A stretch of DNA of 64,000 nt, taken from assembly GCA_944474755.1 (NCBI GenBank), contig OX104112.1:84953756-85017755 (forward strand), read 5' to 3'. A program made the translations under genes and the position numbers. Below the pieces are notes generated by a model, which had not been told where the DNA came from, made no database searches, and was given only the letters and a program-made list of their open reading frames with translations. The DNA comes from Limnoperna fortunei. Taxonomy: Eukaryota; Mollusca; Bivalvia; Mytilida; Modiolidae. Positions 1-64,000 of the stretch are shown here, in pieces (positions within the stretch are counted from its first letter, which is position 1; each line of letters starts with the position of its first letter).

Positions 1-1499
1 TGAATACATTTTACGTGGACTGGTACGTTTGATAAATCATTTGTTTTTGTTAACTGGCTGGTCTTCAACAAGAACTGTATCCTGATGTGAACAACATTCT
101 ATAAAATGAAACACGGTTTGAAAACAAGTTTGTAAAGATGTGAACAACATTCTATAAAATGAAACACGAATTGAAACAAGTTTGTAAAGTATATGTATAA
201 AATAGTGCTATTTACTTAGGCTCAGTGCTGCAGCAATCGATTCAACATTCCAGTCTATAGTTTTCAGACCGTTTTTGTTAGCCCACCTGGCTGAAAGTAA
301 AGAGTGCTCTTGCCACTACTTCCCATCTGTTTTCCGTTTACTTTTTACGTCTTGATCTTCTGTAAAACTGTAAGGCCCTTTCGGGCAAGAATGGTGCTTG
401 ATATCATCTCTCCTCAAATGACCTCTGATACGCCAAGGTCTGTTAAAGGTTATCTTTGCAGGATTAGGTCCTTATTAAAGTCCTTGTTTTTGTGGTGAGC
501 TGAACACGCTTAAGTCTCCATTTGTAAGGAGACTTAAAGTAAACAGCTTATCGCTGTGTTTGTATTTGAATTATGCAAGAAAACACACTTCTGGAGAATT
601 TCATAATTTAAAATTACACAATTATAAGCATAAAAATCTCATCAAGGAAGGGAGTGACCATTCATTACATAACGTGATAAAGAACAATAACTTTCTTTAA
701 ATATTACAATCATTCTCAAGCCAAAAGGGGTGACGCTGAAAAAATGACTAACTAATGTTTTGATGACTGGAAGTGGTCCGCTATACCATTATTTGTTATT
801 TAAACAGGTCAAACCATATGAATAAACATAAAACAAAACTAGATCAAACCATATTTACAGATATGTAAAATTATAATTACTTTAAATTTTTGCCGTTCTT
901 TTCTATTGTTATGCAGTACTAAATTTCTGTTAAGTATTGTCAGACGTTTATCACAAATCAATCAGTCTCTACATATTAGTAAAACCAAGTTAATACAGGG
1001 AATGTAGGTACATGTACTTTTTGAAGGTTTGTCTAAACGACACGGAATTTTCTTTTTATGACTGACATAAGCGGATTTTGCGGTGCTTTTTATTATTTAT
1101 ATCGATATCTAATTCACTATTTTAAGAAGTTATCCTTAAACCCCGGTCTTAACGTATCCTCTTTCAATTGTTTATGTTTATTTGTACATATTGTGTGTTA
1201 TTGTGCAATCGCTTAATGAAATTCGTGTTGTTTCGTTTACATGTAATAACTGTTAATAATAAGTGTCAGTAGATACGTCCCAGATGACACATATAAATAA
1301 ATAAGAATTGTGTATGAAGATTCATTCTATTTATTTCATGAAAGTCAGCTCTAATTACTAGAAGCTTCTAGGAATTGTTTAGCCCAGTCGACAGTACTAA
1401 TATTTCTGTGATTTGCATACCTTTCTTAAAAACATGTATCTAGGCTACAGCTGATATGTATAAACAATCGTTAAATATTTCAAAAATAAACGATATGTA

Positions 1500-2310
1500 T
1501 ATCCTTGACCAGCTGTATCGTCCTTCGGCTGCGCCTTGGGCCAATAACTACGCTTGGGATCGGGCGTTGCCTAGGGTTAATACAGCTTCCCTTGGACATA
1601 ATACAGGTCAAATATGAAAACACCCATTTAATAACACTATATTTTTAACCAGTCGAGTAAAATACATTTAAAATTATCCATATAATATGCATCTAGTGAA
1701 CAAGCCCAATACCTAAAAAAACAGGCTCAATACAGAAAACAGGGCCTATACAGAAAAATACAGGCTCAATAAATTAAACAGGCCCTATTTCACTCCCGGT
1801 AATTCATATTTAAATAATCAATTCAAAAACAAACACATTCGTTTGCATTATGTAAATTTATTATTTGAACTTCACCATGTAGATAGATTTAAGTTGCAAG
1901 TCTTCCAGCTAACATTTGGGATAATAACGTACTACTTTTTAGGATAGATTAATGCCAACTTTAAGGTCAACATATAGATATTGATAGAGCAGACTTTTCA
2001 AGGGAAAAAATATCATTTTCACACTGAGGTTTTTTCATTTAAAACTTTGATGACCAAGAGAAGCCGTACTGGATCGAGCATAGCTATATAGGTCACAGAC
2101 AAAATAGAACTTAAATTTAATCAAATGATAAATAAAAGTGTCATTAAATGGGCGTTTTTATATTTATGTATTATGGGAAGCAGTATTGGGATCGGTTAGC
2201 ACTCGGCGTTGTCTCGGTCTAATACAGCTATCCTCAACCCAATACAGCTTCCCTTGTACATAATACAGATCAAATATTAGAACACCCATTTAAAACACTA
2301 TATTATTGTC
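1500..2310. repeat. Diverged direct repeat pair
   Basis: Segments near 1545-1650 and 2175-2300 share AATACAGCTTCCCTTG, ACATAATACAG and AACACCCATTTAA in the same order. The unit is a dispersed repeat of unknown class. Confidence 0.5.
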
Positions 2311-3825
2311 ATTTTTAAATTTGTACAATTCTTTTCTCATAAATATGACTACGACATGTGATTTTGTTTGGTAATAACTTCAAAATATAAAAAAAAAAAT
2401 AAATCCTTACGATGTATGATTAGGTAGTAAGTTTAGTGGAAGTGTTATCAATCAAAAAGTCGTATGTCAGTCCTTCTGTTCAACTATAGGGCATCTGATG
2501 TAATGTCCAGTCTGTTGTATGTGTATTAGTACATCCCCACATATTTTAGGTGGGTTTTTTCACACAGACAAGAGAAAGCTGGGCATTACTGCTCAATGCT
2601 TGTAAATATGATATACACAGTAAAAATTTTTTAACGATAACCGAAGTACCAAATAACTAAAGTATCATTTTGATTTAAAAAAAAGCACTGCACGTGTAAG
2701 GCAAATTATTAATGCAGAGTTCCGTACGTTTATTGTGTATCTTCGCAATTTAGAATTAATCAATTGCTGAAACGAAATTTTAAAAAGCACGGCATAGTTA
2801 ACATATAAGAAAAAGCCTAACTCTATATATTATAGGACAGTTCGCTTAGATCAATCTGCGTAGAATAGCGGTTAAATATGTATACAGGTAGTCATGACAC
2901 AGTTGTGACGATATTCTGACCATGTCGAATTGGGGGAATTATGTAATGGACGGGTTTTTTTTAAATTCCCATGTAAAAAGTTTAACGTCACAATATTTAA
3001 AAACAAATATTATTTTTTGTATATGTTTAGCGAAGCAAAACGTGGTAATATAACTTATGCCATAATTTGTTTGTATTCGTCATTCTACCTAAAGGGTTCT
3101 TTGTCAATCAGACTAGCTATTAAAATTTTCTTTTCGCCACAAATAAATATAGATGTTAGTCAGTATATTCTGGCATAAATAATAATATATGTTATTCGGG
3201 ATATTCACAGTGAATATGAACCCGTGTCCTATGTGAAGCCCAAATAACAATTTTATTCTGTTGAAGTCGTCTTGTATTAATATTCATTATATAATTCATA
3301 GATATAACCTTTCACATGATTGAAGACAAAATTTCGTTTTAACCACCAATGTTGAAGAACGGACCATCTAACGAATTTAAGCTAAAGATTACTGTACCTT
3401 ACCTGTTTCATGAATTAGTTTTTATTGTTATTATTATAATTATTTTATTATTATACACACTTGCAAATATTTTCAAATGTATTGTACTAGTATATAAAAC
3501 GGGAAAATGTTTGGTGTTATAGTTAAGTTAGTAGACCTGATAAATTTTTATTATTTAATTCCAACGAATCTTATCATCGCCTTGAAAATTTTTATAACCT
3601 TTATATTTTTGACGACTTTTTTTCCAATAAAACCTATGATAAATTTATCTTTCAAAGTCCTTCTGTTGACATTTTAGCAGACTATAAATTAATGTTATCT
3701 CCCTTGTTAAATTCACGACGAGTATCAGACGGAGATGTTGAACCTAAAACAAATAAATTATACAATGAATCGATTTTTTTTTAACACGGGCGCCGTCGAA
3801 ATTTAAGCAATTTATCCATACCTAT

Positions 3826-4016
3826 CAGTTGCGGATGCAAGGGGGGTCGTAAGGGGCGTACCCCCCTTAAAAAAAAGAAAGAAAAAAAAAGGGATTACAT
3901 TTTTGCATTTGGAGCTGGTTGTTATCCTCCCTGTTCTCTTTTTTCCTTTCCTTTTTTGAAGGGGGGGGGCGTACGCCCCTAACCCTTACGCCCCCTCCCC
4001 TGGATCCGCCACTGGT
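3826..4016. mobile_element. Non-autonomous DNA transposon (hAT-like TIRs)
   Basis: The left end (CAGTTGCGGATGCAAGGGGG) is an inverted match to the right end (read inward CAGTGGCGGATCCAGGGGAG). CAGTGGCGGATC-type ends are common in hAT elements. The interior has a second inverted block around GGGGCGTAC. I could not find a clean 8-bp target duplication. Confidence 0.6.
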
Positions 4017-4454
4017 AATACGGATGTGCGACCCGAATATTTTACCTCTCCAAAATATATGAATAGGTAGCTTTTTTCATTGAAAAATATATCATTGGGT
4101 AGTTGTAAATTATCTAAATATATAGTTGCCTCAATTTTCATCTTCAGGATGCCAAGCCTAAGCTAAGCATAGTGCTTTTACAAACAAAGTGTTCCATTAA
4201 CATCACTTGATCATTTTTAAAGTGAATGGACTAATTTGCCAAAGGAGATGTGCAGTAATAAAATATATGAATAGGTCTGATTTAATAATTCGATATATGA
4301 TTAGGTCCCGTTTTAAAACGACCAAAAATATATGAATAGTGTCGGTTTTAAAATCTCCGTCCGCAGACATGTACCTAAAATATCCTTAGTTACATCCCCG
4401 TGAGTATTGTACTAAAAATAACGTGCACTGTTTGTGTAGTGTCTATTTTGAAAT

Positions 4455-5734
4455 AGAGGCTCCCAGGGGCCTGTATCGCTCACCTGAACCTGAAACCAAA
4501 AAACCCCTTTTTATCCAGTGTTTCTTTCCTATAAGGAATTGCCGAATACTTCAGCAAAAGTCATTAATTTTGACCTTGTAAGGGAAATAACTATCAGCCG
4601 AAAACTCTCTTGACCCCCCCCCCTTTTTTCTATTTGAAGCCAACGTAGCTATTGATTAGTCAGCTGTCATGATTTGCACAATTTTCGTAGAAAACATCCT
4701 AAAGATGGTGTGTGCAATGTTTCCAGGCAGTCCTTTCATTGGTTAAAGAGAAGATTTTTTTTTAATAAATCAAAATTTATTAAAAAAATGTTCATGGAGA
4801 ATAATTCCTAAACGGTTCATCAGAAAATCTTGACCCTAAAGTCATTTTTGTAGCCCTCATAGAGCAGAACAATTAAGCAATGCTAACTTTTTCTCTAGTT
4901 CTAATGATTTTCAAGGTTTTGAGGCAAAAATGTCAAAAATAATCAATTTCAACAATTAAAGGGCAATAACTCCTATAAGGAGTCATCATACAACTCCGCA
5001 GTTTTCCTGTATCTGTTATACTTTTTGAACTTTAAGCCAAAAACTGTATTTTGACCCCACCACCCGTTCTATTTTTAGCCATGGAGGCCATGTTGGTTGG
5101 TTGCGGACATTTGACAGATGATGTGTACAGAGATTCAGAGCAGTACTTTCAGTGGTTTCATAGGAGAAGATTTAAAAAAATCAATGAAACCGATAAAAAA
5201 ACAGTTCAAGAAGAATAACTCTTAAACGGTTAATTAGACAATCTTGACTCGAAGCTATTCTTGTAGCTCTCATAGAGCAGAACAATTAAGCAATGCTAAC
5301 TTTTTCTCTAGTTCTAATAATTTTCAAGATTTTGAGGTAAAAATGGCAAAAATCATCAATTTCGACAATTAAGGCAATAACTCCTACAACGAGTCGTCAT
5401 ACAACTTAGACCCAACTGAGTGTTTTGTTGAGCTTTTGATTCTGAAGAAAGAAGGTCTCTTCGGTTTTCCTGTATCTGTTATACTTTTTGAACTATAAGC
5501 CAAAAACTGTATTTTTACCCCTGTTCTATTTTTAGCCATGGTGGCCATGTTGGTTGGTATGAGGCAATGATTTGTGCAAACTTGGTAGAGTACATTTTAC
5601 TTATGTATGCAAAGTTTCAAAGCAATCCCTTCAGTGGTTTTGGAGGAGAAAATTTTTAAAGAAAAGTTAACGACGACGACGACGGACGCCAGGGGATGGC
5701 AATAGCTCGCATGACCCTTCGGGTCAGGTGAGCT
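4455..5734 (+). mobile_element. Hairpin-ended element A
   Basis: The 5' end has a near-palindrome (AGGCTCCCAGGGGCCT) then CGCTCACCTGA. The interior carries two direct copies of a unit about 410 bp long (TAGAGCAGAACAATTAAG... at about 4860 and 5273). A short GAC run precedes the 3' end, which is the hairpin TGACCC-TTC-GGGTCA followed by GGTGAGCT, the inverse of the 5' CTCACC. No coding capacity. Confidence 0.75.
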
Positions 5735-6290
5735 AAAAATGAGAATGAGCATTGTATTGTTAGTAGTGTAGTGATATTATTAGTCCATTAAGTTAATTTA
5801 TTTTTATTTATATTAAAGTTTCTAAATATTATTGTGTCTCTTATTCCTCTGCTTCTGCATTTTATGTAAACTTGACAAAAATACGAAACATTAGTTAACA
5901 AACAACTGTGTAACATTTCTACAACTCAAATTCGGTGTTTTAAAATAAACAAAACAAAACAACAACAAAAAATACTATGTGATGACAGACATATCATTGC
6001 ATTTATCAATCATATATATTACATCACATGTATCAATCATTTGTTAAATTTATATCAAACAGAAGACCTATTAAAAAATATTTGAAAATAAACTTAACAA
6101 AACAGTGGTTAAAATATATTTTGCATTTAATTTATCATTATTATATAAAACATCATATATAAATATATGCATCAAACATAGGACGCTGGAACCCAGGGAG
6201 AACAGGTGTTAGGGTGAACAGGTACTAGGGCGAACGCTGATTGGATGTACTTTCATCCATGAGTTTACGAGTTACTTTCCGGAAAAAAAC
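5735..6290. other. Spacer between elements A and B
   Basis: AT-rich DNA with no gene or repeat that I recognise. Confidence 0.4.
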
Positions 6291-7817
6291 TAGAGGCTCC
6301 CAGAAGCATGTAATCTCTCACCTGGAACACAAATGACATCAACTTTATTTAAAATTTAAAATTAAAAAGTACAATAACTCATATAAGGTGTCACAGACGA
6401 TTTCTGAAAATGAAATGAATAAATAATTGTAATTGGCAGTTTAACTATATGTGTTATAGACTTGAATTTATAACACAAAACCTGATTATGTCCAAATTCG
6501 GAATTAAAGGCAATAACTCATGTTAAGAGTCCTCTAACAATTTTGAACTAAGCAATGATTTGTAGGCCTTACTTTGTTGATTTTGGGCAATTTACAGTTA
6601 TATTCTAGCTGTTATGGCATTTAAGTTACGGGGCAAACATGACAAATTCCAAAAAAAGTTTTCTATTAAAGGGCAATAACTCCTATATGGAGTTATCTAA
6701 CAATGTCAGACCAATAGAGTGAAATGTATTGCTGATCATTTTTGCTTTTTACAGTTTCACTCTAGCTATGATAGTTTTCAACTTATTGTAAAAAATGAAA
6801 AAAATTCAAATATCGTCATCAAAGAGCAATAACTCATACAGTAAGCCATAACACAACTTCACACTAATAGCAACTATTGAAGACCTTAATGTGCTGATAA
6901 TTTGAAGTGACGGTTTTCTTAGGCAGAATTTTACTGCCGTTATAATCCGAAGTTAGTTTTGTGATTTGTCGGATTAACGGAAGAATTCAGTCCTATTCCT
7001 CGTAATGAAGCAAATAAAAAATTCTAATTTCGGTCTATTTATACAAAATTCCAACATAATATTCATCTTCTTTACGTTATTAAAGCTTTATTTAAACATT
7101 GCGAAACAAACGGGAAACGATCTTTATTGAAGAAATTTCTTTTTTCGTCTTAGAAGACAAACGTGGAAATGCTATGTTGATCATTTTTTCGTATATGGAT
7201 AATGTGACCTAATTTTATTGTAAACGTGCTAATTTGCAAAAAACCATTCCGTAGTAAGAATCCAGTAATTTACATATGTATTACCCAAGATGCAACACGC
7301 CATTCAGTTTCGGGGTTCTCAATGTTTTTCATGTAGTAAACGTAATCAAAAAGAGACAGGAATATCTAATAATGATCTATTTTAAACACAAAACCGACAA
7401 AAAATGGTGACACTATCGAAAGATATCAAGTTCGACCACGTCTGACTGTATATGCAACTTCTTTTGGACATCAAATTGCCGGGAGTGATTCACTCCCGCT
7501 CTGCTACATTACGAGTAATGGGACTAAATTCGTACCATCGCCAAACGAGGGTACGATTATTCGTTCTACGGTTTTTCTCTATAGCTATTACAATTTTTGA
7601 GATATTACTTCAAACGGGCGTTGACACCAATGTTCTATTTTTAGTAACAGCGACCATCTTTGTCCGTTGACACCTTGGGTACAATTAGAAACTAGGAACC
7701 CTAAGGATGATTGTGACCAATTCCAGTAGTTTCAGAGGGAAAGATTTTTAAAACAGTTTATGACGAAGTTTACAAGTTATGGCAAAAGCTCGCATGAACC
7801 TTTGGTTCAGGAGAGTT
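6291..7817 (+). mobile_element. Hairpin-ended element B (degenerate)
   Basis: It starts TAGAGGCTCC with CTCTCACCTGGA after it and ends with hairpin TGAACC-TTT-GGTTCA then GGAGAGTTAA. The interior has diverged copies of a 150-165 bp monomer built around GGCAATAACTC. It is the same family as element E. Confidence 0.7.
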
Positions 7818-8309
7818 AAAACCAGAAAGATAAAAAAATAACGTAGTTAGAGCTAAATATAGTTCTTTTATACTGCACGTCTACTATTCACCGCATATAT
7901 CTATATATTATTTTTTAAGTAAACAATGTTGTAGTTATCAAGTTATTCTCTTGAACAGCATGTCGAAAGAACAAACAGACGAAAAACTAACTAACAACAC
8001 TTAAAAATTAACATGGGTGGCTTAATGGTTCATATTCTCTGCACTTCTGCTAATCACCAGGTAAGTACATATACTCACTCAAAATAAAAACGCAACATAC
8101 AAATTTTTGTTTACTTCATATATTATTTTAACAAGTTATCATATAAATAATTGATACAGAAATGTAAAAATTGGCACTCTTCTTGCTCATGAGTTATTTT
8201 ACAATGGAATAAAACATCTTGTCGCATATTGTCAATAAATCACGCAAAAATATCAGTATATGTTGTTCCCACCATCAGCCCTTACTCTTTTTGGCATGGA
8301 TTAAATTAA

Positions 8310-9190
8310 AAGTTGAGTACGAACACGCGGTATCCTTTGCCACTCATACTGAAGTGCCTGCTCTAATTGTTGCAGATTTTGCGGCGGTGGTTGTCGTTGG
8401 CGCACGCGCCGATGCAGTTCATCCCACAGATGTTCAATTGGGTTAAGATCTGGAGATCGTGATGGCCAACGGATCACATTGACATTCTGTAGCTCTATAA
8501 AAATCTACTGTTACACGTGCTGTATGTGGTCGGGCATTGTCGTGTTGAAAAATTTCTCTTTGAATGTCAATTATGGGCAATAAATGAGGCCGTATAATTT
8601 CGTCTCTATACCTAACAGCGTTAAGATTGTCTTGGATATGTATCAGCTGTGTGTTCCTAGCGGCCCACATCAGAACACTGCCTAAATGGTCTCTTTCTAT
8701 AACACAGCTTTGCGCAAAACGTTCATTTCGGCGCCTGTACATTCGTATGCGACCATCTCGCTTTCAAGCTGTCAACGTGACTCATCGCCAACCACATTCT
8801 TCTCCAGTTCTGTAAATTCCATACACGAACGGTAGTACACCATCTAACCCTTGCTCGGCGGTGTAGGCGTCTCAGTGTTGCTGCGACGTAAGGTCTACTT
8901 GCCCGCAATCCTTGAGAGCGTTACCGATCGCTTTCTGTCTGTGGTGATATACAGCACAACCCATGGACGTTTACAGCTGTCACAGTTCTGCTGCAGCAAT
9001 AGTCCTGTTCCGTAGATGGAATAATCTAATGTAACGATCCTGCGCCCAAGTTGTAACACGCGGACGCCTTGAACGTAGTCAGTCTGTTGTAGTACCAAGC
9101 TGCTGCTAGCGTCTCCAAAGGCGTGAAATTGCGCTACGATGAAAGTTGTACGTTCTGGCAACAGCATTCTGTGATTCCCTGATTCGATTG
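8310..9190 (-). pseudogene. Tc1/mariner-type transposase pseudogene
   Basis: On the minus strand, in order, broken frames give a helix-turn-helix-like part (AVARTYNFHRSAISRLWRR), RPRVTTWAQDRYIRLFHLRN, then ASRPYVAATLRRLHRRARVRW, RRRNERFAQSCVIERD, VLMWAA, QHDNARPHTARV (with the second catalytic Asp) and PDLNPIEHLWDELHRRVRQR (third catalytic acid as Glu, a DDE arrangement). At least two frameshifts and several stops break it, so it is inactive. The parts and their order are diagnostic of the Tc1 group. Confidence 0.88.
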
Positions 9191-9310
9191 ATTGGTTGGA
9201 TGTTTGCTTTACGCTCAACGAGAAGTACTCAGCTATATTCAGGGCCGGGAAAGAGTTAACAAACAATAAATCAATGGAAAAAGAGGTGAGATGGGACACA
9301 GGGAACAAAA
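9178..9310 (-). mobile_element. SINE 3' fragment inside the Tc1-like element
   Basis: It reads on the minus strand as GGTGAGATGGGACACAGGG... CAGCTATATTC ... ending in a CAATCAATCGAATC tail. It is a relative of the copy at 34690-34830. Confidence 0.6.
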
Positions 9311-9479
9311 TTTTGACTGCCACTGGAAAAGTATGTAGTACTGGATAGGGTCGGAGAATTTAGCCATTTGTAGCGGCTACAATGAGCCTACTCTTTTTCG
9401 AAGTCTACAAAAGGGATCTTTATTGTGCGTGGCACTCTCCAAACACGTTACCCACTATGGTCCGCGGTCAGGCTTTCCG

Positions 9480-9520
9480 TATTATGACCTGACAACCCCC
9501 CCCTCCCCCCCCCCCCAAAG
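9480..9520 (+). repeat. C-rich homopolymer tract
   Basis: Interrupted runs of C (9488-9516) lie in an otherwise AT-rich region. Confidence 0.8.
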
Positions 9521-12500
9521 CATATGCAACTATTAGCGACATCACGTGACTTATGTGACGTATCTTTGTCAGCCATATTGGATATTTCACTCAATGAAAA
9601 ATCAATGGGACGATTTAAAAAACGCCGATATCTTGTTAAATAAATAACATATATATGTTTTGCACATTGTTCCAAGTTCTACAGTCTCTTATCTTTCGAA
9701 TGATATAAATTTTATCAGTTTAAATTACTTGCAAAATACTTCCCATTTTGTTTGAAAAAAAGCCTTATTTTCTGCCTTCTGGTTACATTGTTTCAATGGG
9801 AAATTGTCAAATGTGCTCCACTTTTGACGTAAATTGCATAAATACAGTTCGTATAAACATAGTTTTGCACATATATACAAATAGTAGACATATTGATGTA
9901 TTTAATTTTCACATTTTTAACACTTTAATTTTTGATCTTAATACTTCCCATTTCATTTGAAATTAGCTCATTTTACAATTTTTAACATGGCGGAGTTCAG
10001 ACCACGTGGTTCAGATGTGTGGTATTTTTGGCTGTGTGCCGGAATGCCAACATTTTGAAAGATCAAAGAACATTGTAGGCTCTCATTAGTGAGGATTAAG
10101 GGGTCCCCCATACAGGGTAATTAAACTGTAAAGGTAAAAAGTGTAATATTGTACTGTGGTAATGAATTATATTGAGTTATAGTATTTTGTATATTTGCAT
10201 TGTGAATTCAAAAATTCTGCCTTCAGTCAATAAATACTTAACAAAATTATAAATTTTTTACAACAGATTTTAAGAAATATTATGCATAAAAATAGATATA
10301 AATAGATATTTGTATATTTTCAAAGAATATATTTTGAATATATTTTTTATAATTTTATTTTATCACTATAAATACATTCATTTATAGCAAAATATAACAA
10401 ACAGGTAATAATAAGAAACGTTGTGGGTAACTTAAGGTGTCTTCTTGCGTCGGGCTGTGTACAGTATTGATTTTGCAGACTTGAATGTCGGTATCTTCTC
10501 ATCTTGCCATAACCATGATTTACTTTTATTGTTGCTAAAAGTATTTAGTAGGGGTATTTATACCAAGAACCCAAAGCTCGTTTAGTTGAAAACATATGTT
10601 ACAGATCTTCTTTTCAACTAAAATATTTATTTATTATTTAATTTACTTAAATAGCATAGTAATAATAAGTTTTAAATACATGTAATTTTAAATTCATGAC
10701 AAAAACACAATTTTTATTACAATTTTTTTATTAATTTCATTTTTCTCTGTTGCACATTTGTATGATTATACCCAATTTAATTACACGAATAATCAACACC
10801 CCTTGTTGTACCCCTTTTTAACCACTAAAACAACAAAACTTAATTATGTGATTTTAAAAATGTTGGCATTCCAGGAACATAATTATGGTTTAATTATATC
10901 TCAGAAATTCGTAACATGTTTAATTTAGATGTATATATTTCAATAATTAAATTTAAAAAAATTAAGAGAATTTGACAAACAAAATACTGTCTTTAGAAAA
11001 AAAAAACTGCAATTGCATTGTCTTGAATTGAAAATGTGGTATTGAACTTTGTGATAAACATTTATAAAGTATTTATGTAAAAGATAATTACACAAATATC
11101 CCCATTTTGGGCGCATTTTTCTTAGTCATAAAGGTAATCAAAATTCAAGTTTTAATGAATAAGCTGTTCAATAAACATCCTGTACAGAGAATACAAGTTT
11201 ATGGCAGTACAAGCTTTATCAGGAAGACACAGCATGGGTTATATTTCAATACATTAAAGGTGTTCTAAATAACACATATGTCATAAATGTTTATTAGGTA
11301 ACCATAATTCATTTATAATTTTAATGAATTATAAACTATTGTAGTATTTTTGGAGTATAAAAAAAATAATGAAGCCACAGGGAAACAACAATAAACGAGG
11401 AACTCCATAAATGATAAAGATAAAAATACAAGTATATTTAAAAGATGGAAAATATTGTCAAATATTAATAATATATTAAAAAATATACAATATTTTTATT
11501 AAAAATTGTAGCAGTTTGATATATTATAAAATTTTGGTGTTAATGATACACAACAGTCGTTCGTTGATAAACAGAGTTATCGAACCTAATTATGACAGTA
11601 ATAGTTGCATATGAGAGGGTCTACCCTATCCAACACCCGGGGACGCACTGGGCTGCTCTGTGGGTCGAGACCTGGGAACCCTCCCAGTATGGTCCCAGGG
11701 CATAGATTCGACCGACAGCGATGTTCCGGGTAGCAGCATCTAACCTTTGCACAGCGTCACCTGATCAGAATTTTATTTTACTAATGCAGTCAAGAAAAGA
11801 AATAGCGGGGTTTTATACCGATTGTCAGAGTTACAAAATATCCATGATTTGCACGTGAAAGTCGACCCTGTTTTTAGCCATGCTCAATTCAGTGTGTTCC
11901 AGATTTCGACCAGTCGGTCGCGGGTGGTGAACTTAAATACTTTCACATGGAAACCTTTAAGGTTAAATGATGTTGTGTATATATATATTTGAATATTTAT
12001 AGGTTATTTGTCCGCAAAAAAAAAGATTTGAAAAATGTATCCTAAGTTGCGTTTCTTTTTTGAGTGAGTATATATACTAAGTAGTTTTCAGTTATTTTCT
12101 GGACACAAAGCAATATATCTTGTGACATTGTTAGTAAATATGTTCGTGAATATATGGGTTTGAAGATGTTCTGGACAAAAACAGAATAACGGCAAGAGAA
12201 GATTTGGGTTAGCATAATACTTAAATGGAAATACATCAACTTTGTACGACATTTCAGCTCAAATTTAACTAATATTTCTATCAGTTATCTTAGTTCCTAA
12301 CAGTACAAGTCAGCATGATTGTGTGGTCTGTAGGAACTGAAGTACAATACTTTGAATACTCTCTGCTTTGCTACAACAAACAAGCAGCTGCCAGGAGTAT
12401 TTTGTGTAACCTCAATACTGGATCTGGTGAACATGCATAAAGTAAATCTAGAAAACTTGTTGCTTATGAACAGGATATTATGGAACTGTTACAACACCAG

Positions 12501-12579
12501 ACGACTCTTTCAAAAAAGGCATGCGACCGGTCACAAGTTTTGTTTCCTTTATTTGTGCATATAAAGTCGTTGTTTCTGT

Positions 12580-12745
12580 TTGATTGATGTTTAATGCCAC
12601 TTTCATTGTCCATTTTTTAGTATGGAGGAAGCCGGAGTACCAGAAAAAAACCCAGACCTTCCTTAATAAATGGCAGTCCTTGTCAATTAAGATTGGAGTC
12701 AAGTACACTTTGCCCTCAGTGTGTGTTAAACCTTGCATTCATTGT
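12580..12745 (-). mobile_element. SINE fragment, minus orientation
   Basis: It carries TTAATGCCACTTTCA, GGAAGCCGGAGTACC and CAGTCCTTGTCAATTAAG, matching the body of the full-length copy at 56603-56860. The tRNA-like head is decayed. Confidence 0.65.
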
Positions 12746-12989
12746 ATGTTATTTGCAACTTCAAAAGATGGAACTTTTTTATTCCACCCCTTCACCCTGA
12801 AAAAATGTCAAATCATGGTTTTTAGTTGTCTTGTTAAATAAAGGTGATAAACAAAACATTTCTAATATTTCAAATTTGAACTTGACAAATATTTGATCTC
12901 TCTTTGGCTGGTTTTAAAATTTTAGGTCACTGGGAAAACTCGAGCTTATGATTGTTTGTTTGTTTGAATAGGCTCTGTGGCTGCTTTCT

Positions 12990-13200
12990 GTTTTTAATCA
13001 GCTGTATCATGGCATTGGTTGAGGAAGCATTAGTACCAACAGAAAACCTCAATCTTAGGCAGGAAAATTGACAATCCTTGTCAATTAAGGGTGGATTCAA
13101 ACATTCTGCCCACAGTAAGGCTCAACCCCCAACACAGTGATCAATAGTAGATAACTAACTACTTTAACCAAACAGCTACCAAAGCACATCTCAGGCTTAT
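12990..13200 (-). mobile_element. SINE fragment, minus orientation, diverged
   Basis: It has ACAATCCTTGTCAATTAAGG, a decayed box B region (GGCTCAACCCCC) and GTGATCAATAGTAGA, in the same order as in the other SINE copies. Confidence 0.6.
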
Positions 13201-13556
13201 GACATCATCCAGAAGCCAAGAGTTGATGCAGCCTGTCCACCCTATATCAAACCAGTAGTCAAGTTCAATTTAATAGTAACTTCTAGTAACACATTTTAGG
13301 TGAAAAATCTGACGATTCTGTTTGTGAAATACAAAAAAGAGTAGAATTCTTAATACAAGAACCTGGTGAGTGAGATACTACACCTGAAACTTCACCAACA
13401 ATTTGCTAACAAAACAATATCCTTAAATTACAAAATGTGTATGAGGATGATGGACTGACAGAAAGACAGACTGAGTAAATCAGTGCTGAAATACTACTAA
13501 AGACATAGCATTCATCAAAATAACCCTAAATACTTAAATGCTTCAAATGACCTTAA

Positions 13557-15106
13557 CAAGTGTGGACACAGAAAAATGTCTCGCCTGCATTCCGCATCAG
13601 TAACGAAAATAAATTTCGTCATAAGCATTACGTAAATAGCATTAAATATCAGCAGCAGCCTGTATACAAAATATTGTCACCATATCCTGCATAGTTACAG
13701 GGAAACAGCCGTAACCCAAAAACTTTAACGTAGTCGCTGGACTGTGAAATTGAGGTCAAGGTCAGGTGGAACTTACCAGACAGTCATGTACTATTCATCA
13801 GCAACCTATACACCAAATATTGTCATTCTACCATGTGTAGTTACAGAGGAACTGTCGTAACCCAAAAACTTTAACGTAGTCGCTGGATGGTGAAATTGAG
13901 GTCAAGATCAGGTGGAACTTACCAGACAGTCATGTACTATTCATCAGCAACCTATACACCAAATATTGTCATTCTACCATGTGTAGTTACAGAGGAACTG
14001 TCGTAACCCAAAAACTTTAACGTAGTCGCTGGATGGTGAAATTGAGGTCAAGATCAGGTGACACTTACCAGACAGTCATGTACTAGTCATCAGCAACCTA
14101 TACACCAAATATTGTCATACTACCATGCATAGTTACAGAGGAACTGTCGTAACCCAAAAACTTTAACGTAGTCGCTGGACCGTGAAATTGAGGTCAAGGT
14201 CAGGTGACACCTACCAGACAGTCATGTACTAGTCATCAGCAACCTATACACCAAATATTGTCATCCTACCATGCGTAGTTACAGAGGAACTGTCGTAACC
14301 CAAAAACTTTAACATAGTTGCTGGACCATGAAATTGAGGTCAAGGTCAGGTGACACCTACCAGACAGTCATGTACTAGTCATCAGCAACCTATACACCAA
14401 ATATTGTCATCCTACCATGCGTAGTTACAGAGGAACTGTCGTAACCCAAAAACTTTAACATAGTCGCTGGACTGTGAAATTGAGGTCAAGGTCAGGTGAC
14501 ACCTACCAGACAGTCATGTACTAGTCATCAGCAACCTATACACCAAATATTGTCATCCTACCATGCATAGTTACAGAGGAACTGTCGTAACCCAAAAACT
14601 TTAACGTAGTCACTGGACCGTGAAATTGAGGTCAAGGTCAGGTGACACCTACCAGACAATCATGTACTAGTCATCAGCAACCTATACACCAAATATTGTC
14701 ATCCTACCATGCGTAGTTACAGAGAAACTGTCGTAACCCAAAAACTTTAACGTAGTCACTGGACCGTGAAATTGATGTCAAGGTCAGGTGACACCTACCA
14801 GACAGTCATGTACTAGTCATCAGCAACCTATACACCAAATATTGTCATCCTACCATGCGTAGTTACAGAGGAACTGTCGTAACCCAAAAACTTTAACATA
14901 GTCACTGGACCGTGAAATTGAGGTCAAGGTCAGGTGACAGGTGACTGACTGGCAAGTACTCATCATAAGCTACCTCTGGACCAAATATGATGGACCTAGG
15001 GCTTGGGCTTACAAAGATATGAAGCAAGATGTCAAGTGTTTACGCCGCCGCCGCCGGATTCCCATACATATGTCTCGCCTCCAGCGACTTTCGTCGCAGG
15101 CGAGAC
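13557..15106 (+). mobile_element. Satellite-bearing hairpin element ('pearl'-like), copy 1
   Basis: It begins CAAGTGTGGACACAG with TGTCTCGCCTGC and ends with the inverse GCAGGCGAGACA. The 3' end folds as TGTCTCGCCT ... GCGAC-TTTC-GTCGC ... AGGCGAGACA, preceded by a (GCC)n run. The core is about nine direct monomers of 146 bp (13640-14940). The structure matches descriptions of bivalve pearl elements and of Helentron-associated elements; no protein is encoded. Confidence 0.8.
13640..14940 (+). repeat. 146-bp satellite array, about nine copies
   Basis: TCATGTACTA recurs at 13784 and 13930 (146 bp apart) and on through the array. Copies are nearly identical, differing at a few sites (GTCGCTGGACCG / GTCACTGGACCG / GTTGCTGGACCA), which indicates recent amplification. 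Confidence 0.9.
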
Positions 15107-15126
15107 AAAAATGAATACTTATTCTA

Positions 15127-15425
15127 CACAAAACAAGAAAATGTGCCTTGGTGACACTGATATCTTGCCTGGCACATACTGGTAAACACCTCCTCCATTT
15201 TTCTAAGTTCACTCAAGTGTAAATATATGCCACAACCCTACAGAATTTTAATAGTAAAGTGATCACTTAATGTTGTAATTGTGTACCAAGTTTCCATAAG
15301 ATGTAGTCATTATTACAAATAAAAGATTTAACACAAAGATAAACCTGACATATGGCAAACCAATGTTAAAAGGGACAGAATATCTGCCCCCCCCCCCCCC
15401 TTTTACACTTCCGTGGCAGTACATA
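15127..15425 (+). repeat. Dispersed repeat family 5, copy near the gene 3' end
   Basis: It begins ACAAGAAAATGTG, has CCTGGCACATA and GGTAAACACC, then a CACTCAAGTGTAAATAT segment and a poly-C stretch. Related copies are at about 19735-20045, 35166-35520 and 41862-42015. Confidence 0.55.
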
Positions 15426-15465
15426 AAATTCTTAAACAAATAAATGCTTATCCTAGAAGTACATA

Positions 15466-15533
15466 TTTATTCAAATGAATGTTAATGCTAGAAGCACATA
15501 TTTAAACAAATTCACTCGAGAAATTCATTTATT
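15466..15533 (-). terminator. TTC3: Possible polyadenylation signals of the ligase gene
   Basis: Two AATAAA hexamers on the minus strand (15528-15533 and 15466-15471) lie 440-505 nt past the stop codon. In AT-rich DNA this hexamer is common, so support is weak. Confidence 0.25.
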
Positions 15534-15970
15534 TGATAAAAAATCAACATTCTCACATAATACACATTAATACCTGTATGTTAAACATTATTGTCAACAG
15601 TAATGTGTGGTATTTACTTGTTCTTTTTCTCGTTGATTAGTCATGGTCAGTCTTACCGGTCATAACATTGTCTATTATTACTATACATAAAAACAACACA
15701 AATGTGTCATGTAGATAAAACAATTTTTTAAATAAACAAGTCATCTCTTTGTTGTCCAAGGTTTTATAATGGGTTTATCTTTTACAGAAATCAATCATAA
15801 CCCTTGGCCAGCAAAGAATAAGCATGAAATATTAAAACTATTCAACAGTCCAATATAATTTGTCATAAAAACACACTTTGTAGTAAATGTAAACAAGTTA
15901 ACAAGAATAAATAGTACAGAGACAGTTGTTTTGAAACTAAACAAGATTTGTATTAACAACAAAGACACAA

Positions 15971-16060
15971 TTACATCAAAGTAGGAAATTCATCTGGTAA
16001 CAAAGCATAGATCCTACAATTTGGGCAGGTACTGTTTTCTCGTAGCCATTTTCTAATACA
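15971..16060 (-). CDS. TTC3: Coding exon 28 (second half of RING-H2 and stop)
   Basis: The exon encodes CIRKWLRENSTCPNC, completing the RING, then LLPDEFPTLM and TAA. The LLP-[DE]-EFP tail after the RING is like DZIP3 rather than vertebrate TTC3. Confidence 0.95.
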   Translation of the reverse strand, partial: CIRKWLRENSTCPNCRIYALLPDEFPTLM

Positions 16061-19000
16061 CTGAAAAAAAACATAACAAGAAATTAATAACAACACATGA
16101 ACTGTTTCAGCTAAAACTTGTCAAAGATGGGTTACATTCTTTTAAAACATATGGTTCACCTTACACAAAATGGCTGATAAGTCTTGTTAAGCAGGTTTCA
16201 ACTGGTAACTAAAACTTGTCAAAGATGGGTTACATTTCTTTAAAACATATGGTTACCTTAAACAAAATGGCTGATAATTCTTGTTAAGCAGGTTTCAACT
16301 GGTGTTGACAAATATTGTTTCTGAAGCCACAAAAGAGGTACATAAAAGTATGGTAAAAGATTCCAAGAAGAATATGGTAAATTGTTTTATATTAGTACTA
16401 GAAATGTAGTGGGCATTTAGTGGACTGGGTCAACAATGGTAGGGGATTAAGCTGGACGGGTCTCTACAAGGATAATCATGCTAAGCTGAAGTGGTATACA
16501 CAACAAATTAGGGAATTATTGATCTCACAAAGAAGGAAGGCACTGAGTGATAGAAACATCACATTGATGGATCGGTCTAAAATCAACATATTATCACTCA
16601 GTATTTGGAGCATAAAAAAACAACTTCATTAATGAATCTGCTTGGATGTGTATAAAAATACTGAATATTGAAACAACCTGCGGGTATTGAAATATTTTAA
16701 ATATATAATTTTAAAAGATTATTTCATAGGTCATTGTTGAAGTGTACAATATTTATGTTCTTTTCTTTGTGCAATTATAAAAATTGTGAGATGACAATGT
16801 ACAGTGTCTCAAAAAAAAAGTATGATTGACAAGTTTGCAGTTTAGTGTGCTTTCTCACCTCATCATGAAACCTGTGATTACACTCAAGCTTGACTGTAGT
16901 ATCCTGTGTCATTTCTTCATGACAAATCACACAGGGATCCTGTTCTTCCTCAAACATTTCCTCTCCTTTATAAGATGAAGGAGACGACGGCTCTGGGATA
17001 GCCCAAGAACTACTCAAACCTGGAGGTGGAGCCAATGTCTTAGTAGTCGGACTTGGACCAGGAAAAGATGGCTTAGAAATCACTGTTTGCACAGATCCCT
17101 TCAATAAAAAATTCATTACAGTACAGCTAAAGGTAATAAACAAGAGCAAATAAAAATGTTAACTTTGGAATAAAACATCTGCCACTACAAAGCTAAAATT
17201 TTATAAAAAAGACAATGAAATTGTATAAGTACCACTTTTAGTTGCAATTTGTTTATTGTTGGTGCACTGAAGTACTGTTAATAACTGACCCTGGACAAAA
17301 ACAGGTGTACAGGTAAGTATTTAGCTGTTAAAAAATCGCCTACAAAAACACTTTAAAACAATGTAGTATTTTCTTAAATCTTCCAAGCCTTGCACTTGCT
17401 CATCCATATTACCTGTGACAAAATAGTTGCAAAAAAGTTATTTATAATTCTTTGATTTTTAAAAACTATATAAATGATACATTTTTACAGGAATTTCTTT
17501 TATGTTGAGTCAGCAGTTCACACACAAAAACTGAAGTAACTTGTGAGAGATAGAATAACTAGTCATACATGTAGTCAAATGAATAATTAATTACCTGAGT
17601 CTGTTTTTTCTCGTGTGCCTGAATCATTGATGTCACTTGATTGGTTATTTCCTCAATAGTGAGACCAGATAGAGATCCACCACGTGACTGACGTAGTTGT
17701 TGAATTAACTGAGTATAAATACTTCTGAAAATATTAAAACAATCAATCAATTAGTGTTCCACATCTGAACATTGTATTGGATCTATATTGTTTTGTTTAT
17801 TTAAAGATCAAATATAATAAAATACATTCTTGACAAAACAACAAAAAAGTGTGGGCACAGTAAAATGTATGCCTAAGTTCCGCATCAGTAAAGAAAAAAA
17901 TTAATTCATCAGCAGAGTGTAAATAGCATTAAATTGTCATCATTTAAAATACACAATGCATGGTTACAGATGAACTGACCTAATCCAAAACTTGAAAGTA
18001 GTCATTGAACTGTGAAATTGAGGCCAAGGTCAGGTGACAGACCGGCAACTACTATTTAAGCTACCACTGGACCAAATTTAATGGACCTAGAGCTTAAGCT
18101 TACAAAAGATGTCAAGTGTTTATGCCGTTGTCGGCTTCATATATATATGTCTCGCCTACAGTGACTATTGTAGCAGGTGAGACACAAAAACATTAAGGGG
18201 ATGCAGAACATCATCCACCATTTTTTGTGAAAATTTCCAAATAGATGGTAAATTTAATAATAATTTCTTTCATTATTTATTTCTTAATTTCAATAAAATT
18301 TAAAACAATAATAAAAGTCTTGTACCTATATTATTACTTCAATTTATTAATGGTTGAAATAAAAAGTTTTCGTTTAAATGAGTTTGGTATTGGCAAAAAT
18401 AATGAAAATGAAATTTTTAACAAGGGAGGTAATTTTGACCAAAAAATTACCATTTTCAGCACTTTTGACTAGTGTTTTCCCAATAGACAAAAGTTAACTC
18501 GGAGACCCCTATTTTTCTTTCCATCACTAAAATGTATACCAATTGCTTGACATTATAAGAAAAGTTTAGAAAATTTCACTGAACTGGATTTTTGTAACCT
18601 TTTATTTTAGTGCTTTTTTATTCTCTTCTCTGAATAAACTATATGAAAATTAAATAAATTTTAGTGCTCAACCACTCGAAAATAAGCTGTTTTTTTTTTT
18701 TTTTTTGAATTATGATAACTTGTATAAAAACACTAACTACTTGGCAAATTTAAAGAAAATTCATTGACAAATTATTTTCAGTTAAAGTGGTCTGCATCCC
18801 CTTAAAAACTTCTATAATCATGTCTATAAACACACAAACAATGAGTTGATGCTTCAAAAATAATGCCCTGATAAATCAAGTGTGGACATGGAAAAATGTC
18901 TGGCCTGCATTCCACATCAGTAACAAATAATACATTTCTTCAACCTATATACCAAATATTGTCATCCTACCATGACTAAGGAACTGACTTAATCCAATGA

Positions 19001-22000
19001 ATTTTACATAATCACTGGACCATGAAATTGAGGTAAAGGTCAGGTGACAGTTGACCGACTGTCATGTACCTTTTATTAGCAAAATATATGCAAAATATTG
19101 TCGTCCTACCATGCACGATTACTGAGGATCTAACTTCATCCTAACTTTAATGTAGTCACTGGACTGTGAAATTTAGGTCAAGGTTAGGTGACTGGTGACA
19201 GACTGTCATGTACATTTCATCAGCAACATATATACCAAATATTGTCATCCTACCATGCATGGTTACACAGGACCTGACTTGACTCAAATAACTTTAACAT
19301 AGTCACTGGACTATGAAATTGAGGTCAAGGTCAGATGACAGTTGACAGACTGTCATGTACATTTCATTAGCAACCTATATACCAAATATTGTCTTCCAAC
19401 CATGCATGTTTACTGAGGAACTGACTTAATCCAATAATTTGATGTAGTCACTGGACTGCAAGATTGTGGTCAATGTCTGTTGGTAGGTGACCGACAGACA
19501 AGTACTCAACATACAATTGGACCAAATCTGTTTGACCTTGCTTAAGCTTACAAAGATATAAAGTAAATGTCAATGTGTTAATGTCATCGCCACCCGATTC
19601 CCATATAAAAGAGTATCGATTCAGGTAAGACCAAAATACAGAATGGGGGAAAAGAATGAGTAAATCTTCAAAGGAGATATGAAAAAAAAAATTGAAAGAA
19701 CATTAGAAAATCAAAGGGATTAGTAAAAACAAAAACTCTAGAGTAAAAAGTATCCAGTTTACAAAAAATATTTCTTGCTAAGCGCATATAGGTAACCACA
19801 CCCCTTGTTCTAAATTCAATCAACCATGAAATATTTGGAACAGACCTGCAGAAATTTACCAGTAAAGAGAACTTGTTATGTTGTAACTGTATACAGAGGT
19901 CCATAAAGATGTCGAGTCATCTTCATAAAAAAAGCTTCACCGTGAAGGTAAACCTGAGGAGGGCCAGACAAACAAACAAACAAATGAACAGACAGAAAAG
20001 TTATATGTTCCCCAACTTTCTTTGGCAGGACATAAAAAGGAATGGAGATTTATATTGGCTACATTAAACAAAATCTTAAAAGTGTAATTTACTGCTTTAA
20101 ATTTTCGGATCAAAAAGTTGTCCATATGTAATTTATCAGGAATAGAGTTAAATACACTTCCATCCAATGTTTTATCACAAAAACACTTGTAATTTCATTG
20201 ATCATAACAATACCTGTTATACTGAGGAAACATTGTGGTCAACCTCTGCAGTAGTTTTTCAAAGCTATTTTTAGGCTGATGTTGTCCATTAGATTGTTGA
20301 CTGTCATTCACAGACGATCTTGATATCTGTTGTCTAAGTGACTGTGGTCCCTGAGGTGGAACTAGAGGCCTTGGTGTCGACAGCAATGTTGGACCTTTGA
20401 CAGATATTGGAGTCAATCCTGATGTATTTGTGGTAGAAGGTTGGGTTGGTGATGGTTCTACTGAAGATGGCTGAAAAAAAATTTAATGTTTAATTATAAA
20501 AAGAGGCAATTATCCATACATTCACCTGTATAATTTTAAACACCATCCATTCTTGCTTAAGATTAACCAACTTGATGATATTTTCAATCAAACGGGTTTT
20601 TTAATGGGTAGTTTTTATTTTAACACACTCACATTGAAAATCTTAAGAACAGGTTGCAATCTGTAAGTTGTTTAAAAAATAAAACATAACAACTTTTCTT
20701 CATGTTTGCTTTTAATTATTTCGAGTTATATAAGCTACACTTTGATTTACTAAAACCACAACTAAAGATTGATTGATTGATTAATGGTGTTTAACGCCCG
20801 AGCAGCAATATTTCAGCTATATTCAGGCGATGAACATGAAACACAACTAAAGAAAAACATAAACCTAGCATATAAAGTAAATGCAATGCCACTTTGATTC
20901 AAACACAGAAAAGTCAAACGATATATTTTAAATTTCAAATTAATACATATAAGCAGGAAAGTCTTAAATATTTTTTTTAAATGAAATTTCCAACTGGCAT
21001 CATGTTTTTTAATTCAAATAAAGTGTATAAAACATGTTGAAAATCTTCAAAATAGATATTTAGTCCTCAATAATCCTAGAAATGCAGACTTGTTCAACAA
21101 TAGCATAAATGAAGGTAATAACAAGAAGTACTAAAGTGCTACAAATTATATGCCTGTCGCAAATTTTTCATTTTGTTAATAAATAAAGGGTCGTAACTCT
21201 GAAGTGGCTGAAGCAATTTGGCTGGTTATCAATATTGGTCCATAATCATTTTTGCAAAATTTCATGAAGATCGGACAACGACTGTTTGAGTCAGAGATGG
21301 GACATTGCTGTTTACATACCTTCGTTGTGTTCTCATCAACCTCTAGTCCTGTGGAGCTTGGTGTGAAAGATGGTGGTGGCGGGGGAACAAAAACAGTTGG
21401 CAATTCAGACAAGCATTTTCCATTCTGTACTTGTTTGATTTGTTCATCAAATTCCCCCTGCAATAATTAAATAAGTACATGTATTATAGGATTAAACACT
21501 GGGTTTTAGGAAATTATCAATGTGTAAACTCCGGCGACTCACTCACAAACTAAATAAAGTCCGAAGGACTTTATGTCAAGTTTGTGAGGGAGTCGCCGGA
21601 GTTTACACATTGATAATTTCCTAAAACACAGTGTTTAATCCTTATAATTCTGTGAAATAATCGTTGCGATTTTTAAAACAGCAGAAACAGTTACAGAAGC
21701 CCATCTAGACCTCAAAACGTACCTAGGCCGGAAAGCGTAGAGATATGCAAAACATAGTATCAAAGGAATCGCGGTTTTGTAGATATTGATAGGAAAAAAA
21801 ACAAAATGAAACACTAAATTGTATTTATATTATATTTTATTTGAAATCTCAATCGATTTAATTGGAATCATTGGGGCAGAGAAAACATTGTCCACCTCTC
21901 CCTGACGATACGCCAGGAGGACGCCCTCTTGTTTACATTGGATACTGAAAATAGTCCGCTCAGAGGAAATATCGATATATAAATTATCTGAGAAGACGCC

Positions 22001-25000
22001 ATTTAAGTGGTTTTATCCAATCAAAGCACTTAATTTAAATAAATTACAGCATGAATAGAATTATATAGAAATAAAAAGAAAAAACAAAGTTTGAGAAAGG
22101 AGTTTTTGGAAAAAAATTTTTTAATAAAGAACTATCAATTATAATGAAAAAAGTTTAGAAAAGGGCACAGCACTGATATTATTTAAAAAAAAAAACCTAC
22201 TTCTATTTGTCTTTCACGTCATTTTTATTGTAAACTATCAAACTTAAGAATTGTGTTATGAAATTAATGTGTAAGAAGGCAGATTAAACAGTAGTACAAA
22301 CTGCCACATATCTTTGAAGATTTTCTGTTAACCACTTCTTTAAGTATATCATCTTGATATATAAAATTATGATCTTAGTTTAAAAACAGTGTCTAAAAAT
22401 AGGTAAATATGTTTGAAATATGTCACAACATTTTAGTTAAAATACTATTTCAACTGAAAATCTGTGCTTAAGTCCGAGTACAGTTTCTGTACATTTATCA
22501 ACTTACCATTAGTTTCAGCAGAGCTTCTGTACATTTTGAAACAATAGAATCATAGAAGCTTAAAGCTTGAAGGATTTGTGAAGGTACTTCCTTCCCTTGG
22601 TCCTGATGTCTGAAACAAAGGATCAAATAATTAATGAATGTTTTACTTATATCAAACTAGCTGCATTTTGTCATTATAGATTTTTTTTTAATCCTTTAAG
22701 AAAACAATTCTTAACTGCATTGCATTTTTAAGGGGTGATAATGGGCTTAAGGAAGCTTTTCTGATCTACCTATTTTGAAATATGTAATTTTTTCTCTTCT
22801 TATATGGCATCCTTCATACACTTTGAGTACACATTAGATTTCTAATAAGCATACAGCCAGCTATGACTTCACAGTAAGAATTCTGATGTCATTATAAGCA
22901 TACAGCCAGCTATGACTTCACAGTAAGAATTCTGATGTCATTATAAGCATACAGCCAGCTATGACTTCACAGTAAGAATTCTGATGTCATTATAAGCATA
23001 CAGCCAGCTATGACTTCACAGTAAGAATTCTGATGTCATTATAAGCATACAGCCAGCTATGACTTCACAGTAAGAATTCTGATGTCATTATAAGCATACA
23101 GCCAGCTATGACTTCACAGTAAGAATTCTGATGTCATTATAAGCCTACAGCCAGCTATGACTTCACAGTAAGCATTCTGATGTCATTATAAGCATACAGC
23201 CAGCTATGACTTCACAGTAAGAATTCTGATGTCATTATAAGCTGAAAGTTTCTAATTTTGTTGATATTTCATAATTTTTTTTTTTAAGATACGTATATTA
23301 AATAAAATGACAAGTAATATATTTTCATGTCAATTTTATTTGCTTTACATGCTGTTTTGGGATATATCTTATTCAGATTTGAAAGCATCCTCTTAGACTT
23401 ACAGCCACTTTTGAAATTAAAAACATTTGTAACACATATTAAAATTTAAAATAATTTTTTATATTGGGTTCTATGCAAATGAGAACATGGTGAGACCTTA
23501 TATTTGTCTTCATTTTATAGCTCGCTATCACTTGATATAATGAAAATACTGACAAATATAAGGTCTGACCATGTACTTATTTGCATTTAGCCCACTAGCA
23601 ATAATCTTTTTCTAAATTAAAGTTAACAGTTCTTGCTCACTTAAGTGTTTAACAGGGACTACTACTTCACTTAGTGTTACTACTTATTTAATACGGTGGT
23701 ATAACAAAACACTAACTTGCATCCCTAATGAATACAAGCTTTAGCTATATCATTTATAAAAACTATGAACATTATGATGCTGGTGTTGTCTCAATACTTT
23801 TTAAAGAATATTTATGAAACATAACGCAATATATTTTACTATATTAGATAAAAACATGTATATTATAATTATTCTTTAGCTGTTTGAGTGGACAATGAAA
23901 TGGTTTAATTCGACCAAAATAAAATTTAAATATCAGTATACATGAAGCTTTAACAATTGTTTTTTGCAGTGGTTCAGATTTTATTAAATCTTACTTTTTA
24001 TGTAGTCCTTTCAAATGAATTACATGGTACATTGCTTCTTTCTTTGATCTCTCTAACATAGCAACAGCTGCTTGCTTTCTAAGGTTAAGAATTTCAACCT
24101 GCAAGTAAACATTGGTACATCTATAATAGCCCCGTAAACTGTGTTTCAGAAATAATTTATGGATACCATACTTTATTGTCGTTTTAACATGGGTGGGCAT
24201 TATATTCATGAATATTTTGCCCCGAGCGATAGCGAGTGTTAAGATATCATGAATATAATCCCCACCCATGTAAAAACGATAATAAAGTATGGTATCCATG
24301 AATTATTTCGATTCTAATTATGACAAATACGACAATCGGTACAGTGAAGCGGAATATAAATGTGCGCTAGTGAATGGCTGTTCCACATGAATGGCTCCAG
24401 TGTGTCATAATGTAGAGTGGTGGAAACATAATTTAATAGGCTGTATGTTGAATCGTGCAAATCTAAGAATTCAGACTAAACATAACAACTTTATGAACAG
24501 TAACGAATGATTATGGTTTAAAAAATTTAGTTTTTTAAATAAAATTTAAACGACTGCAACCAAAATCAACTTGCGCATGTGCGAACTAAATATATTGGAA
24601 TTTTAACACGGCTTTGTTTACATAGCGAAAGCAGGACGTCATATTAGAATATCAAATTTTTTGTGTATAAATATTTTAATTATGACTCGCATCTATAATC
24701 CTTATAAAAAATGATTCAAATAATTTTTAAACATAATAACATTAAAATTTTTTGAATATTTTAAATTCTATATTTTGTGAACATCATCATGCAGATTTAA
24801 ATGAATGTTTTTTCCGATGTATTCCTAATTCAAGTAAGGCAGAAGAGTCTGTAGATGTGGCTATTCAAGTATTTTCTTTTTTATTTGTTATAACATGTTA
24901 ATTATCTTGTCATCCTTTTCTTTTATCCGATTTTGAAATCTTGTTTACCATTTGTTTAACTGGTTCCAAACTAGTTTACGATTGAAAACATTAATCTTAT

Positions 25001-28000
25001 TCTACTGGAGACCATATATAAACATCCGGTCAGTACAAAAGTTTTTTCGCGAGGGACATTTTATATTGTTGAGTCAAATATATGTGGTCACTGGTTCTGT
25101 TTGAGGGGTGATTATTCATGAGAGGTAATTTAACATTACAAACACTTAACGCATCAGGATTTTGGCCAAATATAGAAGGTGGTGGATCGCGAGGGGATCA
25201 TTTAACAGAGAGAATACTGTATTTATTAATGCTGTAAAGTCATGGACAAGTGGCATGTCACAGCTTAAAACGGATACAGCCCATATTTTTATGTATTTAT
25301 TTAATTAATTACCTCTGCTTTTGTAGCCCTGTCTGTTTGTTTTTCTACAGCCATTCTAAATTCTTCTTGTCGTTTTTTAATTTCATCTTCAACATACTTG
25401 AACTCTTGTCTATATTTGAAAGCAACAAATGATAGGTCAATAAAAATTTGTTTCAGAGATTAAGTGAATGCTATATATGTCAAATTAGCAAATAATTTCA
25501 GGTATATCATTGCAATACCAACTTCCTGTGCCAGGCATATTTTCATATGTCTACTTCATCCTACATTACCATGCAGGGTTAGGTTTTACATTGAACACTT
25601 CAGTACTATACATAAACTCAGCACAATAACAATTTGATCTAAAGATTTCCATTAGGAGTTTCCATAGGGGTTGCTTAGTATGTTTTTTTATTTAGGTTAA
25701 TTAAAATATTTATATGGCCTGATTCTCCTCAAGGAGACAGAAATAAGTCAAAGTCAGTCAATTAAAATATATATTAATAGGATCAATTACATACAACTGT
25801 ACTCGATAACATACTGAATATTACCTTTCTTTTGACTTTTGCTTCATCAGCTCCCGTTTTTCTTCTTCTAGCTTTAAAATTTTCAGTTTTAACCTGTAAA
25901 AAATTAATAAAATGTCATTAATATATAGCAAATCTCTTATACTTTCTAAAATGTAATGTCATTAACTTAATCAGTTATTAATAAGGGAAAATTCTAAAGG
26001 GCAATACACAAAGTACATACAGAGGTGACTTGTTATCTTGAATTTCTGAGGAATGTTTTCCTGATAACTTGACCTTGTCGCCTGAAAGTTATCTAAATCA
26101 TGTCTTTCATACAATGACTAATCCTCCAAATGCGACTTGATGGATTGATTGAGTTTTACTGCCAAATAAAGCCCTTTTTATTTTACCCGGCAGTTGTATG
26201 CAGATAACAAAAAATACACCCGAGTGCACCCAATGGTTTTGAATGGGTTTGGGTTACTCTCTTTCTCTGTTATGTTTTTGGTTTTTGTGTTGCGTTTGTC
26301 TATATCCCGATTTTTTTTGTTTGTTTGTTTGAATGGTGTTTTAACGCCACTTTCAGCAATTTTTCAGCTATTTCATGGCGTCCAGTTTTTATTGAGGGAG
26401 GAAGCTGGAGTACCCGGAGAGGACCCCCGACCTGCGGTAGGAAAACTGGCAATCCTTGTCAATTAAGATTGGAGTCGAGTACACCCTGCCCTACAGTGAG
26501 AATCGAACCTGCAATCTCAGTGTTGACAGACCACGTGATCAATAGTAGACGAACTACCTTGACCACTTGGCCACCGAGGCCCCTCCCAATTCGTAACTGT
26601 CCCTTGGCTTTTGGCTCTTGTTGTTCGGTCTGTTTTCTTTGCTTATTTCATATATGGGCGGTTTAAAAAAAAATGACCCCAACAGGTCATGGTCCTCTAA
26701 TTTTGTCAAATTAATAGATATATTATTTCTAAATAGTTAAAAATGTATGTCTAGTTGTGGGGAACATGACTGCAAAAAATCTTAAAGATATCTCAAAAAA
26801 CAAAAAAGTTATGCCAAAAAAACATGCCAAAATTGTCAGGAGTGCAACACTTTTTTGTGACACTTTAAAAAAATGTCATTTTTTAAAAGGTCACCAAATT
26901 GTCAAATCTAGCAATATGTGCATAATTCTTTTTTTATTACAAAGTTTCAGGTGTAAACTTATTGAGAGATATAAAAAGAAAGTATGTGGCATTTTAAAAA
27001 GTATGAAAATATTGTTTTGAAAAAAAGATCTACCCTGTCAGGAGTGCAACACAAATTTAAGTTATTTTGCATTAAGTTCTTAATAGAATATTTATACTTT
27101 TGTTTTCAATAATTAAACCAAAACAAAATCATAAATATACCTTTGCTGCATCAAAACAGTCACAGCAATATACCCTAAAACTGGTAATCTGAACAGGGAC
27201 AACAAATAAAACAGATCACCCTCAACTGTCAGGAGTGCAACAAATGACATGTTTTTAGATATATTTTCTTTGTAATGTGACTTATTTTGTGTTTTTCTTT
27301 ACTTTTTAGCAGAAGCTATACAGAATTGTTGAATAAGTATTTCAGATGGCTGCTTTTACATTGATTTTTTTAATGTCAGGAGTGCAGCAGTTTTTTTTAT
27401 TGATCTTCAATTGTATCATAATATGAAATATTTTATGAAGATTTATTTATTATAATCATTTTAATTTAAGTTAAGGAAACTTTTCTTAGAAAATAATTGT
27501 TACAATAGCAGTTTATGAGCTTAAAATTTGATAAAAATTCATATTTTTGGTACAATTTAGTTGTCTCTCATGTTGATACCAACTGTTTTTTATAATCTAG
27601 AGACATATTCTAACAGATAATTGTTTTATATGTTCATTTTTCAATTGGTATTAAAAAAATATACTGTTAAATAACATATCTGTTTATTTATCTAAGATGT
27701 CCTGTTTAAATGTCATCCATGTAAATGTTGCACTCCTGACACAATATTTAAATGAATAGATGATTGCAACTATACTGCAAAATTATGGTTCTCCATATGG
27801 ATGGAACAAAGACTACAATTGGGAATGGTGTCTTTCAATTATAAAAACAGTTGGTATCAATATGAGAGCCAACTAAATTGTACACAATATTTGCATTTTT
27901 ATTAAATCTGAAGCTCAATTTTAAACAAACTGCTACACTCCTGACATTAAACAATGAATGTGAAAGGTATTATCATCCATCTGAAATATTTATTCAATGC

Positions 28001-31000
28001 TTCTGTGTAGCTTCTGGTGAAAAATAAAGAGAAAACACAAAATAAGAGAACTTTTAAAGAAAACATATCTACAATGTAAGAACATGTCATTTGTTGCACT
28101 CCTGACAGTTGAGGGTGCTCTGTTTTACTCTGTGTCCCTGATCAGATTACCAGTTTTAGGGTATCTTGCTGTGACTGCCCTGATGCAGCAAAGATATATT
28201 TATGATTTTATTTTGGTTTAATCATTGTTAACAAAAGGAAAAAATTTCTACCAAGAACTAAATGCAACGTTGCTTAAACTTGTGTTGCACTCATGTCAGG
28301 GTAGTTTTTTCAGAACAATAGTTTCATACTTTTAAAATGCAACATACTTTCTTTTGATATCTCTCAATTAGTTAACACATGAAACTGTGTAATAAAAAAA
28401 GAATTATGCACATATTGCTAGATTTGACAATTGTGTGACCTTTTAAAAAATGACATATTTAAGTGTCACAGAAAAGTGTTGCACTCCTGACAATTTTGGC
28501 ATGTTTTTTTGGCATAACTTTTTTGTTTTCTTATATATCTTCAAGATTTTTTGCAAACATGTTCCCCACAACTAGACATACATTTTTAACTATTTATAAA
28601 TAATATATCTTATTAATTTGACAAAATTAATGGACCATAATCTGTTGGGGTCATTTTGTTTAAACAGCTTATATATTAATTTTGTTCTTTCTCAAATATC
28701 CCATTGAAAATGTTAAGATATATGAAATTTGTTCCCAGCAATATCACAAATTACCTCAGTACTATTTAAAGAATGTATTTCCTTCTTTTATTTGTTTTAA
28801 CCTGGAATGTCAGGAGTGCATCAAAATCAGACTAAACATAGTACTTTTTCTACAACCTACCATTTTAAAATGATTTAACTTTATCATGAAATTTTTTTTC
28901 TCAATGGATGACTTATAATTACAATTTAATAATTTTGGTGCCATATGCAAAAATACATACTACTTTTGACTTAATAAAAATTTTAAGAGGTAGATAACAA
29001 AAGAATTTTCAAAAATTCTTGAAAAAAAATATTTTTTTGAAAAAGTACAATTGCATATTGTTCAAAATCTTGCACAGGAAGTCACTAGTATTTGTTACAT
29101 TGTTTAAGAAAACAGCAACAAGTTATATAAAACATAACATTGTTAAACTGAAGTAAAATGTATAAATGTTAATAGTGTTTTATATTTCAAAATTTGTTCA
29201 ATAAAATATTATAAAAACTTTATTTCTTACCTTTTCGTTAATTTCTTTTTTGATTTATTAACTTCCAACGTATTCACATTTGGAAATTATGAACAAAAAC
29301 TTGATATGCTCATGTTTAAATTTGACATTTTTTTCACATCTTGGGGTCATATTTTTTGAAACAGCCCATATACATTTTATTGAACTGTTAAACTATAATT
29401 CTGATAGCAAGATATCACACTGCAAGATGGAATGAAAAAATACTATTAGACATAGCAACCGACTATAATACTAGATATTATATTGTGTGATAAACTGGAA
29501 GGAGTTCACAAATCATTGATAAAATATTTTAATTTGCCTACAGACAACTGCTGAAACTAGAGGCTCTTAAGAGCCTGTATCGCTCACCTGACTTACAAAC
29601 AATTTTTTTAAGACTTTCTGGAAAATTTTGATATTAAATGCTAAAGAGTTTATGTGAAGATGCTGTTTCTATGAATGTTGCCATGTTGAATTTACAATCA
29701 GCAGTAGGAGTGTTTCTGAGAAGAAGCAGTTTTTATGTTTTTTCATAGGGTAGTATGTTAAGTGATGTTCCATAGTGGCAGCAATCTTGTATTTTGGATC
29801 GAAACAAAAAACTCAAAATTGGTAGAGGACCATACAATATCACATATCCTAAAATCTGCCAAGCTGTTTGTGAGAAAAAGAATTTTAAAATCTCAGCCAG
29901 TCAGAACGCATTTGCAGCTCTGGCAGCCATGTTGAATTTCCTATTGGCTCTAAACACTTACAATAATAAGATTACTATCTAAGATTCACTACTGCATTAT
30001 TTGGTTAAATTGTGTGGAACTGAGTTTCAGAGGAGAAGCCGTTTGTATAGTTTTCCCATAGGGTCCTATGTTAAGCTGTGTTCCACCGTGGTGGCCATCT
30101 TGGATTTAGATCGCCACAAAAACTCAAATTTTGTAGAGGACCATCTAAGGTACATTTGTGCAATATTTCAAATCAATCTGCTAAGCGGTTTGTAAAAAGA
30201 AGATTTTAGAAATCTCAGCCAATCAGAACCCATTAGTTGCCCTGGAAGCCATGTTCAATTTGCAATTGGCTCAAAAAACTCAAAATAATAAGATAAATAT
30301 CCATTGATCATTTCTTCATAATTTGGCTTCATTGTGTGGAACAGTTTCAGAGAAGAAGTTGTTTGTATGTTTTCCCCATAGGGTCCTATGTTAAACTATG
30401 TCCTGTGATGGTGGCCATCTTGGATTTTGGATCAGAACAAAATACTCAAACCTTGTAGAGGACCAAAAAGGTACATTTCTGCCATATTTTAAATCAATCC
30501 GCCAAGCAGTTTATGAGAAGATTTTTGAATTTCAGCCAATCAGAACGCATTAATGGCCCTGGAAGCCATGTTGAATTTGCAATTGGCTGGAAAAACCCAA
30601 AATAATAAGATAATTATCCAACCTTCATTTCCTTATTAATTTGGCTTCATTGTGTGGAACAGTTTCAGAGAAGAAGTTGTTTATTTGTTTTTCCTATAGG
30701 GTCCTATGTTAAACTATGTCCTGCAATGGCAGCCATCTTGGATTTTGGATCGGCACAAAAAACTAAAACTTTGTAGAGGACTATCTAAGGTACATTTCTG
30801 TAATATTACAAATCAATCTGCCAAGCAGTTTATGAGGAGAAGAGTTTTGAATTTCAGCCAATCAGAACACATTAACGGCCCTGGAAGCCATGTGAATTTG
30901 CAATTGGCTCGAAAAACCCAATACAATTAGACAATTATGCAACCTTCATTTCCTTATTAATTTGGCTTCATTGTGTGGAACAGTTTCATAGAAGAAGTTG

Positions 31001-34000
31001 TTTGTATGTTTTTCCTATAGGGTCCTATGCTAAACTTTGTCCTGCGATGGCGGCCATCTTGGATTTTGGATCGGCACAAAAAACTCAAACTTTGTAGAGG
31101 ACCATCTAAGGTACATTTCTGCAATATTTCAAATCAATCTGCCAAGCAGTTTATGAGAAGAAGATTTTTGAATTTCAGCCAATCAGAACGCATTAATGGC
31201 CCTGGCAGCCATGTTTCATATTTGATCAGCACCAAAACTCAATCTTTGTTAAGAACCACCCAATAAACATTCCTGCAAAGTTTGGTTCATATTGTTCAGT
31301 GGTTGTGGAGAAGAAGATTAAAATGTAAAAAGTTTACGGCCGATGACGACGACGGGCGCAAAGTGATGAGAATAGCTCACACTGACCCTTTGGGTCAGGT
31401 GAGCTAATAAAACTTTAAAGAATCTTGGAGAGGGTTAAAATATTAAACCAGTGGTTAACTTATAAAGCCTCATCTCTGTGTATCATACATGTAACTGAGT
31501 AAAACTTACTCTTTTTCGTTTGACATCAGCTGCGGCAGTTGTTGACTAATGTGATTCCATTCTAAATACAACATGTCATGTTTCTCTTGCATGGATTGTC
31601 TTTCCTTACCTAAAGCATCATTTTTTATACTAATTTCCATTTCTAGAGTCTATGAAAAAAGAAAAAAAAATTCTTCAGAAAAAATTCAATTTTACTACTA
31701 ACTTACCCATAGCAGATCTAAAAACAAATAAAAACCGTAATTTCAAATGTATTTGTAATAATACACTTGATGTAAAATAAGGCAGTAAAATGTGTCTATA
31801 CTAAATCTTCTGAAAGTTTTACTGTTTCTACCAATTTCACTTAAGTATCCACATTTCTTACCTTTAATTTGTGATCAGTTTCTTGCACTTGATTGGCCAA
31901 TTCCTGTTTTTGTGTTATAGCACAAGTCAAGTCTGATTGCAATAAATCATATTCCTTTTTCATTCTCTGAAATTCATCTTTTAGAGGTTCATATGGATCA
32001 GTGTTGATGGACACTGTACACGTTTCAACAAAAGCATGAACAGATTTATCCAATTGGAATTTCTGAAATGGATTACTAAAAACTGATGAGGTATAGTTTC
32101 CAGGAAATGTATTTAAAGCCTGAGGAGACGTAGTCATATTGCTGGAGGACTGAGTAACTGATATTCCAATAGACCAATTGCCAAACAGATCCGGTTTGGA
32201 TGTTGGTAAAAAAGGTGACTGATAATCACTATTGGAAGGCATTGGAGAAAAAATTGATGATGCCTGTGATGGAAACGATGATGTATTAGAACTCGCAGAC
32301 AAAAACGAAGACACAGTTGTAGTCACTGTTGGAAAAACTAACGAAGGTGTGAAAGACGTCTGAAAACCAGGATAGGACAAAGATTCACTTTGTGGCCATC
32401 CTGAATTAGATGTTGAAACACTATTGGTAAATGTACTATCACCATAGAATAAATTGTTTGATGTAACAACACTAAAAGATTCCGGAGTTAAAGATGGATC
32501 TGTAGTTTTCTTTTGATAAAAATTTTTCATATACTGTTCTGTGTAAGAATTTTTATTCGTTGTATATTCATAACCTGTTTCATTTGTTTTTGACGACCAA
32601 TTATTTGGTTTTTTGGATGTACGTTTGAAATCATTCCAAATGTCTTGGGAAACTTGCTTGTATAAGTCTTTTTTTTCCTTTTCTGTAAAACTCTTTCCAA
32701 ATGTCATATCCTTCATCACTTCTTCGGTCAGTTCCTGTACATACTGAGCATCTATTTTAAATTTTTCACGTTCTGCCGCCTTTGCTGTGTCCATCAGCAG
32801 TATCGAACCATTTTTGTCATTTGAATAAGAAGAGTAAGATGGCAATATTTCTGACTGTTCATTTTTACTCTCAAATTTGTCAGAAGGTACAGGTGAACCT
32901 ATAGGCCCGAAAATGTTTGGTGATGAATTAAGAGTTCTCTCCCTTGCTGGCCACATGCTTGAAGGCTTTATTTCAGGCATTTTTTGTTGATTTAGTTTTA
33001 TTTCAACAGATAAATCACTTCTTTCACTGATGTCAGATTTTGAACTACTGCGACTGATTGTGAAATCTGTTTTCAATTCGGGCTTTTCTAATTTGGAGTC
33101 CAATTTATTTAAATCCATTTTCTCTCTTCCAACAATTTTAGAATCCTCTCTACTGCTTACACTATCTCGATCTGAATTCCCTATACCCTCTTTGAAACTG
33201 TCTGAGTCTGATACATTGAAATCAAAATCATCTAAATCATCCATCCCTTTGTTTTTCTTTTGGATTTTTTTAGTTTTACTTTTAACAGGTATCAAATCTA
33301 TATCATCAATAGCATCCATATCCATGGAAACTGCAAGTTCAGTAGTTTTTGGTTTTTCAACTTTTTTATCCACTGAAATTTTGGGATATTCAGTTTTTTC
33401 AATCAGAATTTTTGATTCATTAGTTTTTTCCAATGTATTTTGATACTCAAAAGGAATATTTGGATCAAAATCAAAATCATCTAATGTATCCATGCATGAC
33501 ACCTTAAATTTCTTGGTACCAGATATATTATCCTGAATTTCAAGACTTTTAGAAACAGCCTCTTTTGATGTAGTGTTATTTGTTTCAAAAAGTTTGGCTG
33601 ACTGTTGTTTATCATTTGTCCAAGGATTTTCTAGCTTAAGTGGAACAGACTGACTACCATTCCCATTTCTAAGTTTTGAAGCTTTTGATGCAAAGCTCTC
33701 ACTTTGTTGTTTAGATATTTTGCTTGCTTTGTGAGCATCTTCTCTGAGACAAACAATCTCTCCATGCATTGCAAATTTAGTTGACTGCAGAAGAAATTTG
33801 CTGAAGCCTCCTACAGCATCCATTTTAGTTTTCGCATCAGGTGGGAAATCTTCCAACATTGATGTTATTTTAGCATCATTAATATGGAGTGGTCCATAAG
33901 CTTTAAGTAAATCCTCAAAAAACCTTTAAAAAAAAATAAAATTTTAGCAATTTTCCATCATTAAATAATTCTATTACCTATTTCTATGTTATTCACAAAG

Positions 34001-37000
34001 AGCAATCAAGTAATAGGCATATACATTTGTTTTGGTTTTTTTTGTTTTGCTAAAAAGATACTATTATAGAAACAGTACATGAAAAACTAATTCTAATCTG
34101 ACCCAATTTACCAACATCTAATGTAAAATTAACCTATAATTTAAGCTCTATATACACAGAGCAGATAGTGCAAATAATATACTATTCAATCAATCAATAC
34201 TATGTTGAGGACAGATTTCACCATATTTAAATAAACCTGCTACTTTAAAATGGTAAAATAAAATTTTCTGTTTAAAAAAATGTTTTTATTTCAAACAAAA
34301 AACTCGAATATTTAATTCAGAACTACTTATAAAATGTTTAATTTGTTTACTTAGTTGATCAAAAGAAAAATATTTCTATAAATAGTAATATTATTAAATA
34401 TTATTTAATAACTGCAATATCAAAGGGAGCTTACTCTATATTATATATATAAAATCTGAAAAAAATCATTTTTACAAGTGACAGATATTTGCAAAATATG
34501 TGTTTGCTTAAATATTTTTAATCTAAAAGATTTGTGATTCAACCAGAAAATTCACAAAAAGTAAATTTAACAATTAGTAAACAAAAGAAATATAATATTC
34601 AATTTGATATCAAAAACATTCTTTTTATGTGTGTACATTTTGAGTAGTCTCCCATGCTACATTACATTTAAAAGTCAATTTCTAAACAGTCAAAATTGTG
34701 TTCCCTGTGTCCCATCTCACCCATTTTTCCATTGATTTATTGTTTGTTAACTTCTTCCCGTCCTGAATATAGCTGAAATACTGCTCGCTGGACATAAAGC
34801 AAACACCCAATCAATCAATCAATCTAAACAGCCAAGTCCAATGTCTTATAAAATGTCTTAAAATCTGTAAGAACTAAATTAATGACAAATGTTGTGTGTG
34901 AATAAAAATGGACAAACTGCTTTCACATTCGTTGGTTTTTAAAAGTATTGTTTTTCATTTAAAGCAAAATGAAAAACATTTCAGCTATACGAGCCAATAA
35001 AAAAGACATGTTAGTACATGGTTTTTGACTTTAATAGTACTACCATACAAGAAGTATTACCATCAGATTGACAAGCCCCGTATTTCAAAAGCAAATTATT
35101 TATACAAACTACAAAAGCCCTATCTCCACTCAGACAGAAAATTAGTATGAAATGATATAAAGTGAAACAAGAAAATGTGTCTCTGCTACACTTATGTCCC
35201 ACCTGGCACATATAGGTAAACACCCCCTTTTTAGTTCAATCAAGCGTAAAATATTTAGCACAGTTCAATCAAGCGTAAAATATTTAGCACAGTTCAATCA
35301 AGCGTAAAATATTTAGCACAGTTCAATCAAGCGTAAAATATTTAGCACAGTTCAATCAAGTGTAAAACATTTAGCACAGTTCAATCAAGCATAAAATACT
35401 GTTTGTTAACTGTGTAACAGATTTCATGAAGATGTGAAGTCATCTTCATGAAAAAAAAGCTTCAATGTAATGGTAAACCTGATGTGGGATGGCCAAACTG
35501 ATGCACAAACGAATTTTACTTTACAAGTTTATTAAAAGGTAAAAGTTACAACTTCTTTTTTGCACATACAATTCTTGTCACCAAATTTGGGTAACATGAA
35601 CTCTTCGTGTTAAGAATATTGAAGACAAAACTGTATTTATTTTTTTGAATCAGGTTTTATGCAGTTTTTATCAATGTTTCAACAAATGAATTGTGTTTAA
35701 GTTGTTAAGGACGTCAGAGTACACAGCAAGAATCCTGACATTAGCAGGAAAACTGAAAAACCTTGTCAAATAAGAATAAAGTCCAGTACACCCTGCCAGA
35801 AGTCTGAAATGCCCATAATAATTAGTAAATCTCCAATTACCTAGACATCTCAGTCTAACATCAAGTCACATACAAACTTTTCTGTGGAGTTAGAAGGCAC
35901 TTACTCCAAAATAGGCCATTTATATAATATTTTGAACTACCTGTAGTATTTACATGATCCCAGTGGACTTGTATTATTCCATCTCCCAATGAAAAATCTG
36001 CTATTTAAGAAGATGGAAAAATAGTATTCTTCAATGGTAGATGGAATAATACAAGTCCACTGGGATCATGTAAATGCACAATAAAGGCAGTTCAAAATCT
36101 TATATAAATGGTCTAAAGAAAGCTACTAACCAGTACACTTATTGAGTATCAGATCGACAAACATGACCATACAGCATAAACAAAAAATAATATACAAGTC
36201 TAGAAGATTATGCAAGGATACAAATGACGGTGTTTCTTGTCAAAACTATAGACACAGACTGACTTTTAATTGGTTAATAATACTCTCAAATAATAAAAAA
36301 CTTAACTTTTATCAGTCTATAAAAGTCAAAACATGATTCCTCAACTGCGATCACATTACACAAACAATGCTGAGTAAATTAGATCAACAAAAAATGCAAT
36401 GCACTTTATAATCTTAATTGAATACTAGTTATATGCATATGGAACATATTAATTACAAGTATTGTATTTGATTTGTTCCATGCCTTTACATGCAGATAAA
36501 ATGACAAAATCTTGCATTTAAAATCTGCTAGTAAAATTAAAAAACCGATTTATTACTAAGCTGACTAATGTTGAACAAATATTAAAATACTACATAAATA
36601 CTTACGAAAATAGATTCTGAGCGATTTCATCAAACTGTGCCTTTGGATAATATGCTTTCTTTAATGGCTGTTGTTTAGTGTTTTCTACTGTTTTTGAACC
36701 AGGCATGGGTGGATTTTGTGTTCTGTCAAAAAAAGTAACTGCCTTTAAATTTGTCTAAATCTGTAAACTGTTACATATTGTATGTTTGATTGCAGTTTAA
36801 TGCCACTTCCATTATCCAGGGTAACCGGTGAAAACCTATGATATTCAACATGAAAACTTTTTAGAAAAAATTCAGGTTTGAGTAGAGCAAACCATGCCAC
36901 AGTAAGGATGAAGCCCGCAACCTTAGTGTCGACAAGCTGGTGATCTAGATGTCTACTACCGGACTACTATCTTAAGCCACCAAGGCCTATAACACTGTAA

Positions 37001-40000
37001 TATATATAATTATATGCTACAGTGAATTTTTATGAAATTGAGTAAAAGACAAATCAAGATATATAAAAATACTACACAATTTTCTGGCTTCACAGAAATA
37101 ATTGTATAAAACAAGTGTGGACTGTGAGCACGCTCACAAAGCGATTACCCCCCTCCCCCCTTTTCGCTTTCAAGTCCAATTATCTCCCAATTATGATATC
37201 CTAGGTCAATAAAAATCCTTCATGCGCATCTACCTATGATGTACTTCCTTTCTGCTAAATTTCATCAAGCGGTTTAGGAGGAGTTGCGCTTACGAGGTCT
37301 CCCATTGAATACTATATTTAAAAAGTCTTATCTTCCCTGAATAATATCCGACAGCGGCGAAAATTCTTCTTGCATATCTTCATATGATGTACTTCCTTCA
37401 TGTAAGAAGTGGTTTAAGAGGAGAAGCACTTACAAGGGATGTGGACAGACAGACAGACAGACAGGGTGATTCCTATATACCCCCAAACAAGTTTGTGGGG
37501 GGGATTAAAAAAATAGATGACCTTTAAAATGTCCCAAATAGTAATTTTATGTCACTATTTCTTGTACTTTATCAGTGATTATTACTTATTAGGATTATTA
37601 TTCAAGATAGTTCATGCAGGTTTTTCTCTTATTTTGAAGGCAGGTGGGTTTTTTATAACAAATTCATTACATATAGATTATTTACTTTTATTGAAACGAG
37701 ATGCATTTTCTCATTGATGAGCGACAGCCCCGGGATGAGATGACGAGAAAATGCATAGAGTTTCATAAAACGTAAATAATCTGTTTATTGCTGTTTTGTA
37801 ACATTGTGACTTCACTGTTTTTACTTAATACATCTAAACAGCTAGGTGTGATGGGCCCATTGTGAGATGGGACATTACCACACATAAAGATTAAAGGAAA
37901 ATACTGCCATAATATGGATAAAACTCAATATTATGATAACCCCACATACTCATCCGGAACAGAATTTTCTCCTAAAAGCTGCTTTTCATTGCCATCCCCA
38001 AAATTGACTTCTACATTTAACACTTGTTTGGCTTTGTCTCTCTTCTTTTTATTTTTCCTCTTTGCAGCCTAAAATAAGAAAATCTCTTGACTTTATGTTC
38101 AAACAGCTTTGAATACCAGTCAGTTAAATGGATTTCACAAAATCTGAATGATGATGAAAACTAGAAAAAACATTTTTTACCAGAATTGTCATTATAGCTT
38201 TTGATAGTTAAATATCACTTTTTTTCAAATAAGGGAAATATAAAAAAAATCAGACATACTTTAAGTATTAAGTATTAATATTAATCTTTAACTTCAACAA
38301 GATATTACAAATTAGTTTTAGACAATGGTCTTGTATATGACATCTTTCTGTAGTAATATATAAAAACTATGTTTTAATTGTGTAAGTTCTTGTGTTTATT
38401 TCTATTTTACCTTTTTACTGATTTTAACTTGATTTTGATCAGTTTTCTTGATCACCTCTATGTCAGCCTCAGGTATTAGAGGTACTGGATCAACAGGTGT
38501 ACCTAAGAGCAAAAAAAGGAACAATTGTTATTGTCCATCTCCTTTTAGTTAGCTAAAAATTTTAATATTAATTTACAAAAAACTGACATTTTTACAAGTA
38601 TTCACCAGTCCTGGCATAACTCTGCTGATAGAACATGGTAAAATATTAGATGATTCTTTTGTTCGTTTGAATGTTCTTTACCACCACTTTCAGTAATTTT
38701 TAGCTAAATCATGATATCCAGTTTTTGTAGGGGTGGAAGCCAGAGGAAAATATATAGGCTATAATTAGACTGAAATAATTCAATTGTTTAAAGTTAAAAC
38801 CATTGTTACCTTTGAATTATTTTATTTAAATGTTTTGTAGTTTTAATAAATAATGTAATTTTATTCATTTGAATAATTGTTGCATATCATGTTGACAAAG
38901 AAACTTTAATAAACTGAAAATTTTCTAAGTTTGAGGCATCATGACTGTTTTTCATCATATCTGTACATTTTCATTAAACCAACTGAACCACTTTACAGAT
39001 ATCAAATAATGCTCCCATTTGCCCAGAGTTGTACTGGATCATAGAAGCTTTATATAATGTTAGCTAATTATACATTTCTCCCAGCAAAATTTAAAGTCTG
39101 TCAAAAACAATTATTTTTCTTAATTAAGTATTTAATAGCATAGTACAATAATGATAACCATATACTCCAGTCTGAAAACACCATATATATTTATATTGCA
39201 ACAAAGCAATAACCTTGACCATACTAAACATAAAAATCTTAGTATTTTCTATCATCTTTATAAGTAAAACATAATCAAATTAAAGAGTACAATGTTATAG
39301 CCAGAATTTTGATCCATTAAAATCTAGTATATGTGATATAATATAAACAATGAAACCTTTATCACTTACTTTTAATAGATACATCATACAGTGGAGAGTT
39401 TAGAGTGATCCAGGTGGTGAGTCATCAAGAATTGACTACATGCAGGTGAAACTGAGCTCGACTTCAAAGCATTCATGACTTGAACCTTAAGTGACAAGCA
39501 TTACCAGTTTACCTGCAATAAGTTTGGTGTTCTCTCCAAACAAAAACTGGATGCCATGATATAGCTGAACAATTGCTGAATGTAAGATACAAGCAATGTA
39601 CCTTCATTACCTTCGCAAGGTACATATGGTACTGTTTCTTCTTCCCTTGTTGCAGATACTGCACTCTCTATATCATCCATAAAGTCATCCGCTTCTTCTT
39701 TCATTTCTCTTTTTCTCTGTCTTCGTAATTCTTTTTTTTCCTTTTTCTTTTCTATTTTATCTTGACTAAAAAAAAGTATGATTTGTTAATTAAAGCAAAA
39801 AAAAAAAGATATGCCCCCACAGCTGTGAATTATATTAATGTGTTATTGGCAATTTTTTTTTATTTTGAAACAGTGTCTGGAAGTCTGCAGTGTGTTGCAA
39901 TAGGCAGAAATTTTAAGAAAATTGAATGCAAATCTTTTTGTCTTGCACACTTTCATTATGTGTTGAAACATCCTCCTAAATATAAATACAGAGCTGTTTA

Positions 40001-43000
40001 CCCCATCTGACTGACATCAGTATTCCACCAGTGACTTATCCGTATTTTGAGAACTTTATCAGTACTACACATGCATGCATTTAAAATAGCTACCAAAGCA
40101 TTGGTTATAACTCGATTAGATGTTGCCTCTGTGTCCTAATGTTAGTTTCCTTTTGAAGCATGGTCCGCAATGCTGTTTTGTATAATATCGTCTACGTCGC
40201 CGGTGCGCTTTTAACAACGACAATATCATATACAAGCTTCATTTTAACACCGATGCAACAATTTCGGGTGCAACTACTATTTTTCCGGATTAATATAAAA
40301 TCCGTAGATTTAAACACGAATCCGTATAGCGTATTTTCGGCCCAAAATCCGTGGAAAATACGGACAATCCGTACAAGTAAACAGCTCTGTAAATACTGTA
40401 GCTCTAAAAATGAAGAAGCAGATAGCAGGCCAAAACCTGTACACCTACCTCAGTTATCTGATCTGCAAATGGAGTACATTAGAGTTTGTTTTATAATGAA
40501 TTTCAAGGGACTGTCAGATGCATTTCGTTAAAAGCACATTTCGTTACATGAGAAATTCCATGTTTGATTTCCTACCTGGATAATTATATTATTTATCATG
40601 TAACAGACTGTTCTGCAAACTGACTGAAGTCCAACTATCTCCAATTTGGTGGAAATTTAATCAAAATCAAAATCCTTTTGCCTGCACATCTTCATTATGT
40701 ATATAAACATACTGCAATATAATGTTGCAGCCCTAAAACTGTAGAAGGAGTTTGGCAGACAAGCTAATCCACTATGTACATGAATTTTGCTTGCAATTCC
40801 AGCTACCATGGTCCATGAGCAACACAAACCAGGGATTTATAGTCTTAGTACTATGCAGTATTGATGCTACTGAGGTGACAAATGAAGGGTGCATAGCTGA
40901 CAGGAATAGGACAGATTGGCAGATTATTGAAGGGCGTTACAAGTAGGGGGATCATATATTGTGTTAAAAATAGATTAGTTATACTGTACAGTATATCTTA
41001 CGAGTCCTCTACCAATCATTCAATCCAATCAAGTTGCTTATTATTTTAAAATCAACATTATCACATGATTAATCAAAACCACAAAACAAATTGTAACTGT
41101 ACATGTGTATAAAATACTTCAAAGACCCTGTCTGGTGACCACTGGAAAAGGTCATTCTGATGAAAAACAATCTGTTGATTGAAAGCATTGGTCTAAGCTG
41201 TACAATGCAGATTTGAAGTAGGGAGAGACATTGCACTTTAGATTGAAAGCATTGGTCTAAGCTGTACAATGCAGATTTGAAGTAGGGAGAGACATTGCAC
41301 TTTAGATTGAAAGCATTGGTCTAAGCTGTACAATGCAGATTTGAAGTAGGGAGAGACATTGCACTTTAGATTGAAAGCATTGGTATAAGCTGTACAATGC
41401 AGATTTGAAGTAGGGAGAGACATTGCACTTTAGATTGAAAGCATTGGTATAAGCTGTACAATGCAGATTTGAAGTAGGGAGAGATATTGCACTTTAGATT
41501 GAAAGCATTGGTATAAGCTGTACAATGCAGATTTGAAGTAGGGAGAGACATTGCACTTTAGATTGAAAGCATTGGTCTAAGCTGTACAATGCAGATTTGA
41601 AGTAGGGAGAGACATTGCACTTTAGATTGAAAGCATTGGTCTAAGCTGTACAATGCAGATTTGAAGTAGGGAGAGACATTGCACTTTAAACTGACCTTGA
41701 AAGAGGAAGTTTCATTGAAGGTTTCTTTGCTTTACTCTGAGCCAGCTGTTCCCCCTTATCCAGTGTTATCTATAGAATAAATACAAATGAGGATATTTAA
41801 AGTATTGGATATTCTCCAGCACATATCTTACCATCTCCAATTATTTTAAATAGGATATAGACAAAAAAATGTGTTCACTCAAACTTGAAATATTTGGCAC
41901 AGCTCTAAATAAAAAAACCTTGACATAAAGGTAAAATCTGACATGGAAAAGAAGAATTGACAAAGAGACATATGTACAAACCAAAAATCTGTATGTCCCT
42001 TACTTTTGTTGGCTGGACATAAAATTGCCTTATTCTTTAATACTTTGTCTAAAACTTACAACTGAACATGTAAAATGCTTTTGACACACTACAAATATTG
42101 GTAAATAATTGATACTAATAAATTTATAAGCTATTTAGATATTGGTGCAAAGATTAACCATTGCAGCAATACTGTGAAACTCTGAATCTTCATACAACAA
42201 CCTAAAATGCATGTCTATATTTGCTCAAATCTTATACAATTAAGATTAATGAGATAGAAAAAATTTAATGTTACCTCCTTTGGAATAGAGTCCTGTCTGA
42301 ATATGATGATTTTGACAATACAGGACATACAGTCTGGTGTTGGGCATGGCTTCTCTAAGATATCCTGAAGTTAAACATAAAATGCAACACTATTTCCATT
42401 TAAAGACAAACTGTCTAATTCAGAATTGTTTTGTGTTTTTGCTTAAAAGCTATAGTTGAAGTTTTCTGCAACCATAGAGGACTGACCTTACAAAAATTGT
42501 CAAATATGTTAGTCATAGTTTTAAATATGCTCAACCAATTGTGTTTCAATGTTTATCAGACCTACTGAAACTTGATAATTATTTACAGGACAATAGGTCC
42601 AGTAAAGACTAGTATTTTACTGGACCTGCATAACTTTTACAGGACCTATCAGGACAGCCCCATTATAAAATTGTAAAAACATTTCTGTTTACACCGGAAA
42701 CCACGTTTTGTATAGACATGCGCAATCGACACTTCGTGATTTGCATATGGTTTGGTTTGGAAATTAATCAGAAAATCCATACAATGCAGTGGAAGTTGCT
42801 AAAATAGTATAGATTCTAAAACAAAACCCAAGATCACATTAAAATATCGTATTATATACTGTTATCTTTATTCCTAGGAAATATTAAGCCTTGTAATAAT
42901 TTTTGGCCAACTTTGATTGGTCATCTGGTTTTATACGGCTTCTGATTGGTCGTTATTTTTACCAATCTTAATTGATAGAATAGGGGAATTCCGCGATTTA

Positions 43001-46000
43001 GTACTCTTCTGAAAATCAGTATACAGCGCAGTGGAAGTCGCTAACACGTTACTGATCGATTGTTTACAGAACATTATGTCATCGGACGGGACGGAGAGTG
43101 ACAAACACACATTTTACATGTTTTATAAATTTATTTTTAATAACCAACAACAAAAAAATTACAGGACAGCAGGTCCTGGGAATTATATAAAATTATCGGA
43201 CCTCACACAAATTTACTGGACATGACCCACGGTCCCACAATGTTTCGCTTGGACTGGTTTATGCAGAAGTCCTATTGAAAAAACATCACACTGAAATTTT
43301 CAAGCATTATACATGAATAATTACCTTGTCTAATGGCTTCTCTCCAAATTTAGACTTGAAGTCTTTCCAGCACTGATTATGAAACTCAATAATACAACTG
43401 GTCAAACATACAATTCTTACAAAACCCTGCAAAATGTTTTTAAAATAAAGTTAGTGACATTACCATGAACATTTATGAAAATGTCGTCATCTCTGTCCTT
43501 TTTGTTATTTTTTGATCGGTCATTTAGTGATTGAGTTGAGGGGGTTTGTCTTTGGTTAATTCTTCCTTAAAAAATTTAATACAGCACTTTTTACCATCTC
43601 AAATTAGTTTATTACATTACACCTTTAAATTGTTCAAAACGACAAAAAAATGTAATATAAATAACATCTCTAAGCATTCTATTACATTTTTACCTTTGTG
43701 ATTAAAATTTCACAAATACTTAATTAAAAAACACAACTGTGAAAATAAAGCTTTTGATATTTGATCTTGTACACAAGTTAGCAACAAATTTATTACCTTA
43801 AAATCTGGATCGGAGAAGAAAATGACTGCCCTGGAATCCTCTGAATCTGAATGAACTTTACATATAGCATCTGGTGGAGGGGGATACCTTGTTAGAGTAA
43901 GCAACTCCTTCACCTTTTTCTGGATAACACAAAATAATCAATAGACAATATTTTATTAATTTAACACTCTGTACAATTGATACATCTTTGACATTAGTAT
44001 CTTATTTCATTCCAGTCTTAACATTATTTTCAAAATAAAGCAGGATGCTCTTAATGAATAAGAAGAACCACCTGTAAGGCTCAACTAGTTAGAATTTTTG
44101 TTTGAATGGTGTTTTAATGCCAGTTCAGCAATTTTTCAGCTATATCATAGAATCTGTTTTCTATTGGGGGATGGGAAGTAAGAGTACCTGGAGAAAACCC
44201 CCAACCTTTGGTAGAAAAACTGGCAATCCTTGTCATTTAAGATTGCAGTCAGATGCCTGCAGTGAGACTTGAACCCACAACCTCAGTGTTAACAAACCAT
44301 GTTTTTATTGGAAGACGAACTACCTTAACTACTCTACCCCCCAGGCTATGGCTCAGCCAGAGTAAAGCATGTGCTATAAACAGGGGGTGGGGTGGGGGGG
44401 GGGATAACATTGGAATGCAGGAAATGCATAATAAGAGCATTTTAGACTGAGAACTTCCTGCTAGTGCAGTGAGCACTTATATAAGTGTTCTATATTAGGG
44501 CCTTGAAAACCATCCACAGCAGTAAACAAATTAAACAGCCATTATGTGAATTTATTCAAACATTAAAAGTACCAATTAATACAACAATGCTGATGAAAAT
44601 GAAACAAAGAGTTTGATCAGTGATACGCTAATTGTAATGACCAGTTTTATCTCTACACTCACTGTATAAACATATTTTGTTTTGTAAAATTATTTGTTTT
44701 GTTAGTTTTATAATCAAGCCTAAACAAGCATGTTCATTAAACTTAGTAAGCATAGTACTTCATTTGTAAACTAGAACACAGGAGCAGGTATTGACAGACT
44801 CATTTTAAGCAAAGCTTAACAAAATTTTCATTGCCTTTCAATAGAAAAATAGTGAGACATCGTTTTATGTTAACTGGAACTGTTAAATCAATTAAAGGAA
44901 AATTTTAAATTCAAATTTAAGAATTCAAATTTACATTCAAATTTGAGAATTTGCTCTGACAAGAATAACAAGATGATTAAAGTTTGTTTTGCATACAAAA
45001 ACTATGTCTCCCCTCGTTCCCCAGATTTGACCGAGGGGATAAAAATTTACTAGTAATATGCACAACTAAATATGGTGTACTTGCTACACACCAAATTTCG
45101 TAAAATTTGATGCAGTAGTTTCAGGAGTTGAGGGGAAACCATGATTTATAACGAATTGTTGGAAAGTTCAAAGGGCAATAACTCCCGCAAAATTTTGAGG
45201 ACAAAAATTTTCTGGTAATATGCACAACCACATGTGGTGTACTTGCTATGTACCAAGTTTCGTAAAATTTGGTTAAGTAGTTTCAGAGGAGTTGAGCGGA
45301 AACCAAGATTTAAGAAGAATTTTTGGAAAATTCTAAGTGCCGAGGGCCATTACCCCCACAAAATTTTGAGTATGAGAATTTCCAGGTAATATGCACAACT
45401 AAATATGGTGCACTTATTACATACCAAGTTTCGTAAAATGTGGTTGATTAGTTTAAGAGGAGTTGAGCGGAATAACTTTGTGATGGACAGACGGACAGAT
45501 GGACAGGACAAAACCAATATGTATACCCACCAAGTGGGGGAGACATAAATATATGCTGCAGTATTTCACACACCTGTAATTCCTTGCTCATGCTTTCTTC
45601 CATCTTGGTATCAGTACCTGGCCAGGTATGTTCACTTAATTTCAAAGTATCTGCCATTCGTAGACACCTAGTCAGTGGGTCAATGGCTTCCTCAAATCTA
45701 CAACAGATGTATATTATATATTTCACAGAACATATCAACTGGGTTGGTGCTAACATAAAACATGGACAAAGTTTTAATAAAATGCATTATGTTAATACTA
45801 ATTAAAGAGAATATATTAGAAGTATACCTAACAAAACAAGTAAATAGTGAAATGAAAACTGGAAAGTTTTGGCACTTAAGATTGACTGTTAGAGGTTTTA
45901 TGCCATTTCCACCGTACTTCATTCCTCTACAGGAGATTTTTGTGTGTATTATTATTGTGATATGTCCCGCCCCCACCCTCTATAAATGTGATTTTTTTAC

Positions 46001-49000
46001 AATCAGCTGTGTTAACAAAACAATTATATTTGGCAAACTATATATATTACAATAACTTGTCAGGTTTTTAAACAATATGTGCTGTCCCTATATATCAAAA
46101 GTAAAAAGTAATACACATTTCATTTTTTTCACGTGCTTGGAGAAGTTATTACTAATATGTTGTGTTTTCTGGTTACATGCTAGCTATGGGAATCTAGATA
46201 CTGTTGGACACATTTGTTATGTGTCATTAGTCATTTATGTGATTTGTGTAGAATAAATTTCGGCATGGATAATAAGTGGCAATTGGTTACTTCAAAATAA
46301 ACTGAAATCAATTATTGTGATCAGACAAAATAACAAAGGTACGTAGCTATTAATACAAGCTGAAAACATGTTTATAAAAGATTGGCATGTTGTTGTTGCT
46401 ACCAATTTTTTGTTCATTCAACATCAAATAAATCGATAGATATATGAAATCTTTGTTAACATTATTCAATTATTGTCACATTAGACAGGTATAAACAGTC
46501 CTCATTGTGTACCGTGGAATGATACACACCTGTATTAGGTAATTGTAAACTTTGTCAATGGAGTAAAGAAAGTAAACTTGTGATGCTTAATTATTACAAT
46601 CGTTGTATGTTAATTATTTGCAATAATTAAAACATCAAAAAAATTTCTGAATTTACAGTACATAATTGCAACCACTTTTGGAAAGGGGGAAGGAACAAGT
46701 AAGACAGAGCACCTAGTGAGAAACCCCAATTCTTTTATATAAGTGTACATCAACTCTATCTTCATACCATAATTACATTAGGCAAACTTCAATTATTAAA
46801 GCTCTTACCTATTCAATGCAATATAAGCCTTTCCTAAGCCATAGTATGGCAGAGCTAGGCGGCAATCTTTGCGAGTTTTAGTAATGTTCTTCAATCTTTC
46901 TATACCATCCAAAATATGCTGAAAAGACAGATATTAGTGTTAAAAGTGTATTTATTTTCTTTCAAATCTCATATTGCATCAATTATTTACCAGCTCAAAA
47001 AGATGCAAGAAATTATTAGCATTAAAAGCAAAGAAAGTAAGAAACAAAACTGCCCAGATGAGAAAAAAATTTCTGTTGAGACATGAAAAAGCAGAATATT
47101 TACTTCAATGACAATACAGTAGACTGGATAATTGGATACACACAATGTCAGATAGAAATATTTCCCCGACTATCTAATTTGTTTGTCATTGTATATTTGA
47201 TGACAATGGTGTCAAATGTGTTGTGTTCAGGACATTACTGGATGATATCTTGATATTTGTAAATTATTTATATTGACCACATTTTACAAAAGTTATGTTT
47301 CATATTACAGGTACATTAACATTTTTTATTGTTTCCTTTGCAGTAAAATATTGCCCAAACCGAGCAATGGCATTCGGGTTACACGTTTTATCACACTACT
47401 TCAGATTTTTCTGTCTGCTGTTTAACAAGAAAGTTTTAATTGATTTTATGTTGGTCAGAATAAAGCTGTAACAATGTTTTATCTGTGTACAAATCTCAAA
47501 ATTCACTTCACAAAGCTAACTGACCAATTAATTACAAATTTTAACAACATGATTGAATCTTTTATTATCAACAAAAAAACCCATCAAAATGTAAACATGT
47601 AATAAATATACAGAGTTCAGAAAATTTTTCATTGCAGAACATAACCAGAGGCTCTTAAGAGCCTGTATCGCTCACCTGATTTTATAGGCAATGAAGATGG
47701 CATTTCCCTGATGTTAAAGTAAGTCCTGTAATTTTCAATAAACTTTAAATAGGACCATCCAAACAATATTACTAGAAAGCTTTGTTTCATTGGTTAACCA
47801 GTTGTATAGAGATTTTTTTTATTTGCCCATAGGGTCGTATGTTAAACTAAGTCCTGCGGGGGAGGTGGCCATTTTGAATTTCCAATTGCCATAAAAAACA
47901 TAAACTTTATAAAGGACCATCCAAACAATATTGCTAGTAAGTTTTTGTTTCCATTGATTAACCGGTTTCGGAGAAGAAGCCTTTAAAAACTTTTTCCCAT
48001 AGGGTCGTATGTTAAACAAAGTCCTGAGGTAGCGGCCATTTTGAATTTCCCATTGCCATAAAAAACATAAACTTTATAGAGGACCATCCAAACAATATTG
48101 CTAGTAAGTTTTTGTTTCCATTGATTAACCGGTTTCAGAGAAGAAGCCTTTAAAAACTTTTTCCCATAGGGTCCTATGTTAAACCAACTAATTCCTGCGG
48201 AAGTGGCCATTTTGAATTTCCAGTTGGCATAAAAATCATAAACTTTATAAAGGACCACCCAAACAATATTGCTAGTAAGTTTTGTTTAGATTGGTTAACC
48301 GGTTTCAGAGAAGAAGCCTTTCTAACTTTTTCCCATAGGGTCCTATGTTAAATTAAGTCCTGCGGTGGCAGCCATTTTGAATATCAGATTGGGATAAAAA
48401 ACATTAACTTTATAGAGGACCATCCAAACAATATTGCTAGTAAGTTTTGTTTCCATTGGTTGGCCGGTTTCAGAAAAGAAGCCTTTCTAACTTTTTCCCA
48501 TAGGGTCCTATGTTAAATTAAGTCCTGCGGTGGCAGCCATTTTGAATTTCCAATTGCCATAAAAAACACAAACTTTATAGAGGACCATCCAAACAATATT
48601 GCTAGTAAGTTTTGTTTAGATTGGTTAACCGGTTTCAGAGAAGAAGCCCTTTTTAACATTTTTCCCATAGGGTCCAATGTTAAACTAAGTCCTGCGGTGG
48701 CGGCCATTTTGAATATCAGATTGGGATAAAAAACATTAACTTAATAGAGGACCATCCAAACAATATTGCTAGTAAGTTTTGTTTCCATTGGTTGGCCGGT
48801 TTCAGAAAAGAAGCCTTTCAAACTTTTTCCCATAGGGTCCTATGTTAAATTAAGTCCTGTGGTGGCAGCCATTTTGAATTTCCAATTGCCATAAAAAACA
48901 CTAACTTTATAGAGGACCATCCAAACAATATTGCTAGTAAGTTTTTGTTTCCATTGATTAACCGGTTTCAGAGAAGAAGCCTTTTAAAACTTTTTCCCAT

Positions 49001-52000
49001 AGGGTCCTATGTTAATCTAAGTCCTGCAGTGGCGGCCATTTTGAATTTCCAATTCCCATCTAAAACACAAACTTTATAGAGGACCATCTAAACAATATTG
49101 CTAGTAAGTTTTGTTTTGATGGGTTAAACGGTTTCAGAGAAGAAGCCCTTTTTAACTTTTTTCCCATAGGGTCCTATGTTAAACTAAGTCTTGAGGTGGC
49201 GGCCATATTGGTTTACTAATCAAAATAAAAAACACAAACTTTGTTAAGGTCCATCCAATGAACATTATGGCCAAGTTTGGTTTCAATTGGCCAAGTGGTT
49301 TCAGAGAAGAAGATTAAAATGTAAAAAGTTTACAGACGCCGACGACGACGACGACGCCGACGACGACGACGCCGACGACGACGACGACGACGACGCCGAC
49401 GGACGCAAAGTGATAACAATAGCTCACATGACCCTTTGGGTCAGGTGAGCTAACAAACATTGTAAATTGAAACACGACAAACGTTGTCAAATGAAACATA
49501 ACAGATCGTGCAAAATGAAACATAGAAAACCTTGTAAAGAAAACAAAACAAACCTGGTAAAATGAAACATAGCAAGACTTGTAAAAAGAAACATAATAAA
49601 CCTTGTACACAAAACATAACATGCCTTGTAAAATAAAACATAAAAATAAACATAGTAAAATGAAACTTAACAAACCTTGTAAAAAAATTACAATAAACCT
49701 TGTAAAATAAAAGATAACAAACCTTGTAAATTCCTGTAGATATTTCAGATAAACCATAGGCATATTCTAAAACAGCAACATCCTGCTCATCCATTCCATA
49801 TTCCTATTCAATTAATTCCAAATTATACATTTACATATTTACCATAACATATTCAGCATAAAAATGTTTAAAACATATTATTTATAAAAACCTTTTTATT
49901 ATTTTTTTTCAAATAAAGAAAATATGTTCCATTGTAGCTAGTTTAGAGTATTTAAAAATGATGTCTTTGATGACATACAGCTGTCATATGATGGCTAATC
50001 TGTCAGCAGGTGAAACCCAAAATAACTGAGAAATAATTTTCACAGCTTTTCACCCAATTAAATGTGTGAAGTCTTGTTGTTGTAAAAACTGATGATAACA
50101 AAGTAGTATTTTGCTATATGACACTAGGAATATATATAAGTCATGTGTTAGTTTCATGTTAGTTGGAAATATATTTCCAAATGCAAATGACAAGAACAAG
50201 AACTTTTCAGAATCTGAGTGGTTAAAAAAGGCCTGTTTATCATACATGTCTCTTTTTCTTTTATTTAATCTGACACATCAGATGAATGGTAAACATTTAA
50301 AAATATAGTTTCTACAATGCATCTTGGGTAGGATGTTTTTATAGATTGAAAGAAAATATGGCTAAAATAAGAACATAAACTCAATTCGCACAAGAGACAC
50401 AAACCTCTGGTTTATGATCAGTTAACAGATCCAGAGCCTTTTGGTAGCTTGTTACAGCCTTTTTCCACAGATTATTTAAAAATGCACTGGATCCCTCTGC
50501 CATGTAGGTCTCTATTTCACGGTTTTCATTCTTCTTAACAACTTCTACTTTCTCTTTCTAAAAAAAAAGAGCAAGAAAAAACAGTCAAAAGCAATCAATG
50601 ATGCCATAAATCCTGTTGTCGCACTGATAAATATACAGTCAAACCTGTCTTAGCGACCCCCTCCATATAACGACTTCCTGTGTTATGCGACCGTATTTAT
50701 TCCTCCCGAGCATTTTCCCATTCATTTTACCTGTATATAACGACTCCCTGTCTTACGCGACTAACGACCGTCTTTTCCGTTCGTTTTGACCAAGAAAACC
50801 TGTCTTAAACGACTCTCGGGACTGTTAAAATCATTAAGCAATAAATAAACCCTGTCTGACGAAAAGAAGATTCGTTGACCATTGGCATTGTTGTCAATTA
50901 TCAAGGTTCTTTGAAACGGAAAACTTAAGTATGAAGCGATCAAAAACTGTTTTATTATCTTAGAAGCTAAGTTCAGTTTCCCCTGTAAAATTTGAATAGT
51001 CGTCAATGTCGACATTCGATTTTGTTGCCATTCGGGTTGGAAATGATGATGTTTCTCATAACGGCATGTTTATTGTATAATCACGACATTTTGTTTTACA
51101 AAGGGAAATAATCAATACGAAACCGGTGTACACTGGTTCTAAACCGACTTGCACTTTCTTCATAGAGCTTATTGTTAAAACTCAAGGAAACCGGTAAAAC
51201 CGGTACAAAGAAAAATACAACAACTAAATGGGGGAATAAAGTTGACCTGCATTAATTCAATCGGCAATCAAAACGCTCATTATTGTTGTATATTTTGTAC
51301 TTGCGTTATTTACATAAAATAAATGTCATATTTTATTGTTTACTTAATAAAACAAACAATGCAGGTCTTCAATTAACTCTTTCACATGCTGACAACATGA
51401 CTTTGTTTATTGGTCTGCAAACATCATGACCTGTGTATAAAGACCCCCTGTCTTATGTGACCTTTTTTACAATTTCCCTTCAAAGGTCGCTTAAGACAGG
51501 TTTGACTGTACACAAATGTTTACACAGCCACTGCCAGATAACCATGCATATGTCTAGTAGTAAGACAACATCAAGTCTGCTAAATAAAATGCTATTCATC
51601 AGCAACCTATATACTAATTATTGTCATTTAAGTTATTGGTACATGTACTGGGTACTGAGGAACCAAGCTAATACCAAAAATTTAAAGTAGTCAATACCTC
51701 AATAATAGAAGGACATGTTTAGGTTATAGGTGAAAAGTACTTACCATAAGCTACCATTGGACCAAAATTGATAGACCTATAGCTTACACTTTAGTATTTT
51801 AGCATTTTGGCCACCGTTCAGTTATAATTTGCATAGAAAAACTGTCTTAGTCACAGCATTGACGACTAATTTTTTCTAACTAATATTCTGTGCTAGCAAA
51901 TGAAATTTCCAATAACAGTTTCATTAGCTACTTGCTACCACGTGACATTCTAGTGTAAACATGATTATCAAATGTGTAAGATAACAAACTTAGGTCCAAC

Positions 52001-55000
52001 TTTCAGCCTTTAAGTCAGACAAGAAATCTTACACTCAGGTGGAACACACCTTAGCATGAAATACTATTCATAGAAATAGTTGTGGTTAACCTGAAATTTA
52101 TTAAAAAAAAAAAAGGAAGGTTTAAAGAAATTAATTATCACTACTGGAACATAATAACTTCTGTTTCAAATGAATCAAACAACCAAAATTACTTTCTACA
52201 AAATATTTATATTTGTAATATGAATACACAGAAAATCAATAATTGTAGAGTTTAATCAACATGAAGCCATTCCTACAATATAACAGCGGTTAAGTAAAAT
52301 TTGTCTAGCACTGTATGGTAAATAGGTTTGGACCAGAAATTGTTTGATATTGTGCAGACATAACAAAAATGTAGCCACAGCCACTGATATTTACCCGGGA
52401 AGTGTTTGGGGGTATAAAATGACTGCAAAAAAAATGGTCTTGTTAACTGTATAAAATTTTATAATTTAAATTATTAAATAATTTAAAGCAAAGAAGGTTT
52501 TAATATGTCAACCTTTTTGAAAATTTAAAATCATTTACAGCAAAAGCTGGAAAAAGGTAATACAAGGTTCTTTATCCTAATATAGGCCATTTTTTTCTGA
52601 AGAAAATCAAGATCGTATATCTTTAAATAATTAATTAAACAAGTATTACTTTGAGCTGATGCTCCCTGATAATACCCCTACTCTATAACTTATGACTGAA
52701 AATAAATCCCACAATATAGCATGATTATACAAAGCTATTGACAAAAATTCCGTATTGTATTATTTATCATCGAAAAAAATGTTACACATGAATGGATACA
52801 CACACAAGCACTAACAAACACACACACACAGTCTAAAAACAGTATAACCTTTTTCTATATGATCTAATGTTAAATAAAGCATTGTAGAGGCAGCATTTTT
52901 GAAAATCTGATCAGAAAAAGACACATATATATTTTTCAGAGGACCATACTATAAACATTCAATATGGCTTCAATCAATTTTGCCGGTTCCGAGATGAAGG
53001 CATTAAAATATTTTTCCCATATAAAGGTCCTATGTTTAACCGAGTCCTGTGGTGGTGGCCATTTTGAGTTCTGATTGGCATAACAAACAAAAACTTTACA
53101 GAGAAGCATGTAATGAAACAGTGATAAGTTTTTTTTATTTGGTTAACCTTAGTATTCTTAGTATTCTAAGGATGATTTTGGCCAAGTTTGATAAAAAATG
53201 GATTGGTGGTTTTTAGAAGATTTTTTTAAATGTTTACACAGGATTAAACATGAGAAGTTCAGATACTGATTTATATCAAGTAATTGATAATGCTAGGCAA
53301 ATTTAAAATTAAATATATTTTGGGCATTACAATATTACAATTTCTTTATATATTTTTATACATTTGGGAATCAGCTTGACAATCTAAAATAACGAAAATT
53401 GAATTAAAATATTTTATTATCTGGAATATTCAAGTTGGCAGAATTTATAAATGAAACCATGCAAAAACATTCCTCACTTGAACTGTGACTAAAAAAAATT
53501 AACCATTTATGTATTACTTCTGATATTTAAACAAAGTGGTATAATCAAAAGTTTGTTTATTTTTTGTAGTATTGTGGATTGCAAACTTTTGATTGGATTA
53601 TTCCACTTTAAACACAATTTTGGTATGTAAGCAACAACAAGTCTGAAAACAGGAGATTCCTTTTGACAGAAATATAATCTTACCACTTTTTTGTCTACTA
53701 GAGTGGCTGCTGGAGGCAAGGTTACATTGGTCTTGTCCATTTTATTGTTTTGTCTTCCTTTCTGTGACTTGGAAGTCTATTAATAGAATTTTGATAATGA
53801 GTTGTAAAAATATAAGTAAATTAGTCTCAATATTACACTACAAACATAATATTCTTGTGAAGGGTAGACATATTTTAATTTAGTAAATGCTGTTCTATTA
53901 AAATATATATAGAATCCATGTAAGTATGGCAAGTTAATATTGGAGAAACCACCCATGTACATAATTTAAGATTTTCATGTTTTAATGCAACATCCCCAAG
54001 TATAACATAACGCGAATACTGAGATATGATATTACTGTATATGAAAGGCAGACTCCCTATACAAAATACATAAAACTGATCCTAAACACAAGAAATGTGA
54101 CTCATTAATATTTTCACAACTTACAGCTGTTTACGTATGCAACAACAATATACATATACATGACTTGGAATACAATTCTGTCTGTTTATATACATTTATA
54201 CATTTTAACAAATTGAAGATTTTTGCACAATTTGTATTTACAGTAGTTGACTTTGGGCATTACCTTTCCCTGACTTTTATTTAGGGATAATTTTTCTGGT
54301 TCTGGATCTTTTGTTGGTTTCTTGTTCAATTCTAGTACTCTCTGAAAATATAAAAGTGCAAATAATAAAATGACAATCATATTTAAAAAAATATGCAGAT
54401 TATTATTTTAAAAAAAACCATTTATTAATATTTTTATTCAAATTTACAGGAATCACAACAAACAACTAAGATTTATTTAAGCAGGGCTCACGCTGGGTCA
54501 AAATTATAGGGAGAAGTCACTTCTCTTTTGGGTGGCTGACAGGGAGAAGTGAGGATAGAACAGGGAGAAGTGGGTGGACAACAGGGTGAAGTTGCATTAT
54601 ATGTCGCGACAGCGTCCTCTTTACTTAGTTTTTTTTTAAATAAGTGTTGGCATTTGCATTTTCATGTTTTTTTAGCAGTTTAAATTATTGAGGATAAAGT
54701 ATCAAAGATTTGATTAACTATTCAGTGTACTTATTTCACACATTTTTAAAAACACATGCATTAAACATAACAATAAAAAAGAATCAACTGTCACAAAACT
54801 GTTCATTAAATAAATGTTTCTTTGTCATTGATACACAATTTGATTGATTTATAATGAAGTACTATTAGAACTAGAAGTAGGAAATTACATCATTGTGACA
54901 CATAATATATTATGTAAAATTGTAAAATTCACTGTTAAAAGTATTTAAACATATTTAACTTAAATTTGTTTTAAGTAACTGCCAAAATACTATTTTTACT

Positions 55001-58000
55001 ACGTTTCTATCATTGCAAACTCATTTCACCACTATCTGCAATCTCCGGCACCATATTCATATCCGCTCCGGAAATTTTCACACGTTATTGTGCTCTGAAC
55101 TGGTTTCCGGTCTTATTTTAAACCTACGCTTTAAATACCAAATAAAAGTTAAAAGGGTATCAGTTCAACTTTGGCGCGTAAACAAAATAAACATGACGCG
55201 GTGTCAAAAATATGAACATTTCTTACCAAAATGGGAATAAAATTTGAAAGGCGACATTAGGCGATTCTACAAAATGAAAGGGCGACTTCACTTCGCTTTT
55301 GAAGATGATCGACGGCGAAGTGGGACCACGATAAGGCGACTTCTTCGCCCGAGTCGCCCTCCAACGCGAGCCCTGTTTAAGATCAGCACCTTCAGAAATT
55401 GGCAAAATAGCTACAACTAAAGCCATCACTACATTTAGATCAATTTATATTAATCACATTCAACTGAAAACCTTGCACTGTAAATAACTATTTTCCATTT
55501 CTTAACAAGGTATATTTCTGCCTATAAAAGTAATATTGCTAAAGTATTATGATATTTCAATACAAAGGACTGAGCAGAAAAATACTTCCTTAAAGTGATC
55601 ATGCTTAGTTTTGGTTGCAGGAAACAATATATAAAAGACATTTTCCTAAACTTACTTGTTTTGCTTCTTTGTAAGATATTGTTGGTTCCTGAAAAGTACC
55701 ATAATTTTTCTTTAATTACAACTTAATTAGTTTACAAAAGAAAGATACAGAGGCTTAAAAAAATGAAATATTTAAAACACAGGGATATTATTCTGTAATA
55801 TTATTAGCACAATTATGTAGAAACATAAATGAGAACCAAAAGTTGGCTTATTCATTAATGAATTAAAGAAAAAGAAGATTTGCAATGATGTAATGATATT
55901 AACACTCATGTTTAAAGCAAATAAAATATTTTGCCTGAAACAACTTCCCTTAGTGTAAAGCTGCTACTGAGTGTAAGTTTATCACTATTATTCATATGGT
56001 AGTATGAAAAAATAGAATTTGCTGCAACCATAGTATCATTGAAAATACCACCACTTTGAATCAGTTAATATCAACCTCAGAAAATTTTTTTAAATAATCC
56101 AAATAAGAAAAGTGAATATAACATAAATTCTACATGGTTAAAATACAAAGCATCATTTGGTTTACTCAAAGAACTAGAGGCTCTCAAGAGCTTGTATTAC
56201 TTACCTGTATTGCATCCCACTTATGTTAAACAAGCCCTGTAAGTTTTCACTTGGTTAAACCCGTTTTGAAGAATAAGCTTTGTTAGACTTATCCCCCCCT
56301 ACCCCCATAGGGTCCTGTTCAACTAAGTAATGCAGTGGTGGCCATTTACTCTTTCAGATTGGTGTAAAAAACATAAATTTTATAGTAATAAACCAGTTAT
56401 TCTAATAAACCAGTCAAGGAGTCCTGAAAAATTGAAGGGAGACCGATTAAACCGGCAGAGCCGGTTGACCAACTGCGCTTGCGCAGTGGTCATTATGGCC
56501 GGGGGTATGGGGGCCACTGAATGCCCCCCAGAAGCTCTGGGGATTTTGGTGCAAAAATATGCATTCTGGCAGTATTCTGAGGGTACATTTTCATTCTAAA
56601 AAGGGGCCTCGGTGGCCAAGTGGTCAAGGTAGTTCGTTTACTATTGATCACGTGGTCTGTCAACACTGAGATTGCGGGTTCGATTCTCACTGCAGGCAGG
56701 GTGTACTCGACTCCAATCTTAATTGACAAGGATTGCCAGTTTTCCTGCCGCAGGTCGGGGGTTTTCTCCTGGTACTCCGGCTTCCTAACCCAATAAAAAC
56801 TGGACGCCATGATATAGCTGAAAAATTGCTGAAAGTGGCTTTAAACACCATCAAACAAACTTATCTGTTTTAACACCTTTGCAAAAATAAAGTGAGTGAT
56901 AAATCATAATTAGTAAACAGAGGATCATACACATAGTTTTTTAACCTTTAACATCAACAGGAAGTTATATATGATCATATTGTTAGAGTTTTGAGTCATT
57001 AAAAACTGTAAGGAACACATTTTTGCCACAAGAAGTCTGTCACTAGTCGAGTTTGGAGTGGGTAGTTATGCAAGACCATCCAATTCAATCATGAAAAAAA
57101 TCTGTGCATAAGAAATGTGGTTGTAAATACTGTGTGGTCATGCATAGCAAAGTTCATACAAATCAGGTTTCACAAATATCTACCCATAAACCAACATTTT
57201 GTCAAGCATCAAAAAACAAGTGTGGACTGAGCACGCTCACAAAGGGATACCCCCTGCTTCCCTTTCAAGTCCAATTATTTCCCCTTAAAGGGAAACTTCG
57301 CGAAAAAATGAAAATTTGATACGTTATTCTTCAACTAAAAAGAAACACATTTGCCTCTTGATGTTTTATTATATTTTCAGTTGTTAAGTTTCTGCATGGA
57401 ATTTACCGTGTAAAAAATGCACTTATGGAGGTCCGCCATCTTGTCACTATCTCGTCACTAGATGGCGATACTAGACATCCAAGTACCTTAAAAGTCGTCG
57501 TATGATAATAACGCGAAACGGTCAATAACAGAAGGTTGAACTATAAGACAAGATTGTGGAAAGATTATGTTTCGTATTCCTGATCTATATATATGCAAAA
57601 CAAGTGTGGACACAGAAAAACGTCTCGCCTGCATTCCGCATCAGTAACGAAAATAAATTTCGTCATAAGCATTATGTAAATAGCATTAAATATCAGCAGC
57701 GGCCTGTATACAAAATATTGTCACCATACCCTGCATAGTTACAGGGGAACAGCCGTAACCCAAAAACTTTAACATAGTCGCTGGACCGTGAAATTGAGGT
57801 CAAGGTCAGGTGGAACCTACCAGACAGTCATGTACTATTCATCAGCAACCTATATACCAAATATTGTCATCCTACCATGCGTAGTTACAGAGGAACTATC
57901 ATAACCCAAAAACTTTAACGTAGTCGCTGGACCGTGAAATTGAGGTCAAGGTCAGGTGACACCTATCAGGCAGTCATGTACTAGTCATCAGCAACCTACA

Positions 58001-61000
58001 CACCAAATATTGTCATCCTACCATGTTTAGTTACAGAGGAACTGTCGTAACCCAAAATCTTTAACGTAGTCGCTGGACCGTGAAATTGAGGTCAAGGTCA
58101 GGTGACACCTACCAGACAGTCATGTACTTGTCATCAGCAACCTATACACCAAATATTGTCATCCTACCATGCGTAGTTACAGAGGAACTGTCGTAACCCA
58201 AAAACTTTAACGTAGTCGCTGGACCGTGAAATTGAGGTCAAGGTCAGGTGACACCTACCAGACAGTCATGTACTAGTCATCAGCAACCTATACACCAAAT
58301 ATTGTCATCCTACCATGCGTAGTTACAGAGGAACTGTCGTAACCCAAAAACTTTAACGTAGTCGCTGGACCGTGAAATTGAGGTCAAGGTCAGGTGACAC
58401 CTACCAGACAGTCATGTACTAGTCATCAGCAACCTATACACCAAATATTGTCATCCTACCATGCGTAGTTACAGAGGAACTGTCGTAACCCAAAAACTTT
58501 AACGTAGTCGCTGGACCGTGAAATTGAGGTCAAGGTCAGGTGACACCTACCAGACAGTCATGTACTTGTCATCAGCAACCTATACACCAAATATTGTCAT
58601 CCTATCATGCGTAGTTACAGAGGAACTGTCGTAACCCAAAAACTTTAACGTAGTCGCTGGACCGTGAAATTGATGTCAAGGTCAGGTGACACCTACCAGA
58701 CAGTCATGTACTAGTCATCAGCAACCTATACACCAAATATTGTCATCCTACCATGCGTAGTTACAGAGGAACTGTCGTAACCCAAAAACTTTAACGTAGT
58801 CGCTGGACCGTGAAATTGAGGTCAAGGTCAGGTGACAGGTGACTGACTGGCAAGTACTCATCATAAGCTACCTCTGGACCAAATTTGATGGACCTAGAGC
58901 TTGGGCTCACAAAGATATGAAGCAAGATGTCAAGTGTTTACGCCGGCGAGACAAAAACCTGACTTGTGTAACAAGTAGTTAACCAGTTTAAAGACTTCTA
59001 CTTGAGACTATTTCCACAACAGCAACAACGGTAAGCAGAAAGATAGTCACAGATTTGATAGGGAAAAAAGTCCATAAATATTAATTAAATTGAAAATTGT
59101 CGTATAATTATTTTCAACTTAATCAGATTAAGCAACTTATTGAACGAAACTTTTTTATACAAAATATTTGCGAAGTTGCCTATTTAAGAAATAACGGTCA
59201 TTAAATGAAATATTTTTAAATACTCTGGTTTTCGTTCATCAAAATTTCACTTCACGTTTAGTACATTTATAATTATTATTATTGTTATTGTTATAATTAT
59301 TATTACTGGTAACATTATTGTGCGTGTGCGTAACACAGTTTCCAAAATTTTACATGTTGTGTATATTTGAGTTAACGTGTAAGTTTTACGTTTCCTCTGA
59401 CTTGGCATCTAAAGGTATTCGAAATCTTATATACATCCTGTGTTCTGACACTTTGGTGTATTTAAATCATACCTGTCCTCGGCAGGAGGGGGCGTGCCTT
59501 TCTAATTTCAAATTACATGATTAACCTTTAATCTGGTTAGCTTTTGAAAAGTCCGAATATTCATACTTCAAAGTCGGCGTCAAATGATCTAGTAATTGCA
59601 ATAAACATCCTGTTTGTTTACCTGCTAATTATGTTAATTACCCTTCATAAACAAGTAATGATTTACCTGTAACATTTTCACGTCCAGGTACAACTGCCGT
59701 TTCAAAGACGTGCAAAATTATCCACGAAATTTTATTATATATATAAAAATAATCATATAAATATATCTTTTATTACAATTATTATTTATTTAAATTATAT
59801 CTGAGTTAAATAAAGACAGGTTAAAATTTGTGTCTAAAAATACTTTTATTAAAACAAAGATTATTAAAACATTAAGATGTATTTGGTAATCTTATGTTGT
59901 CAGCCGGTCATTAGTCATCGCCACAGATTATATATTCTTTAAAGAGCTAAGGCAGAAAAACATATTTTTAAACTGGATTATTTATCATATTTACTGGATA
60001 ATTACATTTATCACGTCACAAACGCAGTCACGTGATAAAATACTGTCAATATGGCAGCCCCCATACACAAAATTTTACCACCTTTAATCCACTCTAGAAG
60101 CGTAACGGTAAAGAATACATTAAAACATCAAAAGGCAATTATATTTCTATTTATTTGAAGAATAACATATCAAATTTTCATTTTTTCGCGAAGTTTCCCT
60201 TTAATGATATCCCAGGTCAATAAAAATCCTTCATTCACATCTACATATAATGTACTTCCTTTATGCTAAGTTTGATTAAATTTAATCAAGCAGTTTAGGA
60301 GGAGTTGAGCTTACAAGGGATGTGGACAGATGGACAGACATATAGACAGACAGGGTGATACCTAAATATCCCCCAAACAAGTTAGTGGGGGGTATACAAA
60401 TACAATTATTTATCAAATATATTTATAAGAAACATGACAGATTTACTTGACATAAATCCACCAAAGAATTTTGTTGATAGATTTAGCTCACCTCGTCACT
60501 GGAGTCATGATCATCACTGGACAAGAGAACAGATGCATCTTGGTTGTGTCTAATGTGACTGAAATAAAAACAATCATCAATAAAAAAAATATAGCTTATC
60601 TTTTTTACCTAGTTTTACATAACTATACATTAAAAAACTAGAGGCTCCCAGGAGCCTGTAATCGCACACCTGGAATCCAAATGACTTATAACTATATTAA
60701 AATTTTTGAAATTAACAGTTTCAGTCTAGTTGTTGTAGCTTTTAAGTTACTGTGCAAAAACTAAACATTTCTTCAAAAAATTTGTTAAATACAATAACTC
60801 CTATAAGGTGCCATCGACAATTTCTGAAAATTAAATGGTTTTTAGGCATTGTCCTTTAGGGTACTTTAGAAATTTACAGTTTTACTCTACTAATAGGTGC
60901 GTAATAGACTAATTTATAATTAAAAAACTGTTCATTTGACCAAATTCATAATGAAAGGGCAATAACTCCTATAAAGAGTCATCTTGCACTTTTGGACTAA

Positions 61001-63308
61001 GCAATCATTTGTAGGGCTTCTATTGCTGATCATTTGTGCAATTTACAGTTTTAATCTAGCTACTATAGTTTTCAAGTTACAGGACAAAAATGGAAAATTT
61101 CATAACAAAATTGTCATTTAAGGGCAATAACCCCTATAAGGAGTCATCTGACAATTTCAGACCAATTAAATGAATTGTAGGGCTTTTTTTGCTGATCATT
61201 TTTGCAATTTATTATTTCACTCTAGCTGTTATGGTTTTTAAGTCACAGGACAAAAACGGAAAATTTCATAAAAAATTGTCATTTATGGGCAATAACTTAT
61301 TAACTTATTTAAGGAATTGTCTGACAATTTCAGACCAATCAAAAGAATTGTAGGGTCTTTATTGCTGATCATTTGTGCAATTTACAGTTTCAATCTAGCT
61401 GCTATAGTTTTCCAGTTAAAGGGCAAAAATGGAAAATTTCATAAAAAATTGCCATTTAAGGCAATAACTTCTATAAGGAGTCATCTGACAATTTCAGACT
61501 AATTCAGTGAATTGTAGGGCTTGTATTGTTGATCATTTTTGCTATTTACAGTTTTACTCTAGCTGTTATAGTTTTAAAATTACAGGACAAAAACGGAAAA
61601 TTTCATAAAATATTACCATTTAAGGGCAATAACTCATATAAGGATCATCTGACAATTTCAGACCAATCAAGTGAATTGTAGGGCTTTTATTGCTGATCAT
61701 TTTTGCCATTTACAGTTTCACTCTACCTTGTATAGTTTTCAGGTTATATTGTAAATACCAAAAATTTTGACAAAAATCGTCAAAAAAGGGCAATAACTCC
61801 TACAAGACTCCAATACACAACTTCGCACTAATAGCAACTATTGTAGACCTTAATGTGCTGATCAATTTGAAGTAACAGTTTTCTCTATAGCTATTATAGT
61901 TTTTTAGATATTGATCAAAAACCTAGTAATAGCGGCCATATTTGTCTGTTGATCAACACCCTGGGTACAAACTTGAAACTAGGACCCCTAAGGATGATTG
62001 TGGCCAAGTTTGAAAAAAATTGGCCCAGTGGTTTCAGAGGAGAAGATTTTTGAAAAAGTTTACGACGGACGACAGACGACGGACGACGGACGCCAAGTGA
62101 TAGCAAAAGCTCACATGGACCTGCGGTCCAGGTGAGCTAAAAAACTGAATTGTTTATTAGAAATGCATGTTTTACATCTACACTGAAAATAATTATAGCA
62201 GTCCGAAAAAAATCCAACTCATTGAGTTTCTGATGACAGGTTTCGGGTAAGGACAAGAACCTGTCTTAAGGGCATAGTCTAATAAAGATTTTCTCATTAC
62301 TGCAAAATAGACAGAAATTGTTAAGCATTGACATTTCGTACGTATTACAAATTTGTAATGATTTATGGGTTACATATAACAATGTTACCCATGTTTTTGG
62401 AGACAAAAAATTGGCGTTATCCTACATGTACATTCTAAAAGACTTAATTTCAACTTGCAACATTATGAATTTTATTGTTATTTTTATGAAGATATCTTCA
62501 TTTCCATGCTTTTAAAAAAAAAATTTGTGCCAGAGATCTGCTGACAGATGACTACAATTACTACTTTAGCTATTACACATTGTATCTCGTCTTGTAAATT
62601 TCTTTCTGCAAAAACAAGTCAGTCTGATCAGCTGATGGAAGCCAGATGTTGCATCACTTTTAATTTTTATTGTTGATATGTAACACATGAAAAACTGAGA
62701 AAACTCCATTAGGTGACCAATAAAAATATGTGATTTTTAATCGTCATTATTTTGTAATTTATGCATTGTCTCAATTTTCAACAGTTTAGAAATATTTGCA
62801 TTTGGTGTTGCCAGAATTGATACAGTGTATAATAACAGGTTTTGATTTTTTGTGGCAAATAACGCCAAATTTGTCAATACAAACAAAACAAATTTGTGTG
62901 GAGTAAAATAATAGCAAATTAATAGTAAATTAAAGGCATAATTATAATTGAAGAATTTTTACAGATTTCACTGCCAACAAGAAGAAAGAAAGATACAGTA
63001 AATTGGGTATAATACTACTACTATATAACTCGATTGTCTTATTATCAACATGATAGTCAAATTAAAAAAATATTAATTTTTTATTTATTAATGGATATTA
63101 ATTTAACATATCTTCCTTTTGTCAAAAAAGTCAATTTATTAGTTTGTAATTAGGTAAATGAATTTTATGAAAGGCACAACAACTACAAAAATGTATATTC
63201 ATTTGCAAGTAACATTTTGTTTTTAATTTATACCTGCATATTTTCAAGATTATCTTACCTGTTAGAGTTTTTATGTCCCAAATAAAAATATGCTCCAAAC
63301 AAAGTCAT
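15971..63308 (-). CDS. TTC3: TTC3/DZIP3-family RING-type E3 ubiquitin ligase (28 coding exons, whole gene span)
   Basis: The spliced model is 5091 nt (1696 aa). Exons in order: 63259-63308, 60492-60558, 55656-55688, 54264-54341, 53684-53776, 50405-50557, 49723-49803, 46809-46918, 45574-45697, 43797-43919, 43325-43426, 42275-42364, 41696-41769, 39611-39765, 38411-38502, 37950-38068, 36606-36722, 31862-33923, 31510-31649, 25825-25893, 25313-25409, 23995-24098, 22507-22609, 21320-21457, 20214-20470, 17595-17724, 16859-17098, 15971-16060. All introns are GT-AG and every junction keeps frame. Domains: TPR-like helices (about 124-238), Cys/His module (283-353), conserved FFEDLLKAYGP block (555-620), Ser-rich disordered region, coiled coil (about 1195-1410), RING-H2 (1643-1682; C-x2-C-x13-C-x-H-x2-H-x2-C-x10-C-x2-C). 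The family transfers ubiquitin from an E2 to a substrate; human TTC3 acts on phosphorylated AKT. The RING looks closer to DZIP3 and the TPRs to TTC3, so it may predate the vertebrate split. The start exon and any extra in-phase exons are uncertain. Confidence 0.88.
16112..16305. repeat. Two-copy tandem duplication of about 97 bp
   Basis: CTAAAACTTGTCAAAGATGG through AGCAGGTTTCAACTGGT occurs twice in a row with minor differences. It lies in the intron between exons 28 and 27. Confidence 0.85.
16306..16858. other. Rest of the last intron
   Basis: It contains a 70-codon plus-strand open frame (16420-16632) without a recognisable domain. I treat the frame as chance. Otherwise AT-rich. Confidence 0.4.
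16859..17098 (-). CDS. TTC3: Coding exon 27 (first half of RING-H2)
   Basis: A Pro/Ser-rich leader is followed by DPCVICHEEMTQ and LECNHRFHDE. It provides the first two Cys, the third Cys and both His ligands. The splice site falls exactly after HDE, splitting the RING as ...HDE|CIRKW.... The acceptor is TTATTGAAG, a little weak. Confidence 0.95.
17595..17724 (-). CDS. TTC3: Coding exon 26
   Basis: The exon encodes IYTQLIQQLRQSRGGSLSGL and TIEEITNQV, helical and Gln-rich. The block just before the RING in related proteins has a similar character. The donor is CAG|GTAATT. Confidence 0.9.
17848..18184 (+). mobile_element. Satellite-bearing hairpin element, short decayed copy 2
   Basis: It starts AAGTGTGGGCACAG and ends with a TGTCTCGCCT ... 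AGGTGAGACA hairpin. The core has about one and a half diverged monomers rather than an array. Same family as 13557-15106. Confidence 0.72.
18193..18805. mobile_element. TTAA-flanked TIR element (605 bp)
   Basis: TTAAGGGGATGCAGA at 18193 has its exact inverse TCTGCATCCCCTTAA ending at 18805. Counting TTAA as the target duplication leaves 11-bp perfect TIRs. TTAA sites suggest piggyBac or Kolobok-type mobilisation. No coding region. Confidence 0.7.
18882..19632 (+). mobile_element. Satellite-bearing hairpin element, decayed copy 3
   Basis: It starts CAAGTGTGGACATGG with TGTCTGGCCTGC and contains about four diverged 146-bp monomers (CAACCTATATACCAAATATT, GACTGTCATGTACATTTCAT). The 3' hairpin is lost (GATTCAGGTAAGACC). 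Confidence 0.72.
19735..20045 (+). repeat. Dispersed repeat family 5, diverged copy
   Basis: It shares GGTAACCACACCCC, GAAATATTTGGAACAG, GTCGAGTCATCTTCAT and TGGCAGGACATAAAA with the copies at 15127, 35166 and 41862. Confidence 0.5.
20214..20470 (-). CDS. TTC3: Coding exon 25 (Pro/Ser/Thr-rich)
   Basis: A low-complexity linker (PSSVEPSPTQPSTTNTSG) ends in a helix (FEKLLQRLTTMFPQYN). The split AG|A codon joins exon 26. Confidence 0.87.
20774..20840 (-). mobile_element. SINE 3'-end fragment
   Basis: TTGATTGATTGATTAATGGTG then AGCAATATTTCAGCTATATT is the inverse of the molluscan SINE tail (AATATTGCTG...AACACCA...CAATCAATC). Confidence 0.6.
21320..21457 (-). CDS. TTC3: Coding exon 24
   Basis: A short helix (GEFDEQIKQVQNGK) is followed by a polyproline segment (FVPPPPPSFTP) that could bind SH3 or WW domains (inference). 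Both ends are phase 0. Confidence 0.87.
21480..21652. mobile_element. Palindromic MITE (about 170 bp)
   Basis: Arms of about 70 bp, almost perfect (ATAGGATTAAACACTGGG ... CAGTGTTTAATCCTTATAA), surround AAAGTCCGAAGGACTTTA. Transcribed, it would form a very strong hairpin in the intron between exons 24 and 23. The near identity of the arms suggests a young insertion. Confidence 0.85.
22507..22609 (-). CDS. TTC3: Coding exon 23
   Basis: The exon encodes a helical stretch (PSQILQALSFYDSIVSKCTE) between TTTCAG and ATG|GTAAG. Phase fits. The intron upstream holds a 49-bp minisatellite. Confidence 0.87.
22845..23236. repeat. 49-bp minisatellite, eight copies
   Basis: ATAAGCATACAGCCAGCTAT recurs every 49 bp from 22845 with only two or three substitutions overall. 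It lies in the intron between exons 23 and 22, so length should vary between individuals. Confidence 0.95.
23465..23592. mobile_element. Palindromic MITE (about 125 bp)
   Basis: TATGCAAATGAGAACATGGT and GACCTTATATTTGTC on the left are matched inversely by GACAAATATAAGGTC and ACCATGTACTTATTTGCAT on the right, with a short loop. Confidence 0.75.
23995..24098 (-). CDS. TTC3: Coding exon 22 (coiled coil end)
   Basis: The exon encodes VEILNLRKQAAVAMLERSKK and a following helix, with a TTGCAG acceptor. A 170-bp palindromic MITE lies just upstream in the intron. Confidence 0.88.
24139..24316. mobile_element. Palindromic MITE (about 175 bp)
   Basis: Left arm ATGGATACCATACTTTATTG ... CATGGGTGGG and right arm CCCACCCATG ... 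AATAAAGTATGGTATCCAT are near-perfect inverses around a loop containing CCCCGAGCGATAGCGAGTG. It sits about 40 bp upstream of exon 22's acceptor. Confidence 0.85.
25313..25409 (-). CDS. TTC3: Coding exon 21 (coiled coil)
   Basis: The exon encodes QEFKYVEDEIKKRQEEF and onward, in phase with both neighbours. The donor is GAG|GTAATT. Confidence 0.88.
25825..25893 (-). CDS. TTC3: Coding exon 20 (coiled coil)
   Basis: A short exon with perfect heptad character (LKLKILKLEEEKRELMKQK). The 5.6-kb intron upstream holds a SINE, the foldback element and element C. Confidence 0.88.
26318..26584 (-). mobile_element. Full-length tRNA-derived SINE, minus orientation
   Basis: Read on the minus strand it starts GGGGCCTCGGTGGCCAAGTG (box A within TGGCCAAGTGG), then GGTTCGATTCTC (box B), a body with CTTAATTGACAAGGATTG and a 3' core GCTGAAAGTGGCGTTAAA with a CAAACAAAC tail. 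Confidence 0.85.
26652..29373. mobile_element. Long foldback element with a repeated 15-bp motif
   Basis: Arms of about 0.9 kb (26652-27590 and 27835-28676) are inverted copies about a spacer of 245 bp. A further 0.7 kb ends at 29373 with another inverse of the left end (TATATGGGC...GACCCCA). The motif TGTCAGGAGTGCAAC occurs about five times in each orientation (for example near 26835, 27038 and 27227, and inverted near 27727, 28095 and 28479). No transposase is visible; the class is unknown. Confidence 0.8.
29559..31405 (+). mobile_element. Hairpin-ended element C
   Basis: It begins with the perfect palindrome AGGCTCTTAAGAGCCT then CGCTCACCTGA and ends with hairpin TGACCC-TTT-GGGTCA and GGTGAGCT. 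GACGACGACGG precedes the end. The core has five direct monomers of 318-321 bp (GGGTCCTATG at 30061, 30381, 30699, 31020; a diverged one at 29748). Noncoding; it lies just downstream of exon 19. Confidence 0.82.
31510..31649 (-). CDS. TTC3: Coding exon 19 (coiled coil)
   Basis: The exon continues the coiled coil (ALGKERQSMQEKHDMLYLEW) after a TTTCATAG acceptor. It ends GA|GTAAG, phase 2. Hairpin element C begins about 0.1 kb beyond the donor. Confidence 0.9.
31862..33923 (-). CDS. TTC3: Coding exon 18 (giant 2062-bp exon)
   Basis: The exon spans residues 554-1241. It opens with a conserved block (FFEDLLKAYGP, LEDFPPDAK, DAVGGFSKFLLQS) seen in TTC3/DZIP3 relatives. A long low-complexity region rich in Ser, Lys, Asp and Thr follows, with three acidic motifs of the form M-D-x-[LI]-D-D-[FI]-D-[FL] at residues 698, 756 and 781. 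After a Ser/Thr/Pro-rich part, the coiled coil begins (EFQRMKKEYDLLQSDL). It ends AAG|GTAAG. Confidence 0.95.
34690..34830 (+). mobile_element. SINE 3' part, plus orientation
   Basis: TGTTCCCTGTGTCCCATCTC, AATATAGCTGAAATACTGCT and a CAATCAATCAATC tail show the 3' part of a SINE, inverse of the copy at 9178-9310. Confidence 0.65.
35166..35520 (+). repeat. Dispersed repeat family 5 copy with internal minisatellite
   Basis: It begins ACAAGAAAATGTGTCTCTGC and CCTGGCACATATAGG and has AAGTCATCTTCATG and AAAGCTTCAATG near the end. The tandem array at 35234-35405 is an expansion of one segment of this element. Confidence 0.6.
35234..35405. repeat. 29-bp minisatellite, about six copies
   Basis: GTTCAATCAAGCGTAAAATA recurs every 29 bp from 35234. 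The last two units are diverged. Confidence 0.92.
35880..36121. mobile_element. Palindromic MITE (about 240 bp)
   Basis: Left arm (CATTTATATAATATTTTGAA ... GATCCCAGTGGACTTGTATT) has its inverse on the right (AATACAAGTCCACTGGGATC ... TTCAAAATCTTATATAAATG). Confidence 0.82.
36606..36722 (-). CDS. TTC3: Coding exon 17
   Basis: The exon encodes a linker ending FDEIAQNLFS, which leads directly into the conserved FFEDLLKAYGP block of exon 18 through a split Ser codon. Confidence 0.88.
36785..36985 (-). mobile_element. SINE, diverged, minus orientation
   Basis: TTTAATGCCACTTCCATTAT at the tail side, then ACAGTAAGGATGAAGCCCGC and a decayed head ending CTTAAGCCACCAAGGCC match the SINE family in order. 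Confidence 0.62.
37115..37505 (+). mobile_element. Hairpin-ended element H, copy 1 (uninterrupted)
   Basis: It starts ACAAGTGTGGACTGTGAGC with palindrome TGTGAGCACGCTCACA, carries two partial monomers (GATGTACTTCC twice), then a GACA microsatellite and a 3' hairpin CCCCCAAAC-AA-GTTTGTGGGGG. It gives the empty-site sequence for the insertion in the copy at 57217. Confidence 0.75.
37663..37800. mobile_element. Palindromic MITE (about 135 bp)
   Basis: TAGATTATTTACTTTTATTG...GCATTTTCTCAT is matched inversely by ACGAGAAAATGC ... AACGTAAATAATCTG, with a GAGCGACAGCCCCGGG loop. Confidence 0.72.
37950..38068 (-). CDS. TTC3: Coding exon 16
   Basis: The exon begins with a basic cluster (AAKRKNKKKRDKAK), a possible nuclear-localisation-like stretch, then a less charged linker. 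The donor is GA|GTATGT. Confidence 0.85.
38411..38502 (-). CDS. TTC3: Coding exon 15
   Basis: The exon encodes a linker (TPVDPVPLIPEADIEVIKK), with a CTTAG acceptor and AAG|GTAAAA donor. Phase 1 in and phase 0 out fit its neighbours. Confidence 0.82.
38503..39610. other. Intron between exons 15 and 14
   Basis: AT-rich, with a SINE fragment (38665-38760, minus orientation: ACCACTTTCAGTAATTTTTA, GATATCCAGTTTTTGTA). Nothing else recognised. Confidence 0.45.
39611..39765 (-). CDS. TTC3: Coding exon 14 (Lys/Glu-rich, alternative donor)
   Basis: A highly basic helix (KKKEKKELRRQRKREMKEE) is followed by an acidic stretch (ADDFMDDIESAV). Two donors 9 nt apart (exon end at 39611 or 39602) are both in phase, so an optional three-residue insert is possible. 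Confidence 0.87.
39989..40389. mobile_element. TIR element, 401 bp, with 6-bp target duplication
   Basis: CAGAGCTGTTTAC at the left is the exact inverse of GTAAACAGCTCTG at the right. TAAATA flanks both sides (39983-39988 and 40390-40395). The interior has inverted ATCCGTATTTT-like blocks. Noncoding. Confidence 0.78.
41178..41689. repeat. 64-bp minisatellite, eight copies, touching exon 13
   Basis: ATTGAAAGCATTGGTCTAAG recurs every 64 bp from 41178 to 41626. Copies differ by TCTAAG/TATAAG and GACATT/GATATT. The array ends 6 bp from the exon 13 boundary, so the donor lies immediately beside it. Confidence 0.95.
41696..41769 (-). CDS. TTC3: Coding exon 13
   Basis: The exon is a Lys/Ser-rich linker (ITLDKGEQLAQSKAKK and onward). 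The donor is AAG|GTCAGT, and the 64-bp minisatellite begins only about 6 bp into the intron. Without splicing, an in-frame TAA follows within 4 codons. Confidence 0.85.
41862..42015 (+). repeat. Dispersed repeat family 5, short copy
   Basis: AATGTGTTCACTCAAACTTG, AATATTTGGCACAG and TTGTTGGCTGGACATAAAA match the other family members. Confidence 0.5.
42275..42364 (-). CDS. TTC3: Coding exon 12 (Cys/His module end)
   Basis: The exon encodes KPCPTPDCMSCIVKIIIF. Cys345, Cys350 and Cys353 probably complete the metal site begun in exon 11. Acceptor and donor are clean and phase 0. Confidence 0.92.
42365..43324. other. Intron between exons 12 and 11
   Basis: It contains GGTCCAGTAAA/TTTACTGGACC-type inverted segments near 42590-42650 and related GGACC blocks near 43160-43210, which suggest a degenerate TIR element. 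I could not define its ends. Confidence 0.35.
43325..43426 (-). CDS. TTC3: Coding exon 11 (Cys/His module core)
   Basis: The exon encodes GFVRIVCLTSC then IEFHNQCWKDF. Cys311, Cys315, His320 and Cys323 form a C-x3-C-x4-H-x2-C arrangement, a likely zinc site. This is the most family-diagnostic exon outside the RING. Confidence 0.93.
43797..43919 (-). CDS. TTC3: Coding exon 10 (start of Cys/His module)
   Basis: The exon contains YPPPPDAIC and FFSDPDFK, both typical of the conserved block downstream of the TPRs in TTC3/DZIP3 proteins. It is phase 0 at both ends. Confidence 0.92.
44098..44345 (-). mobile_element. SINE, near full length, minus orientation
   Basis: Tail side GAATGGTGTTTTAATGCCAG, body GGCAATCCTTGTCATTTAAG, decayed box B (GACTTGAACCCAC) and head ending in CTACCCCCCAGGC. 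Confidence 0.75.
45005..45546 (+). mobile_element. Hairpin-ended element G
   Basis: It starts TGTCTCCC with a CCCTCG...CGAGGG hairpin, has three diverged monomers of about 150 bp (GGTGTACTTGCTA, TTTCGTAAAATTTGG), a GGACAGACGGACAG microsatellite, a 3' hairpin CCCAC-CAA-GTGGG, and the inverse terminal GGGGAGACA. Confidence 0.7.
45574..45697 (-). CDS. TTC3: Coding exon 9 (TPR second helix and linker)
   Basis: The exon begins with the TPR helix FEEAIDPLTRCLRM and then carries an HTWPGTD segment like that following the TPRs in TTC3/DZIP3 relatives. The donor is CAG|GTGTGTG. Confidence 0.9.
45698..46808. other. Intron between exons 9 and 8
   Basis: AT-rich intron with no recognised repeat or exon. 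Confidence 0.45.
46809..46918 (-). CDS. TTC3: Coding exon 8 (TPR)
   Basis: The exon ends with ALPYYGLGKAYIALN, which continues into exon 9 as RFEEAIDPLTRCL. Together they make a textbook TPR (Y-x-x-x-G-x-x-Y then A-x-x-x-F/Y-x-x-A). The split AG|A codon gives R222. Confidence 0.9.
46919..47646. other. Intron part upstream of exon 8
   Basis: AT-rich, nothing recognised. Confidence 0.4.
47647..49452 (+). mobile_element. Hairpin-ended element D with nine 168-bp monomers
   Basis: It starts with AGGCTCTTAAGAGCCT and CGCTCACCTGA and ends with TGACCC-TTT-GGGTCA and GGTGAGCT. The core is about nine direct copies of a 165-169 bp unit (CCCATAGGGTCCTATGTTAA every ~168 bp from about 47825 to 49165). 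A long (GAC/GCC)n run at 49335-49400 precedes the 3' end. Noncoding; long open frames over it come from the repeats. Confidence 0.85.
49335..49403 (+). repeat. GAC/GCC trinucleotide microsatellite
   Basis: About 70 bp of GAC triplets with regular GCC interruptions. The other members of this element family have a shorter GAC run at the same place. Confidence 0.92.
49453..49722. repeat. AAACATAACAAACCTTGTAAAATG-type degenerate tandem repeat
   Basis: Imperfect units of 20-30 bp containing AACCTTGTAAA and ATGAAACATA recur about ten times up to the exon 7 donor, and the last unit merges with the donor itself (ACCTTGTAAATTCC). Confidence 0.7.
49723..49803 (-). CDS. TTC3: Coding exon 7 (TPR region)
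   Basis: Residues 159-185 form an amphipathic helix pair (VAVLEYAYGLSEISTGIYK), with an acceptor at AATAG and an AAG|GTTTGT donor. In genomic order the exon lies 0.27 kb above hairpin element D. Confidence 0.82.
50405..50557 (-). CDS. TTC3: Coding exon 6 (TPR helix pair)
   Basis: Residues 108-158 include a TPR-like pattern (YMAEGSSAFLNNLWKKAVTSY then QKALDLL). The small residues, the W/Y positions and the closing A-L-D-L fit the TPR consensus. The donor is GAG|GTTTGT. Confidence 0.88.
50636..51510. mobile_element. Non-autonomous pogo/Tigger-like element
   Basis: Left end TACAGTCAAACCTGTCTT then AGCGACC and right end GGTCGCTTAAGACAGG then TTTGACTGTA are inverses flanked by TA. CAGTCNAACCT ends are characteristic of pogo-type Tc1/mariner elements. 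Subterminal ATAACGACT/TTACGCGAC repeats are present. No transposase remains. Confidence 0.78.
51585..51800 (+). mobile_element. Fragment of the 146-bp satellite element family
   Basis: TCATCAGCAACCTATATAC, ATTGTCATTTAAG and TAAGCTACCATTGGACCAAA match one monomer and the 3' region of the 13557-15106 family. Strongly diverged. Confidence 0.6.
51801..52869. other. Intron part between exons 6 and 5
   Basis: AT-rich with a short (CA)n run near 52800-52830. No exon or repeat recognised. Confidence 0.4.
52870..53240 (+). repeat. Fragment related to element D core
   Basis: AGGACCATAC, GAGATGAAGGC, TTTTTCCCATA, GGTCCTATGTTTAACC, GAGTCCTGTGGTGGTGGCC and a final GATGATTTTGGCCAAGTTTG follow the order of the D monomer and its 3' end. 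Both element termini are missing. Confidence 0.65.
53533..53620. mobile_element. Small palindromic MITE
   Basis: AAAGTGGTATAATCAAAAGT and its inverse ACTTTTGATTGGATTATTCC flank a short AT-rich loop. Confidence 0.65.
53684..53776 (-). CDS. TTC3: Coding exon 5
   Basis: The exon encodes a basic and then hydrophobic linker (SQKGRQNNKMDKTNVTLPP). The donor is GTG|GTAAGA and the acceptor AATAG. Both ends are phase 0. It precedes the TPR exons. Confidence 0.75.
54264..54341 (-). CDS. TTC3: Coding exon 4
   Basis: The exon encodes a Lys/Glu/Pro-rich linker (RVLELNKKPTKDPEPEK and onward) between ATTTTCAG and AAG|GTAATG. Both ends are phase 0. Confidence 0.7.
54482..55375. mobile_element. TIR element, 894 bp, with 6-bp target duplication
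   Basis: Left CAGGGCTCACGCTGGG is inversely matched by the right end (read inward CAGGGCTCGCGTTGG). TTTAAG flanks it at 54476-54481 and 55376-55381. The interior has GGGAGAAGT and GGCGACTTC repeats near the ends. No transposase. Confidence 0.75.
55656..55688 (-). CDS. TTC3: Coding exon 3 (33-bp microexon)
   Basis: Only 11 codons (EPTISYKEAKQ) lie between a clean TTTTCAG acceptor and a GTAAG donor. Both ends are phase 0, so skipping it would keep the frame. Confidence 0.65.
56175..56400 (+). mobile_element. Hairpin-ended element F (5' end only)
   Basis: AGAGGCTCTCAAGAGCTTG then ACTTACCTGTATTGC is a decayed 5' end of the C/D family, followed by one D-like monomer (CCATAGGGTCC, GTGGTGGCCATT). 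The 3' hairpin is absent. Confidence 0.7.
56603..56860 (+). mobile_element. Full-length tRNA-derived SINE, plus orientation
   Basis: GGGGCCTCGGTGGCCAAGTG opens it with box A TGGCCAAGTGG (56613-56623) and box B GGTTCGATTCT (56677-56687). A body with AATTGACAAGGATTGCC and a 3' core GCTGAAAGTGGC with a CAAACAAAC tail follow. The head is a Leu/Ser-type tRNA-like pol III promoter. It is the best preserved copy in the window. Confidence 0.88.
57289..60200. mobile_element. TTAA-flanked TIR element of 2.9 kb, nested in element H
   Basis: Left AGGGAAACTTCGCGAA and right TTCGCGAAGTTTCCCT are inverses, with similarity continuing for about 90 bp (ATGAAAATTTGATA, TTATTCTTCAA). TTAA lies at 57285-57288 and 60201-60204. 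The interior carries a satellite element (57600-58953) and about 1.2 kb of AT-rich DNA, with no transposase recognised. Target site and structure suggest a piggyBac/Kolobok-type element. Confidence 0.82.
57600..58953 (+). mobile_element. Satellite-bearing hairpin element, copy 4
   Basis: It begins CAAGTGTGGACACAG with CGTCTCGCCTGC and ends CGCCGGCGAGACA. The core is about eight 146-bp monomers (57680-58835), nearly identical to each other and to the array at 13640-14940. The 3' hairpin is shortened compared with copy 1. Confidence 0.85.
60492..60558 (-). CDS. TTC3: Coding exon 2 (acidic Ser/Asp-rich)
   Basis: The exon has a TTTATTTCAG acceptor and a GAG|GTGAGC donor. It encodes an Asp/Ser-rich stretch (LLSSDDHDSSDE). 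Phase fits exons 1 and 3. It resembles casein-kinase-type acidic sites, but no domain is recognised. Confidence 0.7.
60639..62138 (+). mobile_element. Hairpin-ended element E
   Basis: It begins AGGCTCCCAGGAGCCT and CGCACACCTGGA and ends with hairpin TGGACC-TGC-GGTCCA and GGTGAGCT. The core has about seven monomers of 165-170 bp (GGGCAATAACTCCTATAAGG near 60957, 61122, 61625 and others), with a GACGGACGAC run before the end. Intact ends and the same family as B. Confidence 0.83.
62139..63258. other. Intron between exons 2 and 1
   Basis: AT-rich DNA, no repeat or exon recognised. Confidence 0.4.
63259..63308 (-). CDS. TTC3: Coding exon 1 (probable start exon)
   Basis: An ATG with A at -3 opens a frame of 16 codons (MTLFGAYFYLGHKNSN) ending at a GTAAG donor in the phase needed by exon 2. 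An in-frame TGA lies 27 nt upstream with no AG acceptor between, so this ATG is the best start unless an upstream exon joins by another route. The first 11 residues are unusually hydrophobic for this family. Confidence 0.5.
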
Positions 63309-64000
63309 GATGCAGAGAAAAAAATAACAAATTCAGAGATCTATTACACTTTTTACATTAGTATTGCTATTAGAGGTGAAAATTGGAGGCACATGTACAG
63401 AGCACCTGTCTTGAAAGGTGATAAATTTAATTACCACAAATAACTGACAATAATTATTACTCTTTTATATAAAAATCAATAAACCTAAAATGACTGATAT
63501 GTGATTTACAGAACATAATACCATCTAATTAGTAATAAATATCTGTCATGATTTGTAATGTAATGGAAAGTGGCATAGAATCTAACTTATGATACTTTGA
63601 TTAGAAACAAGATCCTACTGTAAACAGGGTACCAGAAGATATTAAGCTTATTAATATAATCCTTTTTTTATAACATAGACATTGCCTGGCATATAGGTAC
63701 TTGACCAAATTATTGAAAAGGTCATCATACAGTCTGTGAAGTGTGAACAGTGTCAACCAGTATTCCTGAAACATGCCTGACCCAAAGTACCAGACAGGCA
63801 AATTTTTGGCCTTTATCAGGCAACATTAAAGTTGAGTAACCAAATGTCTGCACAGAAAGTGTCAATAAAATGGGATTAGTTTATCCATAAAAAATTATTT
63901 GGTCAGACAAATTCCTATACATTTAATATTTGTTGGATCATTGTTATGTCAGCTGTTTTTGTTTTTGTTTTTTTTTGTTAAATTTCTTTGCCTATGTTAT
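63309..64000. other. 5' flank or 5' UTR side of the ligase gene
   Basis: No GC-rich promoter, TATA element with clear spacing or further in-frame exon is evident. If the start exon is right, the promoter lies here or beyond the window. Confidence 0.35.

What the first reader, a model, noticed from the sequence alone, without database searches (positions are those of the whole stretch)
26652..29373. 2.7-kb foldback element carrying a 15-bp motif ten or so times, mirrored in both arms
Both arms contain TGTCAGGAGTGCAAC about every 150-200 bp, reversed in the opposite arm, with little else conserved as strongly. Such regularly spaced identical motifs look like protein-binding sites or recombination units. 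There is no transposase, the terminal TATATGGGC...GACCCCA sequence occurs three times (26652, 28676, 29373), and I cannot place it in a known superfamily. Transcribed with the host intron it could form a dsRNA of about 0.9 kb.
Basis: partly seen in the sequence, partly recalled or inferred. Interest (0 to 1): 0.75.

Follow-up and report, generated by a model that had tools for sequence, protein, structure and literature searches.

The report
Foldback transposon with repeated 15-bp motif
It is one copy of a mobile DNA family in a mussel genome whose long mirrored arms carry the same 15-letter site many times, most likely docking sites for the enzyme that moves it, an enzyme that was not found here.

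Summary
It is one copy of a dispersed, non-autonomous DNA-transposon family in the host genome, almost certainly the golden mussel Limnoperna fortunei. The genome holds 1,131 exact motifs and 218 exact ends (backward-pattern controls 0). Of 24 two-ended copies examined, 20 have matching 4-bp flanks (17 ATAT, 2 TTAT, 1 ATTT). The third, inner end is mostly decayed and looks like a former terminus. An older, non-foldback sister family keeps the motif while much of the sequence between has diverged: 13 near matches in 7.0 kb, against at most 5 for any of 341 other G/C-richer 15-mers. I read the motif as an array of recognition sites for the machinery that moves the family, as in Galileo; binding was not tested. 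No transposase was found and the superfamily stays open: Sola2 is a lead, and TA or TTAA duplications do not fit. Against strong functional claims: inside the family the motif is only weakly, and by some measures not, better kept than its surroundings. New variant of a known kind.

The parts
26652..26655 (.). left 4-bp target-site duplication (ATAT)
   Evidence: sequence; flanks of 24 two-ended copies
26656..29367 (+). whole non-autonomous transposon, 2,712 bp, GGGC...GCCC
   Evidence: 14 of 44 other stretches compared hold a copy covering >85% of the element
26656..26682 (+). left terminal inverted repeat
   Evidence: 218 exact pattern matches in the genome, control 0
26656..27605 (+). left foldback arm
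26834..26848 (+). motif, exact
27036..27050 (+). motif, exact
27227..27241 (+). motif, exact
27374..27388 (+). motif, 1 mismatch (GCAGC, the family majority state)
27606..27828 (.). loop between the arms
27727..27741 (-). motif in the loop, exact
27829..28670 (-). right foldback arm
27932..27946 (-). motif, 2 mismatches (family majority state GTAGC)
28093..28107 (-). motif, exact
28284..28298 (-). motif, 2 mismatches (family majority state TGTCATGAGTGCAAC)
28478..28492 (-). motif, exact
28645..28670 (-). inner, decayed terminal inverted repeat (AAGC for GGGC), followed by ATAT at 28671-28674
28675..29367 (+). 0.7-kb tail, also present in the full-length copies
28808..28822 (+). motif in the tail, 1 mismatch here, exact in the family majority
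29341..29367 (-). right terminal inverted repeat
   Evidence: 29341-29372 vs 26682-26651, 90.6%
29368..29371 (.). right 4-bp target-site duplication (ATAT)

Best explanation
The feature is a copy of a non-autonomous cut-and-paste DNA transposon family (shown: dispersed full-length copies, common inverted ends, 4-bp target duplication, no coding frame of note). The 15-bp motif is most likely a recognition site for the DNA-binding part of a transposase, or an accessory protein, supplied by an autonomous element that I did not find (inferred). Several sites near the ends would let the protein load cooperatively and give specificity to a short terminal repeat that is largely A runs. The foldback probably arose when an ancestral linear element of about 2 kb acquired an inverted copy of its left half, which doubled most of the sites. 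The decayed inner end suggests that the mirrored unit once ended there, and that the larger unit then moved by pairing its left end with the tail's right end, after which the unused inner end decayed (inferred from the inner end still lying next to ATAT, and still reading GGGC in 2 of 29 inner ends found).
For:: 551+580 exact motifs in the genome, control 0; 114+104 exact ends, control 0; among the 100 listed I count 19 convergent pairs, 9 of them spanning 2,629-2,718 bp; 14 of 44 other stretches cover >85% of the element; these and the window copy differ from the majority by 1.8-6.2%, and the majority state is the exact motif at 7 of 10 sites; 4-bp flanks match in 20 of 24 two-ended copies, among them the non-palindromic TTAT/TTAT (L108, L119) and ATTT/ATTT (L122); an older linear sister family (9 other places, 97-323 bp of the 381-bp query, 71-79% identity) with a related end and + motifs in register, mostly the variant TGTC[T/C]GGAGTGCAAC or one further step off; 13 motif matches (up to 3 mismatches) in 7.0 kb of four sister copies; the best of 341 other 15-mers with at least 6 G/C has 5 (mean 0.25), and 500 shuffled motifs average 0.056 with maximum 3; motif G/C columns diverge half as much as other G/C columns. 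Precedent: Galileo THAP-domain sites in long repeats, bound in vitro (PMC3688188, abstract and passages).
Against: No autonomous element or transposase was found, so the binding protein is hypothetical. Overall motif divergence within the family (2.2%) is not clearly below the rest (2.8%; 384 of 2683 slid sets as low). In an earlier set of 6 copies the motif was no better kept (pairwise identity 0.931 vs 0.927). Between the two arms of the majority sequence the motif is not special (58/60 vs 720/771; 5428 of 20000 random sets as good). Some A/T-run 15-mers equal or exceed the motif count in the sister copies (33 of 2148 at 3 mismatches, 2 at 2 mismatches); that comparison left out the first 300 bp, which do align between the families. 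One sister copy (L121) was found through an exact motif, and the query that found the others spans two motif sites. Four of 24 two-ended copies lack matching flanks.
Confidence: 0.55

Rival explanations
1. The motif binds a host protein (a transcription factor, an architectural factor or a silencer) that the transposon exploits for expression or chromatin state, not its transposase.
For: Sites lie 147-205 bp apart across the arms and one lies in the loop, farther in than one expects of sites needed only at the ends, at a spacing near that of nucleosomes (the nucleosome comparison is recalled); they are kept in a sister family.
Against: No gene to be expressed was seen in the copies examined. 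Motif hits that were followed up lie in transposon copies: of 18 small loci taken from listed motif hits on C1, 17 match the element and 1 is the sister family; hits on other contigs were not surveyed in this way.
Confidence: 0.25
2. The motif is a passive remnant: the arm grew by duplication of a 150-200-bp unit and the motif is what is left, or gene conversion keeps the copies alike.
For: Regular spacing; motif columns are not clearly better kept than others within the family (and the all-column test).
Against: Flanks of the six contexts show no residual similarity beyond one A, and the motif outlasts its flanks across two families; conversion limited to 15 bp in unlike surroundings is not expected.
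Confidence: 0.12
3. The foldback works at the RNA level: intronic transcripts form a long hairpin that feeds dsRNA editing or small RNAs, and the motif is a processing or targeting site.
For: Predicted hairpin of 26651-28676 (2,026 bases): minimum free energy about -1068 kcal/mol on the + strand, 704 pairs spanning more than 300 bases, longest perfect stack 69. The element lies between two exons of what looks like a TTC3-like gene on the - strand.
Against: The linear sister family has the motif without the long hairpin. No match to Rfam. No expression data were available.
Confidence: 0.08

Closest known systems
Galileo (P superfamily) and Drosophila Foldback-like elements
   Same: Very long internally repetitive inverted repeats with several copies of a short site; in Galileo the THAP domain binds about 70 bp from the end and at two further sites (PMC3688188, abstract and passages)
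   Different: Here the sites sit in unlike surroundings and not in tandem repeats, and persist in a linear sister family; the target duplication is 4 bp (P type 7-8 bp per PMC5199201, passage); no THAP transposase seen
Mutator-like elements with multiple long terminal inverted repeats (plants)
   Same: Multi-copy elements that carry an extra terminal repeat (PMC3310237, abstract and passages)
   Different: Those are mostly tandem repeats in Mutator elements; here an inner, mostly decayed end lies 0.7 kb from the used one, and the target duplication is 4 bp (Mutator 8-9 bp, recalled)
Sola2 superfamily
   Same: 4-bp AT-rich target duplications including ATAT and ATTT (PMC3627910, passage); present in bivalves (PMC10294476, passages)
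   Different: No Sola2 transposase seen here; the two TTAT copies do not fit AWWT; GRG ends of Sola2 are recalled, not from a call
Kolobok and KolobokP
   Same: RR...YY ends; KolobokP is rich in bivalves and has an extra pair of ends inside (PMC9587614, abstract and passages)
   Different: Kolobok duplicates TTAA; KolobokP has direct terminal repeats around a transposase gene; neither is seen here

Membership tests
TIR DNA transposon, non-autonomous | Dispersed copies with common inverted ends | tested here: met
TIR DNA transposon, non-autonomous | Fixed-length target-site duplication | tested here: met
   4-bp match in 20 of 24 two-ended copies; 17 are palindromic ATAT and so not pair-specific, L108 and L119 (TTAT) and L122 (ATTT) are; M26640849, L123, L128 and L131 do not match
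Tc1/mariner | TA duplication | tested here: not met
   copies ending GCCC|TTAT (L108, L119) and GCCC|ATTT (L122) do not fit a TA model with TGGGC ends; the 17 ATAT copies alone could not decide
piggyBac / Kolobok | TTAA duplication | tested here: not met
   no TTAA at the 4-bp flanks of the 24 two-ended copies
Sola2 | AT-rich 4-bp duplication (AWWT; ATAT, AAAT, ATTT reported) | tested here: inconclusive
   ATAT in 17 and ATTT in 1 of 24 fit; TTAT in 2 does not fit AWWT; 4 do not match
Sola2 | Sola2 transposase in an autonomous relative | tested here: inconclusive
   20 frames (19 from fetched stretches, 1 from the window) against Pfam: only LINE-type domains and a WD40 gene; no Sola2 profile or seed was at hand
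P superfamily (Galileo) | 7-8-bp duplication | tested here: not met
   matching flanks are 4 bp
P superfamily (Galileo) | THAP-domain transposase | not tested
   no autonomous relative to test
Foldback-type architecture | Long inverted arms with short loop | tested here: met
   arms of about 950 and 842 bp, loop 223 bp; but the unit also has a 0.7-kb tail outside the foldback
Helitron/Helentron | No target duplication (recalled) and no terminal inverted repeat pair (Helitron1: 5'-TC, CTRR-3', 3' hairpin; passage) | tested here: not met
   inverted ends and 4-bp duplication present

The most novel reading that the evidence does not exclude
A superfamily not yet described (or a strongly diverged Sola2 lineage) of animal transposons recognises its ends through an array of one 15-bp site spread over about 1 kb at nucleosome-like spacing. 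The foldback family became the more numerous one because an inverted duplication doubled the array and an alternative end pairing captured it with a new right end.
Probability: 0.2. Interest if true: 0.6.

Novelty: new variant of a known kind. Interest (0 to 1): 0.4.

Why it matters
Why some non-autonomous elements have very long inverted repeats is open; the Galileo work proposed multiple transposase sites as the answer on the basis of three sites. This family gives a cleaner natural experiment. One short site is kept in six unlike surroundings and in a linear sister family, so the site, the arm length and the foldback can be told apart. It also appears to record in sequence how an extra end inside an element was once usable and then fell silent.

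Tried and rejected
Motif as protein-coding: I saw the motif in different frames by eye in the list, and no frame inside the element exceeds 95 aa; that frame has no Pfam match. Motif as a known RNA: no Rfam match at gathering thresholds over 26500-29500. Motif in print: the held library has no paper with the 15-mer in either orientation; 7 papers hold a 12-base part, seen only as a listing and apparently as primer letters. Arm-to-arm conservation as evidence for the motif: not significant. Bathymodiolus locus L004 as an autonomous relative: its 85-aa exon has 135 close relatives in metagenome protein sets but no match in the host genome, and no second motif or second copy turned up in the assembly that holds it. 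The stretch shared around the L004 motif is short (30 bp at 90%, found through 16 exact bases), so L004 is only a hint that the motif exists in another mussel. The other 50 prokaryotic and 14 viral matches to the 16-mer look like chance. Autonomous element: six long or lone spans (L100, L126-L130) turned out to be this same family with later insertions, or in L100 only its right 1.2 kb; five single ends (L131-L135) gave no transposase either. Frames were judged by eye first; 20 frames of 95 aa or more (L126 and L130 had none of 100 aa) were then run against Pfam: LINE endonuclease, reverse transcriptase and PHD domains in L128, reverse transcriptase in L134, a WD40 gene in L132, nothing in the rest. 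Frames of L100, L124, L125 and one of L134 were not run. Only part of the 218 ends was looked at. TA target duplication: rejected by L108, L119 and L122. Pattern TGTCAGGAGTGCAACAG: 24 places, at least one of them (L102) site 4 of the same family in its exact form.
Full report
What is there. The motif TGTCAGGAGTGCAAC is present 10 times with up to three mismatches in the window, all in this element, against 1.14 expected. The foldback runs from 26,656 to 28,670 with arms of about 950 and 842 bp and a 223-bp loop; its outer parts are the most alike, 89-94% in the three outermost gap-free pieces against 76-91% farther in. A 0.7-kb tail follows and ends in the terminal sequence at 29,341-29,367. 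In the six contexts that are independent of the mirroring, 14 of the 15 bases agree in 6 of 6 and one in 4 of 6, while apart from one following A the bases on either side do not agree.

Which genome. The window lies in a 1,335,373,924-base assembly of 285 contigs whose contig 1 is 115.4 Mb and contig 7 is 97.05 Mb. The published golden mussel (Limnoperna fortunei) assembly has 1.34 Gb, a largest scaffold of 115 Mb, N50 97.05 Mb and L50 7, in 309 scaffolds (PMC10541798, passages). I take this as the host, by inference; the contig count differs. An exon with the TTC3-like winged-helix domain lies at 31,841-33,925 on the - strand, and a partial RING match below Pfam's cut-off at 16,775-17,158. 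The element therefore probably sits in an intron.

A family. The exact motif occurs 551+580 times in the genome and its backward control 0 times. The end pattern TATGGGCNGTTTN{7,13}ATGACCCCAA occurs 114+104 times, control 0; among the 100 listed I count 19 convergent pairs, 9 of them 2,629-2,718 bp apart, 4 shorter and 6 longer. The right 201 bp gave 337 first-look candidates, 40 scored, all of these 96-100% alike. Of 44 other stretches compared, 14 cover more than 85% of the element; these and the window copy differ from the majority by 1.8-6.2%, the window copy by 2.1%. Exact motifs average 5.2 per copy in those 15 (78 in all), so 1,131 motifs correspond to roughly 220 full-copy equivalents; the set was partly chosen by motif, so this is rough. 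Of 18 small loci taken from listed motif hits on C1, 17 match the element and one, L121, matches it over about 75 bp only.

Ends and target. A script took every stretch with an outer end on each side: 24 copies out of 47 stretches. Twenty have the same 4 bp on both sides: 17 ATAT, 2 TTAT (L108, L119), 1 ATTT (L122, whose left end is itself damaged). Four do not: M26640849 (ATAT/ATAA), L123 (ATAT/CTAT), L128 (TTAT/TAAT) and L131 (ATAT/TATA, with a damaged right end). ATAT is palindromic and cannot by itself tell a 4-bp from a 2-bp duplication. The TTAT and ATTT copies can: they end GCCC|TTAT and GCCC|ATTT, which fits GGGC...GCCC with a 4-bp duplication and not TA. In the window the element is therefore 26,656-29,367, flanked by ATAT at 26,652-26,655 and 29,368-29,371.

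The third end. The inner end at 28,645-28,670 reads AAGC where the outer ends read GGGC, and is followed by ATAT. In the same 47 stretches 29 inner ends were found: 21 AAGC, 5 GAGC (two of them in one tandemly duplicated stretch), 1 ATGC and 2 GGGC (L113, L118); 28 of the 29 lie next to ATAT, L107 having AAAT. An end that is intact in a few copies, still next to ATAT, and ruined in most looks like a former terminus that went out of use. My reading, inferred: the mirrored unit once ended there, and the unit that now moves pairs the left end with the tail's end. Plant Mutator-like elements with extra terminal repeats are a parallel (PMC3310237, abstract and passages).

The sister family. A search with the left part of L121 found 9 other places at 71-79% over 97-323 bp, and 30 weaker matches of 70-75 bp, those that I could place being copies of the present family. 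Three of the 9 were fetched (L140, L141, L142). With L121 they form an older family. L141 shows it without a long interruption: about 2.0 kb, no foldback, no frame of 100 aa inside, and a related end. Its commonest motif form is TGTC[T/C]GGAGTGCAAC or one further step off; the exact variant occurs 10+7 times in the genome, control 0, some of them in copies of the present family. In the alignment the + motifs fall in register with those of the foldback arm, while most sequence between sites 1 and 4 does not align convincingly. Counting instead of aligning: 13 motif matches at up to 3 mismatches in 7.0 kb of four sister copies; 341 other 15-mers with at least 6 G/C, taken from the element without its first 300 bp, average 0.25 and reach at most 5; 500 shuffled motifs average 0.056 and reach at most 3. 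Among all 2148 such 15-mers, 33 reach 13 or more; the top ones are A/T runs.

Conservation inside the family. In six copies the motif columns are no better kept than others (0.931 vs 0.927). Between the arms the motif is not special (58/60 vs 720/771). In 10 copies fetched by their ends and not by the motif, measured against the majority of the 15, motif columns diverge 32/1443 against 702/24834; split by base, G/C columns 18/769 against 296/6418 and A/T columns 14/674 against 406/18416. Twelve of 5000 random G/C column sets and 64 of 2683 slid sets are as low as the motif's G/C rate; for all columns 384 of 2683 are. This is weak support for constraint in the lineage that was moving, and none for constraint after insertion.

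Mechanism. Shown: a dispersed family with inverted ends, a 4-bp duplication, no coding frame of note in the copies examined, and a site kept in many contexts and in a sister family. Inferred: a DNA-binding protein of the mobilising machinery reads the site, and multiple sites give specificity to ends that are otherwise largely A runs. Galileo is the precedent, with its THAP domain bound at three places in a 1.2-kb repeat (PMC3688188, abstract and passages). Not shown: the protein, the binding, the autonomous partner. Frames in the fetched stretches were looked at, and 20 were run against Pfam, with only LINE-type domains and a WD40 gene found; only part of the 218 ends was looked at.

Superfamily. 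Sola2 has AT-rich 4-bp duplications including ATAT and ATTT (PMC3627910, passage) and occurs in bivalves (PMC10294476, passages); that its ends begin GRG is recalled. This is a lead, not a placement: TTAT does not fit AWWT, and no enzyme was found. TTAA (piggyBac, Kolobok), TA (Tc1/mariner) and 7-8 bp (P type) do not fit.

RNA. The 2,026-base foldback folds at about -1068 kcal/mol on the + strand with 704 pairs across more than 300 bases and a longest perfect stack of 69, so a transcript would be a strong dsRNA; nothing here says that it is made.

Verdict. Real, and a transposon of a known general kind with an unusual layout. The site array is the interesting part, because the sister family shows that the site outlives its surroundings.

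Noticed in passing
26340-26584, also near 56602-56851, 44106-44346, 12628-12732, 13043-13139, 35746-35797: A SINE-like repeat of about 245 bp with many copies; it sits about 70 bp left of the element and is inserted inside other copies of the element (L099 and L104), where 10 and 13 bp of element coordinates are covered on both sides, which looks like target duplications.
   Followed up: partly
13503-15116 and 57547-59014: Two arrays of the same 146-bp tandem repeat 42 kb apart, inner units mostly about 90-98% alike between arrays, with partial relatives at 18996-19440.
   Followed up: no
22747-23334, 41044-41811, 29738-31192 and 47861-49284: Further tandem arrays of 49 bp, 64 bp and of 165-167 / about 320 bp; the last kind recurs in L100 and L073.
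   Followed up: no
L129:4297-8760: A 4.5-kb insertion at the inner end of a copy, with 9 bp of element coordinates (28676-28684) covered on both sides; may be another transposon that hit there by coincidence.
   Followed up: no
L004:838-1231 (contig NZ_CAHJWD020000328.1): A contig filed under a Bathymodiolus brooksi gill symbiont looks like mussel DNA; its 85-aa exon has 135 close relatives in metagenome protein sets (120 listed, three of them named 'UPF0297 family'), which suggests host repeat contamination.
   Followed up: partly
G000:C3:30195381-30265832: Six ends, from at least four copies of the element, within 70 kb; perhaps a duplicated stretch.
   Followed up: no
G000:C1:24653661-24656885: Two nearly identical fragments of the family 2,878 bp apart in tandem, sharing flanks.
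   Followed up: no
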